Positions 1 through 64,000 of a stretch of 64,000 nt of DNA are shown piece after piece. Origin of the DNA: Pelagibacterales bacterium SAG-MED50 (lineage in GTDB: Bacteria > Pseudomonadota > Alphaproteobacteria > Pelagibacterales > Pelagibacteraceae); NCBI GenBank assembly GCA_014653385.1, contig JACWER010000001.1, positions 62,001 to 126,000 of the forward strand. Direction: 5' to 3'. A program made the translations under genes and the position numbers. A model generated the notes under the pieces. The model searched no databases. It was not told the DNA's origin and was given only the letters and a program-made list of their open reading frames with translations. Position 1 is the stretch's first letter. Every line of letters begins with the position of its first letter.

Positions 1-1
1 T

Positions 2-88
2 GGAACTTGGCAGGGTTTATATTTATTTGAGCATCGTTTAGAGCAACAAAACAGAATAATTATTCACCATTTTATTGGTGATGTTTGA
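2..88 (+). CDS. YjbQ/UPF0047 family protein, C-terminal fragment
   Basis: An open frame runs in from the left edge and ends at TGA 86-88, giving 28 residues that begin GTWQGLYLFEHR and end FIGDV. The GTWQGxYLxEHR string is characteristic of the C-terminus of the YjbQ/UPF0047 family, some of whose members have thiamine-phosphate-synthase-like activity; function here is unknown. Only the tail is present, so start, length and operon context cannot be judged. It converges on the minus-strand gene at 111-572. Recognition rests on a short motif, hence moderate confidence. Confidence 0.65.
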   Translation, partial: GTWQGLYLFEHRLEQQNRIIIHHFIGDV

Positions 89-97
89 TTTTTTATA
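64..97 (+). terminator. weak hairpin plus T-run at convergent junction
   Basis: TCACCA (64-69) can pair with TGGTGA (76-81), with a T-run starting about ten bases later. It overlaps the stop of the YjbQ-like fragment and lies between two converging genes. The six-pair stem is short, so this is only a candidate terminator. Confidence 0.3.
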
Positions 98-110
98 TCT
101 TAAATTTTTT

Positions 111-572
111 TTATCTATAAGGATCATAAGCCCATTGCAATATAGCTTGCCTCTGTCTTTTTCTGCATCCAAGGTCACCTTTTTCACAGTTTTTTTCTAT
201 TGCTAAAACATGTCTTCTAAAATTCTTCCATCTTTTAATTTGTATCTCATCCATTGCTGAAATTCTTCTTCCATTAGCAAATCTACAATACCATTGAAAC
301 CAACCTAGAGGGTCCTCTTTAAATATCCATCCCTTTTCAATCCAATGTTCTCTTGAAAGTCCTGACACAACTTTAAATCTATTTAAGCTTACATCAAAAG
401 TTTTACTTAATTTTGCATTTTTGAACCATACTTTTGGATATTCTTTAATATTTAATCCAAAATATGCACCACCAAATACTCCTAATTCCATCATTCTTTT
501 TGGAGTTAATTCTGGTTTAAAGATTTTATAAAAATCTAAATTATCAACCTTTTTTTTAATAATTTTTTTCAT
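111..572 (-). CDS. conserved hypothetical protein, 153 aa
   Basis: No function is recognised. The protein is soluble, basic and rich in Trp, Tyr and Arg. Motifs include FGGAYFG, WFKNAKLS, DPLGWFQWYCRFANGRR and a C-terminal block with CRKRQRQAILQWAYD. This looks like a conserved family of uncharacterised bacterial and fungal proteins, from memory and unverified. The block with the invariant-looking GWFQWYCRF and RQRQ..LQWAYD strings would be the place to look for a binding site. It is the last gene of the long minus-strand array; its start codon lies 9 bases after the upstream PLP-enzyme stop, so it is probably co-transcribed with it. Confidence 0.75.
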   Translation of the reverse strand: MKKIIKKKVDNLDFYKIFKPELTPKRMMELGVFGGAYFGLNIKEYPKVWFKNAKLSKTFDVSLNRFKVVSGLSREHWIEKGWIFKEDPLGWFQWYCRFANGRRISAMDEIQIKRWKNFRRHVLAIEKNCEKGDLGCRKRQRQAILQWAYDPYR

Positions 573-581
573 TAAATTTTT

Positions 582-1709
582 TTACTGATTTATAAGTTTT
601 TGATACATTTCTTTATCAGTGTCACCCTCACAACCAATTATCAAAATATTAGAGTTCTCATCTAATTGTAATTTTTGTTTAATAATTTGATCCTCGTAAC
701 TAGCAATTAAACCTATCACACCAGGTGCTGAATTTTCACCTGCTATGATCCGATGTTCACTAAAGGTAGAATTTCCCAATAGCCTCATTGTCTTTGCAAT
801 ATCATCATCTGGTAAACTAATACAATGTTTTACTGAATTCTTAAGTATTTCCCAGGGAACTAGCGATACTTCACCACAAGACATACCACCCATTAAACTT
901 TCTCTTTTAATATCAATTTTTTCTATTTTTCCAGTTTTAATACTTTCTAAAACACAAGCTGCACTATCAGGTTCAACTACTATTGTAACTGGAACATTAT
1001 CTAAATATCTTGCAATACCTGAAACCATAGCTCCAGCCATTCCACCAACACCAGCCTGTAGTATTACGTGCGTAATTTTTTCATTGTTTATTTGATCAAT
1101 AATTTCTCTCATCATCACTGAATAGCCAGCCATAGTATATTTAGGAACCACCATGTAATCTTTCCAAGCAACATCCTGAACTATTTGCCAATTATTTTCT
1201 GTAGATTGTTTAATACATTCAATTAAAGATTGTTCATAATTTCCTTTTACTTTAATAACATCTGCACCAAGATCAGACATAGCTTGACCTCTTGCCTCAC
1301 TAACAAACTCGCTTATAAAAATTTTACACTTTAAGCCCAATCTTCTAGCACCCCATGCAACTGATCTTCCATGGTTTCCAGCAGTTGCGGTTGCAACAAC
1401 AATATCTTTATTTCCTTTGGTAACTTTCTCAACAGCATAAGCTCCGCCTAGCGCTTTGAAAGATTTAAGATCAAACCTTTTGTTTTCATCTTTATAAAAA
1501 ATATTTTTGAGATTTAGCTCTTTAGATAATTTATTTAAGGATAGTAAAGGAGTGGGAGAGTATCCTTCCCATTTAGAAATGATATTATATGCATCATCTA
1601 TATCATCTTTAGATATTGATTTTAATATCTTATCTTTATCAAATGAATAATTTTTATTATCAATAAATTCAGAGTATTTCCATTGATGACCGTTAGATAA
1701 AATTGTCAT
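582..1709 (-). CDS. PLP-dependent diaminopropionate ammonia-lyase-like enzyme
   Basis: This is a fold-type II PLP enzyme of 375 aa, near the usual length for diaminopropionate ammonia-lyases. The PLP lysine lies in the family-type motif DLKSFKALGGAYAVE (about residue 84), followed by ATATAGNHGRSVAWGA and a phosphate-binding glycine loop GVGGMAGAM. Known relatives eliminate ammonia from 2,3-diaminopropionate to give pyruvate; related threonine-dehydratase-like enzymes use other beta-substituted amino acids. It follows the GmaS-like gene by 3 bases, so it is in the same transcript as the N-methylglutamate synthase module. The true substrate may be another amino-nitrogen compound of that pathway. 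Confidence 0.8.
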   Translation of the reverse strand: MTILSNGHQWKYSEFIDNKNYSFDKDKILKSISKDDIDDAYNIISKWEGYSPTPLLSLNKLSKELNLKNIFYKDENKRFDLKSFKALGGAYAVEKVTKGNKDIVVATATAGNHGRSVAWGARRLGLKCKIFISEFVSEARGQAMSDLGADVIKVKGNYEQSLIECIKQSTENNWQIVQDVAWKDYMVVPKYTMAGYSVMMREIIDQINNEKITHVILQAGVGGMAGAMVSGIARYLDNVPVTIVVEPDSAACVLESIKTGKIEKIDIKRESLMGGMSCGEVSLVPWEILKNSVKHCISLPDDDIAKTMRLLGNSTFSEHRIIAGENSAPGVIGLIASYEDQIIKQKLQLDENSNILIIGCEGDTDKEMYQKLINQ

Positions 1710-1712
1710 AAT

Positions 1713-3038
1713 CTAACAGTCTAAAGTATTATCTTTTTCCCATTTCGTGACTGGTTTTTTTTTATTAAATGAAGATTTGCTTTTAAAATCTTTAATTTCA
1801 GAATTTTTTAATTTTATATAACTTTCAATAACATCTTTTCCAAAAGCTTCAGAAAGAGATTTGCTTTTTTGTAGCATTTTAATTGCTTGTGAAATATCAT
1901 TAGGTAGTTTCTTTAGTTTAGGATACTTTTTAAAATCTTTGTACATATTGCAATGTAATGGTTTTCCAGGGTTTATTTTTTTATTAATTCCTTCTAGTCC
2001 TGCAGCAATAATTCCTGCTTGAAGTAAATATGGATTTGCAGAACCATCCATAAGTCTTAATTCAAATCTTCCTTGATCAGGAATTCTAATCATGTGAGTT
2101 CGATTATTACCAGTATAAGAAATACTACTTGGTGACCAAGTTGCACCAGATTTTGTTGGAGGAGCGTTAATTCTTCTATAGCTATTAATTGTTGGGTTAA
2201 AAAATGCAGATAAAGCCTGAGTATTGTTCATGACTCCGCCTAAAAAGTTATATGCTAACTTACTTAAGCCAAGCGTATCTTTTTTATCTAAGAATTTGTT
2301 GTTTTTTCCATTCCAAACAGAAACGTGTGCATGACAGCCATTTCCAGTTAAATTATGGAAAGGTTTGGGCATAAAGGTTGCTCTTAGGCCATGTTTTTCA
2401 GCAAGACTTTTAACCATATATTTGAAAAAAACATGTCTATCTGCGGTAATTAAAGAGTCTGTGTAATCCCAATTCATTTCAAATTGACCGTTAGCATCTT
2501 CATGATCATTTTGATAAGGCTTCCATCCCATAACAATCATGCAGTCACAAATTTCTTTAATTAACTCATATCTTCTCATTAAAGCTGATTGATCATAGCA
2601 AGGTTTAGATTGTATATCTCTTTTGTCAGCTATTGATGAACCGTCTTCTGATATTAAAAAATATTCACACTCAACACCTGACTTCATTTGTAATTTTTTT
2701 TGAGACATCTTTTTAATTTGTGCTTTAAGCATTACTCTTGGTGATGCCTTTACGGGTTTTCCATCCATGTATAAGTCAGATGCTAGCCATCCAATTTCTT
2801 TATTCCAAGGTAATTGAATTAAGCTATCTGGATCAGGTACACCAAACATATCACTGTCAGCTGGTGTCATATCTAGCCACGTAGCAAATCCTGCAAATCC
2901 TGCACCATTTTTTTGCATTTCACCTATAGCTTGCGCTGGAACTAGTTTAGATCTTAGAACCCCAAATAGATCTACAAAACTAATTAGAAAATATTTAATT
3001 TTTTTTTGTTTCGCAATTTGGGAAAGATTTTTTGGCAT
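1713..3038 (-). CDS. gmaS: glutamine synthetase-like enzyme, probable gamma-glutamylmethylamide synthetase
   Basis: The 441-aa protein has the glutamine synthetase fold: an N-terminal beta-grasp segment (FVDLFGVLRSK), a metal-binding SGVECEYFL strand, HEDANGQFEMNW, GNGCHAHVSVW, NSYRRI and GRFELRLMDGSANPYL. These carry the expected acidic and histidine ligands and the ATP/glutamate contacts. The N-terminus (GAGFAGFATWLDMTPAD) and length fit GmaS, which joins glutamate and methylamine to give gamma-glutamylmethylamide with ATP. It lies downstream of genes for all three N-methylglutamate synthase subunits, which supports that role. A plain GlnT-type glutamine synthetase is the alternative. Confidence 0.75.
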   Translation of the reverse strand: MPKNLSQIAKQKKIKYFLISFVDLFGVLRSKLVPAQAIGEMQKNGAGFAGFATWLDMTPADSDMFGVPDPDSLIQLPWNKEIGWLASDLYMDGKPVKASPRVMLKAQIKKMSQKKLQMKSGVECEYFLISEDGSSIADKRDIQSKPCYDQSALMRRYELIKEICDCMIVMGWKPYQNDHEDANGQFEMNWDYTDSLITADRHVFFKYMVKSLAEKHGLRATFMPKPFHNLTGNGCHAHVSVWNGKNNKFLDKKDTLGLSKLAYNFLGGVMNNTQALSAFFNPTINSYRRINAPPTKSGATWSPSSISYTGNNRTHMIRIPDQGRFELRLMDGSANPYLLQAGIIAAGLEGINKKINPGKPLHCNMYKDFKKYPKLKKLPNDISQAIKMLQKSKSLSEAFGKDVIESYIKLKNSEIKDFKSKSSFNKKKPVTKWEKDNTLDC

Positions 3039-3072
3039 GATTAATCCTACTGGTTTAAAAAGTTTTAATCAA

Positions 3073-4380
3073 TTATTTTTTTCCTGGAATCCAATCAGTA
3101 CCAGCTAAAGGTACTCTTGCCATTGCAGCAGCTTCTACTGTTAAAGCAGCTAAATCTTCTGGTTCTAAATTTCTTACATCTGATTTACCATTAGCTCTGG
3201 CTAAAGTTTGCAACTCTAAGGTTAAAGTTGTTAAGTAATTTTTAATCCTTTTACCAGCTTCTATAGGGTTTAATCTTTTTTCTAATTCAGGATCTTGCGT
3301 TGCAACCCCAACTGGACATTTTCCGGTATGACAGTGATGACAGTAACCAGGTTCTGTTCCTAATTTTTTATAATCTTCAACATATAAATCTGCATTACAA
3401 TTCAAAGCCATCATTGCAGCAGAACCAATTGATACTGCATCTGCGCCCATCGCCATTGCTTTTGCAACATCAGCACCACTTCTAATGCCACCTGAAACTA
3501 TTAACTGAACTTTTCTATGCATATTCAATTCTTTAAGAGCATCTACTGCTTCTCTTAAAGCACCTAATGTTGGAATTCCTACATGCTCAATAAAGACATC
3601 TTGGGTAGCAGCTGTACCACCTTGCATTCCATCGAGCACAACTACATCTGCGCCAGCTTTAACAGCTAGTGTTGTATCGTAATAAGGTCTTGCTGCTCCT
3701 ACTTTAATATAAATTGGTTTTTCCCAATTAGTAATCTCTCTAAGTTCTTGAATTTTAATTTCTAAATCATCAGGTCCCGTCCAGTCAGGGTGTCTACAAG
3801 CGCTTCTTTGATCTATTCCTTCAGGTAAAGTTCTCATTCCAGCAACTCTTTTGTTAATTTTTTGACCAAGTAACATCCCTCCACCACCAGGTTTTGCACC
3901 TTGTCCAACCACAACTTCAATAGCGTCAGCTTTTCTCAAATCATCAGGATTCATGCCATATCTAGAAGGTAGTAATTGATAAACTAAGTATTTAGAGGAA
4001 CCTCTTTCTTCTTGTGTCATACCACCGTCACCAGTAGTTGTAGAGGTTCCCATTGCAGATGCTCCTCTACCAAGAGCTTCTTTTGCATTAGCACCCAGCG
4101 CGCCAAAACTCATTCCAGCGATTGTAATTGGAATATCTAATTTGATTGGTTTTTTTGCAAATCTATCCCCTAAAATAACTGAAGTGTTACAAGTTTCTCT
4201 ATAACCTTCCAATGGATATCTCGACATTGATGCTCCTAAAAAAACTAGATCATCAAAGTCAGGCACTTTACGTTTAGCACCTAATCCTCTAATTTGATAT
4301 ATACCTTCATTAGCGGCTCTTTGAATTTCTTTTATAGTAGAGCTTGGAAACGTTTTAAATTCTTTAAGATTTTTTTTCAT
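3073..4380 (-). CDS. mgsC: N-methylglutamate synthase-like FMN/Fe-S subunit (GltB2 domain)
   Basis: The 435-aa protein matches the central FMN-binding synthase domain of glutamate synthase. Visible signatures are GMSFGALGANAKEAL, GQGAKPGGGGMLLGQK, KVGAARPYYDTTLAVKAGAD, GGIRSGADVAKAMAMGADAV and the iron-sulfur motif CHHCHTGKCPVGVATQ. In N-methylglutamate synthase this subunit condenses methylamine-derived nitrogen with 2-oxoglutarate carbon. It follows the amidotransferase, GXGXG and 45-aa ORFs, and precedes the GmaS-like gene by 34 bases. Length agrees with MgsC/GlxD proteins. Confidence 0.8.
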   Translation of the reverse strand: MKKNLKEFKTFPSSTIKEIQRAANEGIYQIRGLGAKRKVPDFDDLVFLGASMSRYPLEGYRETCNTSVILGDRFAKKPIKLDIPITIAGMSFGALGANAKEALGRGASAMGTSTTTGDGGMTQEERGSSKYLVYQLLPSRYGMNPDDLRKADAIEVVVGQGAKPGGGGMLLGQKINKRVAGMRTLPEGIDQRSACRHPDWTGPDDLEIKIQELREITNWEKPIYIKVGAARPYYDTTLAVKAGADVVVLDGMQGGTAATQDVFIEHVGIPTLGALREAVDALKELNMHRKVQLIVSGGIRSGADVAKAMAMGADAVSIGSAAMMALNCNADLYVEDYKKLGTEPGYCHHCHTGKCPVGVATQDPELEKRLNPIEAGKRIKNYLTTLTLELQTLARANGKSDVRNLEPEDLAALTVEAAAMARVPLAGTDWIPGKK

Positions 4381-4518
4381 TTAATATGCACCTACATTAT
4401 CAATTTTAAAATTATATAAATTTCTTGAAGAACCATACCTTTTAAATTTTTTAGGATCTTCTGAAATATTTAACTTTTTAAATAGTTTAGTTAATTCATC
4501 AATATTCTTTTTATCCAT
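4381..4518 (-). CDS. 45-aa small protein embedded in the mgs operon
   Basis: This ORF is below the ORF-track cutoff. It starts at ATG (complement of 4516-4518) and ends at TAA (complement of 4381-4383), directly next to the mgsC start at 4380. Its first 8 bases overlap the end of mgsB, so it is tightly coupled on both sides. The protein begins MDKKNIDELTKLFKKL, continues SEDPKKFKRYGSSRNLYNF and ends DNVGAY; it is soluble and basic, with no membrane segment. Filling the exact gap between two coupled genes strongly suggests it is translated. It could be a small assembly subunit of N-methylglutamate synthase, but no function is known to me. Confidence 0.7.
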   Translation of the reverse strand: MDKKNIDELTKLFKKLNISEDPKKFKRYGSSRNLYNFKIDNVGAY

Positions 4519-5062
4519 TTTTTTTTTCTACGCAATCAGCACCTAAATTTTTTACTTTGCCTTTTACAAATATTTTAGCTTCATATATTGAGTCCCCAAG
4601 ATCTGCGTCAGCATCACCCATTACAACTAAATTACCTTTTTGAGCCATAAAAGCAGACATATGTCCAACAGAACCTTTAACAACTATATCAATTCCTTTC
4701 ATTGATATTCCACATCTAGAACTTGCATCACCTTCAATAATCAGAGCGCCTCCATGACCTGTTGCACCAGCTGATTGTGAAGCATTACCTTTGACAATAA
4801 TTTTACCCGACATCATATTCTCAGCAACCCCAGTTCCAACATTTCCATGAACTGTAACGGTTGCTTTTTGATTCATACCAGCACAGTAATATCCAGTATG
4901 ACCTTTGATTGTAATGTCTATGTCATCTTTTAAGCCAGCACATATTGCATGTTGTCCTTGAGGATTTGAAATTTCAAATTTTCGAGTGTTTTTTTTTCTA
5001 TCAAAATTTTGAAGATGTTGATTTACCTCTCTTAAAGTTTTTTTATTTAAATCAAAATTCAT
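4511..5062 (-). CDS. mgsB: N-methylglutamate synthase-like GXGXG subunit
   Basis: The 183-aa protein is a right-handed beta-helix GXGXG domain like the C-terminal domain of the glutamate synthase large subunit. Repeats such as GHTGYYCAGMNQ, GNVGTGVAENMMSG, GNASQSAGATGHGG and GSVGHMSAFMAQKG recur at about 20-residue spacing. In the split N-methylglutamate synthase this subunit bridges the amidotransferase and the FMN subunit. Its stop is 3 bases after... upstream mgsA ends at 5066, leaving a 3-base gap, and it overlaps the 45-aa ORF by 8 bases. It is about 100 residues shorter than its paralogue at 9776-10630, which carries an extra N- and C-terminal part. Confidence 0.8.
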   Translation of the reverse strand: MNFDLNKKTLREVNQHLQNFDRKKNTRKFEISNPQGQHAICAGLKDDIDITIKGHTGYYCAGMNQKATVTVHGNVGTGVAENMMSGKIIVKGNASQSAGATGHGGALIIEGDASSRCGISMKGIDIVVKGSVGHMSAFMAQKGNLVVMGDADADLGDSIYEAKIFVKGKVKNLGADCVEKKNG

Positions 5063-5065
5063 ATA

Positions 5066-5944
5066 CTACCAATGATAAACTACCCCAGGTTTTGGTTCGT
5101 AAATTTTTGCTGAATTAACATTTGGAAGATGTGCCATTGCTTGAAACTCAGATGCAACCGCAACATAATCTTTAGTCTCAGCAACAACAGCAGGCTTGCA
5201 TGCAATTTCATCTCTTAACAACGCAAAGCCATCTTTTGTACCTGCAATAAAAGTATAAAAACCGTCTAAGTCATTTAAGCTATTCTTTAATGTTTTTTCT
5301 AAATCTTCACCTTTTGATATTTGATTTGAAATATATCCAGCTGCAACCTCGGTATCATTTTCAGAATTAAAATTTTGACCATCTTTTATTAAAGATCTTC
5401 TTATATTATTGTGATTTGATAAAGATCCATTATGAACTAAACACTCGTCCTCTGATGTAGAATATGGGTGAGAACCTTGTGTAGTTATTGCACTTTCTGT
5501 AGCCATTCTAGTATGACCAATTCCATGTGTCCCTGAAAAAGAAGAAAGTTTAAATTTTTTTACAACATCCTTTGGATTACCAGTTTGTTTGAAAATATTG
5601 ATACTTTTTCCATAGCCAACTAATGATACTTCTGGAATTTCTATTTTTAATAAATCTAAGATTTTAGCTGGTTTTTCTTTGGTTTCTAAAATTACGTGAT
5701 CAGCATAATAAGTTAGTTTAATTTTTTTAATAAACTTTGATATTTTCTTTTTAAAATCATTTTCCTTAAGTTCATTAAGACAAATAGAATACTTAAAGTT
5801 TTTTTTATTTTCTTTTGTATAGACTGCAAATCCGGCACTATCTGGACCCCTAGTTGCCATACCATCTAACATCCCAGACAAGAATTTACCTAAATGTTTT
5901 TCGTATTTTTTTGTTTTTAAATAAATGCCAACAATTCCACACAT
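5066..5944 (-). CDS. mgsA: N-methylglutamate synthase-like class II amidotransferase subunit
   Basis: The protein starts MCGIVGIYL, so Cys2 becomes the N-terminal nucleophile of an Ntn-type class II glutamine amidotransferase. Other expected elements are MATRGPDSAGFAVY, GHTRMATESAI, SHPYSTSEDECLVHNGSLSNHNNIR and FNSENDTEVAAGYI. It would release the amide or methylamide nitrogen from a gamma-glutamyl donor and pass it to the synthase subunit. The length (292 aa) fits MgsA/GlxB. It is the first subunit gene of this module, 11 bases after a 51-aa membrane protein gene. Confidence 0.8.
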   Translation of the reverse strand: MCGIVGIYLKTKKYEKHLGKFLSGMLDGMATRGPDSAGFAVYTKENKKNFKYSICLNELKENDFKKKISKFIKKIKLTYYADHVILETKEKPAKILDLLKIEIPEVSLVGYGKSINIFKQTGNPKDVVKKFKLSSFSGTHGIGHTRMATESAITTQGSHPYSTSEDECLVHNGSLSNHNNIRRSLIKDGQNFNSENDTEVAAGYISNQISKGEDLEKTLKNSLNDLDGFYTFIAGTKDGFALLRDEIACKPAVVAETKDYVAVASEFQAMAHLPNVNSAKIYEPKPGVVYHW

Positions 5945-5955
5945 AAGTTTTAGAT

Positions 5956-6111
5956 TTAATTAATTAAAGATTTAAAAAAATCTTTATAGTAGATAAGATT
6001 AACTACCACAATGATGATAATAGCCGCTATCACACCATATTTAGCTTTTGGAAAAACCACACCTCTCATTTTGGTGGGTCTTAATTCTTCATTTTTTTCT
6101 CTATCATCCAT
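5956..6111 (-). CDS. single-pass membrane miniprotein, 51 aa
   Basis: The ORF track starts this gene at 6141, but its first residues (MWRPFFW) are encoded by the intrinsic terminator hairpin and U-tract. The internal ATG at 6111, preceded by a GGATT sequence, is a better start and gives MDDREKNEELRPTK. A polar N-terminus is followed by one hydrophobic helix (YGVIAAIIIIVVVNLIYY). It lies just upstream of mgsA. The function is unknown; a membrane anchor or accessory of transporter or synthase is possible. Confidence 0.6.
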   Translation of the reverse strand: MDDREKNEELRPTKMRGVVFPKAKYGVIAAIIIIVVVNLIYYKDFFKSLIN

Positions 6112-6122
6112 ATTTTTAATCC

Positions 6123-6154
6123 AAAAAAAAGGGCGCCACAATTAAGTAGCGCCC
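6123..6154 (-). terminator. strong intrinsic terminator after amtB and the 74-aa gene
   Basis: On the minus strand GGGCGC, a 12-base loop and GCGCCC are followed by eight T residues. The six-pair GC-only stem is striking in this AT-rich genome. It lies 16 bases beyond the stop of the 74-aa gene and immediately before the 51-aa gene, so it should end most amtB transcripts or act as an attenuator. Confidence 0.9.
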
Positions 6155-6170
6155 AAATTTTTATTTTATA

Positions 6171-6395
6171 TTACCAATCGGTAATATTGCTTTTATGATC
6201 ATTAGCACCATGTCGTTTTCTAGCTAACCTTGAAAGTTCTTCACTTTCAGATTTGTTAGTAATAACATGCCAACCAATCCAGATCACTATCCCAAGAATA
6301 ACCAGTAAAGTTTCAGTGGATCCGGCTCCTGGGTAAACTGCACCAACAACCTCCTTAGCACTTAAATGATCTATCCAGTTTGTAACTGTAGCCAT
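6171..6395 (-). CDS. single-pass membrane miniprotein next to amtB, 74 aa
   Basis: The protein MATVTNWIDHLSAKEVVG... has one predicted transmembrane helix (LLVILGIVIWIGWHVI) flanked by a polar N-terminus and a charged C-terminus (SEELSRLARKRHGAND). A good Shine-Dalgarno, AAAGGAGAAAAATATG, supports the start. It is 11 bases downstream of amtB and is followed by the GC-rich terminator, so amtB and this gene probably form one bicistronic message. In most proteobacteria the neighbour of amtB is glnK (PII); here a tiny membrane protein takes that place. Function unknown. Confidence 0.75.
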   Translation of the reverse strand: MATVTNWIDHLSAKEVVGAVYPGAGSTETLLVILGIVIWIGWHVITNKSESEELSRLARKRHGANDHKSNITDW

Positions 6396-6406
6396 ATTTT
6401 TCTCCT

Positions 6407-7807
6407 TTACCTAGTTGCAGATGAAACTGCTTTTTCATCATCTTTAGCAGATTCCATCATTTCATAGTCTAATCCAGCTATTTCTACTTCACGTGGGATT
6501 CTTAATTTACCCATTCCGCTTAGTACTTTAGCTATGATATAGCCTGGTAGCATTCCTAATACTCCGAACATTATTATTGCTCCTAAGAATTGCCCCAATG
6601 GATTGATTGATGCGTAAGTTGATCCGTCCCACATAGCTCCTACACTGTATCCAGATGAAGGATAGCCATTTAAAACAAACCCACAAATCACAAGACCAAC
6701 AAAGCCAGCATAACCATGTACTGCTACTGCACCAACTGCATCATCAATTTTGAACTTACGTTCAACCCAGTAATGTAGTTTGTATGCAATTACAACACCG
6801 ATCATACCAATGATCATTGCTTGAATTGGATGATATAAATCATTTCCAGCTGAAGCACAGATGATACCTGCTAGTCCACTTGAGTAAGTCCAGAAAGGAT
6901 CACCTTTAGCGATCACATATCCGGCCAATAATCCACCTGATAACGACATCAGGAAGTTAAAGGTAATACCACTCAGTGTAGTAGGGGTTACATATATGTT
7001 TGTAGCCGTCCAATAGGTTACACCTTCCATTCCATATTCAGGCCCAAGATCAAATATTGGTATATTACATGCCGCATAAAATCCCCAGAAACCAGTATAA
7101 ATTAAAAATAATCCAACTGTAACTAGCCAAGGATTTCTTGGTCCTATATTTCTTGGTTCACCACTTGATGAAAATTTCCCAATTCTTGGTCCTAAAACCA
7201 CTAGAACACCTAAAGCAAATCCACCCGCAATTGCGTGAATTACACCAGAAGCATAAGCATCATGGTATCCTAAAATTTTAAGCATCCATCCATCAAAGTG
7301 CCATCCCCAAGCAGCATCAATTGTCCAAAATACAGATCCAATTGCTATTGCTAAAATTCCAAATGCAAAAGTTGTAATTCTTTCAATGATTGCTCCTGAA
7401 ACAATAGAAGCAGCTGTCCATGAAAATAGTAAGAAGGCAGCCCAGAATACTCCACTTATGTGATCGCCTAAATTGATCGCCATAAATTCTGTATTAGGTG
7501 CATACCACTTAGCACTAAAAGTACTTTCATCTGTTATCAATGCAGCACTTTCATTCATTATTGAAGGTGCAATTCCAGGTCCTGTTGGAAATGCCCAGTA
7601 TATCCACCAACCAAAGAAAAACCAAGTTACTGTAACCAATGGTATCAGCATTGTATTTTTCATAAGAGTATGTTGGTGATGTTTGTATCGAGAAGCTCCA
7701 ACTTCATACATACAGAAACCGACGTGAATTAAAAACATCAGTACCACTGTTACCCAGTAGTAAAATTCTGTAAATATGGTTGTAAGAGCACCTAACTGAT
7801 CGTCCAT
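6407..7807 (-). CDS. amtB: ammonium transporter
   Basis: This 466-aa polytopic membrane protein belongs to the Amt/MEP/Rh family. About eleven hydrophobic segments are visible. Family motifs include FWTIDAAWGWHFDGWML, HAIAGGFALGVLVVLGPR with the first pore histidine region, and DAVGAVAVHGYAGFVGL with the second. It conducts ammonium or ammonia (possibly methylammonium) across the inner membrane. The start has a GGGAGAGAGATTATG ribosome site. Its position between the two GS/glutamate-synthase-like modules ties uptake to assimilation. SAR11 is reported to lack GlnB/GlnK, and none is present here. Confidence 0.93.
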   Translation of the reverse strand: MDDQLGALTTIFTEFYYWVTVVLMFLIHVGFCMYEVGASRYKHHQHTLMKNTMLIPLVTVTWFFFGWWIYWAFPTGPGIAPSIMNESAALITDESTFSAKWYAPNTEFMAINLGDHISGVFWAAFLLFSWTAASIVSGAIIERITTFAFGILAIAIGSVFWTIDAAWGWHFDGWMLKILGYHDAYASGVIHAIAGGFALGVLVVLGPRIGKFSSSGEPRNIGPRNPWLVTVGLFLIYTGFWGFYAACNIPIFDLGPEYGMEGVTYWTATNIYVTPTTLSGITFNFLMSLSGGLLAGYVIAKGDPFWTYSSGLAGIICASAGNDLYHPIQAMIIGMIGVVIAYKLHYWVERKFKIDDAVGAVAVHGYAGFVGLVICGFVLNGYPSSGYSVGAMWDGSTYASINPLGQFLGAIIMFGVLGMLPGYIIAKVLSGMGKLRIPREVEIAGLDYEMMESAKDDEKAVSSATR

Positions 7808-7834
7808 AATCTCTCTCCCATATTAGTTTAAGAA

Positions 7835-7863
7835 ACTTTATGAAATTTTTAAAGGTGTGACAA
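7835..7863 (-). promoter_or_regulatory. candidate sigma70-type promoter for amtB
   Basis: On the minus strand TTGTCA and TAAAGT are separated by 17 bases, 27 bases upstream of the amtB start codon. The -35 box matches five of six consensus bases and the -10 box four of six. The 125-base gap upstream of amtB is the only sizeable gap in this part of the array, which is consistent with a separate promoter. AT-rich sequence gives chance matches, so confidence is low. Confidence 0.35.
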
Positions 7864-7932
7864 ATAAAACAATCATTAAAAACATGCTATGAACACTAGG
7901 TTTTTAAAAAATAATCAACTCTAGATTGTGAT

Positions 7933-8358
7933 TTAAAACTTTAAGTAAGCTTTTTTCAAATCAACAAGTGGATGCTTTGGGGACATTTGAAACTTAACTA
8001 AAAGTTCCCTTGCAATCATATCTCTATCTTGTTGATTATTTGGAAGTTTAATAGATTTTGGTATTGTAACCCAACCATTTGCGTTTCTGCAAAAGACTGC
8101 TGGTCTTCCTTCTTCATAACCCATATGAACATCTTCTAACCAATTAAGATCATCCCAACCCATTGCCTCTACATATTTTTTAAGAAATGGGGTAATTCTT
8201 TTATAGTCAGGAAGTAAATTCACATCATATCTGTAACCAATATGTTGGCCAATTAGTTTTTCTCTTGCTGTTTCTTTAAAAGTACCAAGTTTAAGTTTTT
8301 TTTCTTTTTTAACTTTGCTTTTTACTTTTTTTTTTACATTTGTTTTTTTCTTAGCCAT
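7933..8358 (-). CDS. hypothetical protein with Lys-rich N-terminus, 141 aa
   Basis: The first 25 or so residues are almost only lysine with a few Thr/Val (MAKKKTNVKKKVKSKVKKEKK). A folded region follows with KLIGQHIGYRYDVNLLPDYKRITP, AMGWDDLNWLEDVHMGYEEGRPAVF and WVTIPKSIKLPNN. There is no membrane helix and no family I can name. The gene is 8 bases after the FMN subunit of the second module and has no counterpart in the first, so it is probably an accessory protein of that module. The downstream FMN subunit (469 aa) has a similar basic leader. Confidence 0.7.
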   Translation of the reverse strand: MAKKKTNVKKKVKSKVKKEKKLKLGTFKETAREKLIGQHIGYRYDVNLLPDYKRITPFLKKYVEAMGWDDLNWLEDVHMGYEEGRPAVFCRNANGWVTIPKSIKLPNNQQDRDMIARELLVKFQMSPKHPLVDLKKAYLKF

Positions 8359-8366
8359 AGTTACCT

Positions 8367-9776
8367 CTATATTTTGTGATAGTTATCAACACCAACTGTG
8401 TAGTTAGTTCCCGCTAATGGAACTTTTGCTAAAGCAGATGCTTCTGTAGTTAATGCAGCTAAATCTTCAGGTTCTAAAGAATGAATATTAGTTTTACCAC
8501 ATGCTCTTGCTAAAAGTTGAGCTTCTAAAGTCATTGAATGAAGATAGTTGTAAACTCTTAGTGCAGCATCATCAGGATTTAATCTAGCTCTTAGTTTAGG
8601 ATCCTGTGTTGCTACACCAACTGGACAACGACCAGTATGGCAGTGGTAACACTCACCAGCTTTTACACCCATTTCTTTTTCAAAATTAGCTTCTGGGATG
8701 TCTTTGTTGCAGTTCAAAGCAATCATAGATCCAGTACCAATTGCAATTGCATCAGCACCTAAAGCTAGAGCTTTAGCCATATCAGCACCATCTCTTACAC
8801 CACCAGCATAAATTAAAGTTACTTTTCCAGTTTTACCAACATCATCAATCGCTCTTCTAGCTTCTCTAATGGCAGCAATTCCAGGAATACCAGTGTTTGC
8901 AGCAGCAATGTGAGGTCCAGCTCCAGTAGAACCTTCCATTCCATCTAAATAGATAGAGTCAGGATCACATTTTGCAGCCATACGAACATCGTCATAAACT
9001 TTTGATGCTCCAAGTTTTAACTGAATTGGAACTTTATTTTTTGTTAATTGTCTTAACTCTTCAACTTTTAGAGCTAAATCATCTGGACCTAACCAGTCAG
9101 GATGACGAGCAGGTGATCTTTGGTCAATACCTGATGGTAGTGATCTCATTTCAGCTACTTGGTCAGTTACTTTTTGACCCATTAGGTGTCCACCCATTCC
9201 AACTTTTTGACCTTGACCGATGAAAACTTCAATTCCATCTGCAAGCTGAGCATGATGAGGATTAAATCCATATCTTGATTGAATACATTGGTAATACCAT
9301 TTTTCAGAATATCTTCTTTCATCAGGTATCATTCCACCTTCACCAGAACAAGTAGCACTACCAGCCATAGTAGCTCCTCTTGCTAATGCAGTTTTTGCTT
9401 CATAAGAAAGTGCTCCAAAACTCATACCAGTAATATAAACAGGAATGTCTAACTCAATTGGATTTTCACATCTTGGACCAATTACAGTTTTAGTTTCACA
9501 TTTTTCTCTGTAACCTTCAATTACAAATCTGGTAAGTGTTCCTGGTAAAAAAACTAGATCATCAAATGTAGGAATTTTTTTCATTAATGCCATTCCACGC
9601 ATTCTGTATCTTCCTAACTGAGCTTTAATATGAATATCATCTATAACCTCAGGAGTAAAAATAGCATTATGACCTAATAAACTTTTGTTTCTTTTTCCTT
9701 CTTCATGGGCATGAACATCAGCTTTTCCACCAACACTTCCATTACCATTTTTCTTTTTAGATTTTTTTTTAGGCAT
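8367..9776 (-). CDS. glutamate synthase-like FMN/Fe-S subunit, second module
   Basis: The 469-aa protein is a paralogue of mgsC at 3073-4380. Shared motifs are ITGMSFGALSYEAKTALARGA, GQGQKVGMGGHLMGQK, QLKLGASKVYDDVRMAAK, AGGVRDGADMAKALALGADAI and CYHCHTGRCPVGVATQDPK for the iron-sulfur cluster. An extra Lys/Gly-rich leader (MPKKKSKKKNGNG) is present. Overlap by one base with the GXGXG gene (TAATG) shows coupling. It should catalyse glutamate- or N-alkylglutamate-forming chemistry, but which amine donor is used cannot be told from sequence. Confidence 0.8.
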   Translation of the reverse strand: MPKKKSKKKNGNGSVGGKADVHAHEEGKRNKSLLGHNAIFTPEVIDDIHIKAQLGRYRMRGMALMKKIPTFDDLVFLPGTLTRFVIEGYREKCETKTVIGPRCENPIELDIPVYITGMSFGALSYEAKTALARGATMAGSATCSGEGGMIPDERRYSEKWYYQCIQSRYGFNPHHAQLADGIEVFIGQGQKVGMGGHLMGQKVTDQVAEMRSLPSGIDQRSPARHPDWLGPDDLALKVEELRQLTKNKVPIQLKLGASKVYDDVRMAAKCDPDSIYLDGMEGSTGAGPHIAAANTGIPGIAAIREARRAIDDVGKTGKVTLIYAGGVRDGADMAKALALGADAIAIGTGSMIALNCNKDIPEANFEKEMGVKAGECYHCHTGRCPVGVATQDPKLRARLNPDDAALRVYNYLHSMTLEAQLLARACGKTNIHSLEPEDLAALTTEASALAKVPLAGTNYTVGVDNYHKI

Positions 9777-10630
9777 TAAATTGCTCCTTTCTTCTCTGTA
9801 GGTTCTAAATTATCGTAATTCCAAAGTTTTTTACCAGCTACAATTTTTTTCATTTTACTGACATCAAAATTTTCACCAATTTCTGCAACTTTTAATTTTC
9901 TTGTAAGCCAATCTTGGTCACTTTTAGTAAGTTCTGCATCAACAGCATCACTACCATAAGATCCAATGCTGCCACCAATAAAAATTGTCCCATCGTACAT
10001 AGAGTCACCCAAATTTATTCCAACATCTCCTAGAATAATTATTCTTCCTCTTTGCATCATAAAGCCTGTAAATGCACCGGCATCACCACCAATAATAATA
10101 GTTCCACCTTTCATATCAATACCAGTTCTTGCACCAACACTACCTTTGCAGATCAAATCTCCACCTCTAATAGCTGCACCAAAACAAGATCCTGCATTTT
10201 TTTCAATAACAACTTTACCTGCCATTAAATTTTCAGCACAAGACCAACCAACTCTGCCGTTAATTCTAACGGTAGGGCCATCGCATGAACCCATACCAAA
10301 GTAACCTAAACTTCCTTCAAAAATTAAGTTTAATTTATTTAAAATTCCAACACCTAAACTATGTTTTCCCTGTGGGTTTTTGATTACAATTGTTCCATAA
10401 CCTTGGCTCATTAAATTATCGATTTCTTTATTAGCTTCTGGGGCTGACATTTCTTTAACATCAAGATCTGTTCTCTTGTTAAAATCAACATCATAAGTAC
10501 CAAAGTAATAGAAGTTTTCAGCCTCATCAGGGTTAAAAAACTTCTGTTGAGTTCTCCCTGTTAAAACTTCAGTGTGCATACCCATTGACTGGGCTTTTGA
10601 TTTCTTCTCGCTCGTTTTTAGATTTGCCAT
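9776..10630 (-). CDS. GXGXG (GltB C-terminal-like) subunit, second module
   Basis: This 284-aa protein has the beta-helical GXGXG repeats (GSLGYFGMGSCDGPTV, GRVGWSCAENLMAG, GSVGARTGIDMKGG, GDAGAFTGFMMQRG, GDVGINLGDSMYDG). It carries about 60 extra residues before and 30 after the repeat region compared with MgsB. It is coupled on both sides: 13 bases overlap with the amidotransferase gene and 1 base with the FMN-subunit gene. Role: scaffold subunit of a split glutamate-synthase-type enzyme. Confidence 0.8.
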   Translation of the reverse strand: MANLKTSEKKSKAQSMGMHTEVLTGRTQQKFFNPDEAENFYYFGTYDVDFNKRTDLDVKEMSAPEANKEIDNLMSQGYGTIVIKNPQGKHSLGVGILNKLNLIFEGSLGYFGMGSCDGPTVRINGRVGWSCAENLMAGKVVIEKNAGSCFGAAIRGGDLICKGSVGARTGIDMKGGTIIIGGDAGAFTGFMMQRGRIIILGDVGINLGDSMYDGTIFIGGSIGSYGSDAVDAELTKSDQDWLTRKLKVAEIGENFDVSKMKKIVAGKKLWNYDNLEPTEKKGAI

Positions 10631-11562
10631 ACTTTTACCTCTCCATCAAATGGATCATATGTATCAATTTCTTGTGGAAGAACTGATCTGATCGCTATTT
10701 CTTCTGAGCCCATTGCAACTAAATCATCAGATTCGTAAAGAACCAATGGTTTTGCAGCCATAGTGTCTTTTGCCATTCCTAATGAATCTTTTGTTGCAAC
10801 AAAATAAGTAAATACCCCATCAAGACCTGTTAGCGATGATTTCATTCCTTCTTCAAGACTTGCACCTTCTCTCATTTTTTGAGCAATATAAACTGCAATT
10901 AATTCAGAGTCGCATTCAGACATAAATCTCATTCCTTTATTTTCTAACATTCTTCTGTTGTTCCAGTAATTAGTTAACTGGCCATTATGAACTACTGAAA
11001 CATCACTAAAAGGATAACCCCAAAAAGGGTGAGCAGATTTAATATCCACACCTGACTCTGTAGCCATTCTAGCATGACCGATAGCGTGAGTTCCAACAAG
11101 CTTGTCTAATGAATATCTATCACAAACCATTTTTGCATTACCTAGATCTTTAATAACTTCCAATGATTTACCCATTGAAAGAATTTCAACTCCTGGAATA
11201 CTTTCTATTTTCTGTGAAAACTCTAGTAGGTCTTTTGCATCATATTTAATCTCATATCTTAAAGAGTATGGCAAAGTTCTTTCTTCTTTAATTACTCTTG
11301 CTCCCATTTCCGAAAGGTATTGATCAACTATTTTTTTTCTTTCGTCATAAACAGACACATCTTCCATAATTGAAGAGCTTCCCTCTCCAACATTCTCTCC
11401 AACTTTAAATCGCATGATAAAGTTCTCTCCATCTGTATCACCGTATAGTGCATATCCAGTTGAATCTTCACCTCTATGTTTTAATGCTTGAAGCATACCT
11501 TGTAGTTCGCTTCCAACATTAGAAGATTTTCCTCTATGAATTAAACCTGCAATTCCACACAT
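10618..11562 (-). CDS. class II glutamine amidotransferase subunit, second module
   Basis: The 314-aa protein begins MCGIAGLIHRG with the N-terminal nucleophile cysteine, followed by LKHRGEDSTGYALYG, GHARMATESGVDIKSAHPFWG, VSVVHNGQLTNYWNNRR and FMSECDSELIAVYI. It is an Ntn-type glutaminase-like subunit paralogous to MgsA and about 20 residues longer. The gene starts 31 bases after the GS-like gene, so the order GS, amidotransferase, GXGXG, FMN subunit is kept in one transcript. The gamma-glutamyl amide it opens is unknown. Confidence 0.8.
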   Translation of the reverse strand: MCGIAGLIHRGKSSNVGSELQGMLQALKHRGEDSTGYALYGDTDGENFIMRFKVGENVGEGSSSIMEDVSVYDERKKIVDQYLSEMGARVIKEERTLPYSLRYEIKYDAKDLLEFSQKIESIPGVEILSMGKSLEVIKDLGNAKMVCDRYSLDKLVGTHAIGHARMATESGVDIKSAHPFWGYPFSDVSVVHNGQLTNYWNNRRMLENKGMRFMSECDSELIAVYIAQKMREGASLEEGMKSSLTGLDGVFTYFVATKDSLGMAKDTMAAKPLVLYESDDLVAMGSEEIAIRSVLPQEIDTYDPFDGEVKVWQI

Positions 11563-11592
11563 ATGTTTTACCCCTTCTATTTTATTAAAGAC

Positions 11593-13062
11593 CTATGGTA
11601 GGCAATCAAGATAAGTATCCAGATCCCACTGAGTTGTTGCGCCTAAAAATCTTTCCCATTCATCATTTTTATACCAATGAAAAACTTTATACATTTCATC
11701 TGGCATAGCTGATTTAATAACTTTATCTTCAGCTAAACGATCTAATGCTTCACCAAGACTTAAAGGTAATTTTTTAACTTCTTTACCAGCTGCTTGAGCC
11801 TCATACATACTTCTAGACTCAGGTTTCCCTGGATCGATATTATTTGTAAGTCCATCATCAAAACATTTTAATAGTCCAGAGCCCATTAAATATGGATTAT
11901 GCATTGAGTCAACTGATCGATATTCAAATCTTCCAGGTGCAGATACTCTTAATCCACAAGTTCTGTTTTGATATCCCCAATCAGCATAAACAGGAGCCCA
12001 AAAACCAGTGTCCCATAATCTTCTATAAGAATTTACTGTAGATGATCCAATTGCAGTTAAAGCACCTAAATGTTTCATTACTCCACCAATTGCTTTTAAG
12101 CCAACTTTACCAGGTAGCTGAACATCTTTAGTATCTGGCATAAATGTGTTTGTTCCACCTTCAACGTAAGTAAATACTTCATCCATAGCAGGTAATGATT
12201 TATGAGATAATTTATTAATCTTATCTTTTCCACCCTTCCATAAAGACATGTTTGTATGACAACCACTTGCAGACACACCCATAAAAGGTTTGGTCATAAA
12301 GCAAGCTATTAAATTAAATTCTCTAGCAACTTGTGCACAAATTTGTCTGTAAGTAGAAAGCCTGTCTGCATTTCTTAAAACATCATCATACATCCAGTTT
12401 AATTCTAGTTGTCCTGGAGCATCTTCATGATCTCCTTGAATCATGTCAAATCCCATTGCTCTAGCATATTCAAAAACCTTCATGAACACTGGTCTTAACG
12501 ATTCAAATTGATCTATATGATAACAATAAGGTTTAGAGAAACCTTTACCAGTTGGAGTACCATCTTCATTTTTTGTTAACCACATCATTTCTGGTTCAGT
12601 TCCAACTCGTAATTGATAACCATGTTTTTTCTTAAATTCTTGAGCGTGAATTCTTAAATTACCACGACAATCAGAAGTTAAATGAGCACCTGGGTTTTCT
12701 CTTTCTTCTCTGTTTCTAAAACAAGTGACAAATACTCTTGCAACTTTTTTGTCCCAAGGTAATTGACAGAAAGTTTCTGGATCTGGAATACCAACCAGTT
12801 CTTTTGCTTCTGGCCCATAACCAATATAATTACCATGACGGTCAGTAAATAAGTTCGCAGTTGCACCATAAACTAATTGAAAACCTTTTTCACAAGTTCT
12901 TTCCCAGTGGTCAGTGGGAATACCTTTTCCAACAACTCTTCCAGTTACAGATATGAATTGAAAAAAAATATATTCGATACCAAGTTCATTTATTTTTGAT
13001 CTAACTTGCTTGACTAATTTGGATCTACCTGGTTGATTTACATGTTTTTCTAGGTCAGTCAT
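11593..13062 (-). CDS. glutamine synthetase-like (type III/GlnT-group) ligase, second module
   Basis: The 489-aa protein has the GS catalytic elements RVGTEPEMMWL, GDHEDAPGQLELNWMYDD, ASGCHTNMSLWKGG, STVNSYRRLWD and GRFEYRSVDSMHNPYLM. An insertion and a longer N-terminus (FFQFISVTGRVVGKGIP) separate it clearly from the GmaS-like paralogue at 1713. It should ligate an amine to the gamma-carboxyl of glutamate with ATP; substrate is unknown and could be ammonium, methylamine or a larger amine. A strong ribosome site (TTAAGGGGGAACACAATG) points to high expression. It heads the second module. Confidence 0.8.
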   Translation of the reverse strand: MTDLEKHVNQPGRSKLVKQVRSKINELGIEYIFFQFISVTGRVVGKGIPTDHWERTCEKGFQLVYGATANLFTDRHGNYIGYGPEAKELVGIPDPETFCQLPWDKKVARVFVTCFRNREERENPGAHLTSDCRGNLRIHAQEFKKKHGYQLRVGTEPEMMWLTKNEDGTPTGKGFSKPYCYHIDQFESLRPVFMKVFEYARAMGFDMIQGDHEDAPGQLELNWMYDDVLRNADRLSTYRQICAQVAREFNLIACFMTKPFMGVSASGCHTNMSLWKGGKDKINKLSHKSLPAMDEVFTYVEGGTNTFMPDTKDVQLPGKVGLKAIGGVMKHLGALTAIGSSTVNSYRRLWDTGFWAPVYADWGYQNRTCGLRVSAPGRFEYRSVDSMHNPYLMGSGLLKCFDDGLTNNIDPGKPESRSMYEAQAAGKEVKKLPLSLGEALDRLAEDKVIKSAMPDEMYKVFHWYKNDEWERFLGATTQWDLDTYLDCLP

Positions 13063-13182
13063 TGTGTTCCCCCTTAAGAATAAATTTTTATTAAGGAAAC
13101 GTTAGCTGAAAAATTAATTTGTGTCTAATTTTTGTTGACTATAATAATTATATATAAATTTTATAAGTATTAGATTAAAAAA

Positions 13183-14511
13183 TTAACTCCAAGGAAATGG
13201 GCTGTTCGAAGTAGGGTGAAGTTCACCTTTCTCGTAACGGTTGAATCTAAAAGGTTTAAGTAAATCACTTTCAGTTCCAAGAATTTCTTTTGCAACAAGT
13301 TCACCAACACCAATCATTTTATATCCGTGGTTTGCATCAGCAATCATGTAAACGTTTTCTAAAAATCTATCAAAGATTGGAAAAGAGTCTGGCGTCATAC
13401 ATCCAAGACCTCCTGATGGACCTTTTCTATAAAGATCAGACTTACCTTCAAATCTTTTTTGACAATGAGCTAAAGCCGAGCACCACATATCATTGAAAGC
13501 TTCTGTAGTTTGGAATTCTGGAGATTCAATTCCATATGGATCTACATTTACTTGATCAAAATGTTTATCAACTATGTAAGGAGAAGTTCCACCTTGAACA
13601 CCTAATCCTTCGATGTCTGGCTTGTAATAAATTCCCCAAATTTTATCTGTGATTAATTTTTTTGATTTATCTGAATATAATGGTGCAGTTGAATCTACAT
13701 GAATTACAGGAGGTTGTTGCCCATTATTCATTTTTAAAAAATCTGCATCAACACCAATCACACCTTCTTGAAGCATCCAGTATGTCCACATATCAGCTTC
13801 ATGCATTTTACCATCTTTATCTTTAATGTGTGCTGTTTTAGGAAGTTCTAGCATATTCCAAAAATCTCTTACCCAAGGTCCTGAACCAACTACTACTTGT
13901 TCACACTCTATAGTTCCTTTATCAGTTTCAACTCCTGTTACTGCTTTACTGTTACTTCCTCTTTTAAAACCTGTAACTGTTACACCTTTCATCACTTGAA
14001 CACCATTTGAAGTCGATTTATTTTCTAGAGCTTTAATAGAGTCTTTGTTAAATGCGTAACCACCTTTTTTTTCATGAAGAACTGAAGTGATACCTTGAGC
14101 TTGCCAATCATCAAACATGCCTTTCATGTAATCTGTACAATCTTTTTCACCTTCTATAAATTCTGAGTCGTAACCAATAGCTTTTTGTTGCTCATAAATA
14201 GTTGCAACATCTTCATGCATAACTTCTGGGGAAATTTGTAAATATCCTACTGCATTATATTTAAATGCTTTGGGATCACTTTCCCAAACTGAAACTGAAT
14301 GAGCCATTAGCTCTCTCATAGCTGGTTGAAAATAATTATTTCTTACTACACCACATGCAATTCCACTTGCTCCTGCAGCTATATCTTTTTTTTCTAATAC
14401 AACAATATCACCTGGATTTTTATATGTTTCAGAAAGTTTCCAAGCGGTGCTTAAACCATGAATTCCACCGCCAATAATAACTACTTTAGCTTTATTTGGT
14501 AAAGTTGACAT
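13183..14511 (-). CDS. FAD-dependent amine oxidase of the DAO/sarcosine-oxidase-beta family
   Basis: The 442-aa protein opens with a dinucleotide-binding motif VVIIGGGIHGLSTAW and an acidic strand end (VVLEKKDIAAGASG), followed by GVVRNNYFQPA and a C-terminal FAD contact (GPSGGLGCMTPDSFPIFD, ANHGYKMIGVGE). This is the DAO fold used by sarcosine oxidase beta, dimethylglycine and related secondary-amine oxidases. No GcvT domain or partner SoxA/D/G is adjacent, so it acts alone or with distant partners. It is 120 bases upstream of the GS-like gene in the same direction, suggesting it supplies an amine to that ligase. Confidence 0.8.
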   Translation of the reverse strand: MSTLPNKAKVVIIGGGIHGLSTAWKLSETYKNPGDIVVLEKKDIAAGASGIACGVVRNNYFQPAMRELMAHSVSVWESDPKAFKYNAVGYLQISPEVMHEDVATIYEQQKAIGYDSEFIEGEKDCTDYMKGMFDDWQAQGITSVLHEKKGGYAFNKDSIKALENKSTSNGVQVMKGVTVTGFKRGSNSKAVTGVETDKGTIECEQVVVGSGPWVRDFWNMLELPKTAHIKDKDGKMHEADMWTYWMLQEGVIGVDADFLKMNNGQQPPVIHVDSTAPLYSDKSKKLITDKIWGIYYKPDIEGLGVQGGTSPYIVDKHFDQVNVDPYGIESPEFQTTEAFNDMWCSALAHCQKRFEGKSDLYRKGPSGGLGCMTPDSFPIFDRFLENVYMIADANHGYKMIGVGELVAKEILGTESDLLKPFRFNRYEKGELHPTSNSPFPWS

Positions 14512-14653
14512 ATATGACTGAGTATTAACAAAATAAGATTATGATGAAAGTATTATTTATAGTACTAAAATTTATATATATATTTAATACAATTAAATTA
14601 TTTGTATTTAATATTATTTTAATAAATATTAAATTAACTTAATTTTAGCAATT
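14512..14653. promoter_or_regulatory. divergent AT-rich control region
   Basis: This 142-base gap separates the minus-strand oxidase gene and the plus-strand malyl-CoA lyase gene and therefore must hold promoters for both. It is nearly pure A/T with runs such as TTTATATATATATT. Many -10-like hexamers are possible, so I do not assign individual boxes. No clear operator or RNA element is seen. Confidence 0.45.
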
Positions 14654-15589
14654 ATGAGCCATAAATACTATAAACCGGCAAGATCCAGACTTCAAAGAAG
14701 TGAGTTGGCTGTTCCAGGCTCTTCGCCAAAAATGTTTGAGAAGGCTTTAAATTCGTCAGCAGATTATATTTTTTTAGATTTAGAAGATGCAGTTTCTCCA
14801 AATGATAAAATATCAGCAAGAGCAAATATTATAAAAGCTCTTAATGAAATGAATTGGAGAGATAATGGAAAAACAATTTCAGTTAGAATTAATAGTCTTG
14901 ATACACATTATATGTATAGCGATTTAGTAGAAATTGTTGAACAAGCTGGTGAAAATATTGATACCATTTTAGTTCCTAAAGCTGGAACCGGCAGCGATGT
15001 TTATATGGTTGATTGTTTGTTGACACAAATAGAGACTAACAAAAAATTAAAAAATAAAATTGGTATAGAGTGTTTAATTGAAACTGCCTTAGGAATGTCA
15101 AATATTAAAGAAATTGCAAAATCAAGTGAGAGACTGGAAGCATTGCATTTTGGTGTTGCAGATTATGCAGCTAGTTTAAGAGCTAGAACAGTTGTGATTG
15201 GTGGTTTAAACCCTGATTATCCAGGAGATCAGTGGCATCACGGATTATCAGAATTAGTTATGACTTGTAGAGCTTACGGATTAAGAGCAATCGATGGACC
15301 ATTTGGAGATTTCAATGATCCTGAAGCTTACATTGCTGCAGCAAAACGTGGTGCAGCTATTGGAATAGAAGGTAAGTGGGCAATACATCCATCTCAAATT
15401 GAATTAGCTAATGATGTTTTTTCTCCACCCAAGACAGAGGTAAATAAAGCTAAAAGAATTTTAGAAGAATTAGATAAAGCAGCTAAAGAAGGAAAAGGAG
15501 CTGCTCAACTTGATGGTAGAATGATAGATGCTGCATCTGCTAGGATGGCTGAAAATATTGTTAACATTGATAAATTAATTAATAACTAA
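14654..15589 (+). CDS. mcl: malyl-CoA lyase (CitE-like CoA ester lyase)
   Basis: The 311-aa protein is a HpcH/HpaI-CitE family TIM barrel. Motifs include RSELAVPGSSPKMFEKA, DYIFLDLEDAVSP (magnesium-binding acidic residues), LVPKAGTG, IECLIETALGM, LHFGVADYAAS and AIDGPFGDF. Known homologues cleave L-malyl-CoA to glyoxylate and acetyl-CoA. The next two genes encode a two-subunit CoA ligase of the malate thiokinase kind, 5 bases downstream, which is the standard serine-cycle pairing. Citramalyl- or beta-methylmalyl-CoA cleavage is also possible for this family. Confidence 0.85.
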   Translation: MSHKYYKPARSRLQRSELAVPGSSPKMFEKALNSSADYIFLDLEDAVSPNDKISARANIIKALNEMNWRDNGKTISVRINSLDTHYMYSDLVEIVEQAGENIDTILVPKAGTGSDVYMVDCLLTQIETNKKLKNKIGIECLIETALGMSNIKEIAKSSERLEALHFGVADYAASLRARTVVIGGLNPDYPGDQWHHGLSELVMTCRAYGLRAIDGPFGDFNDPEAYIAAAKRGAAIGIEGKWAIHPSQIELANDVFSPPKTEVNKAKRILEELDKAAKEGKGAAQLDGRMIDAASARMAENIVNIDKLINN

Positions 15590-15594
15590 TAATT

Positions 15595-16755
15595 ATGGAT
15601 ATACACGAATACCAAGCAAAAGAAATTTTATCAAATTTTGGAGTAACAATACCAAGAGGTGGAATTGTTTATAGCCCAGAGACTGCAGAAAATAAGGCTA
15701 GAGAAATTGGTGGATCAAAATGGGTTGTTAAAGCACAAATTCATTCAGGTGCCAGAGGAAAAGCAGGTGGAATTATTATTTGTAATTCACCTTTAGAAGT
15801 TGCTCAGGCTACAGATAAGTTGTTAGGAAAAAAACTTGTTACAAATCAAACGGGACCTGATGGGAAAATTATAAATAGAATTTATATTGAGGAAGCAACA
15901 GATATTGAAAAAGAATTATATTTAGGTTTAGTTTTTGATAGAAGCTCAGAAAGCATAATGGTAGTAGCCTCAACGGAAGGAGGAATGAGTGTTGAAGAAA
16001 TTGCCAATGAAAAACCCGAGACAATTATAAGATCAAAAATAGAGGTTGCAGTGGGTTTTCAAAATTTTCAAGCTAGAGAACTTGCATTTGGATTAGGTAT
16101 TGAGCCAGAATTGATTAGAAGGGCCTCAGAAACAATTATTGGATGTGCTAAAGCATTTAGTGAACTAGATGCAACAATGGTTGAGGTAAACCCATTAGTT
16201 ATTTCAAAACAAAAACAAATCTTAGCTTTAGATTGTAAAATGAGTTTTGATAACAATGCAATGTTTAGAAGAGATAAAGTTTCTGAATTAAGGGACAAAA
16301 CACAAGAAGACGAGAAAGAGGTTTATGCTTCTGATAGAGGATTAAATTATGTTAGTTTAGAAGGAAATATTGGAAATATAATTAATGGTGCTGGTCTAGC
16401 TATGGCGTCTATGGATATGATTAAACTAGCTGGAGGAGAGCCTGCGAATTTTCTTGATGTTGGCGGAGGAGCAACACCAGAAAAAATAGTAAAAGCTTTT
16501 AGACTAATTACTATGGATAAAAAAGTAAAAGTAATTCTTGTTAATATTTTTGCAGGTATTAATAGATGTGATTGGGTTGCAGAAGGAATAGTTCAAGCAC
16601 TTGAAAAAATAGAAATTAAGGTACCGTTAGTAATTAGATTAGCCGGAACAAATGTTGAAAAGGGAAATAAGATTCTTCAAGATAGTAACTTAAATTATAT
16701 TGAAGCGAATACATTGGAGGATGCAGCAAATAAAGCAGTTGCGGCACTAAAATAA
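15595..16755 (+). CDS. mtkA: malate--CoA ligase (malate thiokinase), beta subunit
   Basis: The 386-aa protein is an ATP-grasp SucC-type subunit: MDIHEYQAKEILSNFGV start, VVKAQIHSGARGKAGG nucleotide loop, ATMVEVNPLVI metal site and FLDVGGGATPEKIVKAFRL near the CoA-ligase interface. Succinyl-CoA synthetase beta has the same features, but the location directly between malyl-CoA lyase and the alpha subunit favours malate as substrate. The pair makes malyl-CoA from malate, CoA and ATP for cleavage to glyoxylate and acetyl-CoA. Confidence 0.8.
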   Translation: MDIHEYQAKEILSNFGVTIPRGGIVYSPETAENKAREIGGSKWVVKAQIHSGARGKAGGIIICNSPLEVAQATDKLLGKKLVTNQTGPDGKIINRIYIEEATDIEKELYLGLVFDRSSESIMVVASTEGGMSVEEIANEKPETIIRSKIEVAVGFQNFQARELAFGLGIEPELIRRASETIIGCAKAFSELDATMVEVNPLVISKQKQILALDCKMSFDNNAMFRRDKVSELRDKTQEDEKEVYASDRGLNYVSLEGNIGNIINGAGLAMASMDMIKLAGGEPANFLDVGGGATPEKIVKAFRLITMDKKVKVILVNIFAGINRCDWVAEGIVQALEKIEIKVPLVIRLAGTNVEKGNKILQDSNLNYIEANTLEDAANKAVAALK

Positions 16756-16759
16756 TCAA

Positions 16760-17647
16760 ATGGCAGTAGTAATTCAAAAAGATACAAAAATTTTAATCCA
16801 AGGGTTTACTGGAAAAATGGGAACATTTCATGCTGATGAAATGATAAAGTATGGATCTAATGTTGTTGGAGGCGTAACACCTGGAAAGGGTGGTCAAAAA
16901 CATTTAGATAGACCTGTATTCAATACAGTTAAAGATGCAGTTAAACATACTGGAGCGACTGCTTCGATATTATTTGTCCCACCAGCTTTTGCAGCCGATT
17001 CTGCAATGGAGGCAGCAGATGCGGGAATAAAAACTTGTGTTGCTATTGTTGATGGAATTCCTTCACATGACATGATTAGAATTAAAAGGTATATGCGAAG
17101 ATATTCAAGAAAAGAAAAAATGACTTTAGTTGGTCCGAATTGTGCTGGAATAATAAGCCCAGGTAAATCAATGTTGGGAATTATGCCAGGGCATATTTAT
17201 AAGGAAGGTAGAGTTGGAATTATTAGCAGATCTGGAACTTTAGGATATGAAGCAGCTCAACAATTAAAAAATCTAAATATAGGTGTCTCAACAAGCGTTG
17301 GTATTGGAGGTGATCCAATCAACGGTAGTTCCTTTAGAGACATTATAGAAAAATTTGAAACTGATGATGAGACAGATGTGATTTTAATGATTGGTGAAAT
17401 AGGTGGGCCACAGGAAGTTGCGGCAGGAGAGTTTGCAAAAGAAAATATGAAGAAACCCGTAGTAGGCTACATTGCAGGATTAACTGCTCCAAAAGGAAGA
17501 GTAATGGGTCATGCTGGTGCAATTGTATCAGCTTATGGTGAGAGTGCTGTTGAGAAGGTAGAACTTTTAAAAGAATGTGGTTTAACAATTTCTAAAAATC
17601 CTTCAGTTATGGGCGATACAGTAAAAGAAGTTTTAAGTAGAAAATAA
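16760..17647 (+). CDS. mtkB: malate--CoA ligase (malate thiokinase), alpha subunit
   Basis: The 295-aa protein is a SucD-type subunit with a CoA-binding Rossmann domain (IQGFTGKMGTFHADEM, GGVTPGKGGQ), VGPNCAGIISPG, and the phosphohistidine motif MGHAGAIVSAYG. It follows the beta subunit by 4 bases. Reaction as for mtkA. Assignment to malate rather than succinate rests on the mcl neighbour. It ends the plus-strand serine-cycle operon; the following genes are on the other strand. Confidence 0.8.
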   Translation: MAVVIQKDTKILIQGFTGKMGTFHADEMIKYGSNVVGGVTPGKGGQKHLDRPVFNTVKDAVKHTGATASILFVPPAFAADSAMEAADAGIKTCVAIVDGIPSHDMIRIKRYMRRYSRKEKMTLVGPNCAGIISPGKSMLGIMPGHIYKEGRVGIISRSGTLGYEAAQQLKNLNIGVSTSVGIGGDPINGSSFRDIIEKFETDDETDVILMIGEIGGPQEVAAGEFAKENMKKPVVGYIAGLTAPKGRVMGHAGAIVSAYGESAVEKVELLKECGLTISKNPSVMGDTVKEVLSRK

Positions 17648-17656
17648 AATTGTTCT

Positions 17657-17675
17657 TTTATTAAAGATTAATAAA
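17657..17675. terminator. AT-only inverted repeat between convergent genes
   Basis: TTTATTAA and TTAATAAA are perfect 8-base arms around an AGA loop, in the 34-base gap between mtkB and the small MarR-like gene. With no GC pair it would be a weak hairpin, so its use as a bidirectional terminator is only possible. Confidence 0.3.
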
Positions 17676-17681
17676 CTATAC

Positions 17682-18029
17682 TTAAAGTTCTAAATTTTTT
17701 AATTTTTCCATATATTCGTCAAATTCTTTTATAAATGTTTCTGTTGGTTTAATATTTTTTTTTCTTTGATCTGAGGATGTTTTTTCTAGATAGAAAAAAT
17801 TATTTTCACATGCTTCATTGATTATTAATGCAGATTTAGGTCTAGAAGTTTTAAACAATTTTGTTTTAAGTTCCTCTACAGATAATTTTTCACCTTCCTT
17901 ATATGAATTCATTACTAATAACATCATATGATAATGTGATGGAGATTTTCGAAAAAAATAATTACTAGAACTATGAGAGTGTCTTACTTGATCCTCCCAA
18001 AATTCTAATAAATCTTTTGTACCTTTCAT
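17682..18029 (-). CDS. small MarR-like winged-helix protein, candidate regulator
   Basis: The 115-aa protein has the layout of a short MarR-type DNA-binding domain: an N-terminal helix (HYHMMLLVMNSY), a helix-turn-helix-like stretch (LSVEELKTKLFKTSRPKSALIINEACENN) and a wing FFYLEKTSSDQRKKNIKPT, where SxDQRKK resembles the MarR wing motif. A C-terminal helix follows. Its start abuts the tdm stop with no gap, so it is made from the same message as TMAO demethylase. This makes it a candidate regulator of TMAO genes. Family assignment is by eye and only moderately sure. Confidence 0.6.
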   Translation of the reverse strand: MKGTKDLLEFWEDQVRHSHSSSNYFFRKSPSHYHMMLLVMNSYKEGEKLSVEELKTKLFKTSRPKSALIINEACENNFFYLEKTSSDQRKKNIKPTETFIKEFDEYMEKLKNLEL

Positions 18030-20357
18030 TTACGCTCTAACCCTCGATTTTGTTGGATCATAAAAAGGAAAAGACACAACTTTTGCCCCAATTCTTTTTT
18101 GATGACCATCTAGTTTCCCGATCTCAACATCAGTTCCAATTTCAGAATATTTTATATCTATCCGACATAAAGCTATATTTTTTCCAAGTTTTGGGGATAA
18201 TATTCCGCTAGTAATTATACCAATTTGTGCACGACCAACATGAACACAATCGCCATGAATAGCTGGCTCGTGACCAACCAGTTCTAATCCAACTAATTTT
18301 TTTTGTGGATTGGCTTTTCTTTTAATTAATTCTTCTTTACCTATAAAATCATCTTCTTTAGTTTTAAGTGGGACTGTAAAACCAATACCAGCTTCAAAAG
18401 GATCTGTTTGATCATCAAATTCATAACCATAAAAAATTAATCCAGCTTCAATACGAACCATATCTAGAGCTTCCAAGCCTAATGGTGTTATATTAAATTC
18501 TTTTCCAGCTTCCCAAACTTTATCCCAAACTTCATTAGCATCTTTTGGATGACACCAAATTTCATAACCAAGTTCACCAGTGTAACCTGTTCTTGAGATT
18601 ACAATAGGAGTACCGGTTTCATGTTCTATTCTTGCAATATTGAATCTAAACCATCCAAGTTCAGTTATTGATGGTTGGATAGGAGCAGTCCATACAAATT
18701 TTTCTAAGATTTTTCTACTATTAGGTCCTTGAACAGCAATATTGTGTATATGATCTGTTGCAGATTTTATCCAAACTTTATAATTCTTCTTTCTAGCTTG
18801 TTCTTTTAACCATTCACCACTGTATTCATCTCCACCAATCCATCTAAAATTATCTTGTCCAAATTTAAATAGAGTACCATCATCTAACATGCATCCGTTT
18901 TCGTAACACATCGCAGTGTAGACAACTTGACCTACTGATAATTTTTTAACATTTCTAGTTAAAGTGTATTGCATTAAATTTTCAGCATCAGGACCGAGTA
19001 TTTCAAATTTGCGAAGAGGAGAAAGATCGGTTGCTATCGCACTTTCTCTGCAAGCGTTATATTCTTTTATTGTGCCCGAATTAGTAAAATTATTAGCTAA
19101 CCAAAAACCTTTGTATTCAACAAAGTTTCTTGTCAATTCTGATGTTTTTTCATGGAAACCAGTTTCTTGAGTAAGTTTTGGTTCTGAATCTGTCTTCATT
19201 CGAAATGCAATTGCTTTTGAGTACTTGTTGTTTTTTCCATAAGTTCTAACAAATATATCAGTAGGGTTCCAGCCATTTGCAGCATCTACATCACAAGGGC
19301 ATGCTGATGACACGCATGTTAAATCCTTTAAAGCTCTAAATAAAACATAATCACCTGGTCTAGACCACGGCTCGTCAAATGTTGCAACATTATTTGCATC
19401 AATCGCTGTATTAAAAAAAAGATTTATTGCTGACCAACTTTTTCGGGCACTGATGTCATATTTTTCTAATCCTTTATTAAAGTTATCGGTACAATTGATA
19501 TGACCCATATATCCAAGATCTTCATAGTACTTTGAAGTACAGGCTAAATTAAAAGTGTCATGTCTTCCAACAGTATCTCTTACAACCTCAACCATTGCTT
19601 CATGATCTCCATCATAAAATTTTGAAAACAAACCTGGACCAGGATAAGCACTACCCATAAATGTTCTGGTTGCTTTGTCGTCAATTATACTCTCAATACC
19701 ATCATTAAGTTTATGTGCGTCAAAAGCTAAAAAATCTGAGCACTGTCTTCCACTTGTGTCTATAATTTGGATATATTCTCCTGCTTTAACTTCGTAAGTT
19801 TCTGCGGTTCTTCTTTTAACAAGCCGCTCAACTATTGGATCGCTTAGCGGATCTGGTAATACAAATTGTTCATCTGTTTCTGAAAATTTCGCCCTATAAA
19901 CAAAAATTGTTAAATCAGTAGGAGGGTTTTGTTCGTGAACATTCAAAGTATCACCAGGGGCTGCAATTAAAACAATACATTTATCTTTTGATAATAAAGT
20001 TATTTTTTCTCCCATTAAACAATCTTCATTAAATATAATTGAGGATTTTGCTTTATTAAGATCTAGATTTCTTTTCTTAAAAATCTTTAAAATCTTTTCA
20101 TCTTTTGCAATTGTTTTTTTTGAGAAATCAGCATTCGCATTTTCTTTTAAACCTAAAATTGATAAATTATGTTTTCCTTTTGCATCAAAAACAATTATTT
20201 CACTAATTTGTTTTCCATCATCATTTATAATTTCAATTTTATCTTCAGGAAATACTTCTATTACAGATAAACCACCACCAGTGACAAAATATCTTTCAAC
20301 TCCTGGTGGTAGAGCTCTTAATCCTGGATTCCTGATTTCATTACTAGTTCCCAACAT
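18030..20357 (-). CDS. tdm: trimethylamine N-oxide demethylase
   Basis: The 775-aa protein has the two-part Tdm architecture. The N-terminal half is a DUF1989/urea-carboxylase-associated domain, with cysteine-bearing motifs QCSDFLAFDAH, NLACTSKYYEDLGY and SSACPCDVDAANGWNPTDI that likely hold the metal site. The C-terminal half is a GcvT-type folate-binding domain (ISRTGYTGELGYEIW, ALDMVRIEAGLIFYG, DPFEAGIGFTV). Characterised Tdm enzymes convert TMAO to dimethylamine and formaldehyde, with the GcvT domain linking the C1 unit to THF. It is divergent from tmoX with a 109-base control region between, and upstream of a MarR-like gene. Confidence 0.9.
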   Translation of the reverse strand: MLGTSNEIRNPGLRALPPGVERYFVTGGGLSVIEVFPEDKIEIINDDGKQISEIIVFDAKGKHNLSILGLKENANADFSKKTIAKDEKILKIFKKRNLDLNKAKSSIIFNEDCLMGEKITLLSKDKCIVLIAAPGDTLNVHEQNPPTDLTIFVYRAKFSETDEQFVLPDPLSDPIVERLVKRRTAETYEVKAGEYIQIIDTSGRQCSDFLAFDAHKLNDGIESIIDDKATRTFMGSAYPGPGLFSKFYDGDHEAMVEVVRDTVGRHDTFNLACTSKYYEDLGYMGHINCTDNFNKGLEKYDISARKSWSAINLFFNTAIDANNVATFDEPWSRPGDYVLFRALKDLTCVSSACPCDVDAANGWNPTDIFVRTYGKNNKYSKAIAFRMKTDSEPKLTQETGFHEKTSELTRNFVEYKGFWLANNFTNSGTIKEYNACRESAIATDLSPLRKFEILGPDAENLMQYTLTRNVKKLSVGQVVYTAMCYENGCMLDDGTLFKFGQDNFRWIGGDEYSGEWLKEQARKKNYKVWIKSATDHIHNIAVQGPNSRKILEKFVWTAPIQPSITELGWFRFNIARIEHETGTPIVISRTGYTGELGYEIWCHPKDANEVWDKVWEAGKEFNITPLGLEALDMVRIEAGLIFYGYEFDDQTDPFEAGIGFTVPLKTKEDDFIGKEELIKRKANPQKKLVGLELVGHEPAIHGDCVHVGRAQIGIITSGILSPKLGKNIALCRIDIKYSEIGTDVEIGKLDGHQKRIGAKVVSFPFYDPTKSRVRA

Positions 20358-20407
20358 TTGATCAATATTTATATATAATTTTTTAAGCTTATTATAATCA
20401 AAACGAG

Positions 20408-20436
20408 TTGACTATATCTTTAATTCATAACATACT
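20408..20436 (+). promoter_or_regulatory. candidate promoter of tmoX
   Basis: TTGACT (20408-20413) and CATACT (20431-20436) are spaced by 17 bases, 30 bases before the tmoX start, and a GAAGGGGAAAAA ribosome site follows. The -35 box matches five of six consensus bases and the -10 four of six. On the opposite strand a TTGATT/TATATA-like pair could serve tdm, but I do not list it separately because the sequence is very AT-rich. Confidence 0.45.
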
Positions 20437-20466
20437 TTCTTAATTAATATTAATGAAGGGGAAAAA

Positions 20467-21411
20467 ATGAAAAAAATAACTTCGCTATTGTGTGCTTTGG
20501 TTATTTCTGTTGTAAGTTTCTCAGGAATTTCAAATGCCGCAGACAGTAAAAAACCCATCGTAATCCCAACACATAACTGGTCAAGTCAAATTGTTATGGC
20601 TTATGTTATTGGTGGAATTTTTGAAAACATGGGAAACAATGTTAGCTATGTGAATGCTGATTCACAAGCAGTATACGAGTCAATTAGAATTGGTGACGTA
20701 TCTATATCGCATGAGGTATGGGAATCTGCTTTTGGTAAATCATTTACTACAGCTCTAGATAAAGGTGGTTTGCTTGATTGGGGTGATCACGAAGCAAGAA
20801 CTCTTGAGGATATGGGTTATCCTAACTGGGTTGCTGAAAAAGGATTATGCCCAGGATTACCAGATTGGACTGCTTTAAAAAATCCTGATTGTGCAAAAAA
20901 TTTCGTAACACCTGACTCAGGTGGAAAAGGAAGAATGCTAGAAGGTCCACAAACTTGGCATGGAGATTTAATACCTCAAAGGGTTGATGCTTTAGGTTTA
21001 GGAGATCTTTGGATGGTTAAATTTGCTGGAAGTGCAGACGCACTTTGGGCAGAATTATCAGCAGCTGAAAAAGAAGGAAGAGGAACAATTATCTTTAACT
21101 GGACACCAAACTTTACAGATGGTGCTGGTTTTACATTTATAGACTTTCCTCCATACACAGCTGGTTGTAGACCAGAAGACGGTGGAGATGGTAAATGTGG
21201 TTCGCCAGATGGTTATTTGAAAAAAGCTGTAAATGGTGATTTTCCAAAAACTCACCCAGCAGCAGCTGCAGCGTTCAAAAAAATGTCATTCTCAACAAGT
21301 CAAATTGGTGCAATGGCAGCTTTAGTTGACACTGACAAAATGACTCATGAAGATGCAGCCAAAAAATGGTTAGCTGACAACAAGAGTGTTTGGCAAGCTT
21401 TTACTAAGTAA
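20467..21411 (+). CDS. tmoX: TMAO ABC transporter, periplasmic binding protein
   Basis: The 314-aa protein has a classical signal peptide (MKKITSLLCALVISVVSFSGISNAA) and an OpuAC/ProX-type quaternary-amine binding fold. Aromatic residues suited to a cation-pi pocket are plentiful (HNWSSQIV, ISHEVWESAFG, FNWTPNFTDG). Relatives of this group bind TMAO in marine bacteria. The location divergent from tdm and upstream of the ATPase and permease genes supports TMAO as ligand. It is followed directly by a strong terminator, so it can be expressed in excess of the membrane components. Confidence 0.88.
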   Translation: MKKITSLLCALVISVVSFSGISNAADSKKPIVIPTHNWSSQIVMAYVIGGIFENMGNNVSYVNADSQAVYESIRIGDVSISHEVWESAFGKSFTTALDKGGLLDWGDHEARTLEDMGYPNWVAEKGLCPGLPDWTALKNPDCAKNFVTPDSGGKGRMLEGPQTWHGDLIPQRVDALGLGDLWMVKFAGSADALWAELSAAEKEGRGTIIFNWTPNFTDGAGFTFIDFPPYTAGCRPEDGGDGKCGSPDGYLKKAVNGDFPKTHPAAAAAFKKMSFSTSQIGAMAALVDTDKMTHEDAAKKWLADNKSVWQAFTK

Positions 21412-21436
21412 GGTTAAAAGCAATTTAATTAATAGA

Positions 21437-21471
21437 TCTCTCCCAACATTGTTGGGGGGGATTTTTTTTTA
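21437..21471 (+). terminator. intrinsic terminator after tmoX
   Basis: CTCCCAAC, an ATT loop and GTTGGGGGG form an eight-pair stem followed by GATTTTTTTTT. It begins 26 bases after the tmoX stop. It should end most tmoX transcripts and reduce read-through into the next genes. Confidence 0.88.
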
Positions 21472-21486
21472 AGGTTCTATTTATAC

Positions 21487-21972
21487 GTGAATATAAAAAA
21501 GATTAATTTTACATTTAAATATTTATTATTTTCGTTTGTGGGTTTATTTTTTGTTAATTTATCATTAGCGCAAGATATAAATATTCAAGAAAGTATTAAT
21601 TTAAGTTTTAAATGTGATTTAGATAAAAAAATAATTAAAAATTCAGAATATAATTATCAAACTTTTTTAGCTAAAGATTTAAACGAAAAAGGTTTAGATA
21701 AATTTGAGATCGAAGCTATTAAACCAGAAAAACTTTTTATAAAAGGGTTGTCATTGTTCCTTTCAAAATCAGAGAAGCTAAATGTCAAAATTGTAAATAA
21801 AAACGTAGTTTTATTTAAATCAATTGATAAAGAAAAAAATTACTCAGAGTCAGCTATTATAGATAGAAAATCAGGTGAATTAATTCATGAAATTACTAGA
21901 AATATTAAAAGTGAGAACTCAGAAAAAGATATTTCATTTTATTCATGCAGTAAAAAGGAGAAAAAAGTCTAA
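21487..21972 (+). CDS. secreted hypothetical protein, 161 aa
   Basis: The gene uses a GTG start and encodes a protein with a hydrophobic N-terminal signal segment ending LSLAQ, then a Lys/Glu/Ser-rich soluble domain with two cysteines (KCDLDKK and SFYSCSKK) that could form a disulfide. No family is recognised. It lies 16 bases after the tmoX terminator and 31 bases before the MORN-repeat gene. Nothing in it suggests TMAO transport. It is probably periplasmic. Confidence 0.6.
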   Translation: MNIKKINFTFKYLLFSFVGLFFVNLSLAQDINIQESINLSFKCDLDKKIIKNSEYNYQTFLAKDLNEKGLDKFEIEAIKPEKLFIKGLSLFLSKSEKLNVKIVNKNVVLFKSIDKEKNYSESAIIDRKSGELIHEITRNIKSENSEKDISFYSCSKKEKKV

Positions 21973-22003
21973 TTTTTTTAATGATTTTGTGTAAAGTATT
22001 AAA

Positions 22004-22381
22004 ATGAAAAAATATCTAATCAGCATAATTTTAAGTTTAATAATTACATCTTCAGCTTTAGCTCGAAGTACTGGATGTAAAGAAGGAAATTGTGAAAATG
22101 GTTATGGTAAATGGGTATATACAGATAAAACAACTTATGAAGGTGAATGGGTAGGTACAAAAAAACATGGTCAAGGAACCGAAACTTGGCCAAATGGATA
22201 TATCTATAAAGGTGAATTTAAAGATAGTATTTGGAGTGGTTTAGGAACTTTAAGTTTTCCTGATGGTTCAACTTATGAAGGACAATGGGCCAATGGTTTT
22301 ATGAATGGGGAAGGAACTTTTACTTGGTCTGATGGAAAACAAAAAACAGGAATATGGGCAAATGGAAAGCTGCAAGAATAA
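22004..22381 (+). CDS. secreted MORN-repeat protein, 125 aa
   Basis: A signal peptide (MKKYLISIILSLIITSSALA) precedes at least four MORN repeats of the form YEGEWxxxxxHGQGTxTWPNG, YKGEFKDSIWSGLGTLSFPDG, YEGQWANGFMNGEGTFTWSDG and a shorter last one. MORN repeats make small beta-hairpin sheets and are common in envelope-associated proteins. A Cys pair (GCKEGNCENG) near the mature N-terminus may be structural. Its stop is directly followed by the ATG of the next gene, so the two are co-translated. Function unknown. Confidence 0.8.
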   Translation: MKKYLISIILSLIITSSALARSTGCKEGNCENGYGKWVYTDKTTYEGEWVGTKKHGQGTETWPNGYIYKGEFKDSIWSGLGTLSFPDGSTYEGQWANGFMNGEGTFTWSDGKQKTGIWANGKLQE

Positions 22382-22933
22382 ATGTCAAAAGAAAATTATT
22401 TTAATAAAATAAAAGAATTGTCAGAAATTACAAAGCAATTTGGTGGGCTGGTGATTATGATGATAATTGTAATATTATCTTTTGCAATATTGAATAGTAT
22501 TTTTGGTGAGGGAGATGAGTTGGTTGCAAAAATGAAAATTGAGGAAGAGAGAATAGCTAACGCAAGAAAACTAGATAAATTAATTTCAAGTCTTCCCTCG
22601 GGAATTTTAGTATCTTTTGATGGAACTGATCATTTTAGACTAACTGATGAAGTGTATGAAAAAGTTTGTAATGCCACTAAACTTATTCCACAACGTGCAA
22701 TTATGGGGGCTAATTTTCTAAATTTTAGAGCTCATGAATTATATACGATAAATGGTAATAAAATTAATGAAACGTTTGTTAAATGGGACTCTGAGAAGAA
22801 CAAATGTTTTGCGGGATTTGTAGTAAGTGGAAAAAATGTTGGTGTAGATGAAACAATTACTGTTAGTGGGGAGGCTTTAAGTTTTTTAAGCACAGGGATT
22901 GATACAAGAGTTTATTTTATTAAAAATTTTTAA
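22382..22933 (+). CDS. membrane-anchored hypothetical protein, 183 aa
   Basis: One transmembrane helix near residues 20-45 (GGLVIMMIIVILSFAILNSIF) follows a short cytoplasmic N-terminus; the rest is a soluble, presumably periplasmic domain beginning with a short coiled-coil-like stretch (KMKIEEERIANARKLDKL). I recognise no family. It abuts the MORN gene and is 63 bases before tmoW, whose upstream region includes an AAGGAGG sequence right after this stop. Its link with TMAO uptake is only positional. Confidence 0.6.
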   Translation: MSKENYFNKIKELSEITKQFGGLVIMMIIVILSFAILNSIFGEGDELVAKMKIEEERIANARKLDKLISSLPSGILVSFDGTDHFRLTDEVYEKVCNATKLIPQRAIMGANFLNFRAHELYTINGNKINETFVKWDSEKNKCFAGFVVSGKNVGVDETITVSGEALSFLSTGIDTRVYFIKNF

Positions 22934-22996
22934 GGAGGAAAATTAAATTATATCGATTTTATTTTATTCTAATTTCGTATAACCTATTTACAGTTT

Positions 22997-24028
22997 ATGT
23001 CTGACTCAATAATCAAATGTGAAGGTGTTTATAAAATTTTTGGTGAAAATGCTGAAAAAATGCTCGAAGAAGCAAATGGCAATGTAGATGCAAAAACTTT
23101 TCAAGATAAAGGATGCATTGTCGGTGTGAATAATGCTTCTTTTGAAGTTTCTAAAGGTGAAATGTTAGTTGTGATGGGATTATCTGGCTCAGGTAAATCA
23201 ACTTTATTAAGATGTATTTCAAGATTAACAGATGCAACAGGTGGAAAAATTTTTATAGAGGGTCAAGACTTACTTCAATTAAATAACAATGAATTAATTG
23301 ATCTTAGAAGAAATAAGATGGGGATGGTTTTCCAAAGCTTTGCACTTCTGCCCCATAAAACAGTCGTTGAGAATATTGCATTTCCTCTTCAAATTAAGGG
23401 AATAAAAACTGAGGATAGTATCAGCAAGGCAATGGATATGGTTAAGCTTGTTGGTCTTGATGGAAGAGAAAACTATTTTCCAAGAGAACTTTCTGGAGGT
23501 CAACAACAAAGAGTAGGTATTGCTAGATCATTAGCTGTAGAGCCAGACATATGGTTTTTAGACGAACCTTTTTCTGCATTAGATCCTTTAATTCGAAAAG
23601 AAATGCAAGATGAATTTTTAAGACTTCAAGAAAAATTACAGAAAACAATTATGTTTATTACCCATGATTTTGATGAAGCCTTAAAGCTAGCTGATCGAAT
23701 TGCAATTATGAAAGATGGTATTATTGAGCAATTAGATACACCAGCCAATATTGTTTTAAATCCAGCGACAGAGTATGTGAGAAAATTTACCGAAGAAGTT
23801 CCTAGAGAAAAAGTTTTACTAATCGAAGATGTTATGGATGCAACCACTAACAATAATTTAAGTGATTTAAAAGTTTCAAAAGATGAGATTATAGAAAATG
23901 TTGCTGAAAAAATTCTAACTCAAGAAAAAACAGTAGCTGTAATAGATAGCAATAATCAAATTGTAGGCTCTATTAATCCATCAAAAATAATCAATACAGT
24001 CTTTGGAGGACGGAAAAACAATAGTTAG
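22997..24028 (+). CDS. tmoW: TMAO ABC transporter, ATP-binding protein
   Basis: The 343-aa protein is a ProV/OpuAA-type ATPase with Walker A GLSGSGKST, Q-loop MVFQSFALLPHKT, signature LSGGQQQRVGIARSL, Walker B DIWFLDEPFSALDP and switch histidine FITHDFDEA. The tail (about residues 270-343) looks like a shortened CBS-type regulatory region (VIDSNNQIVGSINPSK). The N-terminal segment with NAEKMLEEANG is typical of quaternary-amine transporters. It is 3 bases upstream of the permease gene. The substrate is inferred from tmoX, tdm and tmm nearby. Confidence 0.88.
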   Translation: MSDSIIKCEGVYKIFGENAEKMLEEANGNVDAKTFQDKGCIVGVNNASFEVSKGEMLVVMGLSGSGKSTLLRCISRLTDATGGKIFIEGQDLLQLNNNELIDLRRNKMGMVFQSFALLPHKTVVENIAFPLQIKGIKTEDSISKAMDMVKLVGLDGRENYFPRELSGGQQQRVGIARSLAVEPDIWFLDEPFSALDPLIRKEMQDEFLRLQEKLQKTIMFITHDFDEALKLADRIAIMKDGIIEQLDTPANIVLNPATEYVRKFTEEVPREKVLLIEDVMDATTNNNLSDLKVSKDEIIENVAEKILTQEKTVAVIDSNNQIVGSINPSKIINTVFGGRKNNS

Positions 24029-24031
24029 AAT

Positions 24032-26185
24032 ATGGAATTAATAAAGAAATATCCTAAGTTATTTCAGTGGTTATTTTTATTAATTGTATTTTTTGCACTA
24101 TGTTTTGCAATTGATGTTCCTGAAACTTATAAATTTATAAGAGGACAGGCAGAATTTATTAAAGATCCAAACCAAAGCTCATATGTTTTATTTGGCAAAG
24201 AAGTAAGATATTACGCTTTTGACGTTTTTTGGAGATTGCCTCCACTTCTAGGATGGCTGCCTATTTGGATAAACGACTCCTTATTTTTCTTAATGAATGA
24301 ATGGATGCCAATGGAGTTTTGGAACGAAGATACTCAAGAATTTAAAACTCGACCATTAGTGTTGCAAATTACTCGAAATGTAACGTCTTTTATGACTTTT
24401 CTTATTGATTTAATAAGAGAGATTTTATTAGGTGGACTTAATACTATTGTTGCCTTTTCTAGTTGGGATTGGATTGATGCAAATCCTTGGGCAGAACTAC
24501 CAGGATTGCCATGGACGATCGTAGCAGCAGGAGCAACGATATTAGCTTATAAGCTTAATGGTAAAGGACTGGCATTATTTGCTGCATTAGTGATGATTTA
24601 CATTTCCATTTTTGGTCAATGGAAACCTTCAATGCAAACACTTTCATTTATATTGGTTGCTGCACCATTATCATTTGTTTTTGGTTTAAGTTTAGGTATT
24701 GCAGCATTTAGAAGTAAAAGAGTTGAGAAAGCCTTATATCCAATACTTTTAGTAATGCAGACAATGCCTCAGTATGCAGTTTTAGTTCCAGCAATTGTAC
24801 TTTTTGGAGTTGGTGATCATGCAGCGGTAATTATAACTATGGTTGTTGCGGTGCCACCAATGATATTATTAACTTTGTTAGGACTTAGAGGAATACCTCC
24901 AGAAGTTATTGAGGCAGGCAGGATGAGTGGATGTAATAATTGGCAATTAATGATAAAAGTATTAATTCCTACTGCCAGAAGAGATATTTTAATTGGAGTT
25001 AACCAAGTCATCATGGTTTGTTTTTCTATGGCAGTAATTTCAGCATTTATTGGAGCAAAAGGATTAGGATTTAATTTGTTGCTAGCATTAAATCAGCTGA
25101 ACATTGGGCTGGCATTAGAAGCGGGCTTATGTATTAGTTTGATTGCTATATTGCTAGATAAAATGTCATTAGCTTGGGCTAATAAACAAATTGATTATTT
25201 TGGTAACTTGACTTTTTTTCAACGTCATAAAAATACATTCTTTTTCACAGTAGCAATAGTATTAGGAATTCTATTTGCATATTTAGGATCTTTTTATTTT
25301 AAAGAAGGATATAATTATCTTTTTGAAGTTCCACACAATAAAGGAATATCAACAGCCGATTTTTGGAATAAAGGTGTTGATTGGATTTTTGATACATTTT
25401 TTGTATACATAAAAGCATTTAATACTTGGTTGATTGTAGATGTGCTTCAGCCAATGAGAGCTTTATATTTAAGAATGCCTGCTGTAGCTACATTAGTTTT
25501 AGTTGTTGGGGCAGGATATATAATAGGAGGTATTCGTTCTGCTTTAGTTGTTTGTGGATTAACGTTGTTTATAGCCTTAAGCCCTTGGTGGGATAGAGCT
25601 TTAGTGACAACATACATGGCAACTTTTGGAGTTATTATATCTTGCATAATTGGTTTTACAGTTGGAACATTGTGTTTTCAAAATAAAAATTCAGCAAGCT
25701 TTATGCTAGGTGTTTGTGATATTTTTCAAACCTTTCCGTCTTTTGTATATTTAATACCTGTGATGATGCTATTTGGAATAACTGATACTTCAGTTTTAAT
25801 TGCAGTGATTGTTTATGCAACTATACCTGCAACAAGATATACTATTGAGGGTCTTAGAAGTGTTCCAACTGCTTTACATGATGCTGCAACAATGTCAGGT
25901 GTAACAAAATTCCAAAGATTATTTAAAATAGAGTTTCCTTTAGCTTTTCCTCATATGATGCTTGGATTAAATCAAACAATAGTATTTGCTCTATTTATGG
26001 TGATTATAGGTGCTTTTATTGGAACAGAAGATTTAGGACAATATATTTTGAAAGCATTATCAGACAAAAAAGGTGCAGGTATAGGACTAACACTAGGAAT
26101 CTGTGTAGCATTTATAGGTTTGATTTTTGATAATCTAATTAGAACTTGGGTAGACCAAAGAAAAAAACATCTAGGAATAAGTTAA
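24032..26185 (+). CDS. tmoV: TMAO ABC transporter, fused double permease
   Basis: At 717 aa this is about twice the length of a ProW-type permease and holds two permease domains in tandem. Each has an EAA-like loop: IEAGRMSGCNNWQLMIKVLIPTA in the first half and LHDAATMSGVTKFQRLFKIEFPLA in the second. Many transmembrane helices are visible in each half. A single polypeptide can thus supply both halves of the channel, as in characterised TmoV. It converges with tmm across a 23-base gap that shows no strong terminator. Confidence 0.88.
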   Translation: MELIKKYPKLFQWLFLLIVFFALCFAIDVPETYKFIRGQAEFIKDPNQSSYVLFGKEVRYYAFDVFWRLPPLLGWLPIWINDSLFFLMNEWMPMEFWNEDTQEFKTRPLVLQITRNVTSFMTFLIDLIREILLGGLNTIVAFSSWDWIDANPWAELPGLPWTIVAAGATILAYKLNGKGLALFAALVMIYISIFGQWKPSMQTLSFILVAAPLSFVFGLSLGIAAFRSKRVEKALYPILLVMQTMPQYAVLVPAIVLFGVGDHAAVIITMVVAVPPMILLTLLGLRGIPPEVIEAGRMSGCNNWQLMIKVLIPTARRDILIGVNQVIMVCFSMAVISAFIGAKGLGFNLLLALNQLNIGLALEAGLCISLIAILLDKMSLAWANKQIDYFGNLTFFQRHKNTFFFTVAIVLGILFAYLGSFYFKEGYNYLFEVPHNKGISTADFWNKGVDWIFDTFFVYIKAFNTWLIVDVLQPMRALYLRMPAVATLVLVVGAGYIIGGIRSALVVCGLTLFIALSPWWDRALVTTYMATFGVIISCIIGFTVGTLCFQNKNSASFMLGVCDIFQTFPSFVYLIPVMMLFGITDTSVLIAVIVYATIPATRYTIEGLRSVPTALHDAATMSGVTKFQRLFKIEFPLAFPHMMLGLNQTIVFALFMVIIGAFIGTEDLGQYILKALSDKKGAGIGLTLGICVAFIGLIFDNLIRTWVDQRKKHLGIS

Positions 26186-26208
26186 AATTAAAACTTATTA
26201 AAATTAAT

Positions 26209-27540
26209 TTATTTATTTAAAAAAGTTTTCAAAGAATCGTCCATCGCGGTTTCCCAAGGTGTATGATGAGCTGGTCCAACTGAACCTGTCACCGGTGAAG
26301 AGAAAGATTTATTTCTATAAGTCATAATATTTTCAACTTTATGATGTTCCCATTCTTTAAAATGCTTTCTAATTAATTCAAAATCGATTTTTGGATAATC
26401 AGATAAAGAATGAAGTTCTTTTGTGTATTCAGTTTGAAAGTCAATCATTTGATCTGGGTTTTCTAGTTTCTCTTCCATTGATACCCATTTGTTTATATCT
26501 TTATCTATCTCAGTATCATTTGGAACTTTTATTTTTTCCATAATTACATCTCTTGCAAACCATGCTTGACAATCAAACATATTGAAAGTGTGAAATTGAT
26601 CTTGCATACCAAGGTATAAAAGCTTGTGATTATTTTGCCAAACAACACCTTTATATAATTTAGGTGGATACAATCTATTAGTTGTTTGAAGTTTAAGATC
26701 TTCAGTTATAAAAGGGAAATGATGAAGGTATCCTGTGCAAAGAATTATAGCATCTGTTTCTTGTTCATGCCCATCTTTAAAAATTGCATTGTTTCCGTTT
26801 AGTTTATCTAAATGATAAACTTCTTTCATACCTTTTGGCCATTTGAATCCCATTGGATTATGTCTGTAACCTATTGTTACACTGTTTGCTCCGTATTTAT
26901 GACACTGTAGCGCAACATCTTCTGCAGAATAACTACTTCCTAATACAACAACATTTTTACCTTTAAATTCTTCAGCATCTCTAAAATCATGAGAATGCAT
27001 TATTCTTCCTGGAAAAGATTTCATTCCAGGATATTCAGGTATAAATGGAACTGAAAAATGCCCAGTTGATACAACCACATAATCAAATGTATCTTTTAAA
27101 ATTGTATCGTCTTTTTTGTTTCTGTATGTGAGCTCAAAGCTTTCGTTATTATAAGTAACATTGGTAACAGTTGTGTTAAATTTTATTTTATCTTTCAGGT
27201 TTCCTTTTTTTACTCTACCTAAAATATAATCATATAAAACTTCTCTTGGGGGGAAAGAAGGAATTGGTTTTCCAAAATGTTCATCAAATGAATAATCAGC
27301 AAATTCTAAGCATTCTTTTGGACCATTTGACCAAAGATATCTATACATACTGTTAGGAACAGGATCTCCATACTGATCAGAGCCAGTTCTCCAGCTATAA
27401 TTCCAAAGGCCACCCCAATCTTCTTGTTTATCAAAACAGACTATTTCAGGTATTTTTTCACCCTTCTTTTCAGCTTGTTCAAAAGATCTAAGCATTGATA
27501 AACCACAAGGTCCAGCACCGATTATAGCAACTTTAGTCAT
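26209..27540 (-). CDS. tmm: trimethylamine monooxygenase (bacterial FMO)
   Basis: The 443-aa protein is a class B flavin monooxygenase. It shows the FAD motif GAGPCGLSMLRSFE, the FMO fingerprint FPGRIMHSHDFRD, the NADPH motif VLGSSYSAEDVALQ and LCTGYLHHFPF. The strings WGGLWNYSWRTGSDQYG and MYRYLWSNGPKECLEF are typical of bacterial Tmm, which oxidises TMA to TMAO with NADPH and oxygen and also acts on dimethyl sulfide. It lies next to the TMAO importer and shares a product with it. It is transcribed toward tmoV. Confidence 0.92.
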   Translation of the reverse strand: MTKVAIIGAGPCGLSMLRSFEQAEKKGEKIPEIVCFDKQEDWGGLWNYSWRTGSDQYGDPVPNSMYRYLWSNGPKECLEFADYSFDEHFGKPIPSFPPREVLYDYILGRVKKGNLKDKIKFNTTVTNVTYNNESFELTYRNKKDDTILKDTFDYVVVSTGHFSVPFIPEYPGMKSFPGRIMHSHDFRDAEEFKGKNVVVLGSSYSAEDVALQCHKYGANSVTIGYRHNPMGFKWPKGMKEVYHLDKLNGNNAIFKDGHEQETDAIILCTGYLHHFPFITEDLKLQTTNRLYPPKLYKGVVWQNNHKLLYLGMQDQFHTFNMFDCQAWFARDVIMEKIKVPNDTEIDKDINKWVSMEEKLENPDQMIDFQTEYTKELHSLSDYPKIDFELIRKHFKEWEHHKVENIMTYRNKSFSSPVTGSVGPAHHTPWETAMDDSLKTFLNK

Positions 27541-27636
27541 AAATTATGAACTCCAATATAATAATTTTATTATTCTACTTTACTAACAATTTTCTGAAAA
27601 TTACAATGAAAAAAATCTAATCAAAGTGAGAATTTT

Positions 27637-29115
27637 TTGAAAAAATTAATATTATCTATAGATCAGGGAACTACATCATCTAGATCTATTTTATTCGATC
27701 TTAAAGGAAAAAAAATTTTTTCATCTCAGTATGAGTTTAGACAAATATTTCCTAATTTAGGATGGGTTGAACATAATCCTGAAGAGATTTGGAAAGTAAC
27801 TTTAAAAACTATTAAAGAAGCGATAAAAAAAAGTAAAAGATTAAAAACTAAAATCATATCAATTGGAATAGCAAACCAAAGGGAGACAACTATACTTTGG
27901 GATAAAAATACGGGTAAGCCTGTTTATAATGCAATTGTTTGGCAAGATAGAAGAACAAACAAAATTTGTGCAAATTTAAAGAAAAGAAAATTAGAAAATT
28001 TATTTAGACATAAAACAGGATTATTTATTGATCCATATTTTTCAGCAACAAAAGTGAAATGGATATTAGATAACATCTCGATATCAAAAAAACTTTTAAA
28101 AAGTAAACAATTAATGTTTGGAACAATAGATACTTTTTTAATTTGGAGATTAACTAATAAAAAAAATCATTTAACTGATGCAACTAATGCCAGTAGAACT
28201 ATGATGTATAATATAAACTCAAATAAGTGGGATGATGAAATCCTAAAAAAATTGAATATCCCAAAATCTATTTTACCAAAGGTAAAAAATTCTGCTGATG
28301 ATTTTGGAATAACATCTAAAAAGATTATAGGCGAAGAAATACCAATTAATGCAGTACTGGGAGATCAGCAAGCAGCTGCAGTAGGACAAGCTTGTTTTGA
28401 TAAAGGCTCAGTTAAAAGTACTTATGGTACAGGTGCGTTTGCTATAATCAATACAGGAAATAAAAAAATTTTATCAAAAAATAAATTATTAACTACAATT
28501 TGTTATAGATTAAAAAATAAAAATACATATGCTTTAGAAGGTTCGATCTTTATTGCTGGTGCTGGTGTCCAATGGTTAAGAGATAAAATTAAGTTAATCA
28601 ATAATGCTTATGAAACTGAAAAAATTGCAAAATCTAAAATAAATAATGATGGAGTGTACATTGTTCCAGCATTTACAGGTTTAGGAGCTCCATACTGGAA
28701 CGCAGAGTCTAAAGGTTTAATCACTGGGTTAACTCGAAACACTGACTGGAAAAATTTAGTTAGAGCAATAATCGAATCTGTTGCTTATCAAAGTTATGAT
28801 TTATTTGATGCTATGAGAAAAGATGGATCTAGACCTAAAATTATTAAAGTTGACGGAGGTATGGTTGCTAACAAATGGTTTGCTCAGTTTTTATCAGATA
28901 TTTTGAATACAAAAGTATTACGACCAGTTATTCAAGAAACTACAGCATTAGGAGCAGCTTTCTTTGCTGGGTATCAAGCAGGTGAATTTAAATCACTTAA
29001 TGAAATAAAAAATAAATGGAAAAAAGATGCCATTTTTGTCCCTAAAATTAACAAAAAATTAAGAAATAACTTATTGAAAGGGTGGCAACAAGCAATTAGA
29101 AAAACTTTAGCTTAA
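27637..29115 (+). CDS. glpK: glycerol kinase
   Basis: The 492-aa FGGY-family kinase has the phosphate-1 motif LSIDQGTTSSRSILFD, GIANQRETTILWD, VWQDRRTNK, STYGTGAFAI and the FGGY signature region GLGAPYWNAESKGLI, with KVDGGMVANKWFAQFLSD. These match glycerol kinase rather than sugar kinases. It begins with a TTG codon; no in-frame ATG fits better. It phosphorylates glycerol to sn-glycerol-3-phosphate. The next gene, a G3P dehydrogenase, is 9 bases away. Confidence 0.92.
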   Translation: MKKLILSIDQGTTSSRSILFDLKGKKIFSSQYEFRQIFPNLGWVEHNPEEIWKVTLKTIKEAIKKSKRLKTKIISIGIANQRETTILWDKNTGKPVYNAIVWQDRRTNKICANLKKRKLENLFRHKTGLFIDPYFSATKVKWILDNISISKKLLKSKQLMFGTIDTFLIWRLTNKKNHLTDATNASRTMMYNINSNKWDDEILKKLNIPKSILPKVKNSADDFGITSKKIIGEEIPINAVLGDQQAAAVGQACFDKGSVKSTYGTGAFAIINTGNKKILSKNKLLTTICYRLKNKNTYALEGSIFIAGAGVQWLRDKIKLINNAYETEKIAKSKINNDGVYIVPAFTGLGAPYWNAESKGLITGLTRNTDWKNLVRAIIESVAYQSYDLFDAMRKDGSRPKIIKVDGGMVANKWFAQFLSDILNTKVLRPVIQETTALGAAFFAGYQAGEFKSLNEIKNKWKKDAIFVPKINKKLRNNLLKGWQQAIRKTLA

Positions 29116-29124
29116 CTTTAGCTT

Positions 29125-30153
29125 ATGAAAAAAATAGTAATTATAGGAGCTGGTGCAATGGGATCTGCTTTTGCAGTACCATGCATTGAAAACAAAAATG
29201 ATGTAACGATAGTAGGAACACATTTAGAAAATGAGCTTATAGACAACATAAATTCTAATAATAAAATACATCCAGCTTTAAATACTCAATTATCAACTGA
29301 AATTAAATTTGAAAAATTTGAAAAATTACAAACTATACTAGAGCAAGATCTAGATATTATTGTTTGTGGAGTAAGCTCTGTTGGAATTAAATGGTTTGTA
29401 GATCAAATTTCAAAAAATTATAAAAATACTATTTCTATAGTATTGTTAACAAAAGGTTTGTCGATACTTGATAGTGAGCTTTCAACACTTTCTGATAAAA
29501 TTAAAAATCTTCTAAAAAAAGAAGGTCATTCAGAAGTTAATATTTCAGCTATCAAAGGACCTTGTCTTGCAGCTGGACTAGCAAATAAAATGAGAACAGG
29601 GACAGTAATTGCAAATAATAATATTGAAGAATCTCAATCTTTAAAAGAAATCATCTCTACCAATTATTATTCAACTGAAATTTCTGAGGACATAACAGGC
29701 GTTGAGTTATCAGGCGCAATTAAAAATATTTATTCTATGTTGATTGGAGCATCAGAGGGATTAAGTAACTCTGAAGCGCCAAAAGAAATTCAATCTAAAT
29801 ATTTTTTAAACACAGCAGCATCATTAATTCATAGATCTATTTCAGAAATGGTTGAATTTGTTTCTTATTATGGAGGTAAACCCGAAACTGTTTATGGTTT
29901 AGCAGGTCTTGGTGACTTATACGTTAGTGCAATTGGTGGAAGAAATAGTTTAATGGGAAAATATCTGGGAGAAGGATATTTATATAATGAAGCTAAAGAA
30001 AAATTTATGAAAAATATAACTGTAGAGGGTGCACAATTAGCTTTAGAGATAGGTCCAAAAATTTTACAAGATTTAAATCCAAAACACTTTCCACTAATGT
30101 TTAGTATGTTAAAAACTATTTGTGAAAATAAGAAACTAGAAATCATCTGGTAA
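29125..30153 (+). CDS. gpsA: NAD(P)-dependent glycerol-3-phosphate dehydrogenase, GpsA type
   Basis: The 342-aa protein starts with the nucleotide motif IIGAGAMGSAFAVP, then AIKGPCLAAGLANKMRTG, the catalytic-lysine region GVELSGAIKNIYSMLIG and GLAGLGDLYVSAIGGRNSLMGKYLGEG, all diagnostic of GpsA. In most bacteria GpsA makes G3P for lipids; next to glpK it more likely oxidises G3P to dihydroxyacetone phosphate in place of membrane GlpD. It might be a second copy specialised for catabolism. It abuts the next gene without a gap. Confidence 0.8.
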   Translation: MKKIVIIGAGAMGSAFAVPCIENKNDVTIVGTHLENELIDNINSNNKIHPALNTQLSTEIKFEKFEKLQTILEQDLDIIVCGVSSVGIKWFVDQISKNYKNTISIVLLTKGLSILDSELSTLSDKIKNLLKKEGHSEVNISAIKGPCLAAGLANKMRTGTVIANNNIEESQSLKEIISTNYYSTEISEDITGVELSGAIKNIYSMLIGASEGLSNSEAPKEIQSKYFLNTAASLIHRSISEMVEFVSYYGGKPETVYGLAGLGDLYVSAIGGRNSLMGKYLGEGYLYNEAKEKFMKNITVEGAQLALEIGPKILQDLNPKHFPLMFSMLKTICENKKLEIIW

Positions 30154-31311
30154 ATGAAATCAAATTGGAATTATCCAACTACTGTTTGGACAGGGGAAGA
30201 CAGATCTTTAGATATTATTGAGGCCTGTTCATTCTCTAAAATTAGTACGCCATTATTTGTCACCGATAAAGATTTAATTAGCTTGCCAATGACCTCAAAG
30301 GTTTTAAATAATTTAAAAAAAAAATTTAAAAATATTAAGGTTTTTTCAAATTTTTCAGGTAACCCATTAGGAAAAAATATAACTGAAGGTGTTGAATTAT
30401 ATAATGAAAATAAATGTGATGGTGTTATAGCTTTTGGAGGAGGTAGTGCTCTTGATGTAGGAAAAGGAATTGCTTTCATGAATGGTCAGAAAAGACCTAT
30501 GTGGGATTTTGAAGATATTGGTGATTATTGGAAAAGAGCAGAAGAAAGTAAAATCTCACCAATTATTGCTATTCCAACAACTGCAGGAACTGGCTCTGAA
30601 ACTGGCAGAGCGTCTGCTATAATTAATGAAGAAACAGGGGTAAAAAAAATTATTTTTCATCCAAAATTTATGCCTACTGTTGTTATTTTAGATCCAATAC
30701 TGACAATTGATTTACCCCCTAGAATTACCGCCGCAACAGGAATGGATGCATTAGCACATAATCTTGAAGCATTCTGTGCACCAGGATTTCATCCTATGGC
30801 AGATGGTATAGCTCTAGAAGGTATGAAATTAATTAAAAAATCATTAAGTGAAGCAGTAAAAAATGGAAATAATCTTGAGGCAAGATCTGAGATGTTAGCA
30901 GCAGCCAGTATGGGTTCAACAGCATTTCAAAAGGGTTTAGGAGCGATCCATTCTCTTAGTCATCCTGTTAATGCACAATTTAATATTCACCATGGTTTAT
31001 CCAATGCAATATTTATGCCATATGTTTTAACTTTTAATAAAAGTGAAATATCAAACAAGATTATCTCAATATGTGATTATCTTGGACTAGAAAAAACTTT
31101 TGAAAGTTTTGTTAAATGGATAATGGATTTAAGAGAAGAATTTAATATTCCGCATAAAATCTCAGATGTTATTGACCAAGATAAAATGGATTTAGATAAA
31201 TTAGCAGAAATGGCTTTTGAGGATCCATCAACAGGCGGAAACCCAAAAAAATTGACTAAATTAGATATGAAAATTATGTATCAACATAGTATTTCAGGAG
31301 AATTATTTTAA
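30154..31311 (+). CDS. iron-containing alcohol dehydrogenase
   Basis: The 385-aa protein belongs to the group III iron alcohol dehydrogenases: NAD-binding GFGGGSALDVGKGIAFM-like loop (seen as AFGGGSALDVGKG), IPTTAGTGSETGRAS, and metal ligands in TGMDALAHNLEAF and GAIHSLSHPVNAQFNIHHGLSNA (one Asp and three His). It would interconvert an alcohol and an aldehyde with NAD(P). The substrate is unknown; position after glpK and gpsA suggests a three-carbon polyol or aldehyde. It overlaps the next gene by one base. Confidence 0.83.
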   Translation: MKSNWNYPTTVWTGEDRSLDIIEACSFSKISTPLFVTDKDLISLPMTSKVLNNLKKKFKNIKVFSNFSGNPLGKNITEGVELYNENKCDGVIAFGGGSALDVGKGIAFMNGQKRPMWDFEDIGDYWKRAEESKISPIIAIPTTAGTGSETGRASAIINEETGVKKIIFHPKFMPTVVILDPILTIDLPPRITAATGMDALAHNLEAFCAPGFHPMADGIALEGMKLIKKSLSEAVKNGNNLEARSEMLAAASMGSTAFQKGLGAIHSLSHPVNAQFNIHHGLSNAIFMPYVLTFNKSEISNKIISICDYLGLEKTFESFVKWIMDLREEFNIPHKISDVIDQDKMDLDKLAEMAFEDPSTGGNPKKLTKLDMKIMYQHSISGELF

Positions 31312-32099
31312 TGAAAAAAATTTTATTAGTAGAAGGAAATTTGAGAGAGGCAAATCAAGAATTTACTGACAATGGAATTAAAACACATACTGAAAGCCTT
31401 AGGGAAAGTATTGATTATTTTACAAATGATTTAGAAATTGACTCTGTTAATCCTTCCTCTGATAAAAATATTTTTGATACAGTCAAAGATTTGAATAAAT
31501 ATGATGGTCTTATTTGGGGTGGAAGTAGCCTTAACATCTATAGTGATACAATGGAAATTAGAAGACAATTAGAATTTATGAAAGAGTGTCAAAAAAAAGT
31601 TAAAAATATTTTAGCAATTTGTTGGGGGATGCAAGTTGCTGTTACTGCTGCAGGAGGTATTGTTAAAAAAGGCCAAAATGGTTCACATAGAGGAATTGCA
31701 CATGATATTAATATTAATGAAAATGGATTAAGACATCCATTATATAAAGATAAAGATAAAATTTTTAATACGCCTGCATTTAATTATGATGAAGTTGTAA
31801 CATTACCTAGTAACGCAACTCTTCTATCATCAAATAAAGTAAATAATGTTATGGGAATAAACTTTAAATCAGCGTTATCTAATATTTGGGGAATACAATA
31901 TCATCCAGAGATTACATATGAAAAAATGATAACTTTAATTAATTTTAGAAAAGAAAGACTTTTAGAAAATAAATCTTTTAATGATGAAAATGATTTAAAC
32001 TCACATATTAAAATTATAGAGGATGAAATCAAAATAACTAATAAAGACTTAAGAATGAGGGAGTTAAAAAATTGGCTAAATTTAATAGCTAATGTCTAA
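31311..32099 (+). CDS. class I glutamine amidotransferase-like protein
   Basis: The 262-aa protein has the GATase1 triad: nucleophile Cys in [16 protein letters not shown] and His-Glu in [12 protein letters not shown]. It looks like the stand-alone GuaA-type or C26 group with no synthase domain. Such proteins hydrolyse glutamine or gamma-glutamyl amides, so in this amine-rich locus a gamma-glutamyl-amide hydrolase is possible but unproven. It is coupled to the alcohol dehydrogenase gene and its stop overlaps the end of fhs on the other strand by 4 bases. Confidence 0.75.
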
Positions 32100-33778
32100 A
32101 ATAATCCTTCTATTTCGCCATCTTTATTTAATTTAATAGAATCTGCTGCTGGAACTCTAGGCAAACCTGGCATAGTCATAATCTCTCCACAGACAACTAC
32201 AATAAATTCTGCCCCCGATGATAATCTAACTTCTCTAACTGGAAGTACATGACCTGTGGGAGCTCCTTTTAATCCTGGATCTGTTGAAAAACTATATTGT
32301 GTTTTTGCAATACAAACCGGAAGCTTTCCATATCCTTTTTCTTCAAAGTCTTTTAATTGTTGTCTCACTTTAGTATCTGCAACAACTTCACTTGCATGGT
32401 AGATTTCCAGTGCTATTTTTTCAACTTTTTTGAATAATGGTAATTCATCTTCATATAAATACTTAAATGTATTTTTATCTTCATCACATATATCACTCAC
32501 AATTTGTGCTAGTTCTTTAGTACCATCACTTCCATTAGACCAATGAGTACATTTTGATGCTTTAACACCTTGAGTTTTACAAAAATCTAATAATGCGTTC
32601 ATTTCATTATCGGTATCAGTTATAAAATGATTTACTGCTACAGTCACGGGTAAACCAAACTTTCTAATATTATTAATATGTCTTTCTAAATTTACCAATC
32701 CACTTTTTAGTGCTTTTACATTTTCATCTTTTAATTCTTCTTTTTTTAATCCACCATGCATCTTTAAAGCTCTTATAGTTGCAACCAAAACCACACAATC
32801 AGGTTTAATTCCAGACTTTCTACATTTAATATCTAAAAATTTTTCTGCGCCTAGATCTGCACCAAAACCAGCTTCAGTAACAACATAGTCTGCTAATTTT
32901 AAACCAGCTTTTGTTGCTATTACAGAATTACAGCCATGTGCAATATTAGCAAATGGCCCACCATGAATAATTGCAGGATTGTTTTCTAAAGTTTGAGTAA
33001 CATTTGGTCTTATTGCCTCTTTTAATAAAACCGTCATTGGACCATGAGCGTTTAAATCTTTTGCTAAAATGGGAGTTTTATCTCTAGTATATCCTATTGT
33101 GATATTACTTATTCTTTCTTCTAAGTCTTTTAAATTTGTTGCTAAACAAAAAATTGCCATTAGCTCTGATGCTACAGTGATATCAAAACTATCTTGTCTT
33201 GGATATCCATTTGCTACTCCTCCAAGATCTACAATTACTGATCTCAAAGACCTATCATTCATATCCATTACTCTTCTCCAAGAAATTCTTCTAACATCAA
33301 TATTCAATTTATTTCCCCAATAGATATGATTATCAATTAATGCAGATAATAAATTATGTGCTGAAGTGATAGCGTGAAAATCTCCTGTAAAATGTAGATT
33401 TATTTGCTCCATAGGTACCACTTGAGCATAACCACCACCAGCGGCACCACCCTTCATTCCAAAAGAAGGACCAAGACTAGGCTCTCGTAGACAAACAATT
33501 GATTTTTTTCCAATTTTATTTAAACCGTCATTTAATCCAACAGAGGTAGTAGTTTTACCCTCTCCAGCAGGTGTGGGAGTGATCGCTGTAACTAAAATTA
33601 ATTTTCCATCTTCTTTTTTTAGGGAATTTAAATATTCCAAATTTATTTTAGCAATATGTCTACCCATTGGGCTAAATGCATGGTTTTCATCAGGCACATT
33701 AATTTTTGCTAAAATATCTTTAATAGGCTGCATTTTAGCTTCTCTAGCTATTTGTATATCTGATTTTACTTCGCTCAT
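32096..33778 (-). CDS. fhs: formate--tetrahydrofolate ligase
   Basis: The 560-aa protein has the nucleotide loop [66 protein letters not shown]-like folate region (here [18 protein letters not shown]) and a C-terminal [11 protein letters not shown]. It interconverts formyl-THF and formate with ATP. In C1-oxidising SAR11 cells it can run toward formate and ATP, draining folate-bound C1 groups from TMAO, sarcosine and dimethylglycine. It is divergent from the soxBDAG operon, which makes methylene-THF. Confidence 0.95.
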
Positions 33779-33806
33779 TTAATGTCCTTTATAAATATTT
33801 AAATTG

Positions 33807-33837
33807 CCAAATTAATATCTCTTTTTAATCAATTTGG
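33807..33837. promoter_or_regulatory. inverted repeat in the fhs/soxB divergent region
   Basis: CCAAATT (33807-33813) and AATTTGG (33831-33837) are perfect 7-base inverted arms with 17 bases between them, about two helical turns centre to centre. They lie in the 125-base gap that must hold promoters for fhs and soxB. The spacing suits a dimeric regulator site, but low sequence complexity makes this tentative. Confidence 0.3.
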
Positions 33838-33903
33838 AAACTTCTAAAAAATATATATAAAAAAAATAAGAACTATTTATATTCTTTTATATAAAATTCA
33901 GTC

Positions 33904-35160
33904 ATGCAAAAATATTCTATATTTAATCTTATTAGAAACGCTTTTTCAGGTCATCAAAACTGGGATCTAGCCTGGAAGGATCCTACTCCTAAAAAAGAAT
34001 ATGATGTTGTGATCATTGGAGGTGGTGGTCATGGTTTAGCAACTGCATATTATTTAGCAAAAGAACATAACATTACTAATGTGGCCATCATCGAAAAAGG
34101 ATGGATTGGTGGTGGTAATGTTGGACGTAATACTACCATTATAAGATCAAATTACATGCATGATGATAATGCACTCTTTAGCGAGTTTGGAATGGATTTA
34201 TGGAGAAAGATGAGCCAAGATTTAAACTATAATGTGATGTTTTCTCCAAGAGGAATTATTAATCTTGCACATTCAGATGCGCAAATGAATGTTTATGCGA
34301 GAAGAGGAAATTCTATGAGATTAAATGGAATTGATGCAGTGCTTTTAAATAGAGAGCAGGTAAAAGAAATTATTCCAATGGCTGATTTTTCTGAAAATGT
34401 AAGATTTCCAATTTTTGGAGCTTTAATGCAACCAAGTGCAGGAACAGCAAGACACGATGCGGTAGCATGGGGTTATGCACGTCAAGCAGATTCAATGGGA
34501 GTTGATATAATTCAAAACTGCGAAGTTACAGGTTTTGACGTGAGTGGAGGAAAAATTAATGGAGTAAGAACTTCAAGAGGTGACATTAAAGTTAAAAAAA
34601 TTGGTCTCTGTGTTGCAGGAAGCACAAATATTTTAGCAGAAAAATTAAATATGACGTTGCCAGTTGAAACGCATCTTCTTCAAGCATGTGTTTCAGAGCC
34701 AGTAAAACCAATTTTAGATAGAGTTGTTACTTTTGGAGCTGGACATTTCTATATTAGCCAATCTGACAAAGGTGAAATGGTAATGGGTGGAGATTTAGAT
34801 GGATACAATAGTTATGCACAAAGAGGAAATTTGCCAACTTTACAACATGTTCTTACAGAAGGAATTGCGATGATGCCATTTTTAAGTAAATTGAAAATGC
34901 TTAGAACATGGGGAGGGATAATGGATATGTCTATGGATGGCTCACCAATCATTGATAAGACACATATTGAAGGTCTATATTTGAATTGTGGATGGTGTTA
35001 TGGTGGATTTAAAGCAACTCCAGCATCGGGTTGGACATTTGCTCATACAATTGCACAAGATAGAGTTCATAAACTAAATGCTGGTTATAGTTTAAATAGA
35101 TTTAATACAGGTCATCTCCTTGATGAAAAAGGACTTGGTACAAAAACTTGGATTTCATAA
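33904..35160 (+). CDS. soxB: heterotetrameric sarcosine oxidase, beta subunit (or N-methylglutamate dehydrogenase homologue)
   Basis: The 418-aa flavoprotein begins MQKYSIFNLIRNAF, then VVIIGGGGHGLATAYYLAKEH for FAD binding and IEKGWIGGGNVGRNTTIIRSNY near the flavin. The C-terminus has YLNCGWCYGGFKATPASG. These are standard SoxB features. SoxB carries the substrate-binding FAD site and demethylates sarcosine. MgdA subunits of N-methylglutamate dehydrogenase are close homologues, and a GmaS/MgsABC set lies about 28 kb away, so both substrates must be considered. First gene of a four-gene operon with soxD, soxA, soxG order. Confidence 0.85.
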   Translation: MQKYSIFNLIRNAFSGHQNWDLAWKDPTPKKEYDVVIIGGGGHGLATAYYLAKEHNITNVAIIEKGWIGGGNVGRNTTIIRSNYMHDDNALFSEFGMDLWRKMSQDLNYNVMFSPRGIINLAHSDAQMNVYARRGNSMRLNGIDAVLLNREQVKEIIPMADFSENVRFPIFGALMQPSAGTARHDAVAWGYARQADSMGVDIIQNCEVTGFDVSGGKINGVRTSRGDIKVKKIGLCVAGSTNILAEKLNMTLPVETHLLQACVSEPVKPILDRVVTFGAGHFYISQSDKGEMVMGGDLDGYNSYAQRGNLPTLQHVLTEGIAMMPFLSKLKMLRTWGGIMDMSMDGSPIIDKTHIEGLYLNCGWCYGGFKATPASGWTFAHTIAQDRVHKLNAGYSLNRFNTGHLLDEKGLGTKTWIS

Positions 35161-35430
35161 ATGCTTCATATTAAATGTCCTCACTGTGGAATGAGATCTC
35201 AAAATGAATTTTCTTATGGTGGAGATGCAACTGTTAAAAGACCAGAGCTTGATAAAGAAATATCTGATCAAGATTGGGATAATTTTGTCTATAATAGAAA
35301 AAGTCTAAGAGGAAAACATTGGGAGTTATGGCAACATTTGTCAGGCTGTAGACAATGGATAAAGGTTGAGAGAGATACAGCTACACATGAAATTTTTAAT
35401 AGCCTTAAAGCTAATGAGGAAATTTCATAA
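35161..35430 (+). CDS. soxD: sarcosine oxidase delta subunit
   Basis: The 89-aa protein has the zinc-binding N-terminus LHIKCPHCGMRSQNEFSYGG and a further conserved cysteine/histidine region HLSGCRQWIKVERDTATHEI. This size and motif arrangement is diagnostic of the SoxD/SoxE family. It is a small structural subunit of the heterotetramer. Its ATG follows the soxB stop directly, and its stop overlaps the soxA start by one base (TAATG). Confidence 0.9.
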   Translation: MLHIKCPHCGMRSQNEFSYGGDATVKRPELDKEISDQDWDNFVYNRKSLRGKHWELWQHLSGCRQWIKVERDTATHEIFNSLKANEEIS

Positions 35431-38426
35431 TGTCACAAAGCTACAGATTAGATAATATTGGCTTAATCAATAGAGACAAGAAACTCTCATTCAAATTTAA
35501 TGGTATTACTTATAATGGATATGAAGGTGACACTCTTGCTTCAGCCTTAATAGCTAATGGTGTCCATTTAGTTGGTAGAAGTTTTAAATATCACAGACCT
35601 AGAGGTTTTTTTGGAGCAGGGGTTGATGAGCCGTATGCAATAGTACAATTGTATAGAAACGGTGAAACTGAACCCAATATTAAAGCTACAGAACAAGAGC
35701 TTTTTGAAGGTTTGGAAGCAACAAGTGTAAACTGTTGGCCTAGTGTTAACTTTGATATTGGTGCTATAAATAATTTCTTAAAGATTTTTCTTCCAGCTGG
35801 TTTTTATTATAAAACTTTCATGTGGCCTAAAAGCTTTTGGTATAAAGTTTATGAACCATTTATTAGAAAAGCAGCAGGACTAGGTGTTGCATCTACTAAA
35901 CATGACAAAGAAAGATATGAACATAAATATGAATATTGTGATTTGTTAATTGCAGGTTCAGGACCGTCTGGTTTAGCAAGCGCATATGCTGCAGCAAAAA
36001 ATGGTGCACGAGTTATTTTAGCTGAAGATAAAGCTAGACATGGAGGAACATTATTAACTAGTGATGTTAACATAGGAAATCAATCTGGTAAGGAATGGGC
36101 TGAGGGAATAATTTCAGAACTTAAAGAAATGCCTAATGTAATTGTTAAAAATAGATCACAGGTTTTTGGTTATTATGATCATAATATGCTAGTGATGTCA
36201 GAGAGAATAAGTGATCATCTTCCTAAAACAAAAAAATTTCACCCAAAACAAAGACTTTGGTACATTAGAGCAAAAGAAGTTTTAATTTCTTCAGGGTCAA
36301 TCGAAAGACCAATAGTTTTTGGTAACAACGATACACCAGGTGTAATGCTATCATCAGCTGCAAAAGAGTATCTTAAAGTTTATGGAGTATTAGTTGGAAG
36401 AAACCCTTTAATATTTACTAACAATGATAGTGGGTATGAGACCGCAATTGAATTTAAAAAAAATGGAGTTGATCCAGTCATTTTAGATACAAGAAAAGAT
36501 CCACAATCAGAAATAGTTGATGAAGCAAAAAATTTAGGAATAAATATTAAATTTTCTTATGTAGTAGTTGCTGCCCAAGGGTACAAAAAGATAAAATCAG
36601 CTGATATTGCTAGGATTTCAGATGATAAAGAGCAACTTGGAACAGTAGAGAATATAAAATGTGACTGTATATGTGTTTCTGGTTTTTGGACACCAACTAT
36701 TCATCTAGCCTCACAATCAGGAAATAAAACAAAATTCAACGAGGATATTGATGCATTTGTTCCAGGAATATCAAAACAAAATGAAACCACGTTAGGTGCA
36801 GCAAATGGAACTTATACTCTGGACGAAACCTTAAAAAGTTCTTTTGAAACAGGACATGAATTATCAAAAAAAATTACGAACAACGACAATGAAATTTCTT
36901 TTCCAAACGTTGTTGAAAAAAAATCAACAACACATGATAAATTTTGGTGTGTACCATTACCTGAAGGAAAAAATTATAAAAGATTTTTAGATTTTCAAAA
37001 TGATGTTTCCGTTTCAGATGTTGAGATAGCGCTTAAAGAAGGCTATCGATCAATTGAACATGTAAAAAGATATACGACACTTGGAATGGCAACAGACCAA
37101 GGTAAAACAAGTAATTTAAATGGTTTGCAATTAGTATCTAACATAGAAAACAAAGTAGTACCAAATGTTGGTCACACTACTTTTAGACCTCCTTATACAC
37201 CTATTTCTATAGGTGCGATTGTTGGAAGGGAAGTTGGAAAACACTCAAAACCCACAAGAAAGTCTCCAATGCATTCATGGCATAAAAAAAATAATGCAGT
37301 TTTTGTTGATGCAGGTGTCTGGTTAAGACCTAGATATTATAAACAAGGAAATGAAAATTTATTCGAAGGATCCAAAAGAGAAGCAAAAAATGTCAGAACA
37401 AATGTAGGAATTTGTGATGTCACTACATTAGGTAAAATAGATATTAAAGGACCAGATGCAGCAGAGTTACTTAATAGAGTTTATACAAATGCATGGTTAA
37501 AACTACCTGTGGGTAAAGCAAGATACGGCGTGATGTTGAGAGAAGATGGAATTGTTATGGATGACGGAACAACTACAAGAATTTCTGAAAACCATTATCA
37601 TATGACAACTACTACCGCACAAGCTGCAAACGTTCTTTCACATTTAGAATATTATTTGCAATTAGTTTGGCCAGAATTAAATGTGAATGTAGTTTCAACT
37701 ACAGAGCAATGGGCTGGCGCTGCAATTGCTGGACCTAAATCTAGAGATTTATTACAAAAATTATTTCCAAATTCTGATGTATCAAATGAAGGATTGCCTT
37801 TTATGGGTTACATAGAGGAAGATTTGTTTGGAGTAAAAGCAAGAATTTTTAGAATTTCATTTTCAGGTGAACTTGCTTATGAAGTAAATGTAGAGTCGGA
37901 TAATGGAAACTTTATGTGGGAAAAGATCATGGAAGTGGGTCATGAATTTAAAATTCAACCATACGGAACAGAAGCACTTTCAACTCTTAGAATTGAAATG
38001 GGACATGTTGCAGGTTCTGAGCTTGATGGAAGAACAATACCATATGACAACTCTTTGGAGGGATTACTAAGTAAAAAGAAAGATTTTATTGGTAAAAGAT
38101 CTTTAAGCAGAAAGGCATTTACTGCTGAAGATAGACAAAAAGTTGTTGGAGTTGTTCCATTAGATAAAAAAACAAGTATTCCTGAAGGATCGCATCTAGT
38201 TAAAGACTCAAATGCTCCACTCCCAAATCCAAAATTAGGTTATATTTCAGCATCTTGCTGGAGTGTAGAGCATGATAATCCATTTTCACTAGCAATACTT
38301 AAAGATGGAAAAAACATGATTGGTGAAAAACTATTTGTAATGTCTCCACTTAAAAATAAAGTAATTCCAGTTGAAATTGTTTCTTCACACTATGTTGATC
38401 CAAAAGGTGAAAGGGTTAGATCATGA
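35430..38426 (+). CDS. soxA: sarcosine oxidase alpha subunit
   Basis: The 998-aa protein has the full SoxA layout: N-terminal ferredoxin-like fold ([16 protein letters not shown]), an NAD-binding flavoprotein domain with [21 protein letters not shown] near residue 170 and [20 protein letters not shown], and a C-terminal GcvT domain ([26 protein letters not shown]). The GcvT part transfers the methyl carbon to THF as methylene-THF. Length agrees with other alphaproteobacterial SoxA. It overlaps soxG by 4 bases (ATGA). Confidence 0.92.
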
Positions 38427-39010
38427 GTTTAATGTCAGCTTTAGCAAATGCTCATTCAACAGGTCAGTTTGGCGATCATGAAGGTAAAAATGAAAATGAT
38501 CTTACAAAGATTTCTGAAATAAAAAATTTATTAATAGTTCAAATAGTTCAGTATAAAAATTCTACTGAATCAATTGATAGCATTGATATTGATGGTTTAA
38601 AATTAAAAGATGAGCCGCTAAGTGTATCAAGTAATACTGATACAAGAATTTTATGGAACGGACCAAAAAATTGGCTTTTGGTTTCAACAAAAAAAGATTT
38701 GATTACAAATATATCAGAAAATTTTAAAGAAACAGATTTTGCTGTAACAGATTTATCTCATTCAAAAGCTATAATTGAAATAGAGGGAAAAGATACAAAA
38801 GAAATTTTAAAGAAAGGCTGTCCTTTTAATTTTAATACTTTAGAAAAAAATAATTCAATAAATTCTACTTACAATGGAATAGCTTTTACTGTGGATATGC
38901 TGGATGATAATCCTGATAAAGTAAGATTATTTGCTCTTAGAAGTTTTGGTGAATCTTTGTATCACTCTGTGACGGATGCATCTTTAGAATTTGGTTTTAA
39001 ATCTTTATAA
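38423..39010 (+). CDS. soxG: sarcosine oxidase gamma subunit
   Basis: The 195-aa protein is a GcvT-fold fragment typical of Sox[48 protein letters not shown] and [26 protein letters not shown]. It stabilises the tetramer together with SoxA. It is the last gene of the operon, ending 6 bases before the end of the convergent EamA gene. Confidence 0.88.
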
Positions 39011-39016
39011 CTTTTT

Positions 39017-39865
39017 TTAATCTCTTGTTGCAATATAAACGCCAATTGAAGTAATTAGAAATCCGATTAAATCCAAATTAGTTAGACTTTCATCTAAGAA
39101 CAACCAAGCCATAAAAGCAGAGGTGGTTGGTATTAAAAAAAATATTGAAACAGTTTTGCTTGCTGAGTTATTTTTAATTAAATACATCAATATTGTAAAA
39201 GCACCAAATGATACCAATAATATTTGGTGACTCATTGCAATTATAAATGTTTGTGTAAAATCAATATAAGGATCAGCAAATAAAATTATTATTAATAAGT
39301 GAAACAAACATCCACCTAGAGCTTGATTCATATTGCTGACAGATAAAGGCAAATTATTACTTAATTTTTTTTGCCATAAAGTAGAAAATGTAATTGCAAG
39401 TAATGCTATAATTGTTGCGACTAATCCAGCAGTTGGTATTTTAGAACCTATATCAAAACCCAAAACAAGTGCTGCACCAGCAAATCCCAATAAAACTCCC
39501 ACCCATTGTTTTGTGCAAACTTCTTCATTTAAGATTGGACCACTTAAAGCATTTGTAAGAACTGGCTGTAAAGTCACTATTAATGCTGCAATTCCAGTAG
39601 GCATACCTATTGAAATTGAATAAAAAACACCTCCAAGATAAAAACCATGAAAAAGCACTCCACTAAAAAAAGACTCAAAAAAACTTTTTCTACTAACTAA
39701 AATTTTTTCTTTTGAGTAAAGAGAAAACATAAAAAATCCTAAAGCTACCAAAGCAAATCTGAATGCAAGTGCAGCAAATGGATCACTGTTATCTATAATT
39801 GGTTTTGTAGTAATAAAGGCTGATGACCAAAGTAAAATAAAAATGAGTGGAAAAATTTTAACCAT
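39017..39865 (-). CDS. EamA/DMT family membrane exporter
   Basis: The 282-aa protein has about ten hydrophobic helices and the duplicated EamA layout. The start IFPLIFILLWSSAFITTKP and the end MAWLFLDESLTNLDLIGFLITSIGVYI are typical of drug/metabolite transporters such as RhtA-type exporters. It probably exports amino acids or other small metabolites. It converges on soxG and has no evident operon partner. Confidence 0.85.
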   Translation of the reverse strand: MVKIFPLIFILLWSSAFITTKPIIDNSDPFAALAFRFALVALGFFMFSLYSKEKILVSRKSFFESFFSGVLFHGFYLGGVFYSISIGMPTGIAALIVTLQPVLTNALSGPILNEEVCTKQWVGVLLGFAGAALVLGFDIGSKIPTAGLVATIIALLAITFSTLWQKKLSNNLPLSVSNMNQALGGCLFHLLIIILFADPYIDFTQTFIIAMSHQILLVSFGAFTILMYLIKNNSASKTVSIFFLIPTTSAFMAWLFLDESLTNLDLIGFLITSIGVYIATRD

Positions 39866-39974
39866 TTTTGACTTATAGTTTAAATATTTAGTTAGTATTA
39901 GAAATAATAACCAAAATGGACCAATTCTACCTTGAGTTGATTCACATAATAAGTATTAATTAATCAACTTATTT

Positions 39975-40271
39975 ATGAAATTTAAAAAAATATATTTTTT
40001 AGTTTTAATTTCTGTATTTTTATCTGGGTGTATTCAGTCTACAGCTTTACTAGGCCCGGGTGTTACAATAGCTACAACCGGTAATATTATGCAAGCTGGC
40101 CTACAATATGGGGCTAACACGGCAATAAAAAATGAAACTGGCAAAGATGCAATCACACATTTAAAAGATGCTGTAAACGAGGAACAAGATAATAAAAAAC
40201 TTGAAGAAAAAATAAGAAATATTGCTAGCAATACAATTGATAAAGTGAAGAGAAAACTATTAACAAACTAA
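39975..40271 (+). CDS. small lipoprotein, 98 aa
   Basis: A type II signal sequence (KIYFLVLISVFLSGC) with lipobox LSGC predicts lipid attachment at Cys19. A Gly/Thr-rich stretch (LLGPGVTIATTGNIMQAGLQYG) is followed by a charged amphipathic helix. The family is unknown to me; similar proteins occur in SAR11 genomes from memory. It overlaps the end of the convergent gene at 40268 by 4 bases. Confidence 0.7.
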   Translation: MKFKKIYFLVLISVFLSGCIQSTALLGPGVTIATTGNIMQAGLQYGANTAIKNETGKDAITHLKDAVNEEQDNKKLEEKIRNIASNTIDKVKRKLLTN

Positions 40272-40708
40272 TTTAAAATATTTAAAGTAATAAGTTTCTT
40301 TTGTTTTGTTTCGTTACACCACATTTCATAACTTTCACAAACTCTCCAAAGGTGATCAAATGCCCTTTGAGATATTTCTAAAGGAAAATGAGTTTTTGCA
40401 TAATATAGTTTAGGTATTTTAATCAAAAATTTAACCATAGAGTCTTTTTGTATCTCTAAAAGTCTCATAGTTTCATCATTAACTTTTTTACCAGTAGTTT
40501 TATCGATTAAATTATTTTTCTTTAAGTCTAAAAACCATTTGTCATGAAATTCTCCTGAGCTAATTAATTCATAATCTTTTGTTGTCATAAAAACTTCAAA
40601 TGCCTGAATATTAGTCATTTCAGGGTTTTCTTTTTTAATATCTGTAACTTTGTAATAAATTAATTCTGCAACTCTTAGGACATAAGGCTTATCTTTATCT
40701 TCAAACAT
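40268..40708 (-). CDS. hypothetical protein, 146 aa
   Basis: This soluble, Lys/Glu-rich, mostly helical protein starts MFEDKDKPYVLRVAELIYYK and ends with a region holding two Cys-Glu pairs (HLWRVCESYEMWCNETKQ). I recognise no domain. It is 3 bases downstream of the racemase-like gene and so is probably co-transcribed with it. Confidence 0.6.
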   Translation of the reverse strand: MFEDKDKPYVLRVAELIYYKVTDIKKENPEMTNIQAFEVFMTTKDYELISSGEFHDKWFLDLKKNNLIDKTTGKKVNDETMRLLEIQKDSMVKFLIKIPKLYYAKTHFPLEISQRAFDHLWRVCESYEMWCNETKQKKLITLNILN

Positions 40709-40711
40709 TAA

Positions 40712-41458
40712 TTAGCCTTTGTGTTTACTCATTGCAGAATTTGCAAGTATTAAATTAGGATCTAAAAAAATTTTAGAGGATCTTATATTGCTAAATGATT
40801 TAAATGCAAAAATTGCAATTGGAAGTTCTGTACAACCTAATATTATTTTCTTACATTTCATTTTAATTAACTCATTAATTGCAGGCTGTATTGCTTTTGC
40901 AGCAGCTTTAACATTACCCATTTTAACAAATTTTATAGCTTTATTTACTGATTTTTTTTGAAGGTTTTGAGAAGGGTTTATCAGGTGAAAATCTTTATTA
41001 AAAATTTTATCATATACACCTGTTTTTAGTGTCCCTTCAGTAGCCAATAAACCTACTTTTGAATTTTTCTTACAATTTTTTTTTGTAAATTTAAAAACTT
41101 CTTTTGGCATATTTACAATAGGGATATTTATTTTTTTTTGTAAATCATCAAACCAATAATGTGCTGTGTTGCATGGAATAACAATAAATTTACATTTATT
41201 TTTTTCAAGTAATTTACATCCATGAAGTAAACTTTTTAAAACATTGTTATATTTCTTTTTACTAGCATTATTTGAGGATTTATTTGATAAATTTCCAGTT
41301 TGCACTCCTATAGACTCTGGTCTGCCTGGTATGTTTGATTTGTTATAAAGAATGAATAAAGGGTACTCTTGATCTATTTTTCCTCTATTTAAGATTGCAA
41401 GTTTATTACAAAAATCTAAACCTGCTTGAGTTCCCATTCCACCTAAGATACCGATCAT
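40712..41458 (-). CDS. aspartate/glutamate racemase family protein
   Basis: The 248-aa protein starts MIGILGGMGTQAGLDFCNKL and carries the two catalytic cysteines of the cofactor-independent racemase family in FIVIPCNTAHYWFDD and KKIILGCTELPIAI. Members interconvert L- and D-aspartate, glutamate or related acids (YgeA-like). Length is as expected. Specificity cannot be read from sequence. Confidence 0.82.
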   Translation of the reverse strand: MIGILGGMGTQAGLDFCNKLAILNRGKIDQEYPLFILYNKSNIPGRPESIGVQTGNLSNKSSNNASKKKYNNVLKSLLHGCKLLEKNKCKFIVIPCNTAHYWFDDLQKKINIPIVNMPKEVFKFTKKNCKKNSKVGLLATEGTLKTGVYDKIFNKDFHLINPSQNLQKKSVNKAIKFVKMGNVKAAAKAIQPAINELIKMKCKKIILGCTELPIAIFAFKSFSNIRSSKIFLDPNLILANSAMSKHKG

Positions 41459-41482
41459 AATATATTTTTGAAATTAATTTAA

Positions 41483-41830
41483 TTAGATTGCTTTATTAAT
41501 TCCTCTCATAAAAACTAGAACCAAGCAACCATTTATTGTGTGTGATGAGTGTTTTGAACCTGGCTTAAAAGATATAAAGTCACCTTTTTTAAAAATCTTA
41601 CCATCAGGATCAGTTAATTCTCCATCTAAGATTAAAAATTCTTCAAAGCCAGTGTGTTCATGAGGTAAACTTTTTGAACCTGGTTCCATCTTAAGAACAT
41701 AAGTACCCTGACCACCATTTTCTCTATTGTAGCTTATTTTATGCCAACTCATACCAGGCACAACAACACCATAGTTATCAAAAGGTTCAAATTTAAGATT
41801 ATTAAAGTCTATTATTTGTCTTTTTTCCAT
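41483..41830 (-). CDS. cupin-domain protein, 115 aa
   Basis: This small single-domain cupin has motif 1 SLPHEHTGFEEFLILDGEL and motif 2 GDFISFKPGSKHSSHTINGC, giving the metal ligands two His, Glu and His. Many cupins of this size are ChrR-type or bind small metabolites. There is no enzyme neighbour that fixes its role. It sits 24 bases upstream of the racemase gene on the same strand. Confidence 0.78.
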   Translation of the reverse strand: MEKRQIIDFNNLKFEPFDNYGVVVPGMSWHKISYNRENGGQGTYVLKMEPGSKSLPHEHTGFEEFLILDGELTDPDGKIFKKGDFISFKPGSKHSSHTINGCLVLVFMRGINKAI

Positions 41831-41872
41831 ACTTTATAGTAATAACAATTTCTTAATATATACAATCTCTTT

Positions 41873-42805
41873 ATGATAAATTTAAGGCATATAAAATTTT
41901 TAGCAATAATCATCTTTATCTTATTATTAAGTGCCCAATCATTTGCAGATAAAAAATTTGAAAAAGATTTAAAAAAAATTTCTAAAGATAGTGGGTTCGT
42001 AGATAATTTGGGAAAGATTTATCCAATTGATGACATAACAGATAAAAAAAATACTTTAATAGTTGTTTATAATCACGGAAGTCAAAATGACCAAACTTTA
42101 GATAAATGTAATAAAAAATGGAATAAAGTACCCCCAATTATACTTAATTTGCATGATAAAAAAATAAATGATTTAAAAATCAAGATTTTAAAATTTTGTT
42201 CTGGTGTTAGGGGTTGGGGTAAAAATCATCAGGATAAAATGGATGCACGTTATAAAAATAAAAAACAAAAAGAATTTTTAAACATAATTAAAACTGATGG
42301 TGACAAAATTAAATTTCAAACGCAAAAACAATTTGTTAAACAAAAATTGATTAATCAAAAAATTGATGATTTAATAAATCTTGGATTTAATAATATTATT
42401 CTAGTTGGCCATTCAGCTGGCGGTTGGGCATCGATTACTTTAAAATCTCAATTTCCAAAAAAAATTGGTGCTGTGATTGCTATTAATCCTGCATTCTCTG
42501 GAAAATTTAGCAATAGAAAAAATTGGCCTTTTTGGGCAATCATAAGAGAGTATGGTGTTAGTCAAATAGATATAACAAATTTGAAAAATACAATGGTTTA
42601 TGTACATGATAAAGATGAGTGGGAAACATCAGAATCTCTTTCTTTTTTAAATATAGATAATGTAAATTTTAAAAATATTAGTAAATCTAATTGCAAAGCA
42701 AAATTGATTTTTGGCAAACATCACGGAATACCTTTAACCAAATGTTTTGCGGAATCTGATGTTAATAAAAAAGAAATGATTAACTTCTTAGAGGGAATAT
42801 TTTAA
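41873..42805 (+). CDS. secreted alpha/beta hydrolase
   Basis: The 310-aa protein has a signal peptide (FLAIIIFILLLSAQSFA) and a nucleophile elbow LVGHSAGGWASITL with the Ser of a Ser-Asp-His triad; YVHDKDEW and GKHHGIPLTKC are candidates for Asp and His. The region between residues 95 and 160 is very lysine-rich and may be a lid. Probably a periplasmic esterase or peptidase of unknown substrate. Confidence 0.72.
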   Translation: MINLRHIKFLAIIIFILLLSAQSFADKKFEKDLKKISKDSGFVDNLGKIYPIDDITDKKNTLIVVYNHGSQNDQTLDKCNKKWNKVPPIILNLHDKKINDLKIKILKFCSGVRGWGKNHQDKMDARYKNKKQKEFLNIIKTDGDKIKFQTQKQFVKQKLINQKIDDLINLGFNNIILVGHSAGGWASITLKSQFPKKIGAVIAINPAFSGKFSNRKNWPFWAIIREYGVSQIDITNLKNTMVYVHDKDEWETSESLSFLNIDNVNFKNISKSNCKAKLIFGKHHGIPLTKCFAESDVNKKEMINFLEGIF

Positions 42806-42829
42806 GTTATATTTCGAGGGACTAATTGG

Positions 42830-42893
42830 TATTGGCTGAAATATTTAGCTAAATAATTAAAAAATTAATTTAAATAAAAAATCTCAGCCAATA
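42830..42893. repeat. 10-bp perfect inverted repeat with long AT-rich spacer
   Basis: TATTGGCTGA (42830-42839) and TCAGCCAATA (42884-42893) are exact reverse complements with 44 bases between them. The spacer is itself partly self-complementary (ATTAAAAAATTAAT). It fills the gap between the convergent hydrolase and cold-shock genes. It may act as a bidirectional terminator or 3-prime end stabiliser for the cold-shock mRNA. Confidence 0.6.
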
Positions 42894-42904
42894 GGAAGTG
42901 TGAA

Positions 42905-43111
42905 TTATGCAGTTTTTAAGTTAACTGCTGAAGGACCTTTAGGACCATCTTCAACATCGAAAGTCAAAGCTTGACCCTCATCTAAACCGTTCATACCAGC
43001 ATCTCTTACAGCTGAAACATGTACAAACACATCTTTTTCTTTATCTTCTCTTTCAATAAAACCAAAACCTTTAGTTGGATTGAACCATTTTACTTTTCCT
43101 TGTAGACTCAT
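42905..43111 (-). CDS. cspA: cold-shock domain protein (CspA family)
   Basis: The 68-aa OB-fold protein carries RNP1 KGFGFIERE and RNP2 DVFVHVSAV motifs with the expected aromatic residues, starting [13 protein letters not shown]. Such proteins bind single-stranded RNA/DNA and act as RNA chaperones. The upstream 117 bases hold an inverted repeat in the leader. In SAR11, Csp genes are often highly expressed; regulation here is not determined. Confidence 0.95.
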
Positions 43112-43143
43112 ATTTATCTTCTTACTTTTCGTTGTATTAATTT

Positions 43144-43163
43144 ATTACTTATAATTAAGTAAT
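43144..43163 (-). promoter_or_regulatory. inverted repeat in the cold-shock gene leader
   Basis: ATTACTTA and TAAGTAAT are perfect 8-base arms around a four-base loop, about 32 bases upstream of the cspA start. A structured leader is usual in cold-shock mRNAs. The stem has only one GC pair per arm, so it would melt easily. Function is inferred only. Confidence 0.35.
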
Positions 43164-43228
43164 TCTGGCTTTGTTTAGATTTTAAAGGGTTTTGTCAACA
43201 AAATAGATTAAAAATATAGATTAATTAT

Positions 43229-43696
43229 TTAATTGTTGTTTATAATTTTAGTTAAATAGACAGAATTAACGTCTTCTTTATAGTGGGCAAAAGGTTTGCA
43301 TGTTTCAAAACCACACTTTTTAAATAGTTTTCTAGCAGGTATAAAAAAATCTCCAGCACCAGTTTCAATACTTAATCTATTTATATCGAGTTTTTTTGCC
43401 TCGTTAATTAAATGATTGATAACATTAATACCATTACCTTGATTTCTAAAATCATTATGAATTCTTATAGATTTAAATTCACCATGCTCTTTATCCAAAA
43501 ATTTTAAAGCACCACATCCCATTAGCATATCGTCTTTCCATAAACTCCAAAATTTTATTGATGAAATTTTTAGTCCAGGAATATCTAATACATGAGCACT
43601 CCCTTCAGGGGAGGCAGCTCTTAATTCAATAAAATGCTTTATAAGTAATTCATGAACTTCTTGATTATCAAAATTACCTTCTATTGATTTTAACAT
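43229..43696 (-). CDS. GNAT-family N-acetyltransferase
   Basis: The 155-aa protein has a GNAT acetyl-CoA loop (HNDFRNQGNGINVINHLINEA) following MGCGALKFLDKEHGEFKSI, and the late motif ARKLFKKCGFETCKPFAHY. These are the standard A and B motifs. Acceptor substrate unknown. The start directly follows purK by zero bases, so it is expressed with the purine genes. Confidence 0.85.
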   Translation of the reverse strand: MLKSIEGNFDNQEVHELLIKHFIELRAASPEGSAHVLDIPGLKISSIKFWSLWKDDMLMGCGALKFLDKEHGEFKSIRIHNDFRNQGNGINVINHLINEAKKLDINRLSIETGAGDFFIPARKLFKKCGFETCKPFAHYKEDVNSVYLTKIINNN

Positions 43697-44743
43697 TTAT
43701 ACTAACGTTGTGATGTGGCCCATTTTTCTTTTTTCTTTTATCTCTTTTTTTAGATAATCAAAGAAGAATTCATTTTCTTTAAATTGAGTTAAATTTCTAT
43801 ACCCAGAGATTTGATCTCCAATTAAATTAACCATTTTTGCATTAGATAATTTTTTTAAAGGTATTTGTTCCAAACCACATACAGCTCTTACATGGTTTTC
43901 AAATTGACTGACGTTAAAAGCATTAATTGTAAGATGACCAGAATTATGAACTCTTGGAGCAATTTCATTGACATATAAATTGTCGTTTCTATCAATAAAA
44001 AATTCTACGCATAAAGTTCCTATATATTTTAGTTCTTCAGCTATAGACATTGCCCATTCTTTAGATTGATCAAAGATTTTTTTATCTATATCTGCTGGAA
44101 TTTTTGAAAATTTTAATATCTGATCTTCATGTTTATTTTCTATTGGTTCATAAATTTCATATTTTTGATCATTAAATCTAGTAATGATAATTGAAATTTC
44201 TTTTTTTAATTTAACCAACTTCTCTAGAATATAACCTTTAGAAAAATCAATGTTTAATGAATCAAACTCTTCAATAGTGTTTATAGGATATTGTCCTTTT
44301 CCATCATATCCAAGAGTTGTTGTTTTTAAAATACCTGGCAAAAGATCTTCAAGAGATTTAATTTCTGAAGCATTTTCCACTGATGCGTATCTTGTAGTTC
44401 TAATGTTTAAATTATTTATAAAATCTTTTTCTGCTAATCTATGTTGAATTAGTCTATTAACAGATGGTTTAGGTAAAACTGGTTTTAATTTATTAATTTC
44501 ATTTAATGTTTCAAATGGAATATTTTCAAATTCATAAGTGACATAATTAACTAAATTTACAAATTCTGTAATTTTTTCCTTATTATCATAACTTCCTGAA
44601 ATAAATTGATTACAAAAATTTTGAGCTGGCGCATCAGGATCGTCACAATAAATTATAGTTTTGATATTTAATTTTTTTGCAGAAATAGCAAGCATACTTC
44701 CAAGTTGGCCACCACCAATAATACCAAGTGTTATTTCTGACAT
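43697..44743 (-). CDS. purK: N5-carboxyaminoimidazole ribonucleotide synthase
   Basis: The 348-aa ATP-grasp protein starts with IIGGGQLGSMLAISAKKLN and holds VTYEFENIPFE, LKTTTLGYDGKGQYPI and NEIAPRVHNSGHLTINA, as in PurK. It converts AIR, bicarbonate and ATP to N5-CAIR in purine synthesis. One base separates it from purE, whose product acts next. Confidence 0.93.
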   Translation of the reverse strand: MSEITLGIIGGGQLGSMLAISAKKLNIKTIIYCDDPDAPAQNFCNQFISGSYDNKEKITEFVNLVNYVTYEFENIPFETLNEINKLKPVLPKPSVNRLIQHRLAEKDFINNLNIRTTRYASVENASEIKSLEDLLPGILKTTTLGYDGKGQYPINTIEEFDSLNIDFSKGYILEKLVKLKKEISIIITRFNDQKYEIYEPIENKHEDQILKFSKIPADIDKKIFDQSKEWAMSIAEELKYIGTLCVEFFIDRNDNLYVNEIAPRVHNSGHLTINAFNVSQFENHVRAVCGLEQIPLKKLSNAKMVNLIGDQISGYRNLTQFKENEFFFDYLKKEIKEKRKMGHITTLV

Positions 44744-44744
44744 T

Positions 44745-45236
44745 TTATTTAGGTTTTTTTTTAACAGATTTTGTTTGTAACAATCTAAGATTATTTAAAT
44801 TTTTTTTAACAACAGGATTAGTGTTTGCAATAATAGATGCAGCTAATAATGCGGCATTAATAGCTCCATCTTCGCCTATGGCTAATGTTCCCACAGGTAT
44901 ACCTTTAGGCATTTGTGCTATTGAAAGTAAACTGTCCAGACCTTTAAGTTTTTTACTTTCTATCGGCACCCCTAAAACAGGCAAAGAAGTCAAAGCTGAT
45001 ATCATCCCAGGTAAGTGAGCAGACCCACCAGCCCCTGCAATTATAACACCTATATTATTTTTCGAGGCAGATGATGCAAACTCATACATTCTTTTAGGAG
45101 TTCTGTGAGCTGAAATAATTTTAGTTTCAAAAGAAACCCCAATTTTTTTGAGAGTTTTTTCAGCAAGTTGCATAGTTTTGTAGTCAGACTGACTACCCAT
45201 TATTATTGAAACTTTTAAAGGTTTATTTTTTTTCAT
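44745..45236 (-). CDS. purE: N5-carboxyaminoimidazole ribonucleotide mutase
   Basis: The 163-aa protein has PurE motifs [47 protein letters not shown] and [19 protein letters not shown]. It moves the carboxyl group of N5-CAIR to give CAIR. It heads the purE-purK-GNAT operon. Length matches bacterial class I PurE. Confidence 0.95.
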
Positions 45237-45329
45237 GAGAAATAATAAATGTCTTATTTCAAAATTAGCCTAAAATTTCAATAAAATTAATAGTATTTGA
45301 AAATCATTTTGATTAAAGTTATTCAGAAT

Positions 45330-46295
45330 ATGAATTTTAAAATTGATAATTTACAATACTGCAACTGGTCTAGGAAAATTTTTGAGAATAATAGATTAGC
45401 AGGACTAGACGCTGTTCATGTAACAATTGTTTATCATGAAGATTTCCATGAGTTTCTAGAAGAAATAAAAAAATGGAAAACTCTATTTTCTGAAAACTCT
45501 GACTTAATATTCTTTGGGAGAGACTACAAAGATATTGAAAAAGCAAATTCTGAAAAAAAAACAGCAATTTTTTTTGGTTTTCAAAACTGTTCACCAATTG
45601 AGGATGATATTAATTTAGTTGAAAAAGTTCATGATCTAGGGTGCAGATTTATGCAACTTACCTATAACAACCAATCACTACTTGCAACGGGCTGTTATGA
45701 AAAAATCGATAGTGGAGTTACAAATTTTGGTCGTGAAGCAATAAAAGAAATGAATAGAGTGGGTATAGTCGTTGATATGTCTCATTCTGCAGAAAAAAGT
45801 ACATTTGATGCAATTGAGCTAAGTGAAAAACCAATAGCAATCACTCATGCTAACCCGTCATTTTGGCATGCTGCAAAAAGAAATAAATCTAATGATCTTT
45901 TAAAAACATTAAGTGAAAGTGGTGGCATGCTGGGTCTATCTTTGTATCCCCATCATTTAAAAGATAACACTAATTGTACAGTTGAAAGTTTTTGTGAAAT
46001 GATTGCTAGAACAGCTGAAATCATGGATTTAAAAAATATTGGTATTGGATCTGATCTTTGTTTGGATCAACCAGATACTGTTGTTGAATGGATGAGAAAT
46101 GGAACATGGTCTAAAAATAAAAATTATGGAGAAGGATCTAAAAATAAACCTGGTTTTCCAAAACAACCAGAATGGTTTGAGGATGCTAGAGGGTTTGATA
46201 ATATTGAAAGTGGCCTTAAAAAAGTAGGTTTTTCAGACAGTGAGACACATGGAATACTAGGAAACAACTGGTATAATTTTTATAAATCTATCTAG
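45330..46295 (+). CDS. peptidase M19 (membrane dipeptidase)-like protein, atypical metal site
   Basis: The track ORF begins with a TTG at 45297; I prefer the ATG at 45330 (MNFKIDNLQYCNWS), giving about 321 aa. Later M19 elements are visible: MSHSAEKSTFDAIE, PIAITHANPSFWHAA, MLGLSLYPHH and IGIGSDLC. The usual N-terminal HxD metal motif of renal-dipeptidase relatives is not seen; that region reads RLAGLDAVHVTIVYHEDF, and the central Glu region reads FFGFQNCSPIEDD. It is therefore a divergent branch whose activity may differ. Two bases separate it from a large unknown gene. Confidence 0.78.
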   Translation: MNFKIDNLQYCNWSRKIFENNRLAGLDAVHVTIVYHEDFHEFLEEIKKWKTLFSENSDLIFFGRDYKDIEKANSEKKTAIFFGFQNCSPIEDDINLVEKVHDLGCRFMQLTYNNQSLLATGCYEKIDSGVTNFGREAIKEMNRVGIVVDMSHSAEKSTFDAIELSEKPIAITHANPSFWHAAKRNKSNDLLKTLSESGGMLGLSLYPHHLKDNTNCTVESFCEMIARTAEIMDLKNIGIGSDLCLDQPDTVVEWMRNGTWSKNKNYGEGSKNKPGFPKQPEWFEDARGFDNIESGLKKVGFSDSETHGILGNNWYNFYKSI

Positions 46296-46297
46296 TT

Positions 46298-47959
46298 ATG
46301 AAAGTTGAGTTAAGAGATCCAAATACAATAATGAAATTGTCAAGGTTAGGATCCTTTCATCAGTCAAAATTATCGTTTTTAAGAAGTTTTCTAAGTGAGT
46401 TCAAAGATTGGGATTATAAAAGAGATTTATTCAATCTCGACCAAAATGGTTATGGAGAAGCAGTATATTCGTTTAAAAAAAAGGACAGAGTTTATTCGTT
46501 AATTTGTTTTGCTAATGAGATTAAAGACGAAGAAAGATCTGATAGAGTAATAGCTACAAAATGGGATGCAGCATTTACATTACACGATGGTGTTCCAAGC
46601 AAAGATGATATTGAAAGATTAAAAAATGAGGTTCCCAAACAAGAAGTAGGCAGACTTTCATTTAAAGAGTTAACTTTATCAAGAGCAAATAAATCTGTAA
46701 GAGTTTTTAATCATGTTGTCGAATGTTTAAGCGAGGGAAAACAACCTGATTTAAATTTGTTATCAAAAGTTGGTTATTTATACAGAACCACAGCAGTTTA
46801 TGGATCTGGTAAATTTGGACTTGCTGATAGGTTTAGAATTAAAAATAGAGAGGAAATCAATGGTCCTTTTAGATTAGAAATGATGTTGGTTTATCTTGTA
46901 AGACAATTTACTTTTGATCAAGTAAACCATGTTGCACATTATAAAAATCCAAAAAAAGCAGTGAAATTAGACAAACAGATTTGTAAAAATCTAGGTATTG
47001 GTAATTCAACTGGTCTTGGAATGGCTCCTTTTATAGTTAATCATCCAACATTATTAAATAATTGGATTTTAAGTAGAGAAACAGCATTAAAAAAAATTAG
47101 AGAAATTAAAATTGTTGAAAATGAAGATAGTGAACTTTTTAAAGACTGTGTGAAAAAATCTTTAAAAAATATTACTAGCTGGAATACAGATAGCGAATAT
47201 CAGCAAAACAAAATTAAATTATTATTAAAGGATGTGGAGAATTTTATAGATTATATTGAAAATAATTTTAATTTTAAAACTGAGTATCCATTTAACACGA
47301 TATATATGTGGTTAGAGCGAAATGTTTGTGAAGAATGCATAGAATACATTGTATCTATAATGATGGAGCCCTATAACAATATAACTGAGCCTTTGGTTTC
47401 TAATATGAGCTCTGACGAAGACAAATATTTTAACATCCCAACTAATCGAACCGTACAGGAATTAATTGTTATTATAGAAGCCAGATACTCAAATATTTTA
47501 AAAATTAATTTTGATCAAAAAGAAAATAATCAAAATTTCTGGTTTATATCTAAAAATAAAGAAGAACCAAGATTAGCAGATAGGTTTGAAGAACATGGGT
47601 CTGAACTTGAACAACCACTTGCAATCGCAAGAGATATAAAAAAACTTTATGAAAAATTATTATTAGAAAAGAATAATTCAACAATTGCTAAATTTTTATC
47701 ACTAAATTCAGAATTAAGACATGTTGTGAGAAGAGCTTTTATCATAGAAAAATTTCCATACTCAGAAATTCAAGATAATACAATTAGTAAAAGTATTGTA
47801 CCTATTGATATGCTAAGACTTAAACTATCTTTTTTTGGTGCATTAAAGTTTGACCCAAGATCAGATAAATGGTTAAGAATTTGCATGTTTCAAGGTGCAC
47901 CGTTGCCAAATGAATTAAGAAATTATGATGAGCAATGGGTATATAAAACTAGTAATTGA
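46298..47959 (+). CDS. uncharacterised conserved protein, 553 aa
   Basis: No domain is recognised. The protein is soluble, with no signal peptide. Distinct strings are KLSRLGSFHQSKLSFLRSFL near the start, ATKWDAAFTLHDG, VGYLYRTTAVYGSGKFGLADR and FRLEMMLVYLVRQFTFDQV in the middle, and FFGALKFDPRSDKWLRICMF at the end. The high density of conserved-looking aromatic and Gly motifs suggests an enzyme rather than a structural protein. It is sandwiched between the M19-like gene (2 bases) and a DUF3726-like gene (2 bases) in an apparent four-gene operon. Confidence 0.75.
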   Translation: MKVELRDPNTIMKLSRLGSFHQSKLSFLRSFLSEFKDWDYKRDLFNLDQNGYGEAVYSFKKKDRVYSLICFANEIKDEERSDRVIATKWDAAFTLHDGVPSKDDIERLKNEVPKQEVGRLSFKELTLSRANKSVRVFNHVVECLSEGKQPDLNLLSKVGYLYRTTAVYGSGKFGLADRFRIKNREEINGPFRLEMMLVYLVRQFTFDQVNHVAHYKNPKKAVKLDKQICKNLGIGNSTGLGMAPFIVNHPTLLNNWILSRETALKKIREIKIVENEDSELFKDCVKKSLKNITSWNTDSEYQQNKIKLLLKDVENFIDYIENNFNFKTEYPFNTIYMWLERNVCEECIEYIVSIMMEPYNNITEPLVSNMSSDEDKYFNIPTNRTVQELIVIIEARYSNILKINFDQKENNQNFWFISKNKEEPRLADRFEEHGSELEQPLAIARDIKKLYEKLLLEKNNSTIAKFLSLNSELRHVVRRAFIIEKFPYSEIQDNTISKSIVPIDMLRLKLSFFGALKFDPRSDKWLRICMFQGAPLPNELRNYDEQWVYKTSN

Positions 47960-47961
47960 TA

Positions 47962-48573
47962 ATGAGATCTTTAAGCGAAATTGAAACTGCAGTCAAAAGA
48001 GCAAGTAGAGCAGTTGGTTTTTCATGGGGTAACTCTGAAGAAGTAGGAAAATCTATACGTTTGTTGGAACTGTTTGGATTACAAGGGATTAAAAACTTAA
48101 ATCAATACTATGCAGATAAACAGAAAAAACAATTTGAAGATTTAAATTTAATTAGTGAAAAAAACGAACCATCATCAGAAGCTTATTGTCCAATCATTCT
48201 TGGAATTAGTTTTTTAGATCAAATTAAATCATTAGAAAATTTTGAGATAATTAGATTTGAAAAAATTGCATACCCAGTTATTTTTCTATCATTCTTAAGT
48301 AGAGCTTCAGAGATCAGTGGAAAAAAGATATATGCTAAATTTGATAAAAATGAAATTTTACTTAATTTGAATTTAAATATTTGTTCAAGTTTTTTTAATC
48401 AAGAGTTTCCTAAACTTGTAGATAAAGTTGAAATCAAATTTTTGAACAATCAAGACAATTTCACAGAGATAGAGTGGAATAGTCTATATAAATTAGCTGA
48501 AAATACTTTTGTAGAAGAAAGTGAAAGTTTAAAACAGGGAGCAGCAGGTGCTGGACTAACAGATAATGACTGA
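47962..48573 (+). CDS. DUF3726-like protein, about 203 aa
   Basis: The track start at 47956 is a TTG overlapping the previous stop; the ATG at 47962 (MRSLSEIETAVKRASRAVGFSWG) is more likely. The N-terminus with SLSEIE..VKRASRAVGFSWGNSEEVGK resembles the DUF3726 family of unknown function. The rest is helical with few conserved features and ends QGAAGAGLTDND. Its last 8 bases overlap the following 55-aa zinc-ribbon ORF, so the two are coupled. Confidence 0.7.
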   Translation: MRSLSEIETAVKRASRAVGFSWGNSEEVGKSIRLLELFGLQGIKNLNQYYADKQKKQFEDLNLISEKNEPSSEAYCPIILGISFLDQIKSLENFEIIRFEKIAYPVIFLSFLSRASEISGKKIYAKFDKNEILLNLNLNICSSFFNQEFPKLVDKVEIKFLNNQDNFTEIEWNSLYKLAENTFVEESESLKQGAAGAGLTDND

Positions 48574-48733
48574 TAATTTAGAAGATAAATATGATGAAGA
48601 AATTATTAAAGAATTAAATAATATTTGTGACGAGTGCAAGAAAGAGGATAAAAGTGTTTCGCAAAATTTAATTTTGACAAGTTACAAATTGTGTTCGTCG
48701 TGTAGAGTTTCTAAGACTATTTTTCCGATCTAG
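48566..48733 (+). CDS. 55-aa small protein with two CxxC motifs
   Basis: This ORF is absent from the track because of its size. It starts at ATG 48566 inside the end of the DUF3726-like gene (8-base overlap) and stops at TAG 48731-48733. The sequence has ICDECKKED and, 20 residues on, LCSSCRVSK, a zinc-ribbon-like pair of CxxC knuckles, after an acidic N-terminus (MTDNLEDKYDEEI). It likely binds zinc and may partner the two upstream proteins. The stop overlaps that of the convergent YIP1 gene through the palindrome CTAG. Confidence 0.7.
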   Translation: MTDNLEDKYDEEIIKELNNICDECKKEDKSVSQNLILTSYKLCSSCRVSKTIFPI

Positions 48734-49275
48734 CTAATCTGATTTACTGGGAGCATATTCATTCTACTCATTACAAAAGAAATAGACAAAAATGCAATTA
48801 TTAGAAAAGACAAAAATACAATTCCAAAAGATTTAATATTAGATTTTAAACCCAGCACCTGTTTCGTAGAGATAATTAACCCTGCAAAAATCCAAAATTG
48901 TGTAAGGAAAATAATTGGTATCATCATATTTGGTGTTACTGCAAAAAATCTAAGTAAACCAGGTGCGTGAGCAAAACCAACTGCAGTTAATACTTTTTTA
49001 AAAGGAACTTTTGTTTTTTTGTCCGGAAAAAGTTTAACTCCTATTACATATATAAAGATAGCCCAAACCAACCAAGTTAGAATTGATGTGAGTCCAGACA
49101 TTGCAACTGCTGTTTTAATAACAGTGTTTGCAGCTACAGCACCTGCAATTCCATCTAAGATCATTATAAGTCCAGCAAAATAAACTGAAGCTTCTCCAAA
49201 ATTTTTATTATCTGTGTATAGAGATTTATCTAATTTAATTGATTTAAAAACTATACTTAAAAATTCACCAAACAT
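48730..49275 (-). CDS. Yip1-domain membrane protein, 181 aa
   Basis: The protein has about five hydrophobic helices in the Yip1 layout: an amphipathic N-terminus (SIVFKSIKLDKSLYTD), then GLIMILDGIAGAVAANTV, LTSILTWLVWAIFIYVIG, the charged loop FPDKKTKVPFKKVLTAVGFAHAPGLLRF and two more helices. Such proteins are widespread inner-membrane proteins of unknown function. It is coupled (TAATG) to a 36-aa ORF upstream. Confidence 0.75.
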   Translation of the reverse strand: MFGEFLSIVFKSIKLDKSLYTDNKNFGEASVYFAGLIMILDGIAGAVAANTVIKTAVAMSGLTSILTWLVWAIFIYVIGVKLFPDKKTKVPFKKVLTAVGFAHAPGLLRFFAVTPNMMIPIIFLTQFWIFAGLIISTKQVLGLKSNIKSFGIVFLSFLIIAFLSISFVMSRMNMLPVNQIS

Positions 49276-49385
49276 TAATTTTTATTCTTTTTATTTTTCT
49301 GTGCTTTATACGAAACTAAAAGTGGAAATATTATTAAAGCAATCGCTATGATAATGCAAATTACGATTAAAAAACCTTTAGTCAT
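49275..49385 (-). CDS. 36-aa single-helix membrane peptide
   Basis: An ORF below the track cutoff begins at the ATG complementary to 49383-49385 and ends with a TAA that overlaps the YIP1 gene start by one base. It encodes MTKGFLIVICIIIAIALIIFPLL followed by a basic tail (SYKAQKNKKNKN), a single membrane helix with positive-inside tail. Stop-start coupling and good topology support translation. Function unknown; it may be a small partner of the Yip1 protein. Confidence 0.55.
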   Translation of the reverse strand: MTKGFLIVICIIIAIALIIFPLLVSYKAQKNKKNKN

Positions 49386-49393
49386 TGAGAAAA

Positions 49394-49420
49394 TGGGGGA
49401 GCTTTGATTTTGCTCCCCCA
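49394..49420 (-). terminator. intrinsic terminator after the DmdA-like gene
   Basis: On the minus strand TGGGGGAGC and GCTCCCCCA form a nine-pair stem with a nine-base loop, followed by TTTTCTC. It is 12 bases past the stop of the DmdA-like gene. The stem is GC-rich and convincing, the T-run only moderate. Confidence 0.85.
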
Positions 49421-49431
49421 AAATAATAAAT

Positions 49432-50790
49432 TTAGCCTTTTACAACTTCTCTAGTGTTTGCGTTGAATGACTCTTTAAATGGAATGTCTACTACTACTGC
49501 ATCAACAGGTGTTCCTGGAGTGTCTGAGTATTTTTCTGGTAAATGAACTTTATATTTAGTTCCAACTTTACCTTTTGGAAATCCATTTGCATTCAATGTT
49601 CCATCAAATGGTACATATCCCATTGCAATGTTTTGTTTTTTCTCTGGGTGATACCAAGGAGAGGTAATAAATCCTACTGGATCTCCACCACTCTCAGGTG
49701 ATACTAGCCAAAAATCAGGAGCATACTCTTCAATCGGTTTTCCACCTAATTCAAGCCCAACTAATTGAAGCTTGTACGGTTTTTTACCATCTTTAATTTC
49801 AGCACCCATTTTTTCTAAAGCAGCTTTACCAACATAGTCAGCTTTTTTAGCCCATTCACCTTTTCCAGATAATGAAACTTGATAACCTAAGTTACATTGG
49901 AAAGGATTATGCTGTTGATCCATATCTTGACCCCATGAAAGAATTCCTGCTTGAATTCTTCTATGGTGAGCAGGAGCAATAACCATAAGGCTATGTTTTT
50001 TTCCAGCATCAAGAACTGCATTCCACATATCGTCAGCGTATAACATGGAGTCTCTCAGATATATCTCATAACCAGCTTCTCCTGAAAAACCAGACTGAGA
50101 AATAACACAACTTCTTCCACCTACTTTTGTTTCTGCTAAACCGTAGAAAGGCATATTATCGAAATCAACTTGATCTCCACACAAATCTTTCATTAACGCT
50201 TTGGCTTTTGGTCCTTGTATTTGAACAGGGCTGACATCAATTTCTTCAATAGTACAATCAAATCTTCCATCAGCGTTTACACCTTGAAGGTACATACCAA
50301 TATCAGAGTCTGATAACGAAAACCAAAATTCATCTTCTGAAATTCTAAGAAGAATTGGATCATTTAAAACCCCACCATATGCATTACATAAGATTACATA
50401 TCTTGCTCTCATAGGAGAAATTTTTGTTGCATCTCTTGTTATTACATAGTCAGTAAATTTTTCTGCATCCGGACCTTTAACTCTGATTTGTCTTTCAACA
50501 GCAACATTCCACATAGTAACGTGATTTACAATTGCGTCGTACTCAACCATAGCTCCACCATCTTCTGGTTTTACGTAACCTCTTGGGTGATAAATACGAT
50601 TATAAACAGTTGCTCTCCAACAACCTGCTTGCATTGATAAGTGCCAATAAGGAGATTTTCTTACTCTTGTCGAGATAAGCATTTCAACTTTTGTTGGACC
50701 ACTTTGTCTTAAGTTATAAGGCACTGCACGATCCGATTGATCGACTGAAGTTGCCTGATTTAGTTTAGTATAGTCAAATTCATTAGACAT
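49432..50790 (-). CDS. DmdA-like THF-dependent demethylase (GcvT family)
   Basis: The GcvT-fold protein is about 452 aa from the ATG at 50790 (track start 50796). It shares with DMSP demethylase DmdA the strings NVAVERQIRVKGPDA, LNDPILLRISEDEFWFSLSDSDIG and GILSWGQDMDQQHNPFQCNLGY, plus the folate-loop region ISQSGFSGEAGYEIYL. Unlike DmdA (about 370 aa) it has some 60-70 extra residues at the N-terminus and differs at the folate loop. It overlaps a metF gene, which fits a methyl-THF product as in DmdA and LigM. Substrate unknown: DMSP or another methyl donor. Confidence 0.75.
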   Translation of the reverse strand: MSNEFDYTKLNQATSVDQSDRAVPYNLRQSGPTKVEMLISTRVRKSPYWHLSMQAGCWRATVYNRIYHPRGYVKPEDGGAMVEYDAIVNHVTMWNVAVERQIRVKGPDAEKFTDYVITRDATKISPMRARYVILCNAYGGVLNDPILLRISEDEFWFSLSDSDIGMYLQGVNADGRFDCTIEEIDVSPVQIQGPKAKALMKDLCGDQVDFDNMPFYGLAETKVGGRSCVISQSGFSGEAGYEIYLRDSMLYADDMWNAVLDAGKKHSLMVIAPAHHRRIQAGILSWGQDMDQQHNPFQCNLGYQVSLSGKGEWAKKADYVGKAALEKMGAEIKDGKKPYKLQLVGLELGGKPIEEYAPDFWLVSPESGGDPVGFITSPWYHPEKKQNIAMGYVPFDGTLNANGFPKGKVGTKYKVHLPEKYSDTPGTPVDAVVVDIPFKESFNANTREVVKG

Positions 50791-51562
50791 AACCATTCTC
50801 CTTCAACCACTTGTTTGTTTCCTTCAAGCCGCCGAATGTATAAATGTGGAAGTTATCAGTATGTGACTTAACTTTCCCAATTAGTTCATTAGGGTCTTTA
50901 GGTTTCAATAAATCTAACGCCTTAGTAAAATTAGATTTAAGAAAGTTAATGGAATTTTTCGCACCGACAATATTAGCAAACTTTATTAAGCTAGATATTT
51001 TCATTGGCCCAGTAATTCCAACATGCACTGGTACGCTTTGTTTAGAAACAAAATCAACAATAGGCTGACTATCTAATAACCATTGGGTTACTATGTAATC
51101 AGCATAAGGCTTTTTATCTATCATTGCTTTTTCTAAATTTTGTTCTGGTATATCTGGACTTCCTTCAGGATGGCCTGCGATACCAATTTTAATTCCTCCA
51201 AAAAAACCTGTTTCTAAAATTTGATATGAGCTATCAAACTTACCAACTGGTTCTCTGCTTCCACCAATTACTAAAGCTTGCGTAACACCTTGATCTTTAC
51301 ATCTTGAAACATAATCTTTTAATTCATCATCATTATTTATTGATCTGGCTGGAAAGTGTGGAACTGGATTAAAACCTTTTTTAACAAGGTCTCCTGATTT
51401 ATCAGCAGTCTCTTTATAATCACCACCAGGTAACATTGTAACATATACATCCTTTACAGCAGGTAAGGTTTCAAGGTCAGTATGAGGACCAATTTCTAGT
51501 GAAAAATTCATTTTTTCCAGATCATTATCCTTTTTAAAAATGCTGTCAAAGAAATTCAGCAT
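50783..51562 (-). CDS. metF: methylenetetrahydrofolate reductase-like protein
   Basis: The 259-aa TIM-barrel flavoprotein-like sequence carries MTHFR features: VPHFPARSI, DQGVTQALVIGGSREPVG, KIGIAGHPEGSPDIP, ADYIVTQWLLDS and VHVGITGPMKISSL. It is shorter than E. coli MetF. Its end overlaps the DmdA-like start, so both are made together; the expected job is oxidising methyl-THF to methylene-THF rather than supplying methionine synthesis. An internal ATG at 51511 is an alternative start. The first 23 bases overlap the longest reading of the divergent Rieske ORF. Confidence 0.83.
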   Translation of the reverse strand: MLNFFDSIFKKDNDLEKMNFSLEIGPHTDLETLPAVKDVYVTMLPGGDYKETADKSGDLVKKGFNPVPHFPARSINNDDELKDYVSRCKDQGVTQALVIGGSREPVGKFDSSYQILETGFFGGIKIGIAGHPEGSPDIPEQNLEKAMIDKKPYADYIVTQWLLDSQPIVDFVSKQSVPVHVGITGPMKISSLIKFANIVGAKNSINFLKSNFTKALDLLKPKDPNELIGKVKSHTDNFHIYTFGGLKETNKWLKENGYV

Positions 51563-51614
51563 AGTTCAAAATGGAAATTTGTTGCCAAAAATTAAGGCCA
51601 TGATAATTTTTTTT

Positions 51615-52808
51615 ATGGTCGAAAATCTTAAAAATAATTCTCTCTCAAAGATCTTGGACATCAAGAAATTGATGGATGTGGACAAACCTATAGAGACCGC
51701 AAATGGACTTCCAAACCAGTGTTACACCAGTGAGCAATATTTAGAATATGAAACAGATAAGATTTTTTGTAATAAATGGACAGTAATTGGGGTAGCTAGT
51801 TCTATACCCAATGTTGGGGATGCTAAACCATACAATCTACTCGGGATTCCTTTAATGATAGTCAGAGACAAAGATCGTAATATTAGGGTATTTCATAATG
51901 TTTGCAGCCATAGAGGATTTAAACTAATAGACAAACCATGCACTTTGAAAAATGTAATTAGATGCCCTTATCATTCCTGGTCATATGACTTTAAGGGAAA
52001 CCTAGTGGCCACCCCTCATATAGGTGGCTTAAATATTCATAACTCAGATCAATTTGAAAAGAATCAGAGCAATTTAAAGGAAGTTAGATCTAAAGTATGG
52101 ATGGACATTATTTTTGTTAATATTAATTCAAATGAAATTGAATTTAATGAGTATATCAAGCCACTTGAACAAAGATGGTCTAGATTCATTACTTATAAAG
52201 ATCAAAAATTATTAATTCATTCTAAAGATTATGGTTCTTTTGATTTAGAAGTTAAATGTAATTGGAAGTTTGCAATTGAAAATTACTGTGAAAGCTATCA
52301 TTTACCAACTATTCATCCAGAATTAAATAAAGTATCAAACATTAATGATCATTATCACATTCAAGGTTTACCCAATAGATTCGCAGGACAAGGAAGTGAA
52401 AAATACGAACAACCGGTAAAAGGAAATAGGAAATTTGATACATTTAAGAATTGGGAAAAAAGCTCACATAAAAATTCTGAATATATAGCATTATTTCCCA
52501 ATGTAATGATTGGTCTACATTTAGATCATTTTTATGTTTTTTGGCTAGAACCACTTGCAATCAATAAAACTAAAGAACATATGGAAATGTATTATGTCGG
52601 TGATAAAAGTGCTAACGGAAATGAACTTAAAGAATTAAGAAAAGAAAATATAAGATTTTGGAAGGAAGTAATGTTAGAAGACATTAGTGCAATTGAGGGT
52701 ATGCAAGAGGGAAGAAGTTCACCTGTATATAACGGTGGAAATTTCTCACCAGTGATGGATCAACCAACTCATCAATTTCATAAATGGGTAGCAAATAGTT
52801 TATTATAA
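51615..52808 (+). CDS. Rieske non-heme iron oxygenase, alpha subunit
   Basis: I prefer the ATG at 51615 (MVENLKNNSL) over the track start 51540, which overlaps metF; this gives 397 aa. The Rieske cluster motif is NVCSHRGFKL with RCPYHSWSYD. The mononuclear iron site is FAIENYCESYHLPTIHPEL with the distant Asp in EDISAIEGMQ. The family hydroxylates or demethylates aromatic or quaternary amine substrates and needs a reductase; a 2Fe-2S ferredoxin gene lies about 5 kb downstream. Divergent from metF, so the two units may share control. Substrate unknown, glycine-betaine-like monooxygenase being one option. Confidence 0.85.
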   Translation: MVENLKNNSLSKILDIKKLMDVDKPIETANGLPNQCYTSEQYLEYETDKIFCNKWTVIGVASSIPNVGDAKPYNLLGIPLMIVRDKDRNIRVFHNVCSHRGFKLIDKPCTLKNVIRCPYHSWSYDFKGNLVATPHIGGLNIHNSDQFEKNQSNLKEVRSKVWMDIIFVNINSNEIEFNEYIKPLEQRWSRFITYKDQKLLIHSKDYGSFDLEVKCNWKFAIENYCESYHLPTIHPELNKVSNINDHYHIQGLPNRFAGQGSEKYEQPVKGNRKFDTFKNWEKSSHKNSEYIALFPNVMIGLHLDHFYVFWLEPLAINKTKEHMEMYYVGDKSANGNELKELRKENIRFWKEVMLEDISAIEGMQEGRSSPVYNGGNFSPVMDQPTHQFHKWVANSLL

Positions 52809-52810
52809 AG

Positions 52811-53218
52811 ATGAAAATAATTTTAATAATGGGTTTACCTGGCTCAGGAAAAACAACATTAGCTGAAGAATTAGCTCCATTACTTAATGCTAAAAGATTA
52901 AATGCTGATGAAGTTAGAAAAGAGGCAAATGATTGGGATTTTTCTGAAGAAGGAAGAAAAAGACAGGCAAAAAGAATGGCAGACTTTGCTTTAAAATTGA
53001 AACAAGATGGAAGTTTTGTTGTAGCAGATTTTGTTTGCCCTACACCAGAAGCAAGAGCTTTATTTCCAGCAGATTTTATTGTTTGGGTTGATACAATTAA
53101 AGAAGGAAGATTTGATGACACTAATAAGATGTTTGTTAAACCAAATAAGTTTGACTTTCATGTAACTACACAAGATGCTAAAAATTGGGCACCAAAAATA
53201 ATAAAGGAGATAAATTAA
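52811..53218 (+). CDS. small P-loop kinase (APS-kinase-like), 135 aa
   Basis: The Walker A motif IMGLPGSGKTTLAEELA is followed by LNADEVRKEANDWDFSEEGRKRQAKRM, which resembles the nucleotide/substrate region of adenylylsulfate kinases and related mini kinases, and VVADFVCPTPEARALF. It is shorter than CysC (about 200 aa), so its substrate may not be APS. Its stop overlaps the next ORF start (TAATG), giving a kinase-nucleotidyltransferase pair. Confidence 0.75.
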   Translation: MKIILIMGLPGSGKTTLAEELAPLLNAKRLNADEVRKEANDWDFSEEGRKRQAKRMADFALKLKQDGSFVVADFVCPTPEARALFPADFIVWVDTIKEGRFDDTNKMFVKPNKFDFHVTTQDAKNWAPKIIKEIN

Positions 53219-53592
53219 TGGCTTATGAATGGGATAACAAAAAACCAACTGCTCAAATGTTAGGAAGATGGCAACCATTTCATGACGGTCATTACAGTTT
53301 ATTTAAGGAAATTATTAAAAAAACAGGACAAGTTTGTATTCAAATTAGAGATGTCCAAGGGGTAGATGACAATCCTTTTGACTTTGAGACAGTTAAAAAA
53401 AATATTGAAGATAGATTAAATCCAGAGTTTGAGGGTCAATTTAAAGTAATGCTTGTGCCAAATATTACAAATATTTGTTATGGACGTGGTGTTGGTTACA
53501 AAATTGAAGAAATTGAACTTTCAAAAGAGATTCAAGAAATTTCTGCTACTAAAATTAGAGCCAAGATGAGAGAAGACGGAAAGCTAAAGTAA
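53218..53592 (+). CDS. small nucleotidylyltransferase, 124 aa
   Basis: The track start at 53185 is upstream of the coupled ATG at 53218 (MAYEWDNKKPTAQML), which I use. GRWQPFHDGHYSLFK holds a (H/T)xGH-like nucleotidylyl transferase motif with DGH, and ISATKIRAKM is the matching KMSKS/ISSTxIR-type end motif. This is the cytidylyl/adenylyl transferase fold (PPAT, NMNAT, TagD). It would activate a phosphate produced by the coupled kinase with an NTP. Actual substrate unknown. Confidence 0.75.
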   Translation: MAYEWDNKKPTAQMLGRWQPFHDGHYSLFKEIIKKTGQVCIQIRDVQGVDDNPFDFETVKKNIEDRLNPEFEGQFKVMLVPNITNICYGRGVGYKIEEIELSKEIQEISATKIRAKMREDGKLK

Positions 53593-53598
53593 ATTACA

Positions 53599-54474
53599 AT
53601 GAATTCAGATTTAAATTTTTTTAAAAAAAATGGATATCTAGTAAAAAAAAATTTAATTACTCAAAAAAAAATTAATAAGATAAACGAAATTGTTAATGAA
53701 GTTGTATCAAAAGAAAATAAAAAAAATGATACAAACGGAACTCAATCTTATAATAATTATCACTTTGTTTACAATTCAAACACATTAAAAAATAAAGAAA
53801 TTTTAAGGTTAAATAATCCTCAAAATAGACATAAAATTTTTTATGATTTATCAAGAGATAAAAAAATAATATCTATAGTTAAAAAGTTGTTAGGAGGATC
53901 TGTAAGATTTCATTTGGGTAAATTAAATTTTAAACTTCCTAACAAAAAAAAAGGAAGCGAAATTGGGTGGCATCAAGACTGGGCATTTTATCCTCATACT
54001 AACGATGATTTAGTTACTGTTGGTATATATTTAGATGATTGCTACGAGAAAAATGGACCTCTTAAAATAATAAAAAATTCACATAAAGAAAAATTATATA
54101 GCCATCATAATAATGAAAATTTTTTTGTTGGAAAAATAAACACAAAAAAAAATAAAATTGGGATAAAAAATAGTGTTTCTATAACTGGTACTGCAGGAAC
54201 AGTAGTTTTTTTTCATTGTAGATCTGTACATGGGTCAGGTCACAATCAAATGAATAATTCTAGACCTTTAATTTTATTTGGATATAGAGCTTCTGATGCA
54301 TGGCCATTAATCAATGATGGTAATCCTCATCCAGAGATAGATTTAGATAATTACAATAAAAACATTATAGTTGGAAAGAACTCTGTAAAACCAAGGTTAA
54401 CAAAAGTCCCTACAATCATACCATTGCCAAAAAAGAAACATTATGTTTCTATTTACGAACTTCAAAAAAATTAA
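53599..54474 (+). CDS. phytanoyl-CoA dioxygenase-family Fe(II)/2OG oxygenase
   Basis: The 291-aa protein has the facial triad HQD in IGWHQDWAFYPHTNDD and distal His in CRSVHGSGHNQ, with the 2-oxoglutarate Arg in SRPLILFGYRASDAW. It belongs to the PhyH group, which includes ectoine hydroxylase and phosphonate dioxygenases. The start MNSDLNFFKKNGYLV is typical for this family. It lies 6 bases after the nucleotidyltransferase gene. Substrate unknown. Confidence 0.82.
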   Translation: MNSDLNFFKKNGYLVKKNLITQKKINKINEIVNEVVSKENKKNDTNGTQSYNNYHFVYNSNTLKNKEILRLNNPQNRHKIFYDLSRDKKIISIVKKLLGGSVRFHLGKLNFKLPNKKKGSEIGWHQDWAFYPHTNDDLVTVGIYLDDCYEKNGPLKIIKNSHKEKLYSHHNNENFFVGKINTKKNKIGIKNSVSITGTAGTVVFFHCRSVHGSGHNQMNNSRPLILFGYRASDAWPLINDGNPHPEIDLDNYNKNIIVGKNSVKPRLTKVPTIIPLPKKKHYVSIYELQKN

Positions 54475-54509
54475 AATTGAACAAACAATAAGAAAAATAA
54501 TAAATTTCA

Positions 54510-55361
54510 ATGAATGAAAGATTAAAAACTATTGTAGATTTAGAAAATTACCCAATTCATGATTTATCTTCAAAAAAAATTCAAAAATTAATTAAAAAAT
54601 GTAAAGATGATTTAGATCAATTTAGTTGCTCCACTATTCCAAATTTTATTTTACCTCAATCAATTAAATCAATGAATTTCGAATTAGAAAAAAAAATTGA
54701 CAAAGTTTTTATGTCAAAAAAAAGTATTAATCCTTATCTTAACTCTAAGGACGAACCATCTTTATCTCTAAGCCATCCTAAAAGAACTTTCTTAGAGAGA
54801 GATAATGGATATTTAAATTCAGACCTTTTCAATAAAGATTCTGAAATGAAATTTTTATACGAGCAGGAAGAGCTTTTAAAATTTGTGTCAGCTTGCCTAG
54901 GTATTTCACCAATATATAGATGGGCGGATCCATTAGCTTGTCATGCATATAATGTAATGAAACCAGAAGGAATTTTACCTTGGCATTTTGATAGTTGTGA
55001 ATTTACACTAAGTATAATGATACAAAAACCTGATGAGGGAGGAATTTTTGAATATTGTCCATTTATTAGAGAGCCAGGAAATGAAAATTTTAATGAGGTT
55101 AAGAAAGTATTAGAAGGTGATAGGTCAAAAGTTAGACAATTAAAGTTAGAACCTGGAGATTTACAAATATTTAAGGGTAGATTTACAATGCATAGAGTAA
55201 CAAGGGTAAAAGGAAATAAACCAAGATATCTTTGTATTCCAGCTTATGTATTAGATCCTTGGAGAGTTAATACGCCAGAACATTCAGAAGCTATTTATGG
55301 AAAAGTATTACCAATTCATATAGAAAGGAATCGAACAAGATCAGATGGTTTAGCAGATTAA
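54510..55361 (+). CDS. second Fe(II)/2OG oxygenase (ArpA/BesD-like group)
   Basis: The 283-aa protein has the iron triad WHFDSCEFTLSIMIQ, a double-stranded beta-helix core (GGIFEYCPFIREPG), distal His in GRFTMHRVTRVKG and the oxoglutarate Arg in KPRYLCIPAYV. The Asp of HxD is present, so it should hydroxylate rather than halogenate, as halogenases of this group carry Gly at that position. It is different in sequence from the PhyH-type enzyme upstream. Gap to the next gene is 1 base. Confidence 0.75.
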   Translation: MNERLKTIVDLENYPIHDLSSKKIQKLIKKCKDDLDQFSCSTIPNFILPQSIKSMNFELEKKIDKVFMSKKSINPYLNSKDEPSLSLSHPKRTFLERDNGYLNSDLFNKDSEMKFLYEQEELLKFVSACLGISPIYRWADPLACHAYNVMKPEGILPWHFDSCEFTLSIMIQKPDEGGIFEYCPFIREPGNENFNEVKKVLEGDRSKVRQLKLEPGDLQIFKGRFTMHRVTRVKGNKPRYLCIPAYVLDPWRVNTPEHSEAIYGKVLPIHIERNRTRSDGLAD

Positions 55362-55362
55362 T

Positions 55363-56142
55363 ATGATAAGCAATATTAAAACAAAAAAAATAACTAATGA
55401 AATTACATCAATTATTATTGATGAACAAAAAACATATAATTCATTATCATTTAAAAATTTAACAGATTTACTGAATGCCTTAAAAAAAATTGATTCAGAT
55501 AAAAAAGTAAAAGTAATTATTTTAGAAGGTGCTGGTAAAGGATTTAGTGCAGGACATAATTTAAAAGAAGTCAGAGGATTGAATAAGAGAGAAAAATATC
55601 AAAAATTATTTAATCTTTGTTCAAAAGTAATGCTTCAAATTGTTGAGGGAAGAAAACCAGTAATTGCAAAAGTTCACGGTGCTGCATTTGCTGCTGGATG
55701 TCAGTTAGTTGCTAGTTGTGATTTAGCTTACAGTACAAATGACGCATTATTTGCAACACCTGGAGTAAATATAGGATTATTTTGTAGCACTCCTATGGTT
55801 GCTGTTAGTAGAAAAATTAATAGAAAACCAATGATGAAAATGTTGCTTACAGGTAAGCCAATTAAAGCGAATTATGCAAAAGAAATTGGATTAATTAATG
55901 ATTGTTATTCAAAATCAAAATTAAACGCTGAAGTATTAAAAGTTGCTAAAACTATTGCTTCAAAATCAAACTTAACAATTAAAATTGGCAAACAAGCTTT
56001 TTATAAACAATTAGAAATGCCATTAAAAAAAGCTTATGCATATACTAGCAAAATGATGACAGTAAACATGATGGCAATGGATGCCAAAGAAGGAATATCA
56101 GCATTTTTAGAAAAACGTAAACCAAATTGGAAAAATAAATAG
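55363..56142 (+). CDS. enoyl-CoA hydratase/isomerase family protein
   Basis: The 259-aa crotonase-fold protein has the oxyanion segments GAGKGFSAGHNLKEV and VHGAAFAAGCQLVASCDLAY with TPGVNIGLFCSTPMVAVSR. The two acidic catalytic residues usual in enoyl-CoA hydratases are not both obvious at the standard places (the second segment reads GVNIGLFCST), so an isomerase, DmdD-like or other crotonase reaction is possible. Its stop overlaps the GTG start of the next small gene. Confidence 0.8.
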   Translation: MISNIKTKKITNEITSIIIDEQKTYNSLSFKNLTDLLNALKKIDSDKKVKVIILEGAGKGFSAGHNLKEVRGLNKREKYQKLFNLCSKVMLQIVEGRKPVIAKVHGAAFAAGCQLVASCDLAYSTNDALFATPGVNIGLFCSTPMVAVSRKINRKPMMKMLLTGKPIKANYAKEIGLINDCYSKSKLNAEVLKVAKTIASKSNLTIKIGKQAFYKQLEMPLKKAYAYTSKMMTVNMMAMDAKEGISAFLEKRKPNWKNK

Positions 56143-56339
56143 TGTTAAATAAAAAAAATATTTTAATCATTATATTTATTATTTCAGGAATGTATTTTAT
56201 TATGAGTTTTAATGATCATAATTTCAAAAGAGCAGTAGATGCTTGTCTTGCAGGTAGTCAAAAATTATCTGAGTCTAAAATAACAGATTTAGAAAAGGCA
56301 AAAAAGTTTTGTGAAGAACAAATTAAAAAAGATAAATAA
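56142..56339 (+). CDS. 65-aa membrane-anchored or secreted miniprotein
   Basis: A GTG start overlaps the preceding stop (TAGTG) and the stop overlaps the next ATG (TAATG), so it is coupled on both sides. One hydrophobic N-terminal helix (KNILIIIFIISGMYFIMSF) precedes a short periplasmic region with two cysteines (VDACLAG and KKFCEEQ) that could form a disulfide or bind a cofactor. No family is known to me. It could escort the selenium-binding-type protein encoded next. Confidence 0.6.
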   Translation: MLNKKNILIIIFIISGMYFIMSFNDHNFKRAVDACLAGSQKLSESKITDLEKAKKFCEEQIKKDK

Positions 56340-57712
56340 TGGGTGATATTAAAAATATGGATAAATCATGTTGTGGACCAGGTTATGCAAGTCCATCAGA
56401 TGCAATTAAAGCACCTAATGAAAAACTTTTATATACTATAGCAATTTATACTGGCACAGGAATTCAAAAACCTGATTATCTTGCAACTATTGATGTTGAT
56501 CCAAATAGCCCCACATATTCTCAAGTTATTCACCGTCTTGAAATGCCTGGAATAGGAGATGAGCTTCATCATATGGGATGGAATGCTTGTTCTTCATGTC
56601 ATGGAGATGAAGGGATGAGTAGAAAATATCTTTTAGTTCCAGGTGTTAGATCTAATAATATTCATGTAATTGATACTGCATCAGATCCTTTTGCCCCAAA
56701 AATTCATAAAATTATAGAGGGTTCTGAAATAAAATCAAAAACAAATTTGTCAGGACCTCATACAGTCCACTGTCTCGGTTCTGAAATTATTATTTCTTTT
56801 CTAGGTAATGCAAGAGGAGAAGCTCCTGGAGGATATTTACATTTAAATAAAGATTTTGAAATTGTTGGAAGATGGGAAAATTCTATGGGCGATATTCCAT
56901 TTAGTTACGATTTTTGGTATCAGCCAAGACATAATGTGATGGTCAGTTCAGAATGGGCTGCACCAAATACTTTTATGCCTGGTTTTGATCTTGAAGAAGT
57001 AGGGCACTTAAAATACGGACGTAGATTACATATTTGGGATTTTAAAAAGAAAGAACCAGTTGAGACAATGTACTTAGGTGAAGATGGTTTAATCCCTTTA
57101 GAGGTAAAATTTTTGCATAATCCTGACAGCAGTCATGGATTTTGTGGAGCAGCTTTAAGTGCAAATGTAATTCATTTTTGGAAATCTAAAGAAGGAAAAT
57201 GGAAGTGGGAAAAAATTATTGATGTTGAAAACGAACCACATCCAGAATGGCCTATTCCTATACCAGGAGTAATGTCTGCTATACTTGTTTCAATGGATGA
57301 TAAATATCTTTACTTAAATAATTGGCTTCATGGAGATATGAGGCAATACGATATTTCTGATCCTCATAATCCAAAATTAACTGGTCAAGTATGGATGGGA
57401 GGACTTTTAGGGAAAGCACCAATTGTAAATGGTGTAAAAATTGCTGGTGGTCCACAAATGTATCAATTGTCTTTAGATGGAAAACGTATGTATGTAACAA
57501 CTTCATTATTTTCAACTTGGGATAATCAATTCTATCCAGATATTCGTACTCAAGGAGGAGCCATGATAATGATTGATTGTGATGTTGAAAATGGAGGAAT
57601 GAAAATCAATAAGGATTTCATAGTTGATTTTGGGAAAGAGCCTAATGGTCCAAGTAGATGTCATGAAAGCAGATATCCAGGTGGAGATTGTACAAGTGAT
57701 ATTTGGTTGTAA
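56339..57712 (+). CDS. SBP56 family protein, methanethiol oxidase-like
   Basis: The 457-aa protein belongs to the 56-kDa selenium-binding protein family, with the CCGPGYASP start, MGWNACSSCHGDEG (conserved Cys site), RSNNIHVIDTASDP, SGPHTVHCLG, LPDSSHGFCGAAL-like (here NPDSSHGFCGAA) and a C-terminal YPGGDCTSDIWL. Bacterial relatives oxidise methanethiol to formaldehyde, hydrogen peroxide and sulfide. No signal peptide is seen, unlike the periplasmic Hyphomicrobium enzyme. In DMSP-using SAR11 it could consume methanethiol. It is coupled to the ferredoxin gene by TAATG. Confidence 0.85.
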   Translation: MGDIKNMDKSCCGPGYASPSDAIKAPNEKLLYTIAIYTGTGIQKPDYLATIDVDPNSPTYSQVIHRLEMPGIGDELHHMGWNACSSCHGDEGMSRKYLLVPGVRSNNIHVIDTASDPFAPKIHKIIEGSEIKSKTNLSGPHTVHCLGSEIIISFLGNARGEAPGGYLHLNKDFEIVGRWENSMGDIPFSYDFWYQPRHNVMVSSEWAAPNTFMPGFDLEEVGHLKYGRRLHIWDFKKKEPVETMYLGEDGLIPLEVKFLHNPDSSHGFCGAALSANVIHFWKSKEGKWKWEKIIDVENEPHPEWPIPIPGVMSAILVSMDDKYLYLNNWLHGDMRQYDISDPHNPKLTGQVWMGGLLGKAPIVNGVKIAGGPQMYQLSLDGKRMYVTTSLFSTWDNQFYPDIRTQGGAMIMIDCDVENGGMKINKDFIVDFGKEPNGPSRCHESRYPGGDCTSDIWL

Positions 57713-58074
57713 TGCAAATTACAATTTCTAATCGCGAGAATAGTGTTTACAAAGTTTCAGGGAAAATGTCTTTACTTCAAGAATTAAGAGAACAAGGCGT
57801 AGATTTACCTTATGGTTGTCAATATGGAGGATGTATTACTTGTGCAGCTAAATTGATTGAGGGCGAAGTAGATCAGCGGTCACAAGTTGCCCTTAATAAC
57901 CGACAGATCAATAATGGTTATATAATTTTATGCGTAGCTAAACCAAAAACAGATTGTACGATTGAGATTGGGGTTGAAAGCCATGATAAATTATACCGCA
58001 ATCCTTTTCTTGACCCACTTGCACCACATGAGTTAAAAGCTGATATTGCTAGCCAGAAAAATAAAAAAAAATAA
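57712..58074 (+). CDS. 2Fe-2S ferredoxin (plant type)
   Basis: The real start is the ATG at 57712 overlapping the previous stop (120 aa), not the upstream track start. The cluster motif is GCQYGGCITCAAKLI with the fourth Cys in YIILCVAKP, a standard CX4CX2C...C plant-type arrangement. A basic C-terminal tail ends QKNKKK. It may pass electrons to the Rieske oxygenase or to the methanethiol-oxidase-like protein. Confidence 0.88.
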   Translation: MQITISNRENSVYKVSGKMSLLQELREQGVDLPYGCQYGGCITCAAKLIEGEVDQRSQVALNNRQINNGYIILCVAKPKTDCTIEIGVESHDKLYRNPFLDPLAPHELKADIASQKNKKK

Positions 58075-58079
58075 CATTA

Positions 58080-58529
58080 ATGAATCACAATGAACCTTAC
58101 AGCGATGAGTATTTAAGAGATATACTTAGCTCAGTTAAGACAATTGCGATGGTTGGGGCAAGTCCAGATAAAACAAAGTTTAGTTATGGAGTACTTAGAG
58201 TATTAAATGAAACAGGTTACGATATGATACCTGTAAATCCTCGTCCTGGTATAACTGAAATTAGAGGTTTAAAAGTTTATCCAAGTTTAAAAGAAATTGA
58301 CCGACCAGTTGATATGGTGGAAGTTTTTAGAAAACCTGAAGATCTTTATGCTATTGCTGAAGAAGCAATTTCAATTAATGCTAAAGTTTTATGGGGACAA
58401 ATTGGAGTTATTAATCATGATGCTGCAAAGTTAGCCGAAGAAGCAGGTCTTAAGGTAGTGATGAATAAATGCCCAAAGATTGAACTATTCCGTCCATTTT
58501 GGAAGCCACGTCTTGATCTTAAAATTTAG
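58080..58529 (+). CDS. CoA-binding domain protein (YccU-like)
   Basis: The 149-aa Rossmann-fold protein has SVKTIAMVGASPDKTKFSYG, PVNPRPGITEIRGLKVYPSL and a C-terminal MNKCPKIELFRP, as in the CoA_binding_2/YccU family. Members bind CoA or acyl-CoA; the cellular role is unclear. It is 5 bases after the ferredoxin gene in the same transcript. Confidence 0.87.
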   Translation: MNHNEPYSDEYLRDILSSVKTIAMVGASPDKTKFSYGVLRVLNETGYDMIPVNPRPGITEIRGLKVYPSLKEIDRPVDMVEVFRKPEDLYAIAEEAISINAKVLWGQIGVINHDAAKLAEEAGLKVVMNKCPKIELFRPFWKPRLDLKI

Positions 58530-58537
58530 AGTTTTTA

Positions 58538-59107
58538 ATGAAAAAAATATTTTTAGTGTACGGTCATTATAATGATCAATCTTTTAATGCCGCAATAAGA
58601 GATATTTTTATTAAAACAGCAGAAGATAACGGTAATAAAGTTGATTCTGTTGATTTATATAAAGAAAAATTTGACCCTGTTTTTGCCGGTGAAGATCCAG
58701 TTGAAGATGTTTTAAATCATCGCCAAAGAATAGAAGAATGTGACACTATAGTTTTAATTGCACCAATTTGGAATTTTAGAATGCCAGCAATAGTTGAAGG
58801 ATGGATAGATAAAGTTTTAGCTCCACCTTGGGCATTTAGATTTAAACAATTATGGGGAAACTATGGATATCCAATTGGAAACTTGAAGCAAAAAAAAGCA
58901 ATTATTTTTTGTACTTATGGCTCACCAAGATTAGCAATTACAACTTTCTTTTTAAATCTCCCAATTAGAAGGTTAAAAAGAGGAGTATTTCATATGTGTG
59001 GCATATATAACATTGTTTATAGAAGATATTTTGCAGTACCATTTGTAAGTGATGCAAAGAGAAAAGAATTTTTAGAAGATGTTAAAAAAACAGCAAATAA
59101 TATTTAA
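58538..59107 (+). CDS. flavodoxin-fold NAD(P)H oxidoreductase
   Basis: The 189-aa protein matches the Flavodoxin_2/KefF-MdaB group: FLVYGHYNDQSFNAAIRD, VDLYKEKFDPVFAGEDP, ECDTIVLIAPIWNFRMPAIVEGWIDKVL and FCTYGSPR. These proteins are FMN-dependent NAD(P)H quinone reductases. It could supply reducing power to the ferredoxin. Its last 29 bases overlap the next gene. Confidence 0.83.
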   Translation: MKKIFLVYGHYNDQSFNAAIRDIFIKTAEDNGNKVDSVDLYKEKFDPVFAGEDPVEDVLNHRQRIEECDTIVLIAPIWNFRMPAIVEGWIDKVLAPPWAFRFKQLWGNYGYPIGNLKQKKAIIFCTYGSPRLAITTFFLNLPIRRLKRGVFHMCGIYNIVYRRYFAVPFVSDAKRKEFLEDVKKTANNI

Positions 59108-59552
59108 AGTATTAATTTTTATTTCTATTTTTCTATCTCCATCAAACGCAGATATTCTAAAACCTAATAGCGATATTAAGCCGTCGGAAGTAGTCAAGAT
59201 ACAGCTTACTGGACTTCAAAAAAATGATCTAGAATTTAAAGATAGTGGTATAGAGCAAACTTGGAATTTTGCTCACCCAAATAATAAAAAAGTCACTGGT
59301 CCTTTACCTAACTTTAAAAAGATGATTAAAGGAGACGCTTATCAAATGATGCTAGATCACTTAAGCCACACAATAACTGAGCTTGGAAGTAGCAATAAAT
59401 GGGCTCAATTTGAAGTAGTTATTTTGGATAAGAATAAAATCTACCATAAGTTCAATTGGCAAGTTGAAAAGTACACCCTTGATGGGGTATTAAAGAATTG
59501 TTGGTTGACTACTATGGTATCAAATCCAATCCCACTAGGTAGTTCAATTTAA
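59079..59552 (+). CDS. secreted DUF4864-like protein, 157 aa
   Basis: The signal peptide MLKKQQIIFKVLIFISIFLSPSNA supports the start despite a 29-base overlap with the reductase gene. The mature part (SEVVKIQLTGLQKND, GIEQTWNFAHPNNKKVTGPLPNF) resembles the DUF4864 family of periplasmic proteins of unknown function. It ends the operon; 56 bases later the dimethylglycine dehydrogenase starts. Confidence 0.65.
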   Translation: MLKKQQIIFKVLIFISIFLSPSNADILKPNSDIKPSEVVKIQLTGLQKNDLEFKDSGIEQTWNFAHPNNKKVTGPLPNFKKMIKGDAYQMMLDHLSHTITELGSSNKWAQFEVVILDKNKIYHKFNWQVEKYTLDGVLKNCWLTTMVSNPIPLGSSI

Positions 59553-59608
59553 TTGTCCACAGATACAATTTTGTTTCGTTATTTCAAAAAATTTAGTAGG
59601 AATCGCCA

Positions 59609-62041
59609 ATGAAAACAAAAACTAAAGTTGTAGTAGTTGGTGGTGGAGTAGTAGGGGTTAGTGCCCTTTATCATCTAGCAAAAAAAGGTTTAACAGATGT
59701 CGTTCTTGTTGAAAGAAAAGAATTAACATCAGGTTCAACTTGGCATGCCGCAGGATTACTACCTTTGTTTAACATGAGTTATTCAGTGGGACAGCTTCAC
59801 AAATATGCTGTTGATCTTTATAAAAAATTAGAAGAAGAAACGGGACAAAATGTTGGATTTAGTGTTGTTTCAAATATTCGTTTAGCAAGCACAAAAGATA
59901 GAATGGATGAATATCACCAGTATGCTGGTGTTGCTCAAACAATTGGTGTTGACGTAAAATTTTTAACTCCAGATCAAGTAAAAGAAATTTGGCCTTTATG
60001 TAATACTTCAGATTTACTTGGAGCAATACAACATCCTGAAGATGGATATATTCAACCAGCCGATTTAACACAAGCTATGGCTACAGGTGCAAGAAACAGA
60101 GGTGCAGAAATTTATAGAAATACTGCTGTAGTTGGAATTAAACAAACCAAAGATGGATGGATAGTTGAAACTGATAAAGGAGCAATTGAATGTGAGCATG
60201 TAATTTCTTGTTCAGGAAATTTTGCAAGACAAACTGGAAAAATGGTTGGTTTAGATATTCCAGTTATACCAGTTGAACATCAGTATATAGTTACAGAAGC
60301 ACACCCAGATATCTTAAAAAGAAAAAAAGAAGGCTTACCTGAAATGGGAGTGTTAAGAGATAGTGATAGCAGATGGTACATGAGGGAAGAAGCAGGTGGC
60401 TTAATATTAGGACCTTATGAAGATGGTGCACCAGCTTGTTATGTTGATGGCCCATCAAAAGATTCAGAGTATGAATTATTTCAAGAAGACTTGGATAGAC
60501 TTGCTCCACATATAGAAGGTGCTATTCATCGTGTGCCAGCTTTTGGAGAAGTAGGTGTAAAAAAAGTTTATAACGGAGCTATATGTTATACTCCTGACGG
60601 AAATCCTATTGTTGGTCCAGCGTGGGGACTCAAAAATTTTTGGATTAATGAAGGACATAGTTTTGGAATTACTGCAGCAGGTGGAGCTGGATGGCAACTA
60701 GCAGAATGGATTGTAGATGGTGAACCAACAATCGATATGCTTGGTGTTGAACCAAGAAGGTTTGGTGATTATGCAACAAAATCTTATTTAAAAGAAAAAA
60801 ATGAAGAAGCTTATAACCATGTATTTAAAGTTCATTATCCAGATGAAGAAAGAGGGGCTGCTAGAGAATTAAGAACTTCACCTTGTTATGATAGAATGAA
60901 AGATTTAGGAGCAGTATTTGGTCAAAAATTTGGGTGGGAGCGACCTAATTTCTTTGCAACTGATGGAATGGAGCAAAAAGATGACTGGTCTTTTAGAAGA
61001 TCTAAGTGGTTTGAAGCAATTAAAAAAGAATGTCAAAATGTTAAAGAAAATGTTGGTCTTCTAGATATGACTGCCTTTGCTAAATGTAGAATTAAAGGGC
61101 CTGGAGCTGAAGAATTTTTAGACTATTTAGTAGCAAATAAACTTCCAAAAAAAATAGGAAGAATAGGATTGTGTCACGCATTAAATACTAAAGGAGGAGT
61201 TCATTCTGAATTTACGATAATGAGGGAAGCTTCAGATAGTTTTTATTTAGTTTCAGCAGGAGCCAATCAAAGATTAGATCATGATTGGATTCAAAAGTGG
61301 ATGCCTAGTGATGGAACAGTTCAATTTGAAAATTTAACTAATAGCATGGGTGTACTTGTTGTGTCAGGTCCAAAAGCTAGAGAATTAATGACAAGAGTAT
61401 CAACAGATGATTTTTCTGCTGAAAACTTTAAATGGTTAAGTGCAAAAAATATTAATGTAGGAAATGCTCCTGTTAATGCTATGAGAGTAAACTTTGTAGG
61501 GGAACTTGGTTGGGAACTTCATCATCCAATTGAATATCAAAATCATATATTTGATAAATTAATGGAAGCTGGTAAGGACTTAGGTCTTAAGCCTTATGGA
61601 ATTAGAGCAATGAATAGTTTAAGAGTTGAAAAATCTTATAAATTAGTTGGGACTGAACTATCCATTGAATATTCGCCTTATGAGTCTGGACTAGATAGAT
61701 TTGTTCACCCGAACAAAGGTAATTTTATTGGTTTGGAAGCACTCAACAAGTGGAGAGAAAAAGGTTTTGAAAATAAACTTGTTACTATGGAAATACATAA
61801 TGTGGAAGATGCTGATGTCTTAGGGAATAATCCAATTTATGAAAATGATAAAGTAGTAGGACGTGCAACAGGTGGGGATTTTGGATTTAGATTAGGAAAA
61901 TCAATTGCATTAGGTATGGTTAAACCAAATGTTGCGACAACAGGTCAAAAATTGAAAATTGATATTTTAGGAAAAATGTACGATGCTACAATATTAGATG
62001 AGAGTCCATACGATCCAGAAAATAATTTATTGAGAGCATAA
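59609..62041 (+). CDS. dimethylglycine dehydrogenase (FAD + GcvT fusion)
   Basis: The 810-aa protein has an N-terminal DAO-type domain ([19 protein letters not shown]) with the covalent-FAD histidine motif [10 protein letters not shown], and a C-terminal GcvT folate domain ([33 protein letters not shown]). This matches dimethylglycine/sarcosine dehydrogenases, which oxidatively demethylate the amine and transfer the carbon to THF. Electrons go to ETF, and etfB follows with a 1-base overlap. A ribosome site TAGGAATCGCCAATG supports the start. Sarcosine or a related N-methyl amino acid is the alternative substrate. Confidence 0.87.
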
Positions 62042-62790
62042 TGAAAATTTTAGTCGCTGTTAAAAGAGTAATTGATTATAACGTCCAAGTAAGAGTTAAA
62101 GAGGATGGATCTGGGGTAGTTACTGAAAACGTTAAGATGTCTAGCAATCCACCTGATGATAATGCAGTTGAAGAAGCTGTCAAAATTAAAGAAGCAGGTA
62201 AGGCAACTGAAATTGTAGCAATTACAGTTGGTGAAGAAAAATCTCAAGAAACTGTTAGAAAAGCTTTGGCAGTTGGTGCTGATAGAGGCATTCTAATTAA
62301 AACAGAAGGAACTGTTGAGCCGCTTGCAGTAGCAAAGGTATTACAAAAAATTGTTGATAAAGAAAAACCAGATTTAGTTTTTATGGGTAAACAAGCAATT
62401 GATGATGATTGTAACCAAACTGGTCAAATGTTAAGTGCGTTATTAAATTGGCCGCAAGCAACCTTTGCATCAAAAATCGAGATAAAAGATAAAGTTTTAG
62501 AAGTTACTAGAGAGATTGATGAAGGCTTAGAAACAATTGAAGTTAATGTTCCAGCAATTGTAACTTGCGACTTAAGATTAAACGAGCCAAGATATGCATC
62601 TTTACCAAATATAATGAAGGCTAAAAAAAAACCTTTAGAAATTTTAACTGCCTCTGACCTTGGAATTGACACAACACCTAGAGTTCAGCAAATTAAAGTA
62701 GAGGAACCACCAAAAAGAAAAGCAGGAATTAAAGTAGCAAGTGTTGCTGAGCTAGTTAGTAAACTTAAAAATGAGGCAAAAGTAATTTAA
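62041..62790 (+). CDS. etfB: electron transfer flavoprotein beta subunit
   Basis: The 249-aa protein begins [19 protein letters not shown] and holds the ETF-beta signature region [22 protein letters not shown] and [25 protein letters not shown] with the recognition loop. It binds AMP and, with EtfA, carries electrons from flavin dehydrogenases. It is coupled to the dehydrogenase and to etfA by one-base overlaps (TAATG). Confidence 0.95.
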
Positions 62791-63743
62791 TGTCAGTTTT
62801 ATTAATTGCAGAGCATAATAATAAAGAAGTAAGACCTTTTACATTAAATGCCATAACTGCTGCATCTCAAATTGATCCAGATGTACATGTATTGTTAATT
62901 GGGAATAACTGTGAAAATGTTGCCAAATCTTTATCAGAAATGTCAGCAGTTAAAAAAGTATTACATGCTGAAGCTGCTCATTATGAAAATTATCTAGCAG
63001 AAAATTTTGCTCCGTTAGTTGTAAAAGTTTCTGAAAATTATACTCATATAGTTAGTTCAGCAAATACATTTGGTAAAAATTTAATGCCAAGAATAGCAGC
63101 ACACTTAGATACCTCTCAAGTAAGTGATATTATAAAAGTTATCTCACCAGATACGTTTTTAAGACCTATTTATGCGGGAAATGCATTTGCGACAGTAAAA
63201 AGTAGTGATACCAAAAAATGTGTAACTATTAGACCTACATCATTTGATCCTTGTGAGACATCTGGTGGATCTGCTCCAATTGAAAAAATTGAACCAACTG
63301 AAGAATTTACATCATCAAAATTTATAAAAAGGGAAGAAGTTAAATCAGATAGACCAGAACTTGGAACTGCCAGAGTAGTAGTTTCTGGTGGAAGAGGTAT
63401 GCAAAATGGAGAGAATTTTAAATTGATAACTGATATTGCAGATAAATTAAATGCTGCAATTGGTGCTTCAAGGGCTGCAGTGGATGCAGGATACATAAGT
63501 AATGAACACCAAGTTGGTCAAACTGGTAAAGTTGTTGTTCCAGATTTATATATTGCAGTTGGAATATCAGGAGCAATTCAGCATTTAGCTGGAATGAAGG
63601 AAAGTAAAATTATAGTTGCGATAAATAAAGATGGTGAAGCACCAATATTTAGTGTTGCAGATTATGGTTTAGAAGCAGATTTATTTGAAGCACTTCCTCA
63701 ATTCTTAGAAGAATTGAACAAATTAAATAGTATACAAAAATAA
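62790..63743 (+). CDS. etfA: electron transfer flavoprotein alpha subunit
   Basis: The 317-aa protein has the C-terminal FAD domain motifs RVVVSGGRGMQNGENF, IGASRAAVDAGYISNEHQVGQTGK, YIAVGISGAIQHLAGM and FSVADYGLEADLFEALPQ. It forms the ETF heterodimer with EtfB. Length is as expected. It is followed 22 bases later by the ETF-ubiquinone oxidoreductase gene. Confidence 0.95.
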   Translation: MSVLLIAEHNNKEVRPFTLNAITAASQIDPDVHVLLIGNNCENVAKSLSEMSAVKKVLHAEAAHYENYLAENFAPLVVKVSENYTHIVSSANTFGKNLMPRIAAHLDTSQVSDIIKVISPDTFLRPIYAGNAFATVKSSDTKKCVTIRPTSFDPCETSGGSAPIEKIEPTEEFTSSKFIKREEVKSDRPELGTARVVVSGGRGMQNGENFKLITDIADKLNAAIGASRAAVDAGYISNEHQVGQTGKVVVPDLYIAVGISGAIQHLAGMKESKIIVAINKDGEAPIFSVADYGLEADLFEALPQFLEELNKLNSIQK

Positions 63744-63765
63744 TTCTTAAAGATAAAAATATCAT

Positions 63766-64000
63766 ATGGGTAGAGAGTCGATGGATTATGATGTTGTTAT
63801 AATTGGAGGAGGGCCCTCTGGATTATCTACAGCAATTAAACTTAAGCAGCTTGACCCAAATTTAAATGTTTGCTTGTTAGAAAAAGCATCAGAAATAGGT
63901 GCTCATATTTTAAGTGGTAATGTTTTTGAAACTAGAGCTTTAGATGAGCTATTACCAAATTGGAAAGAGCTAAGCTCGCCAATTAAAACTAAAGTTTCAA
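63766..64000 (+). CDS. electron transfer flavoprotein-ubiquinone oxidoreductase, N-terminal part
   Basis: The gene runs off the right edge after about 78 codons. The visible N-terminus MGRESMDYDVVIIGGGPSGLSTAIKLKQLDP is a FAD-binding motif, followed by LLEKASEIGAHILSGNVFETRALDELLP, which is the standard ETF-QO start. The second ATG (63781) is an alternative start. It passes electrons from ETF to ubiquinone in the inner membrane, completing the route from dimethylglycine. The Fe-S domain lies outside the window. Confidence 0.9.
   Translation, partial: MGRESMDYDVVIIGGGPSGLSTAIKLKQLDPNLNVCLLEKASEIGAHILSGNVFETRALDELLPNWKELSSPIKTKVS

Follow-up and report, generated by a model that had tools for sequence, protein, structure and literature searches.

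A candidate folate-dependent glycine betaine demethylase in SAR11: a DmdA-like GcvT-family protein encoded with MetF

Glycine betaine is one of the major osmolytes in the sea, and its conversion to dimethylglycine is known to proceed by three routes, catalysed by GbcAB (a Rieske system), BHMT, which makes methionine, and MtgB. These enzymes catalyse the same pathway step as the one proposed below for a GcvT-like protein of SAR11, but they are unrelated to it, and they yield formaldehyde, methionine or a methyl-corrinoid rather than methyl-THF. SAR11 cultures oxidise the methyl groups of glycine betaine, and the listed betaine demethylation route starts with BHMT (PMC3160333), the expression of which rises under sulfur limitation (PMC5069961).

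The systems closest to the protein described here are folate-dependent. DmdA (structure 3tfh, Candidatus Pelagibacter ubique) resembles it in having the GcvT fold, no fused oxidase domain and a predicted redox-neutral transfer of a methyl group to THF. In contrast to DmdA, the GcvT-like protein has an N-terminal extension of ~30 residues, a PEDGG insert and a longer C-terminus, falls in a separate clade and below the DmdA cut-off, and is encoded with genes of betaine catabolism rather than DMSP genes. LigM is likewise a GcvT-derived THF demethylase, and the methyl-THF that it makes is oxidised by an MTHFR homologue, S6MTHFR of Sphingobium SYK-6 (PMC12585457). However, the substrates of LigM are aryl methyl ethers, its similarity to our protein is very remote (E 1e-6), and, unlike in that system, the metF and GcvT-like genes of the SAR11 pair overlap.

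Within SAR11, Sun and colleagues (2011; PMC3160333) described a DmdA-like aminomethyltransferase, SAR11_1265, encoded next to metF (SAR11_1264). They speculated that its role is to take the second methyl group off DMSP, with MMPA as its substrate. A later study found both transcripts five- to tenfold lower in two conditions than in exponential growth (ratios of 0.20 and 0.12 for metF, 0.10 and 0.10 for SAR11_1265; PMC5069961). Judging by gene order and uniqueness, the pair that we describe appears to be orthologous to SAR11_1265/SAR11_1264, with metF immediately beside the DmdA-like gene and MetF assigned, as in the earlier work, to an early stage of methyl-THF oxidation. The pair had been recognised in SAR11 before; what differs is the substrate, which was guessed to be MMPA in 2011 and is read here, on comparative evidence, as glycine betaine. 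In the open-access papers searched, we found SAR11_1265 named only in Sun 2011 and Smith 2016, and no description of a THF-dependent glycine betaine demethylase.

The window analysed, a stretch of 64 000 nucleotides, comes from a genome of the Pelagibacteraceae (SAR11); the nearest among its named relatives are single-cell genomes and MAGs of SAR11, with 93–99% protein identity. On its minus strand, a metF-like gene (50783–51562) is followed by the gene for the GcvT-like protein (49432–50796), and the two overlap, as the sequence-only reading had reported. The overlap of 14 nt in the reading frames as called is probably one of 8 nt (50783–50790), since the second ATG, at 50790, is the conserved start; from there the protein would have 452 amino acids instead of 454. 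This 8-nt overlap is exact in 88 of 88 SAR11 loci examined, metF lies directly upstream in all 80 loci from named SAR11 genomes, and the two genes are probably translationally coupled. The pair is present in most of the ocean SAR11 examined and has relatives in other bacteria and in haloarchaea. Many metF relatives begin at an ATG equivalent to about position 51511 (MNFSLE...), giving proteins of 242 amino acids. MetF has diverged much more quickly than the protein paired with it: the f1 and f2 families of SAR11 have MetFs that are 49% identical (window 50783–51562 versus L112:10822–11562), compared with 85% for the GcvT-like protein.

The GcvT-like protein belongs to the GcvT superfamily of folate-binding proteins (PF01571/PF08669), with both the folate-binding domain (Pfam GCV_T, E 2e-39, 135.6 bits against a cut-off of 25.6) and the C-terminal barrel (GCV_T_C, 26.4 against 25.9 bits). 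Its best match among solved structures is SAR11 DmdA (3tfh, E 1e-41) and among curated families NCBIfam DmdA (NF009133), which bears out the DmdA-like strings first noticed in it, but the score of 231 bits is below the equivalog cut-off of 410. It also falls below the cut-offs of all three GcvT models (147 versus 300, 131 versus 236 and 117 versus 459 bits) and of the LigM and DesA equivalogs (38 versus 580 and 41 versus 800 bits), and far below those of the SoxA and TMAO-demethylase models. In a maximum-likelihood tree it lies in a clade of its own, beside and not inside the DmdA clade that holds 3tfh and the DmdAs of its own genome; haloarchaeal orthologues fall in the same clade, whose bacterial and haloarchaeal core has 100/100 support. 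The tree and the family score together rule out a placement inside DmdA.

Sequence marks agree with this separation. The protein is 27% identical to DmdA and longer at its C-terminus, and it carries an N-terminal extension (VDQSDRxVPxNLRQSGPT..., also written VDQSDRxVPxNLRQ(S/T)G...) and a PEDGG insert, both of which are absent from DmdA and are kept from SAR11 to haloarchaea, except in the most distant member, G056. The extension, which had been called long, amounts to about 30–35 residues. Ten GCV_T loci lie above cut-off in this protein's own genome, among them two canonical DmdAs (555 and 517 bits against a cut-off of 410) and a separate, normal GcvT (461 versus 459 bits). The suggestion of one more THF-dependent demethylase, which would be neither DmdA nor GcvT and would feed MetF, thus holds up as a prediction, given the separate clade, the two other DmdAs, the separate GcvT and the lack of detectable MetH or MetE. 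As to its substrate, left earlier as some S-, O- or N-methyl compound, gene context in several bacterial families and in haloarchaea points to glycine betaine. An AlphaFold model built from 23 near-identical SAR11 rows had a mean pLDDT of 40.6, too poor for inspection of the pocket or for an argument for betaine from its residues; viral contigs, scanned to diversify the alignment, added one partial sequence. The same genome also encodes two DmdA-related GcvT paralogues below the DmdA cut-off (L103:14446–15720 and L104:9584–10723, at 193 and 392 bits), which, with the L111 type in family f2, suggest that SAR11 holds more uncharacterised THF demethylases.

The metF-like protein, a distant homologue of MTHFR, has one strong structural match, over most of its length (residues 32–253, E 9e-29), to the solved MTHFR 7xg9, which is listed as a 5,10-methylenetetrahydrofolate reductase and which we take to be the Sphingobium SYK-6 enzyme. 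NCBIfam MTHFR models match it weakly, and it has no Pfam match at 1e-3, whereas orthologues at the same position do reach the Pfam MTHFR gathering score. None of 41 Pelagibacterales genomes has more than one such MetF, encoded next to the GcvT-like gene, a Pfam MTHFR search found no second copy, and the six genomes in which the GcvT-like orthologue is absent also lack MetF. The MetF is not the private partner envisaged in the sequence-only reading ('its own MetF'): no other MetF was found in these genomes, so the DmdAs must depend on it as well, which rules out a MetF dedicated to the GcvT-like protein. A MetF would be needed only if the demethylase product is methyl-THF, as with DmdA and LigM. 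MetH is absent from all 41 genomes, and no MetE catalytic domain was found in the window's own genome (86% complete) or in the complete genome G012; proteins of 351 amino acids resembling MetE occur in family f2, and weaker MetE matches in some same-genus genomes. Because neither MetH nor MetE was found in its own lineage, with the genome at 86% completeness, methyl-THF has no visible use there except oxidation, and it is from this absence that we infer that MetF runs in the oxidative direction. Outside SAR11, MetF is often but not always adjacent to the GcvT-like orthologue.

Orthologues of the GcvT-like protein are sparse in other Alphaproteobacteria and a few other members of the phylum, mostly at ~60–83% identity over nearly full length (one at 49–53%), and their neighbours repeatedly point to betaine catabolism. 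An orthologue of a dimethylglycine dehydrogenase (DMGDH)-like gene that also lies in our window (59609–62041) neighbours the GcvT-like gene in f142, f77, f31, f17 and f2-g3, at 57–79% identity. In three genomes of f32 (G377, G070 and G299), soxB, soxA, a DMGDH-like gene, metF and the GcvT-like gene form one run; in f17 the GcvT-like gene, metF, fhs and DMGDH follow in succession with divergent sox genes; and in the SAR11 sister family f2 fhs adjoins the pair in the loci read. Taking one genome per family, excluding the window's own family and leaving out two genomes with too-short contigs, a DMGDH/Sox-type gene lies within 10 kb of the GcvT-like gene in seven of 12 bacterial families, compared with 0.9 expected (P about 5e-6), a rough guide that assumes random placement, a generous ten DMGDH/Sox-type genes per genome and independence of families. 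For comparison, the listed positions put no DMGDH/Sox-type gene within 10 kb of any of the 10 DmdAs that exceed their cut-off in these genomes. On the other hand, five families (represented by G341, G224, G160, G068 and G770) have no DMGDH/Sox gene within 10 kb, and no betaine transporter or betaine regulator lies beside the pair in SAR11, both of which count against a betaine reading.

GbdR is a regulator that responds to betaine and dimethylglycine and controls betaine catabolism in Pseudomonas. In f206, a family of the same phylum but another class whose three genomes we take to be Gammaproteobacteria, the GcvT-like gene occurs with fhs and a gene for a FAD/GcvT enzyme, MetF was detected in two loci (L159 and L160), and the loci annotated (L157 and L159) encode a regulator above the NCBIfam GbdR cut-off (498–501 versus 480) and a serine ammonia-lyase in the same cluster. 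Of the known enzymes for the first demethylation, canonical GbcA is above cut-off in one of 22 carrier genomes (G770) and near it in another (G341), both among the genomes in which the GcvT-like gene is not linked to DMGDH; in two f77 genomes (G115 and G404) the sole S-methyltransferase match lies in a MetH-sized frame and looks like MetH, so that BHMT is seemingly absent. Gene calls in the GC-rich loci were mechanical, and some long open reading frames there with no Pfam hit and lying opposite real genes (e.g. L148:8454–10028) were treated as spurious. A 684-residue flavin oxidoreductase near the orthologue in G224 was considered as DgcA-like, a reading that we rejected, as it matches no named family.

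The linkage extends to another domain. A search of plasmid proteins returned 16 haloarchaeal records with a GcvT-like orthologue at 50–57% identity, and of the nine regions read, eight place the gene close to MetF together with further components of one pathway. The exception, L173, is a locus without the cluster and counts against the betaine reading. The clusters encode DMGO/DMGDH-type FAD enzymes, with N,N-dimethylglycine oxidase as best match (E 2e-175), although none was found in Halomicrococcus within the stretch read, and a BCCT transporter (PF02028) whose PDB relatives include trimethylamine and choline transporters and the betaine transporter BetP. In various combinations they further encode serine hydroxymethyltransferase (GlyA), a threonine/serine-type ammonia-lyase, formate-THF ligase (Fhs) and FolD, as well as dihydrofolate reductase and dihydropteroate synthase or PabAB, and in Haladaptatus formate dehydrogenase. 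Linkage to the dimethylglycine and sarcosine steps thus recurs in unrelated lineages, several bacterial families and haloarchaea, and suggests a betaine-burning gene set common to two domains of life.

We read these clusters as coding for betaine import, removal of its three methyl groups, conversion of the glycine to serine and on to pyruvate, and oxidation of the folate-borne methyl groups. The step from betaine to dimethylglycine has no assigned enzyme in this scheme, and the GcvT-like protein is the recurrent protein with no assigned role; for this reason we propose it as the betaine demethylase, a role that would also fit its kinship with an enzyme transferring methyl from an onium centre to THF. 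It would act as an N-methyltransferase, converting glycine betaine and THF to N,N-dimethylglycine and 5-methyl-THF, the latter being oxidised by the co-translated MetF to 5,10-methylene-THF. Dimethylglycine would then pass to glycine through DMGDH with electron transfer flavoprotein (ETF) and sarcosine oxidase, the genes for which also lie in the window, and methylene-THF would be converted to formate, with formation of ATP, through FolD and Fhs. Here the substrate is suggested by gene context, and methyl transfer to THF by the relationship to DmdA and the pairing with MetF. On these comparisons, we consider it probable that the GcvT-like protein is a THF-dependent glycine betaine demethylase with MetF oxidising its product. 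We lean, a little less firmly, towards a broader reading, in which it would represent a new class of the GcvT family, a glycine betaine N-demethylase that depends on THF and uses no oxygen, homocysteine or cobalamin, common to SAR11, other proteobacteria and haloarchaea, with an oxidative MetF. Counting against glycine betaine demethylation are the weaker nucleophilicity of folate N5 relative to the thiolate of BHMT or the Co(I) of MtgB, and the fact that, to our knowledge, no GcvT-family enzyme demethylates a quaternary amine.

The same gene context could accommodate a THF-dependent enzyme that demethylates a different betaine or methylated compound (such as choline, carnitine, proline betaine, a creatine-derived compound or an N-methyl amino acid) and whose product feeds into the dimethylglycine/sarcosine pool. 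Choline, carnitine and trimethylamine are also transported by members of the BCCT family, and creatininase-family genes accompany the haloarchaeal clusters, but the gammaproteobacterial clusters encode GbdR, and with dimethylglycine-type enzymes linked to the gene, betaine is the most economical choice; we regard another donor as rather unlikely. A second DMSP-pathway role, be it conversion of MMPA to mercaptopropionate, by which the second methyl group of DMSP would be removed, or a second DMSP demethylation, draws on DmdA being the closest characterised relative and on a methanethiol oxidase-like gene ~5 kb away in the window. It is disfavoured because most carrier genomes have no canonical DmdA above cut-off (eight of 22 do); moreover, the surrounding genes are not DMSP genes but those for DMGDH, Sox, GbdR and BCCT proteins, and the window's own genome already has its two canonical DmdAs. 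We hold this role to be very unlikely.

Divergent from metF in the window is a gene for a Rieske oxygenase (51615–52808, plus strand), distantly GbcA-like, which might perform the first betaine demethylation itself, leaving the GcvT-like protein an accessory role, for example in loading formaldehyde or methyl groups onto folate. The gene is kept beside metF in several same-genus genomes (it was not seen in G016 or in the loci read from f2), and a Rieske gene also occurs in the Haloarcula marismortui cluster, but the corresponding cluster of H. hispanica, in which the GcvT-like orthologue is WP_014031189.1, has none, and the two Rieske proteins are 25% identical to each other and score 118 (window) and 132 bits (H. 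marismortui) against a GbcA cut-off of 670. Formaldehyde capture, furthermore, would give methylene-THF, for which no MetF is needed, and this arrangement seems more improbable still than a DMSP role. Least probable of all is an ordinary glycine-cleavage T-protein or a catalytically inactive folate-binding protein: the GcvT fold is as expected for either, but a separate GcvT passes the cut-off that the GcvT-like protein fails, along with the other two, and the family keeps 50–57% identity and common motifs from SAR11 to haloarchaea.

If the glycine betaine reading is correct, the folate-dependent demethylase would provide a purely catabolic betaine route, and would explain why the GcvT-like gene and MetF travel together in genomes where neither MetH nor MetE is found. 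It would also correct the habit of labelling such genes DmdA-like or GcvT, and the haloarchaeal plasmid orthologues bring the step within reach of tests on organisms in culture. Creatininase-family genes lie beside the betaine-type clusters in five of the nine haloarchaeal regions (L169, L171, L174, L175 and L177).

Much of the window (1–64000) is a region of methylated-amine and C1 genes. The DMGDH-like protein (DAO, FAO_M and GCV_T domains; 59609–62041, plus strand) matches dimethylglycine dehydrogenase 4p9s at E 7e-192, and its gene is directly followed on the same strand by those for ETF beta (62041–62790) and ETF alpha (62790–63743), 69% and 67% identical, respectively, to the ETF subunits encoded with DMGDH in L141. 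Genes for sarcosine oxidase family beta (33904–35160; TIGR01373, 673 versus 529 bits) and alpha subunits (35430–38426; TIGR01372, 1309 versus 1164 bits) are on the plus strand, and fhs, for the formate-THF ligase of THF-linked C1 oxidation, is on the minus strand (32096–33778; NCBIfam, 906 versus 652 bits; 66% identical to the fhs adjoining the pair in L112). Further genes encode TMAO demethylase (18030–20357; 1166 versus 1100 bits), trimethylamine monooxygenase (26209–27540; 746 versus 675 bits) and a glutamine synthetase III-like protein below cut-off (11593–13062). A malate-CoA ligase beta-like gene (15595–16755; 633 versus 604 bits) between genes for a CitE-type lyase and a probable alpha subunit suggests that this SAR11 genome has a malyl-CoA module, resembling the serine cycle, at 14654–17647. 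Near the demethylase pair, the region 56339–58074 holds a gene for an SBP56/methanethiol oxidase-like protein (157.7 bits against the MtoX cut-off of 650) and, after it, a small reading frame that by eye is ferredoxin-like. Finally, a PhyH-type dioxygenase gene (53599–54474) adjoins one (54510–55361) whose product scores above the Pfam cut-off for the HalD halogenase-family model (40.4 versus 26 bits).
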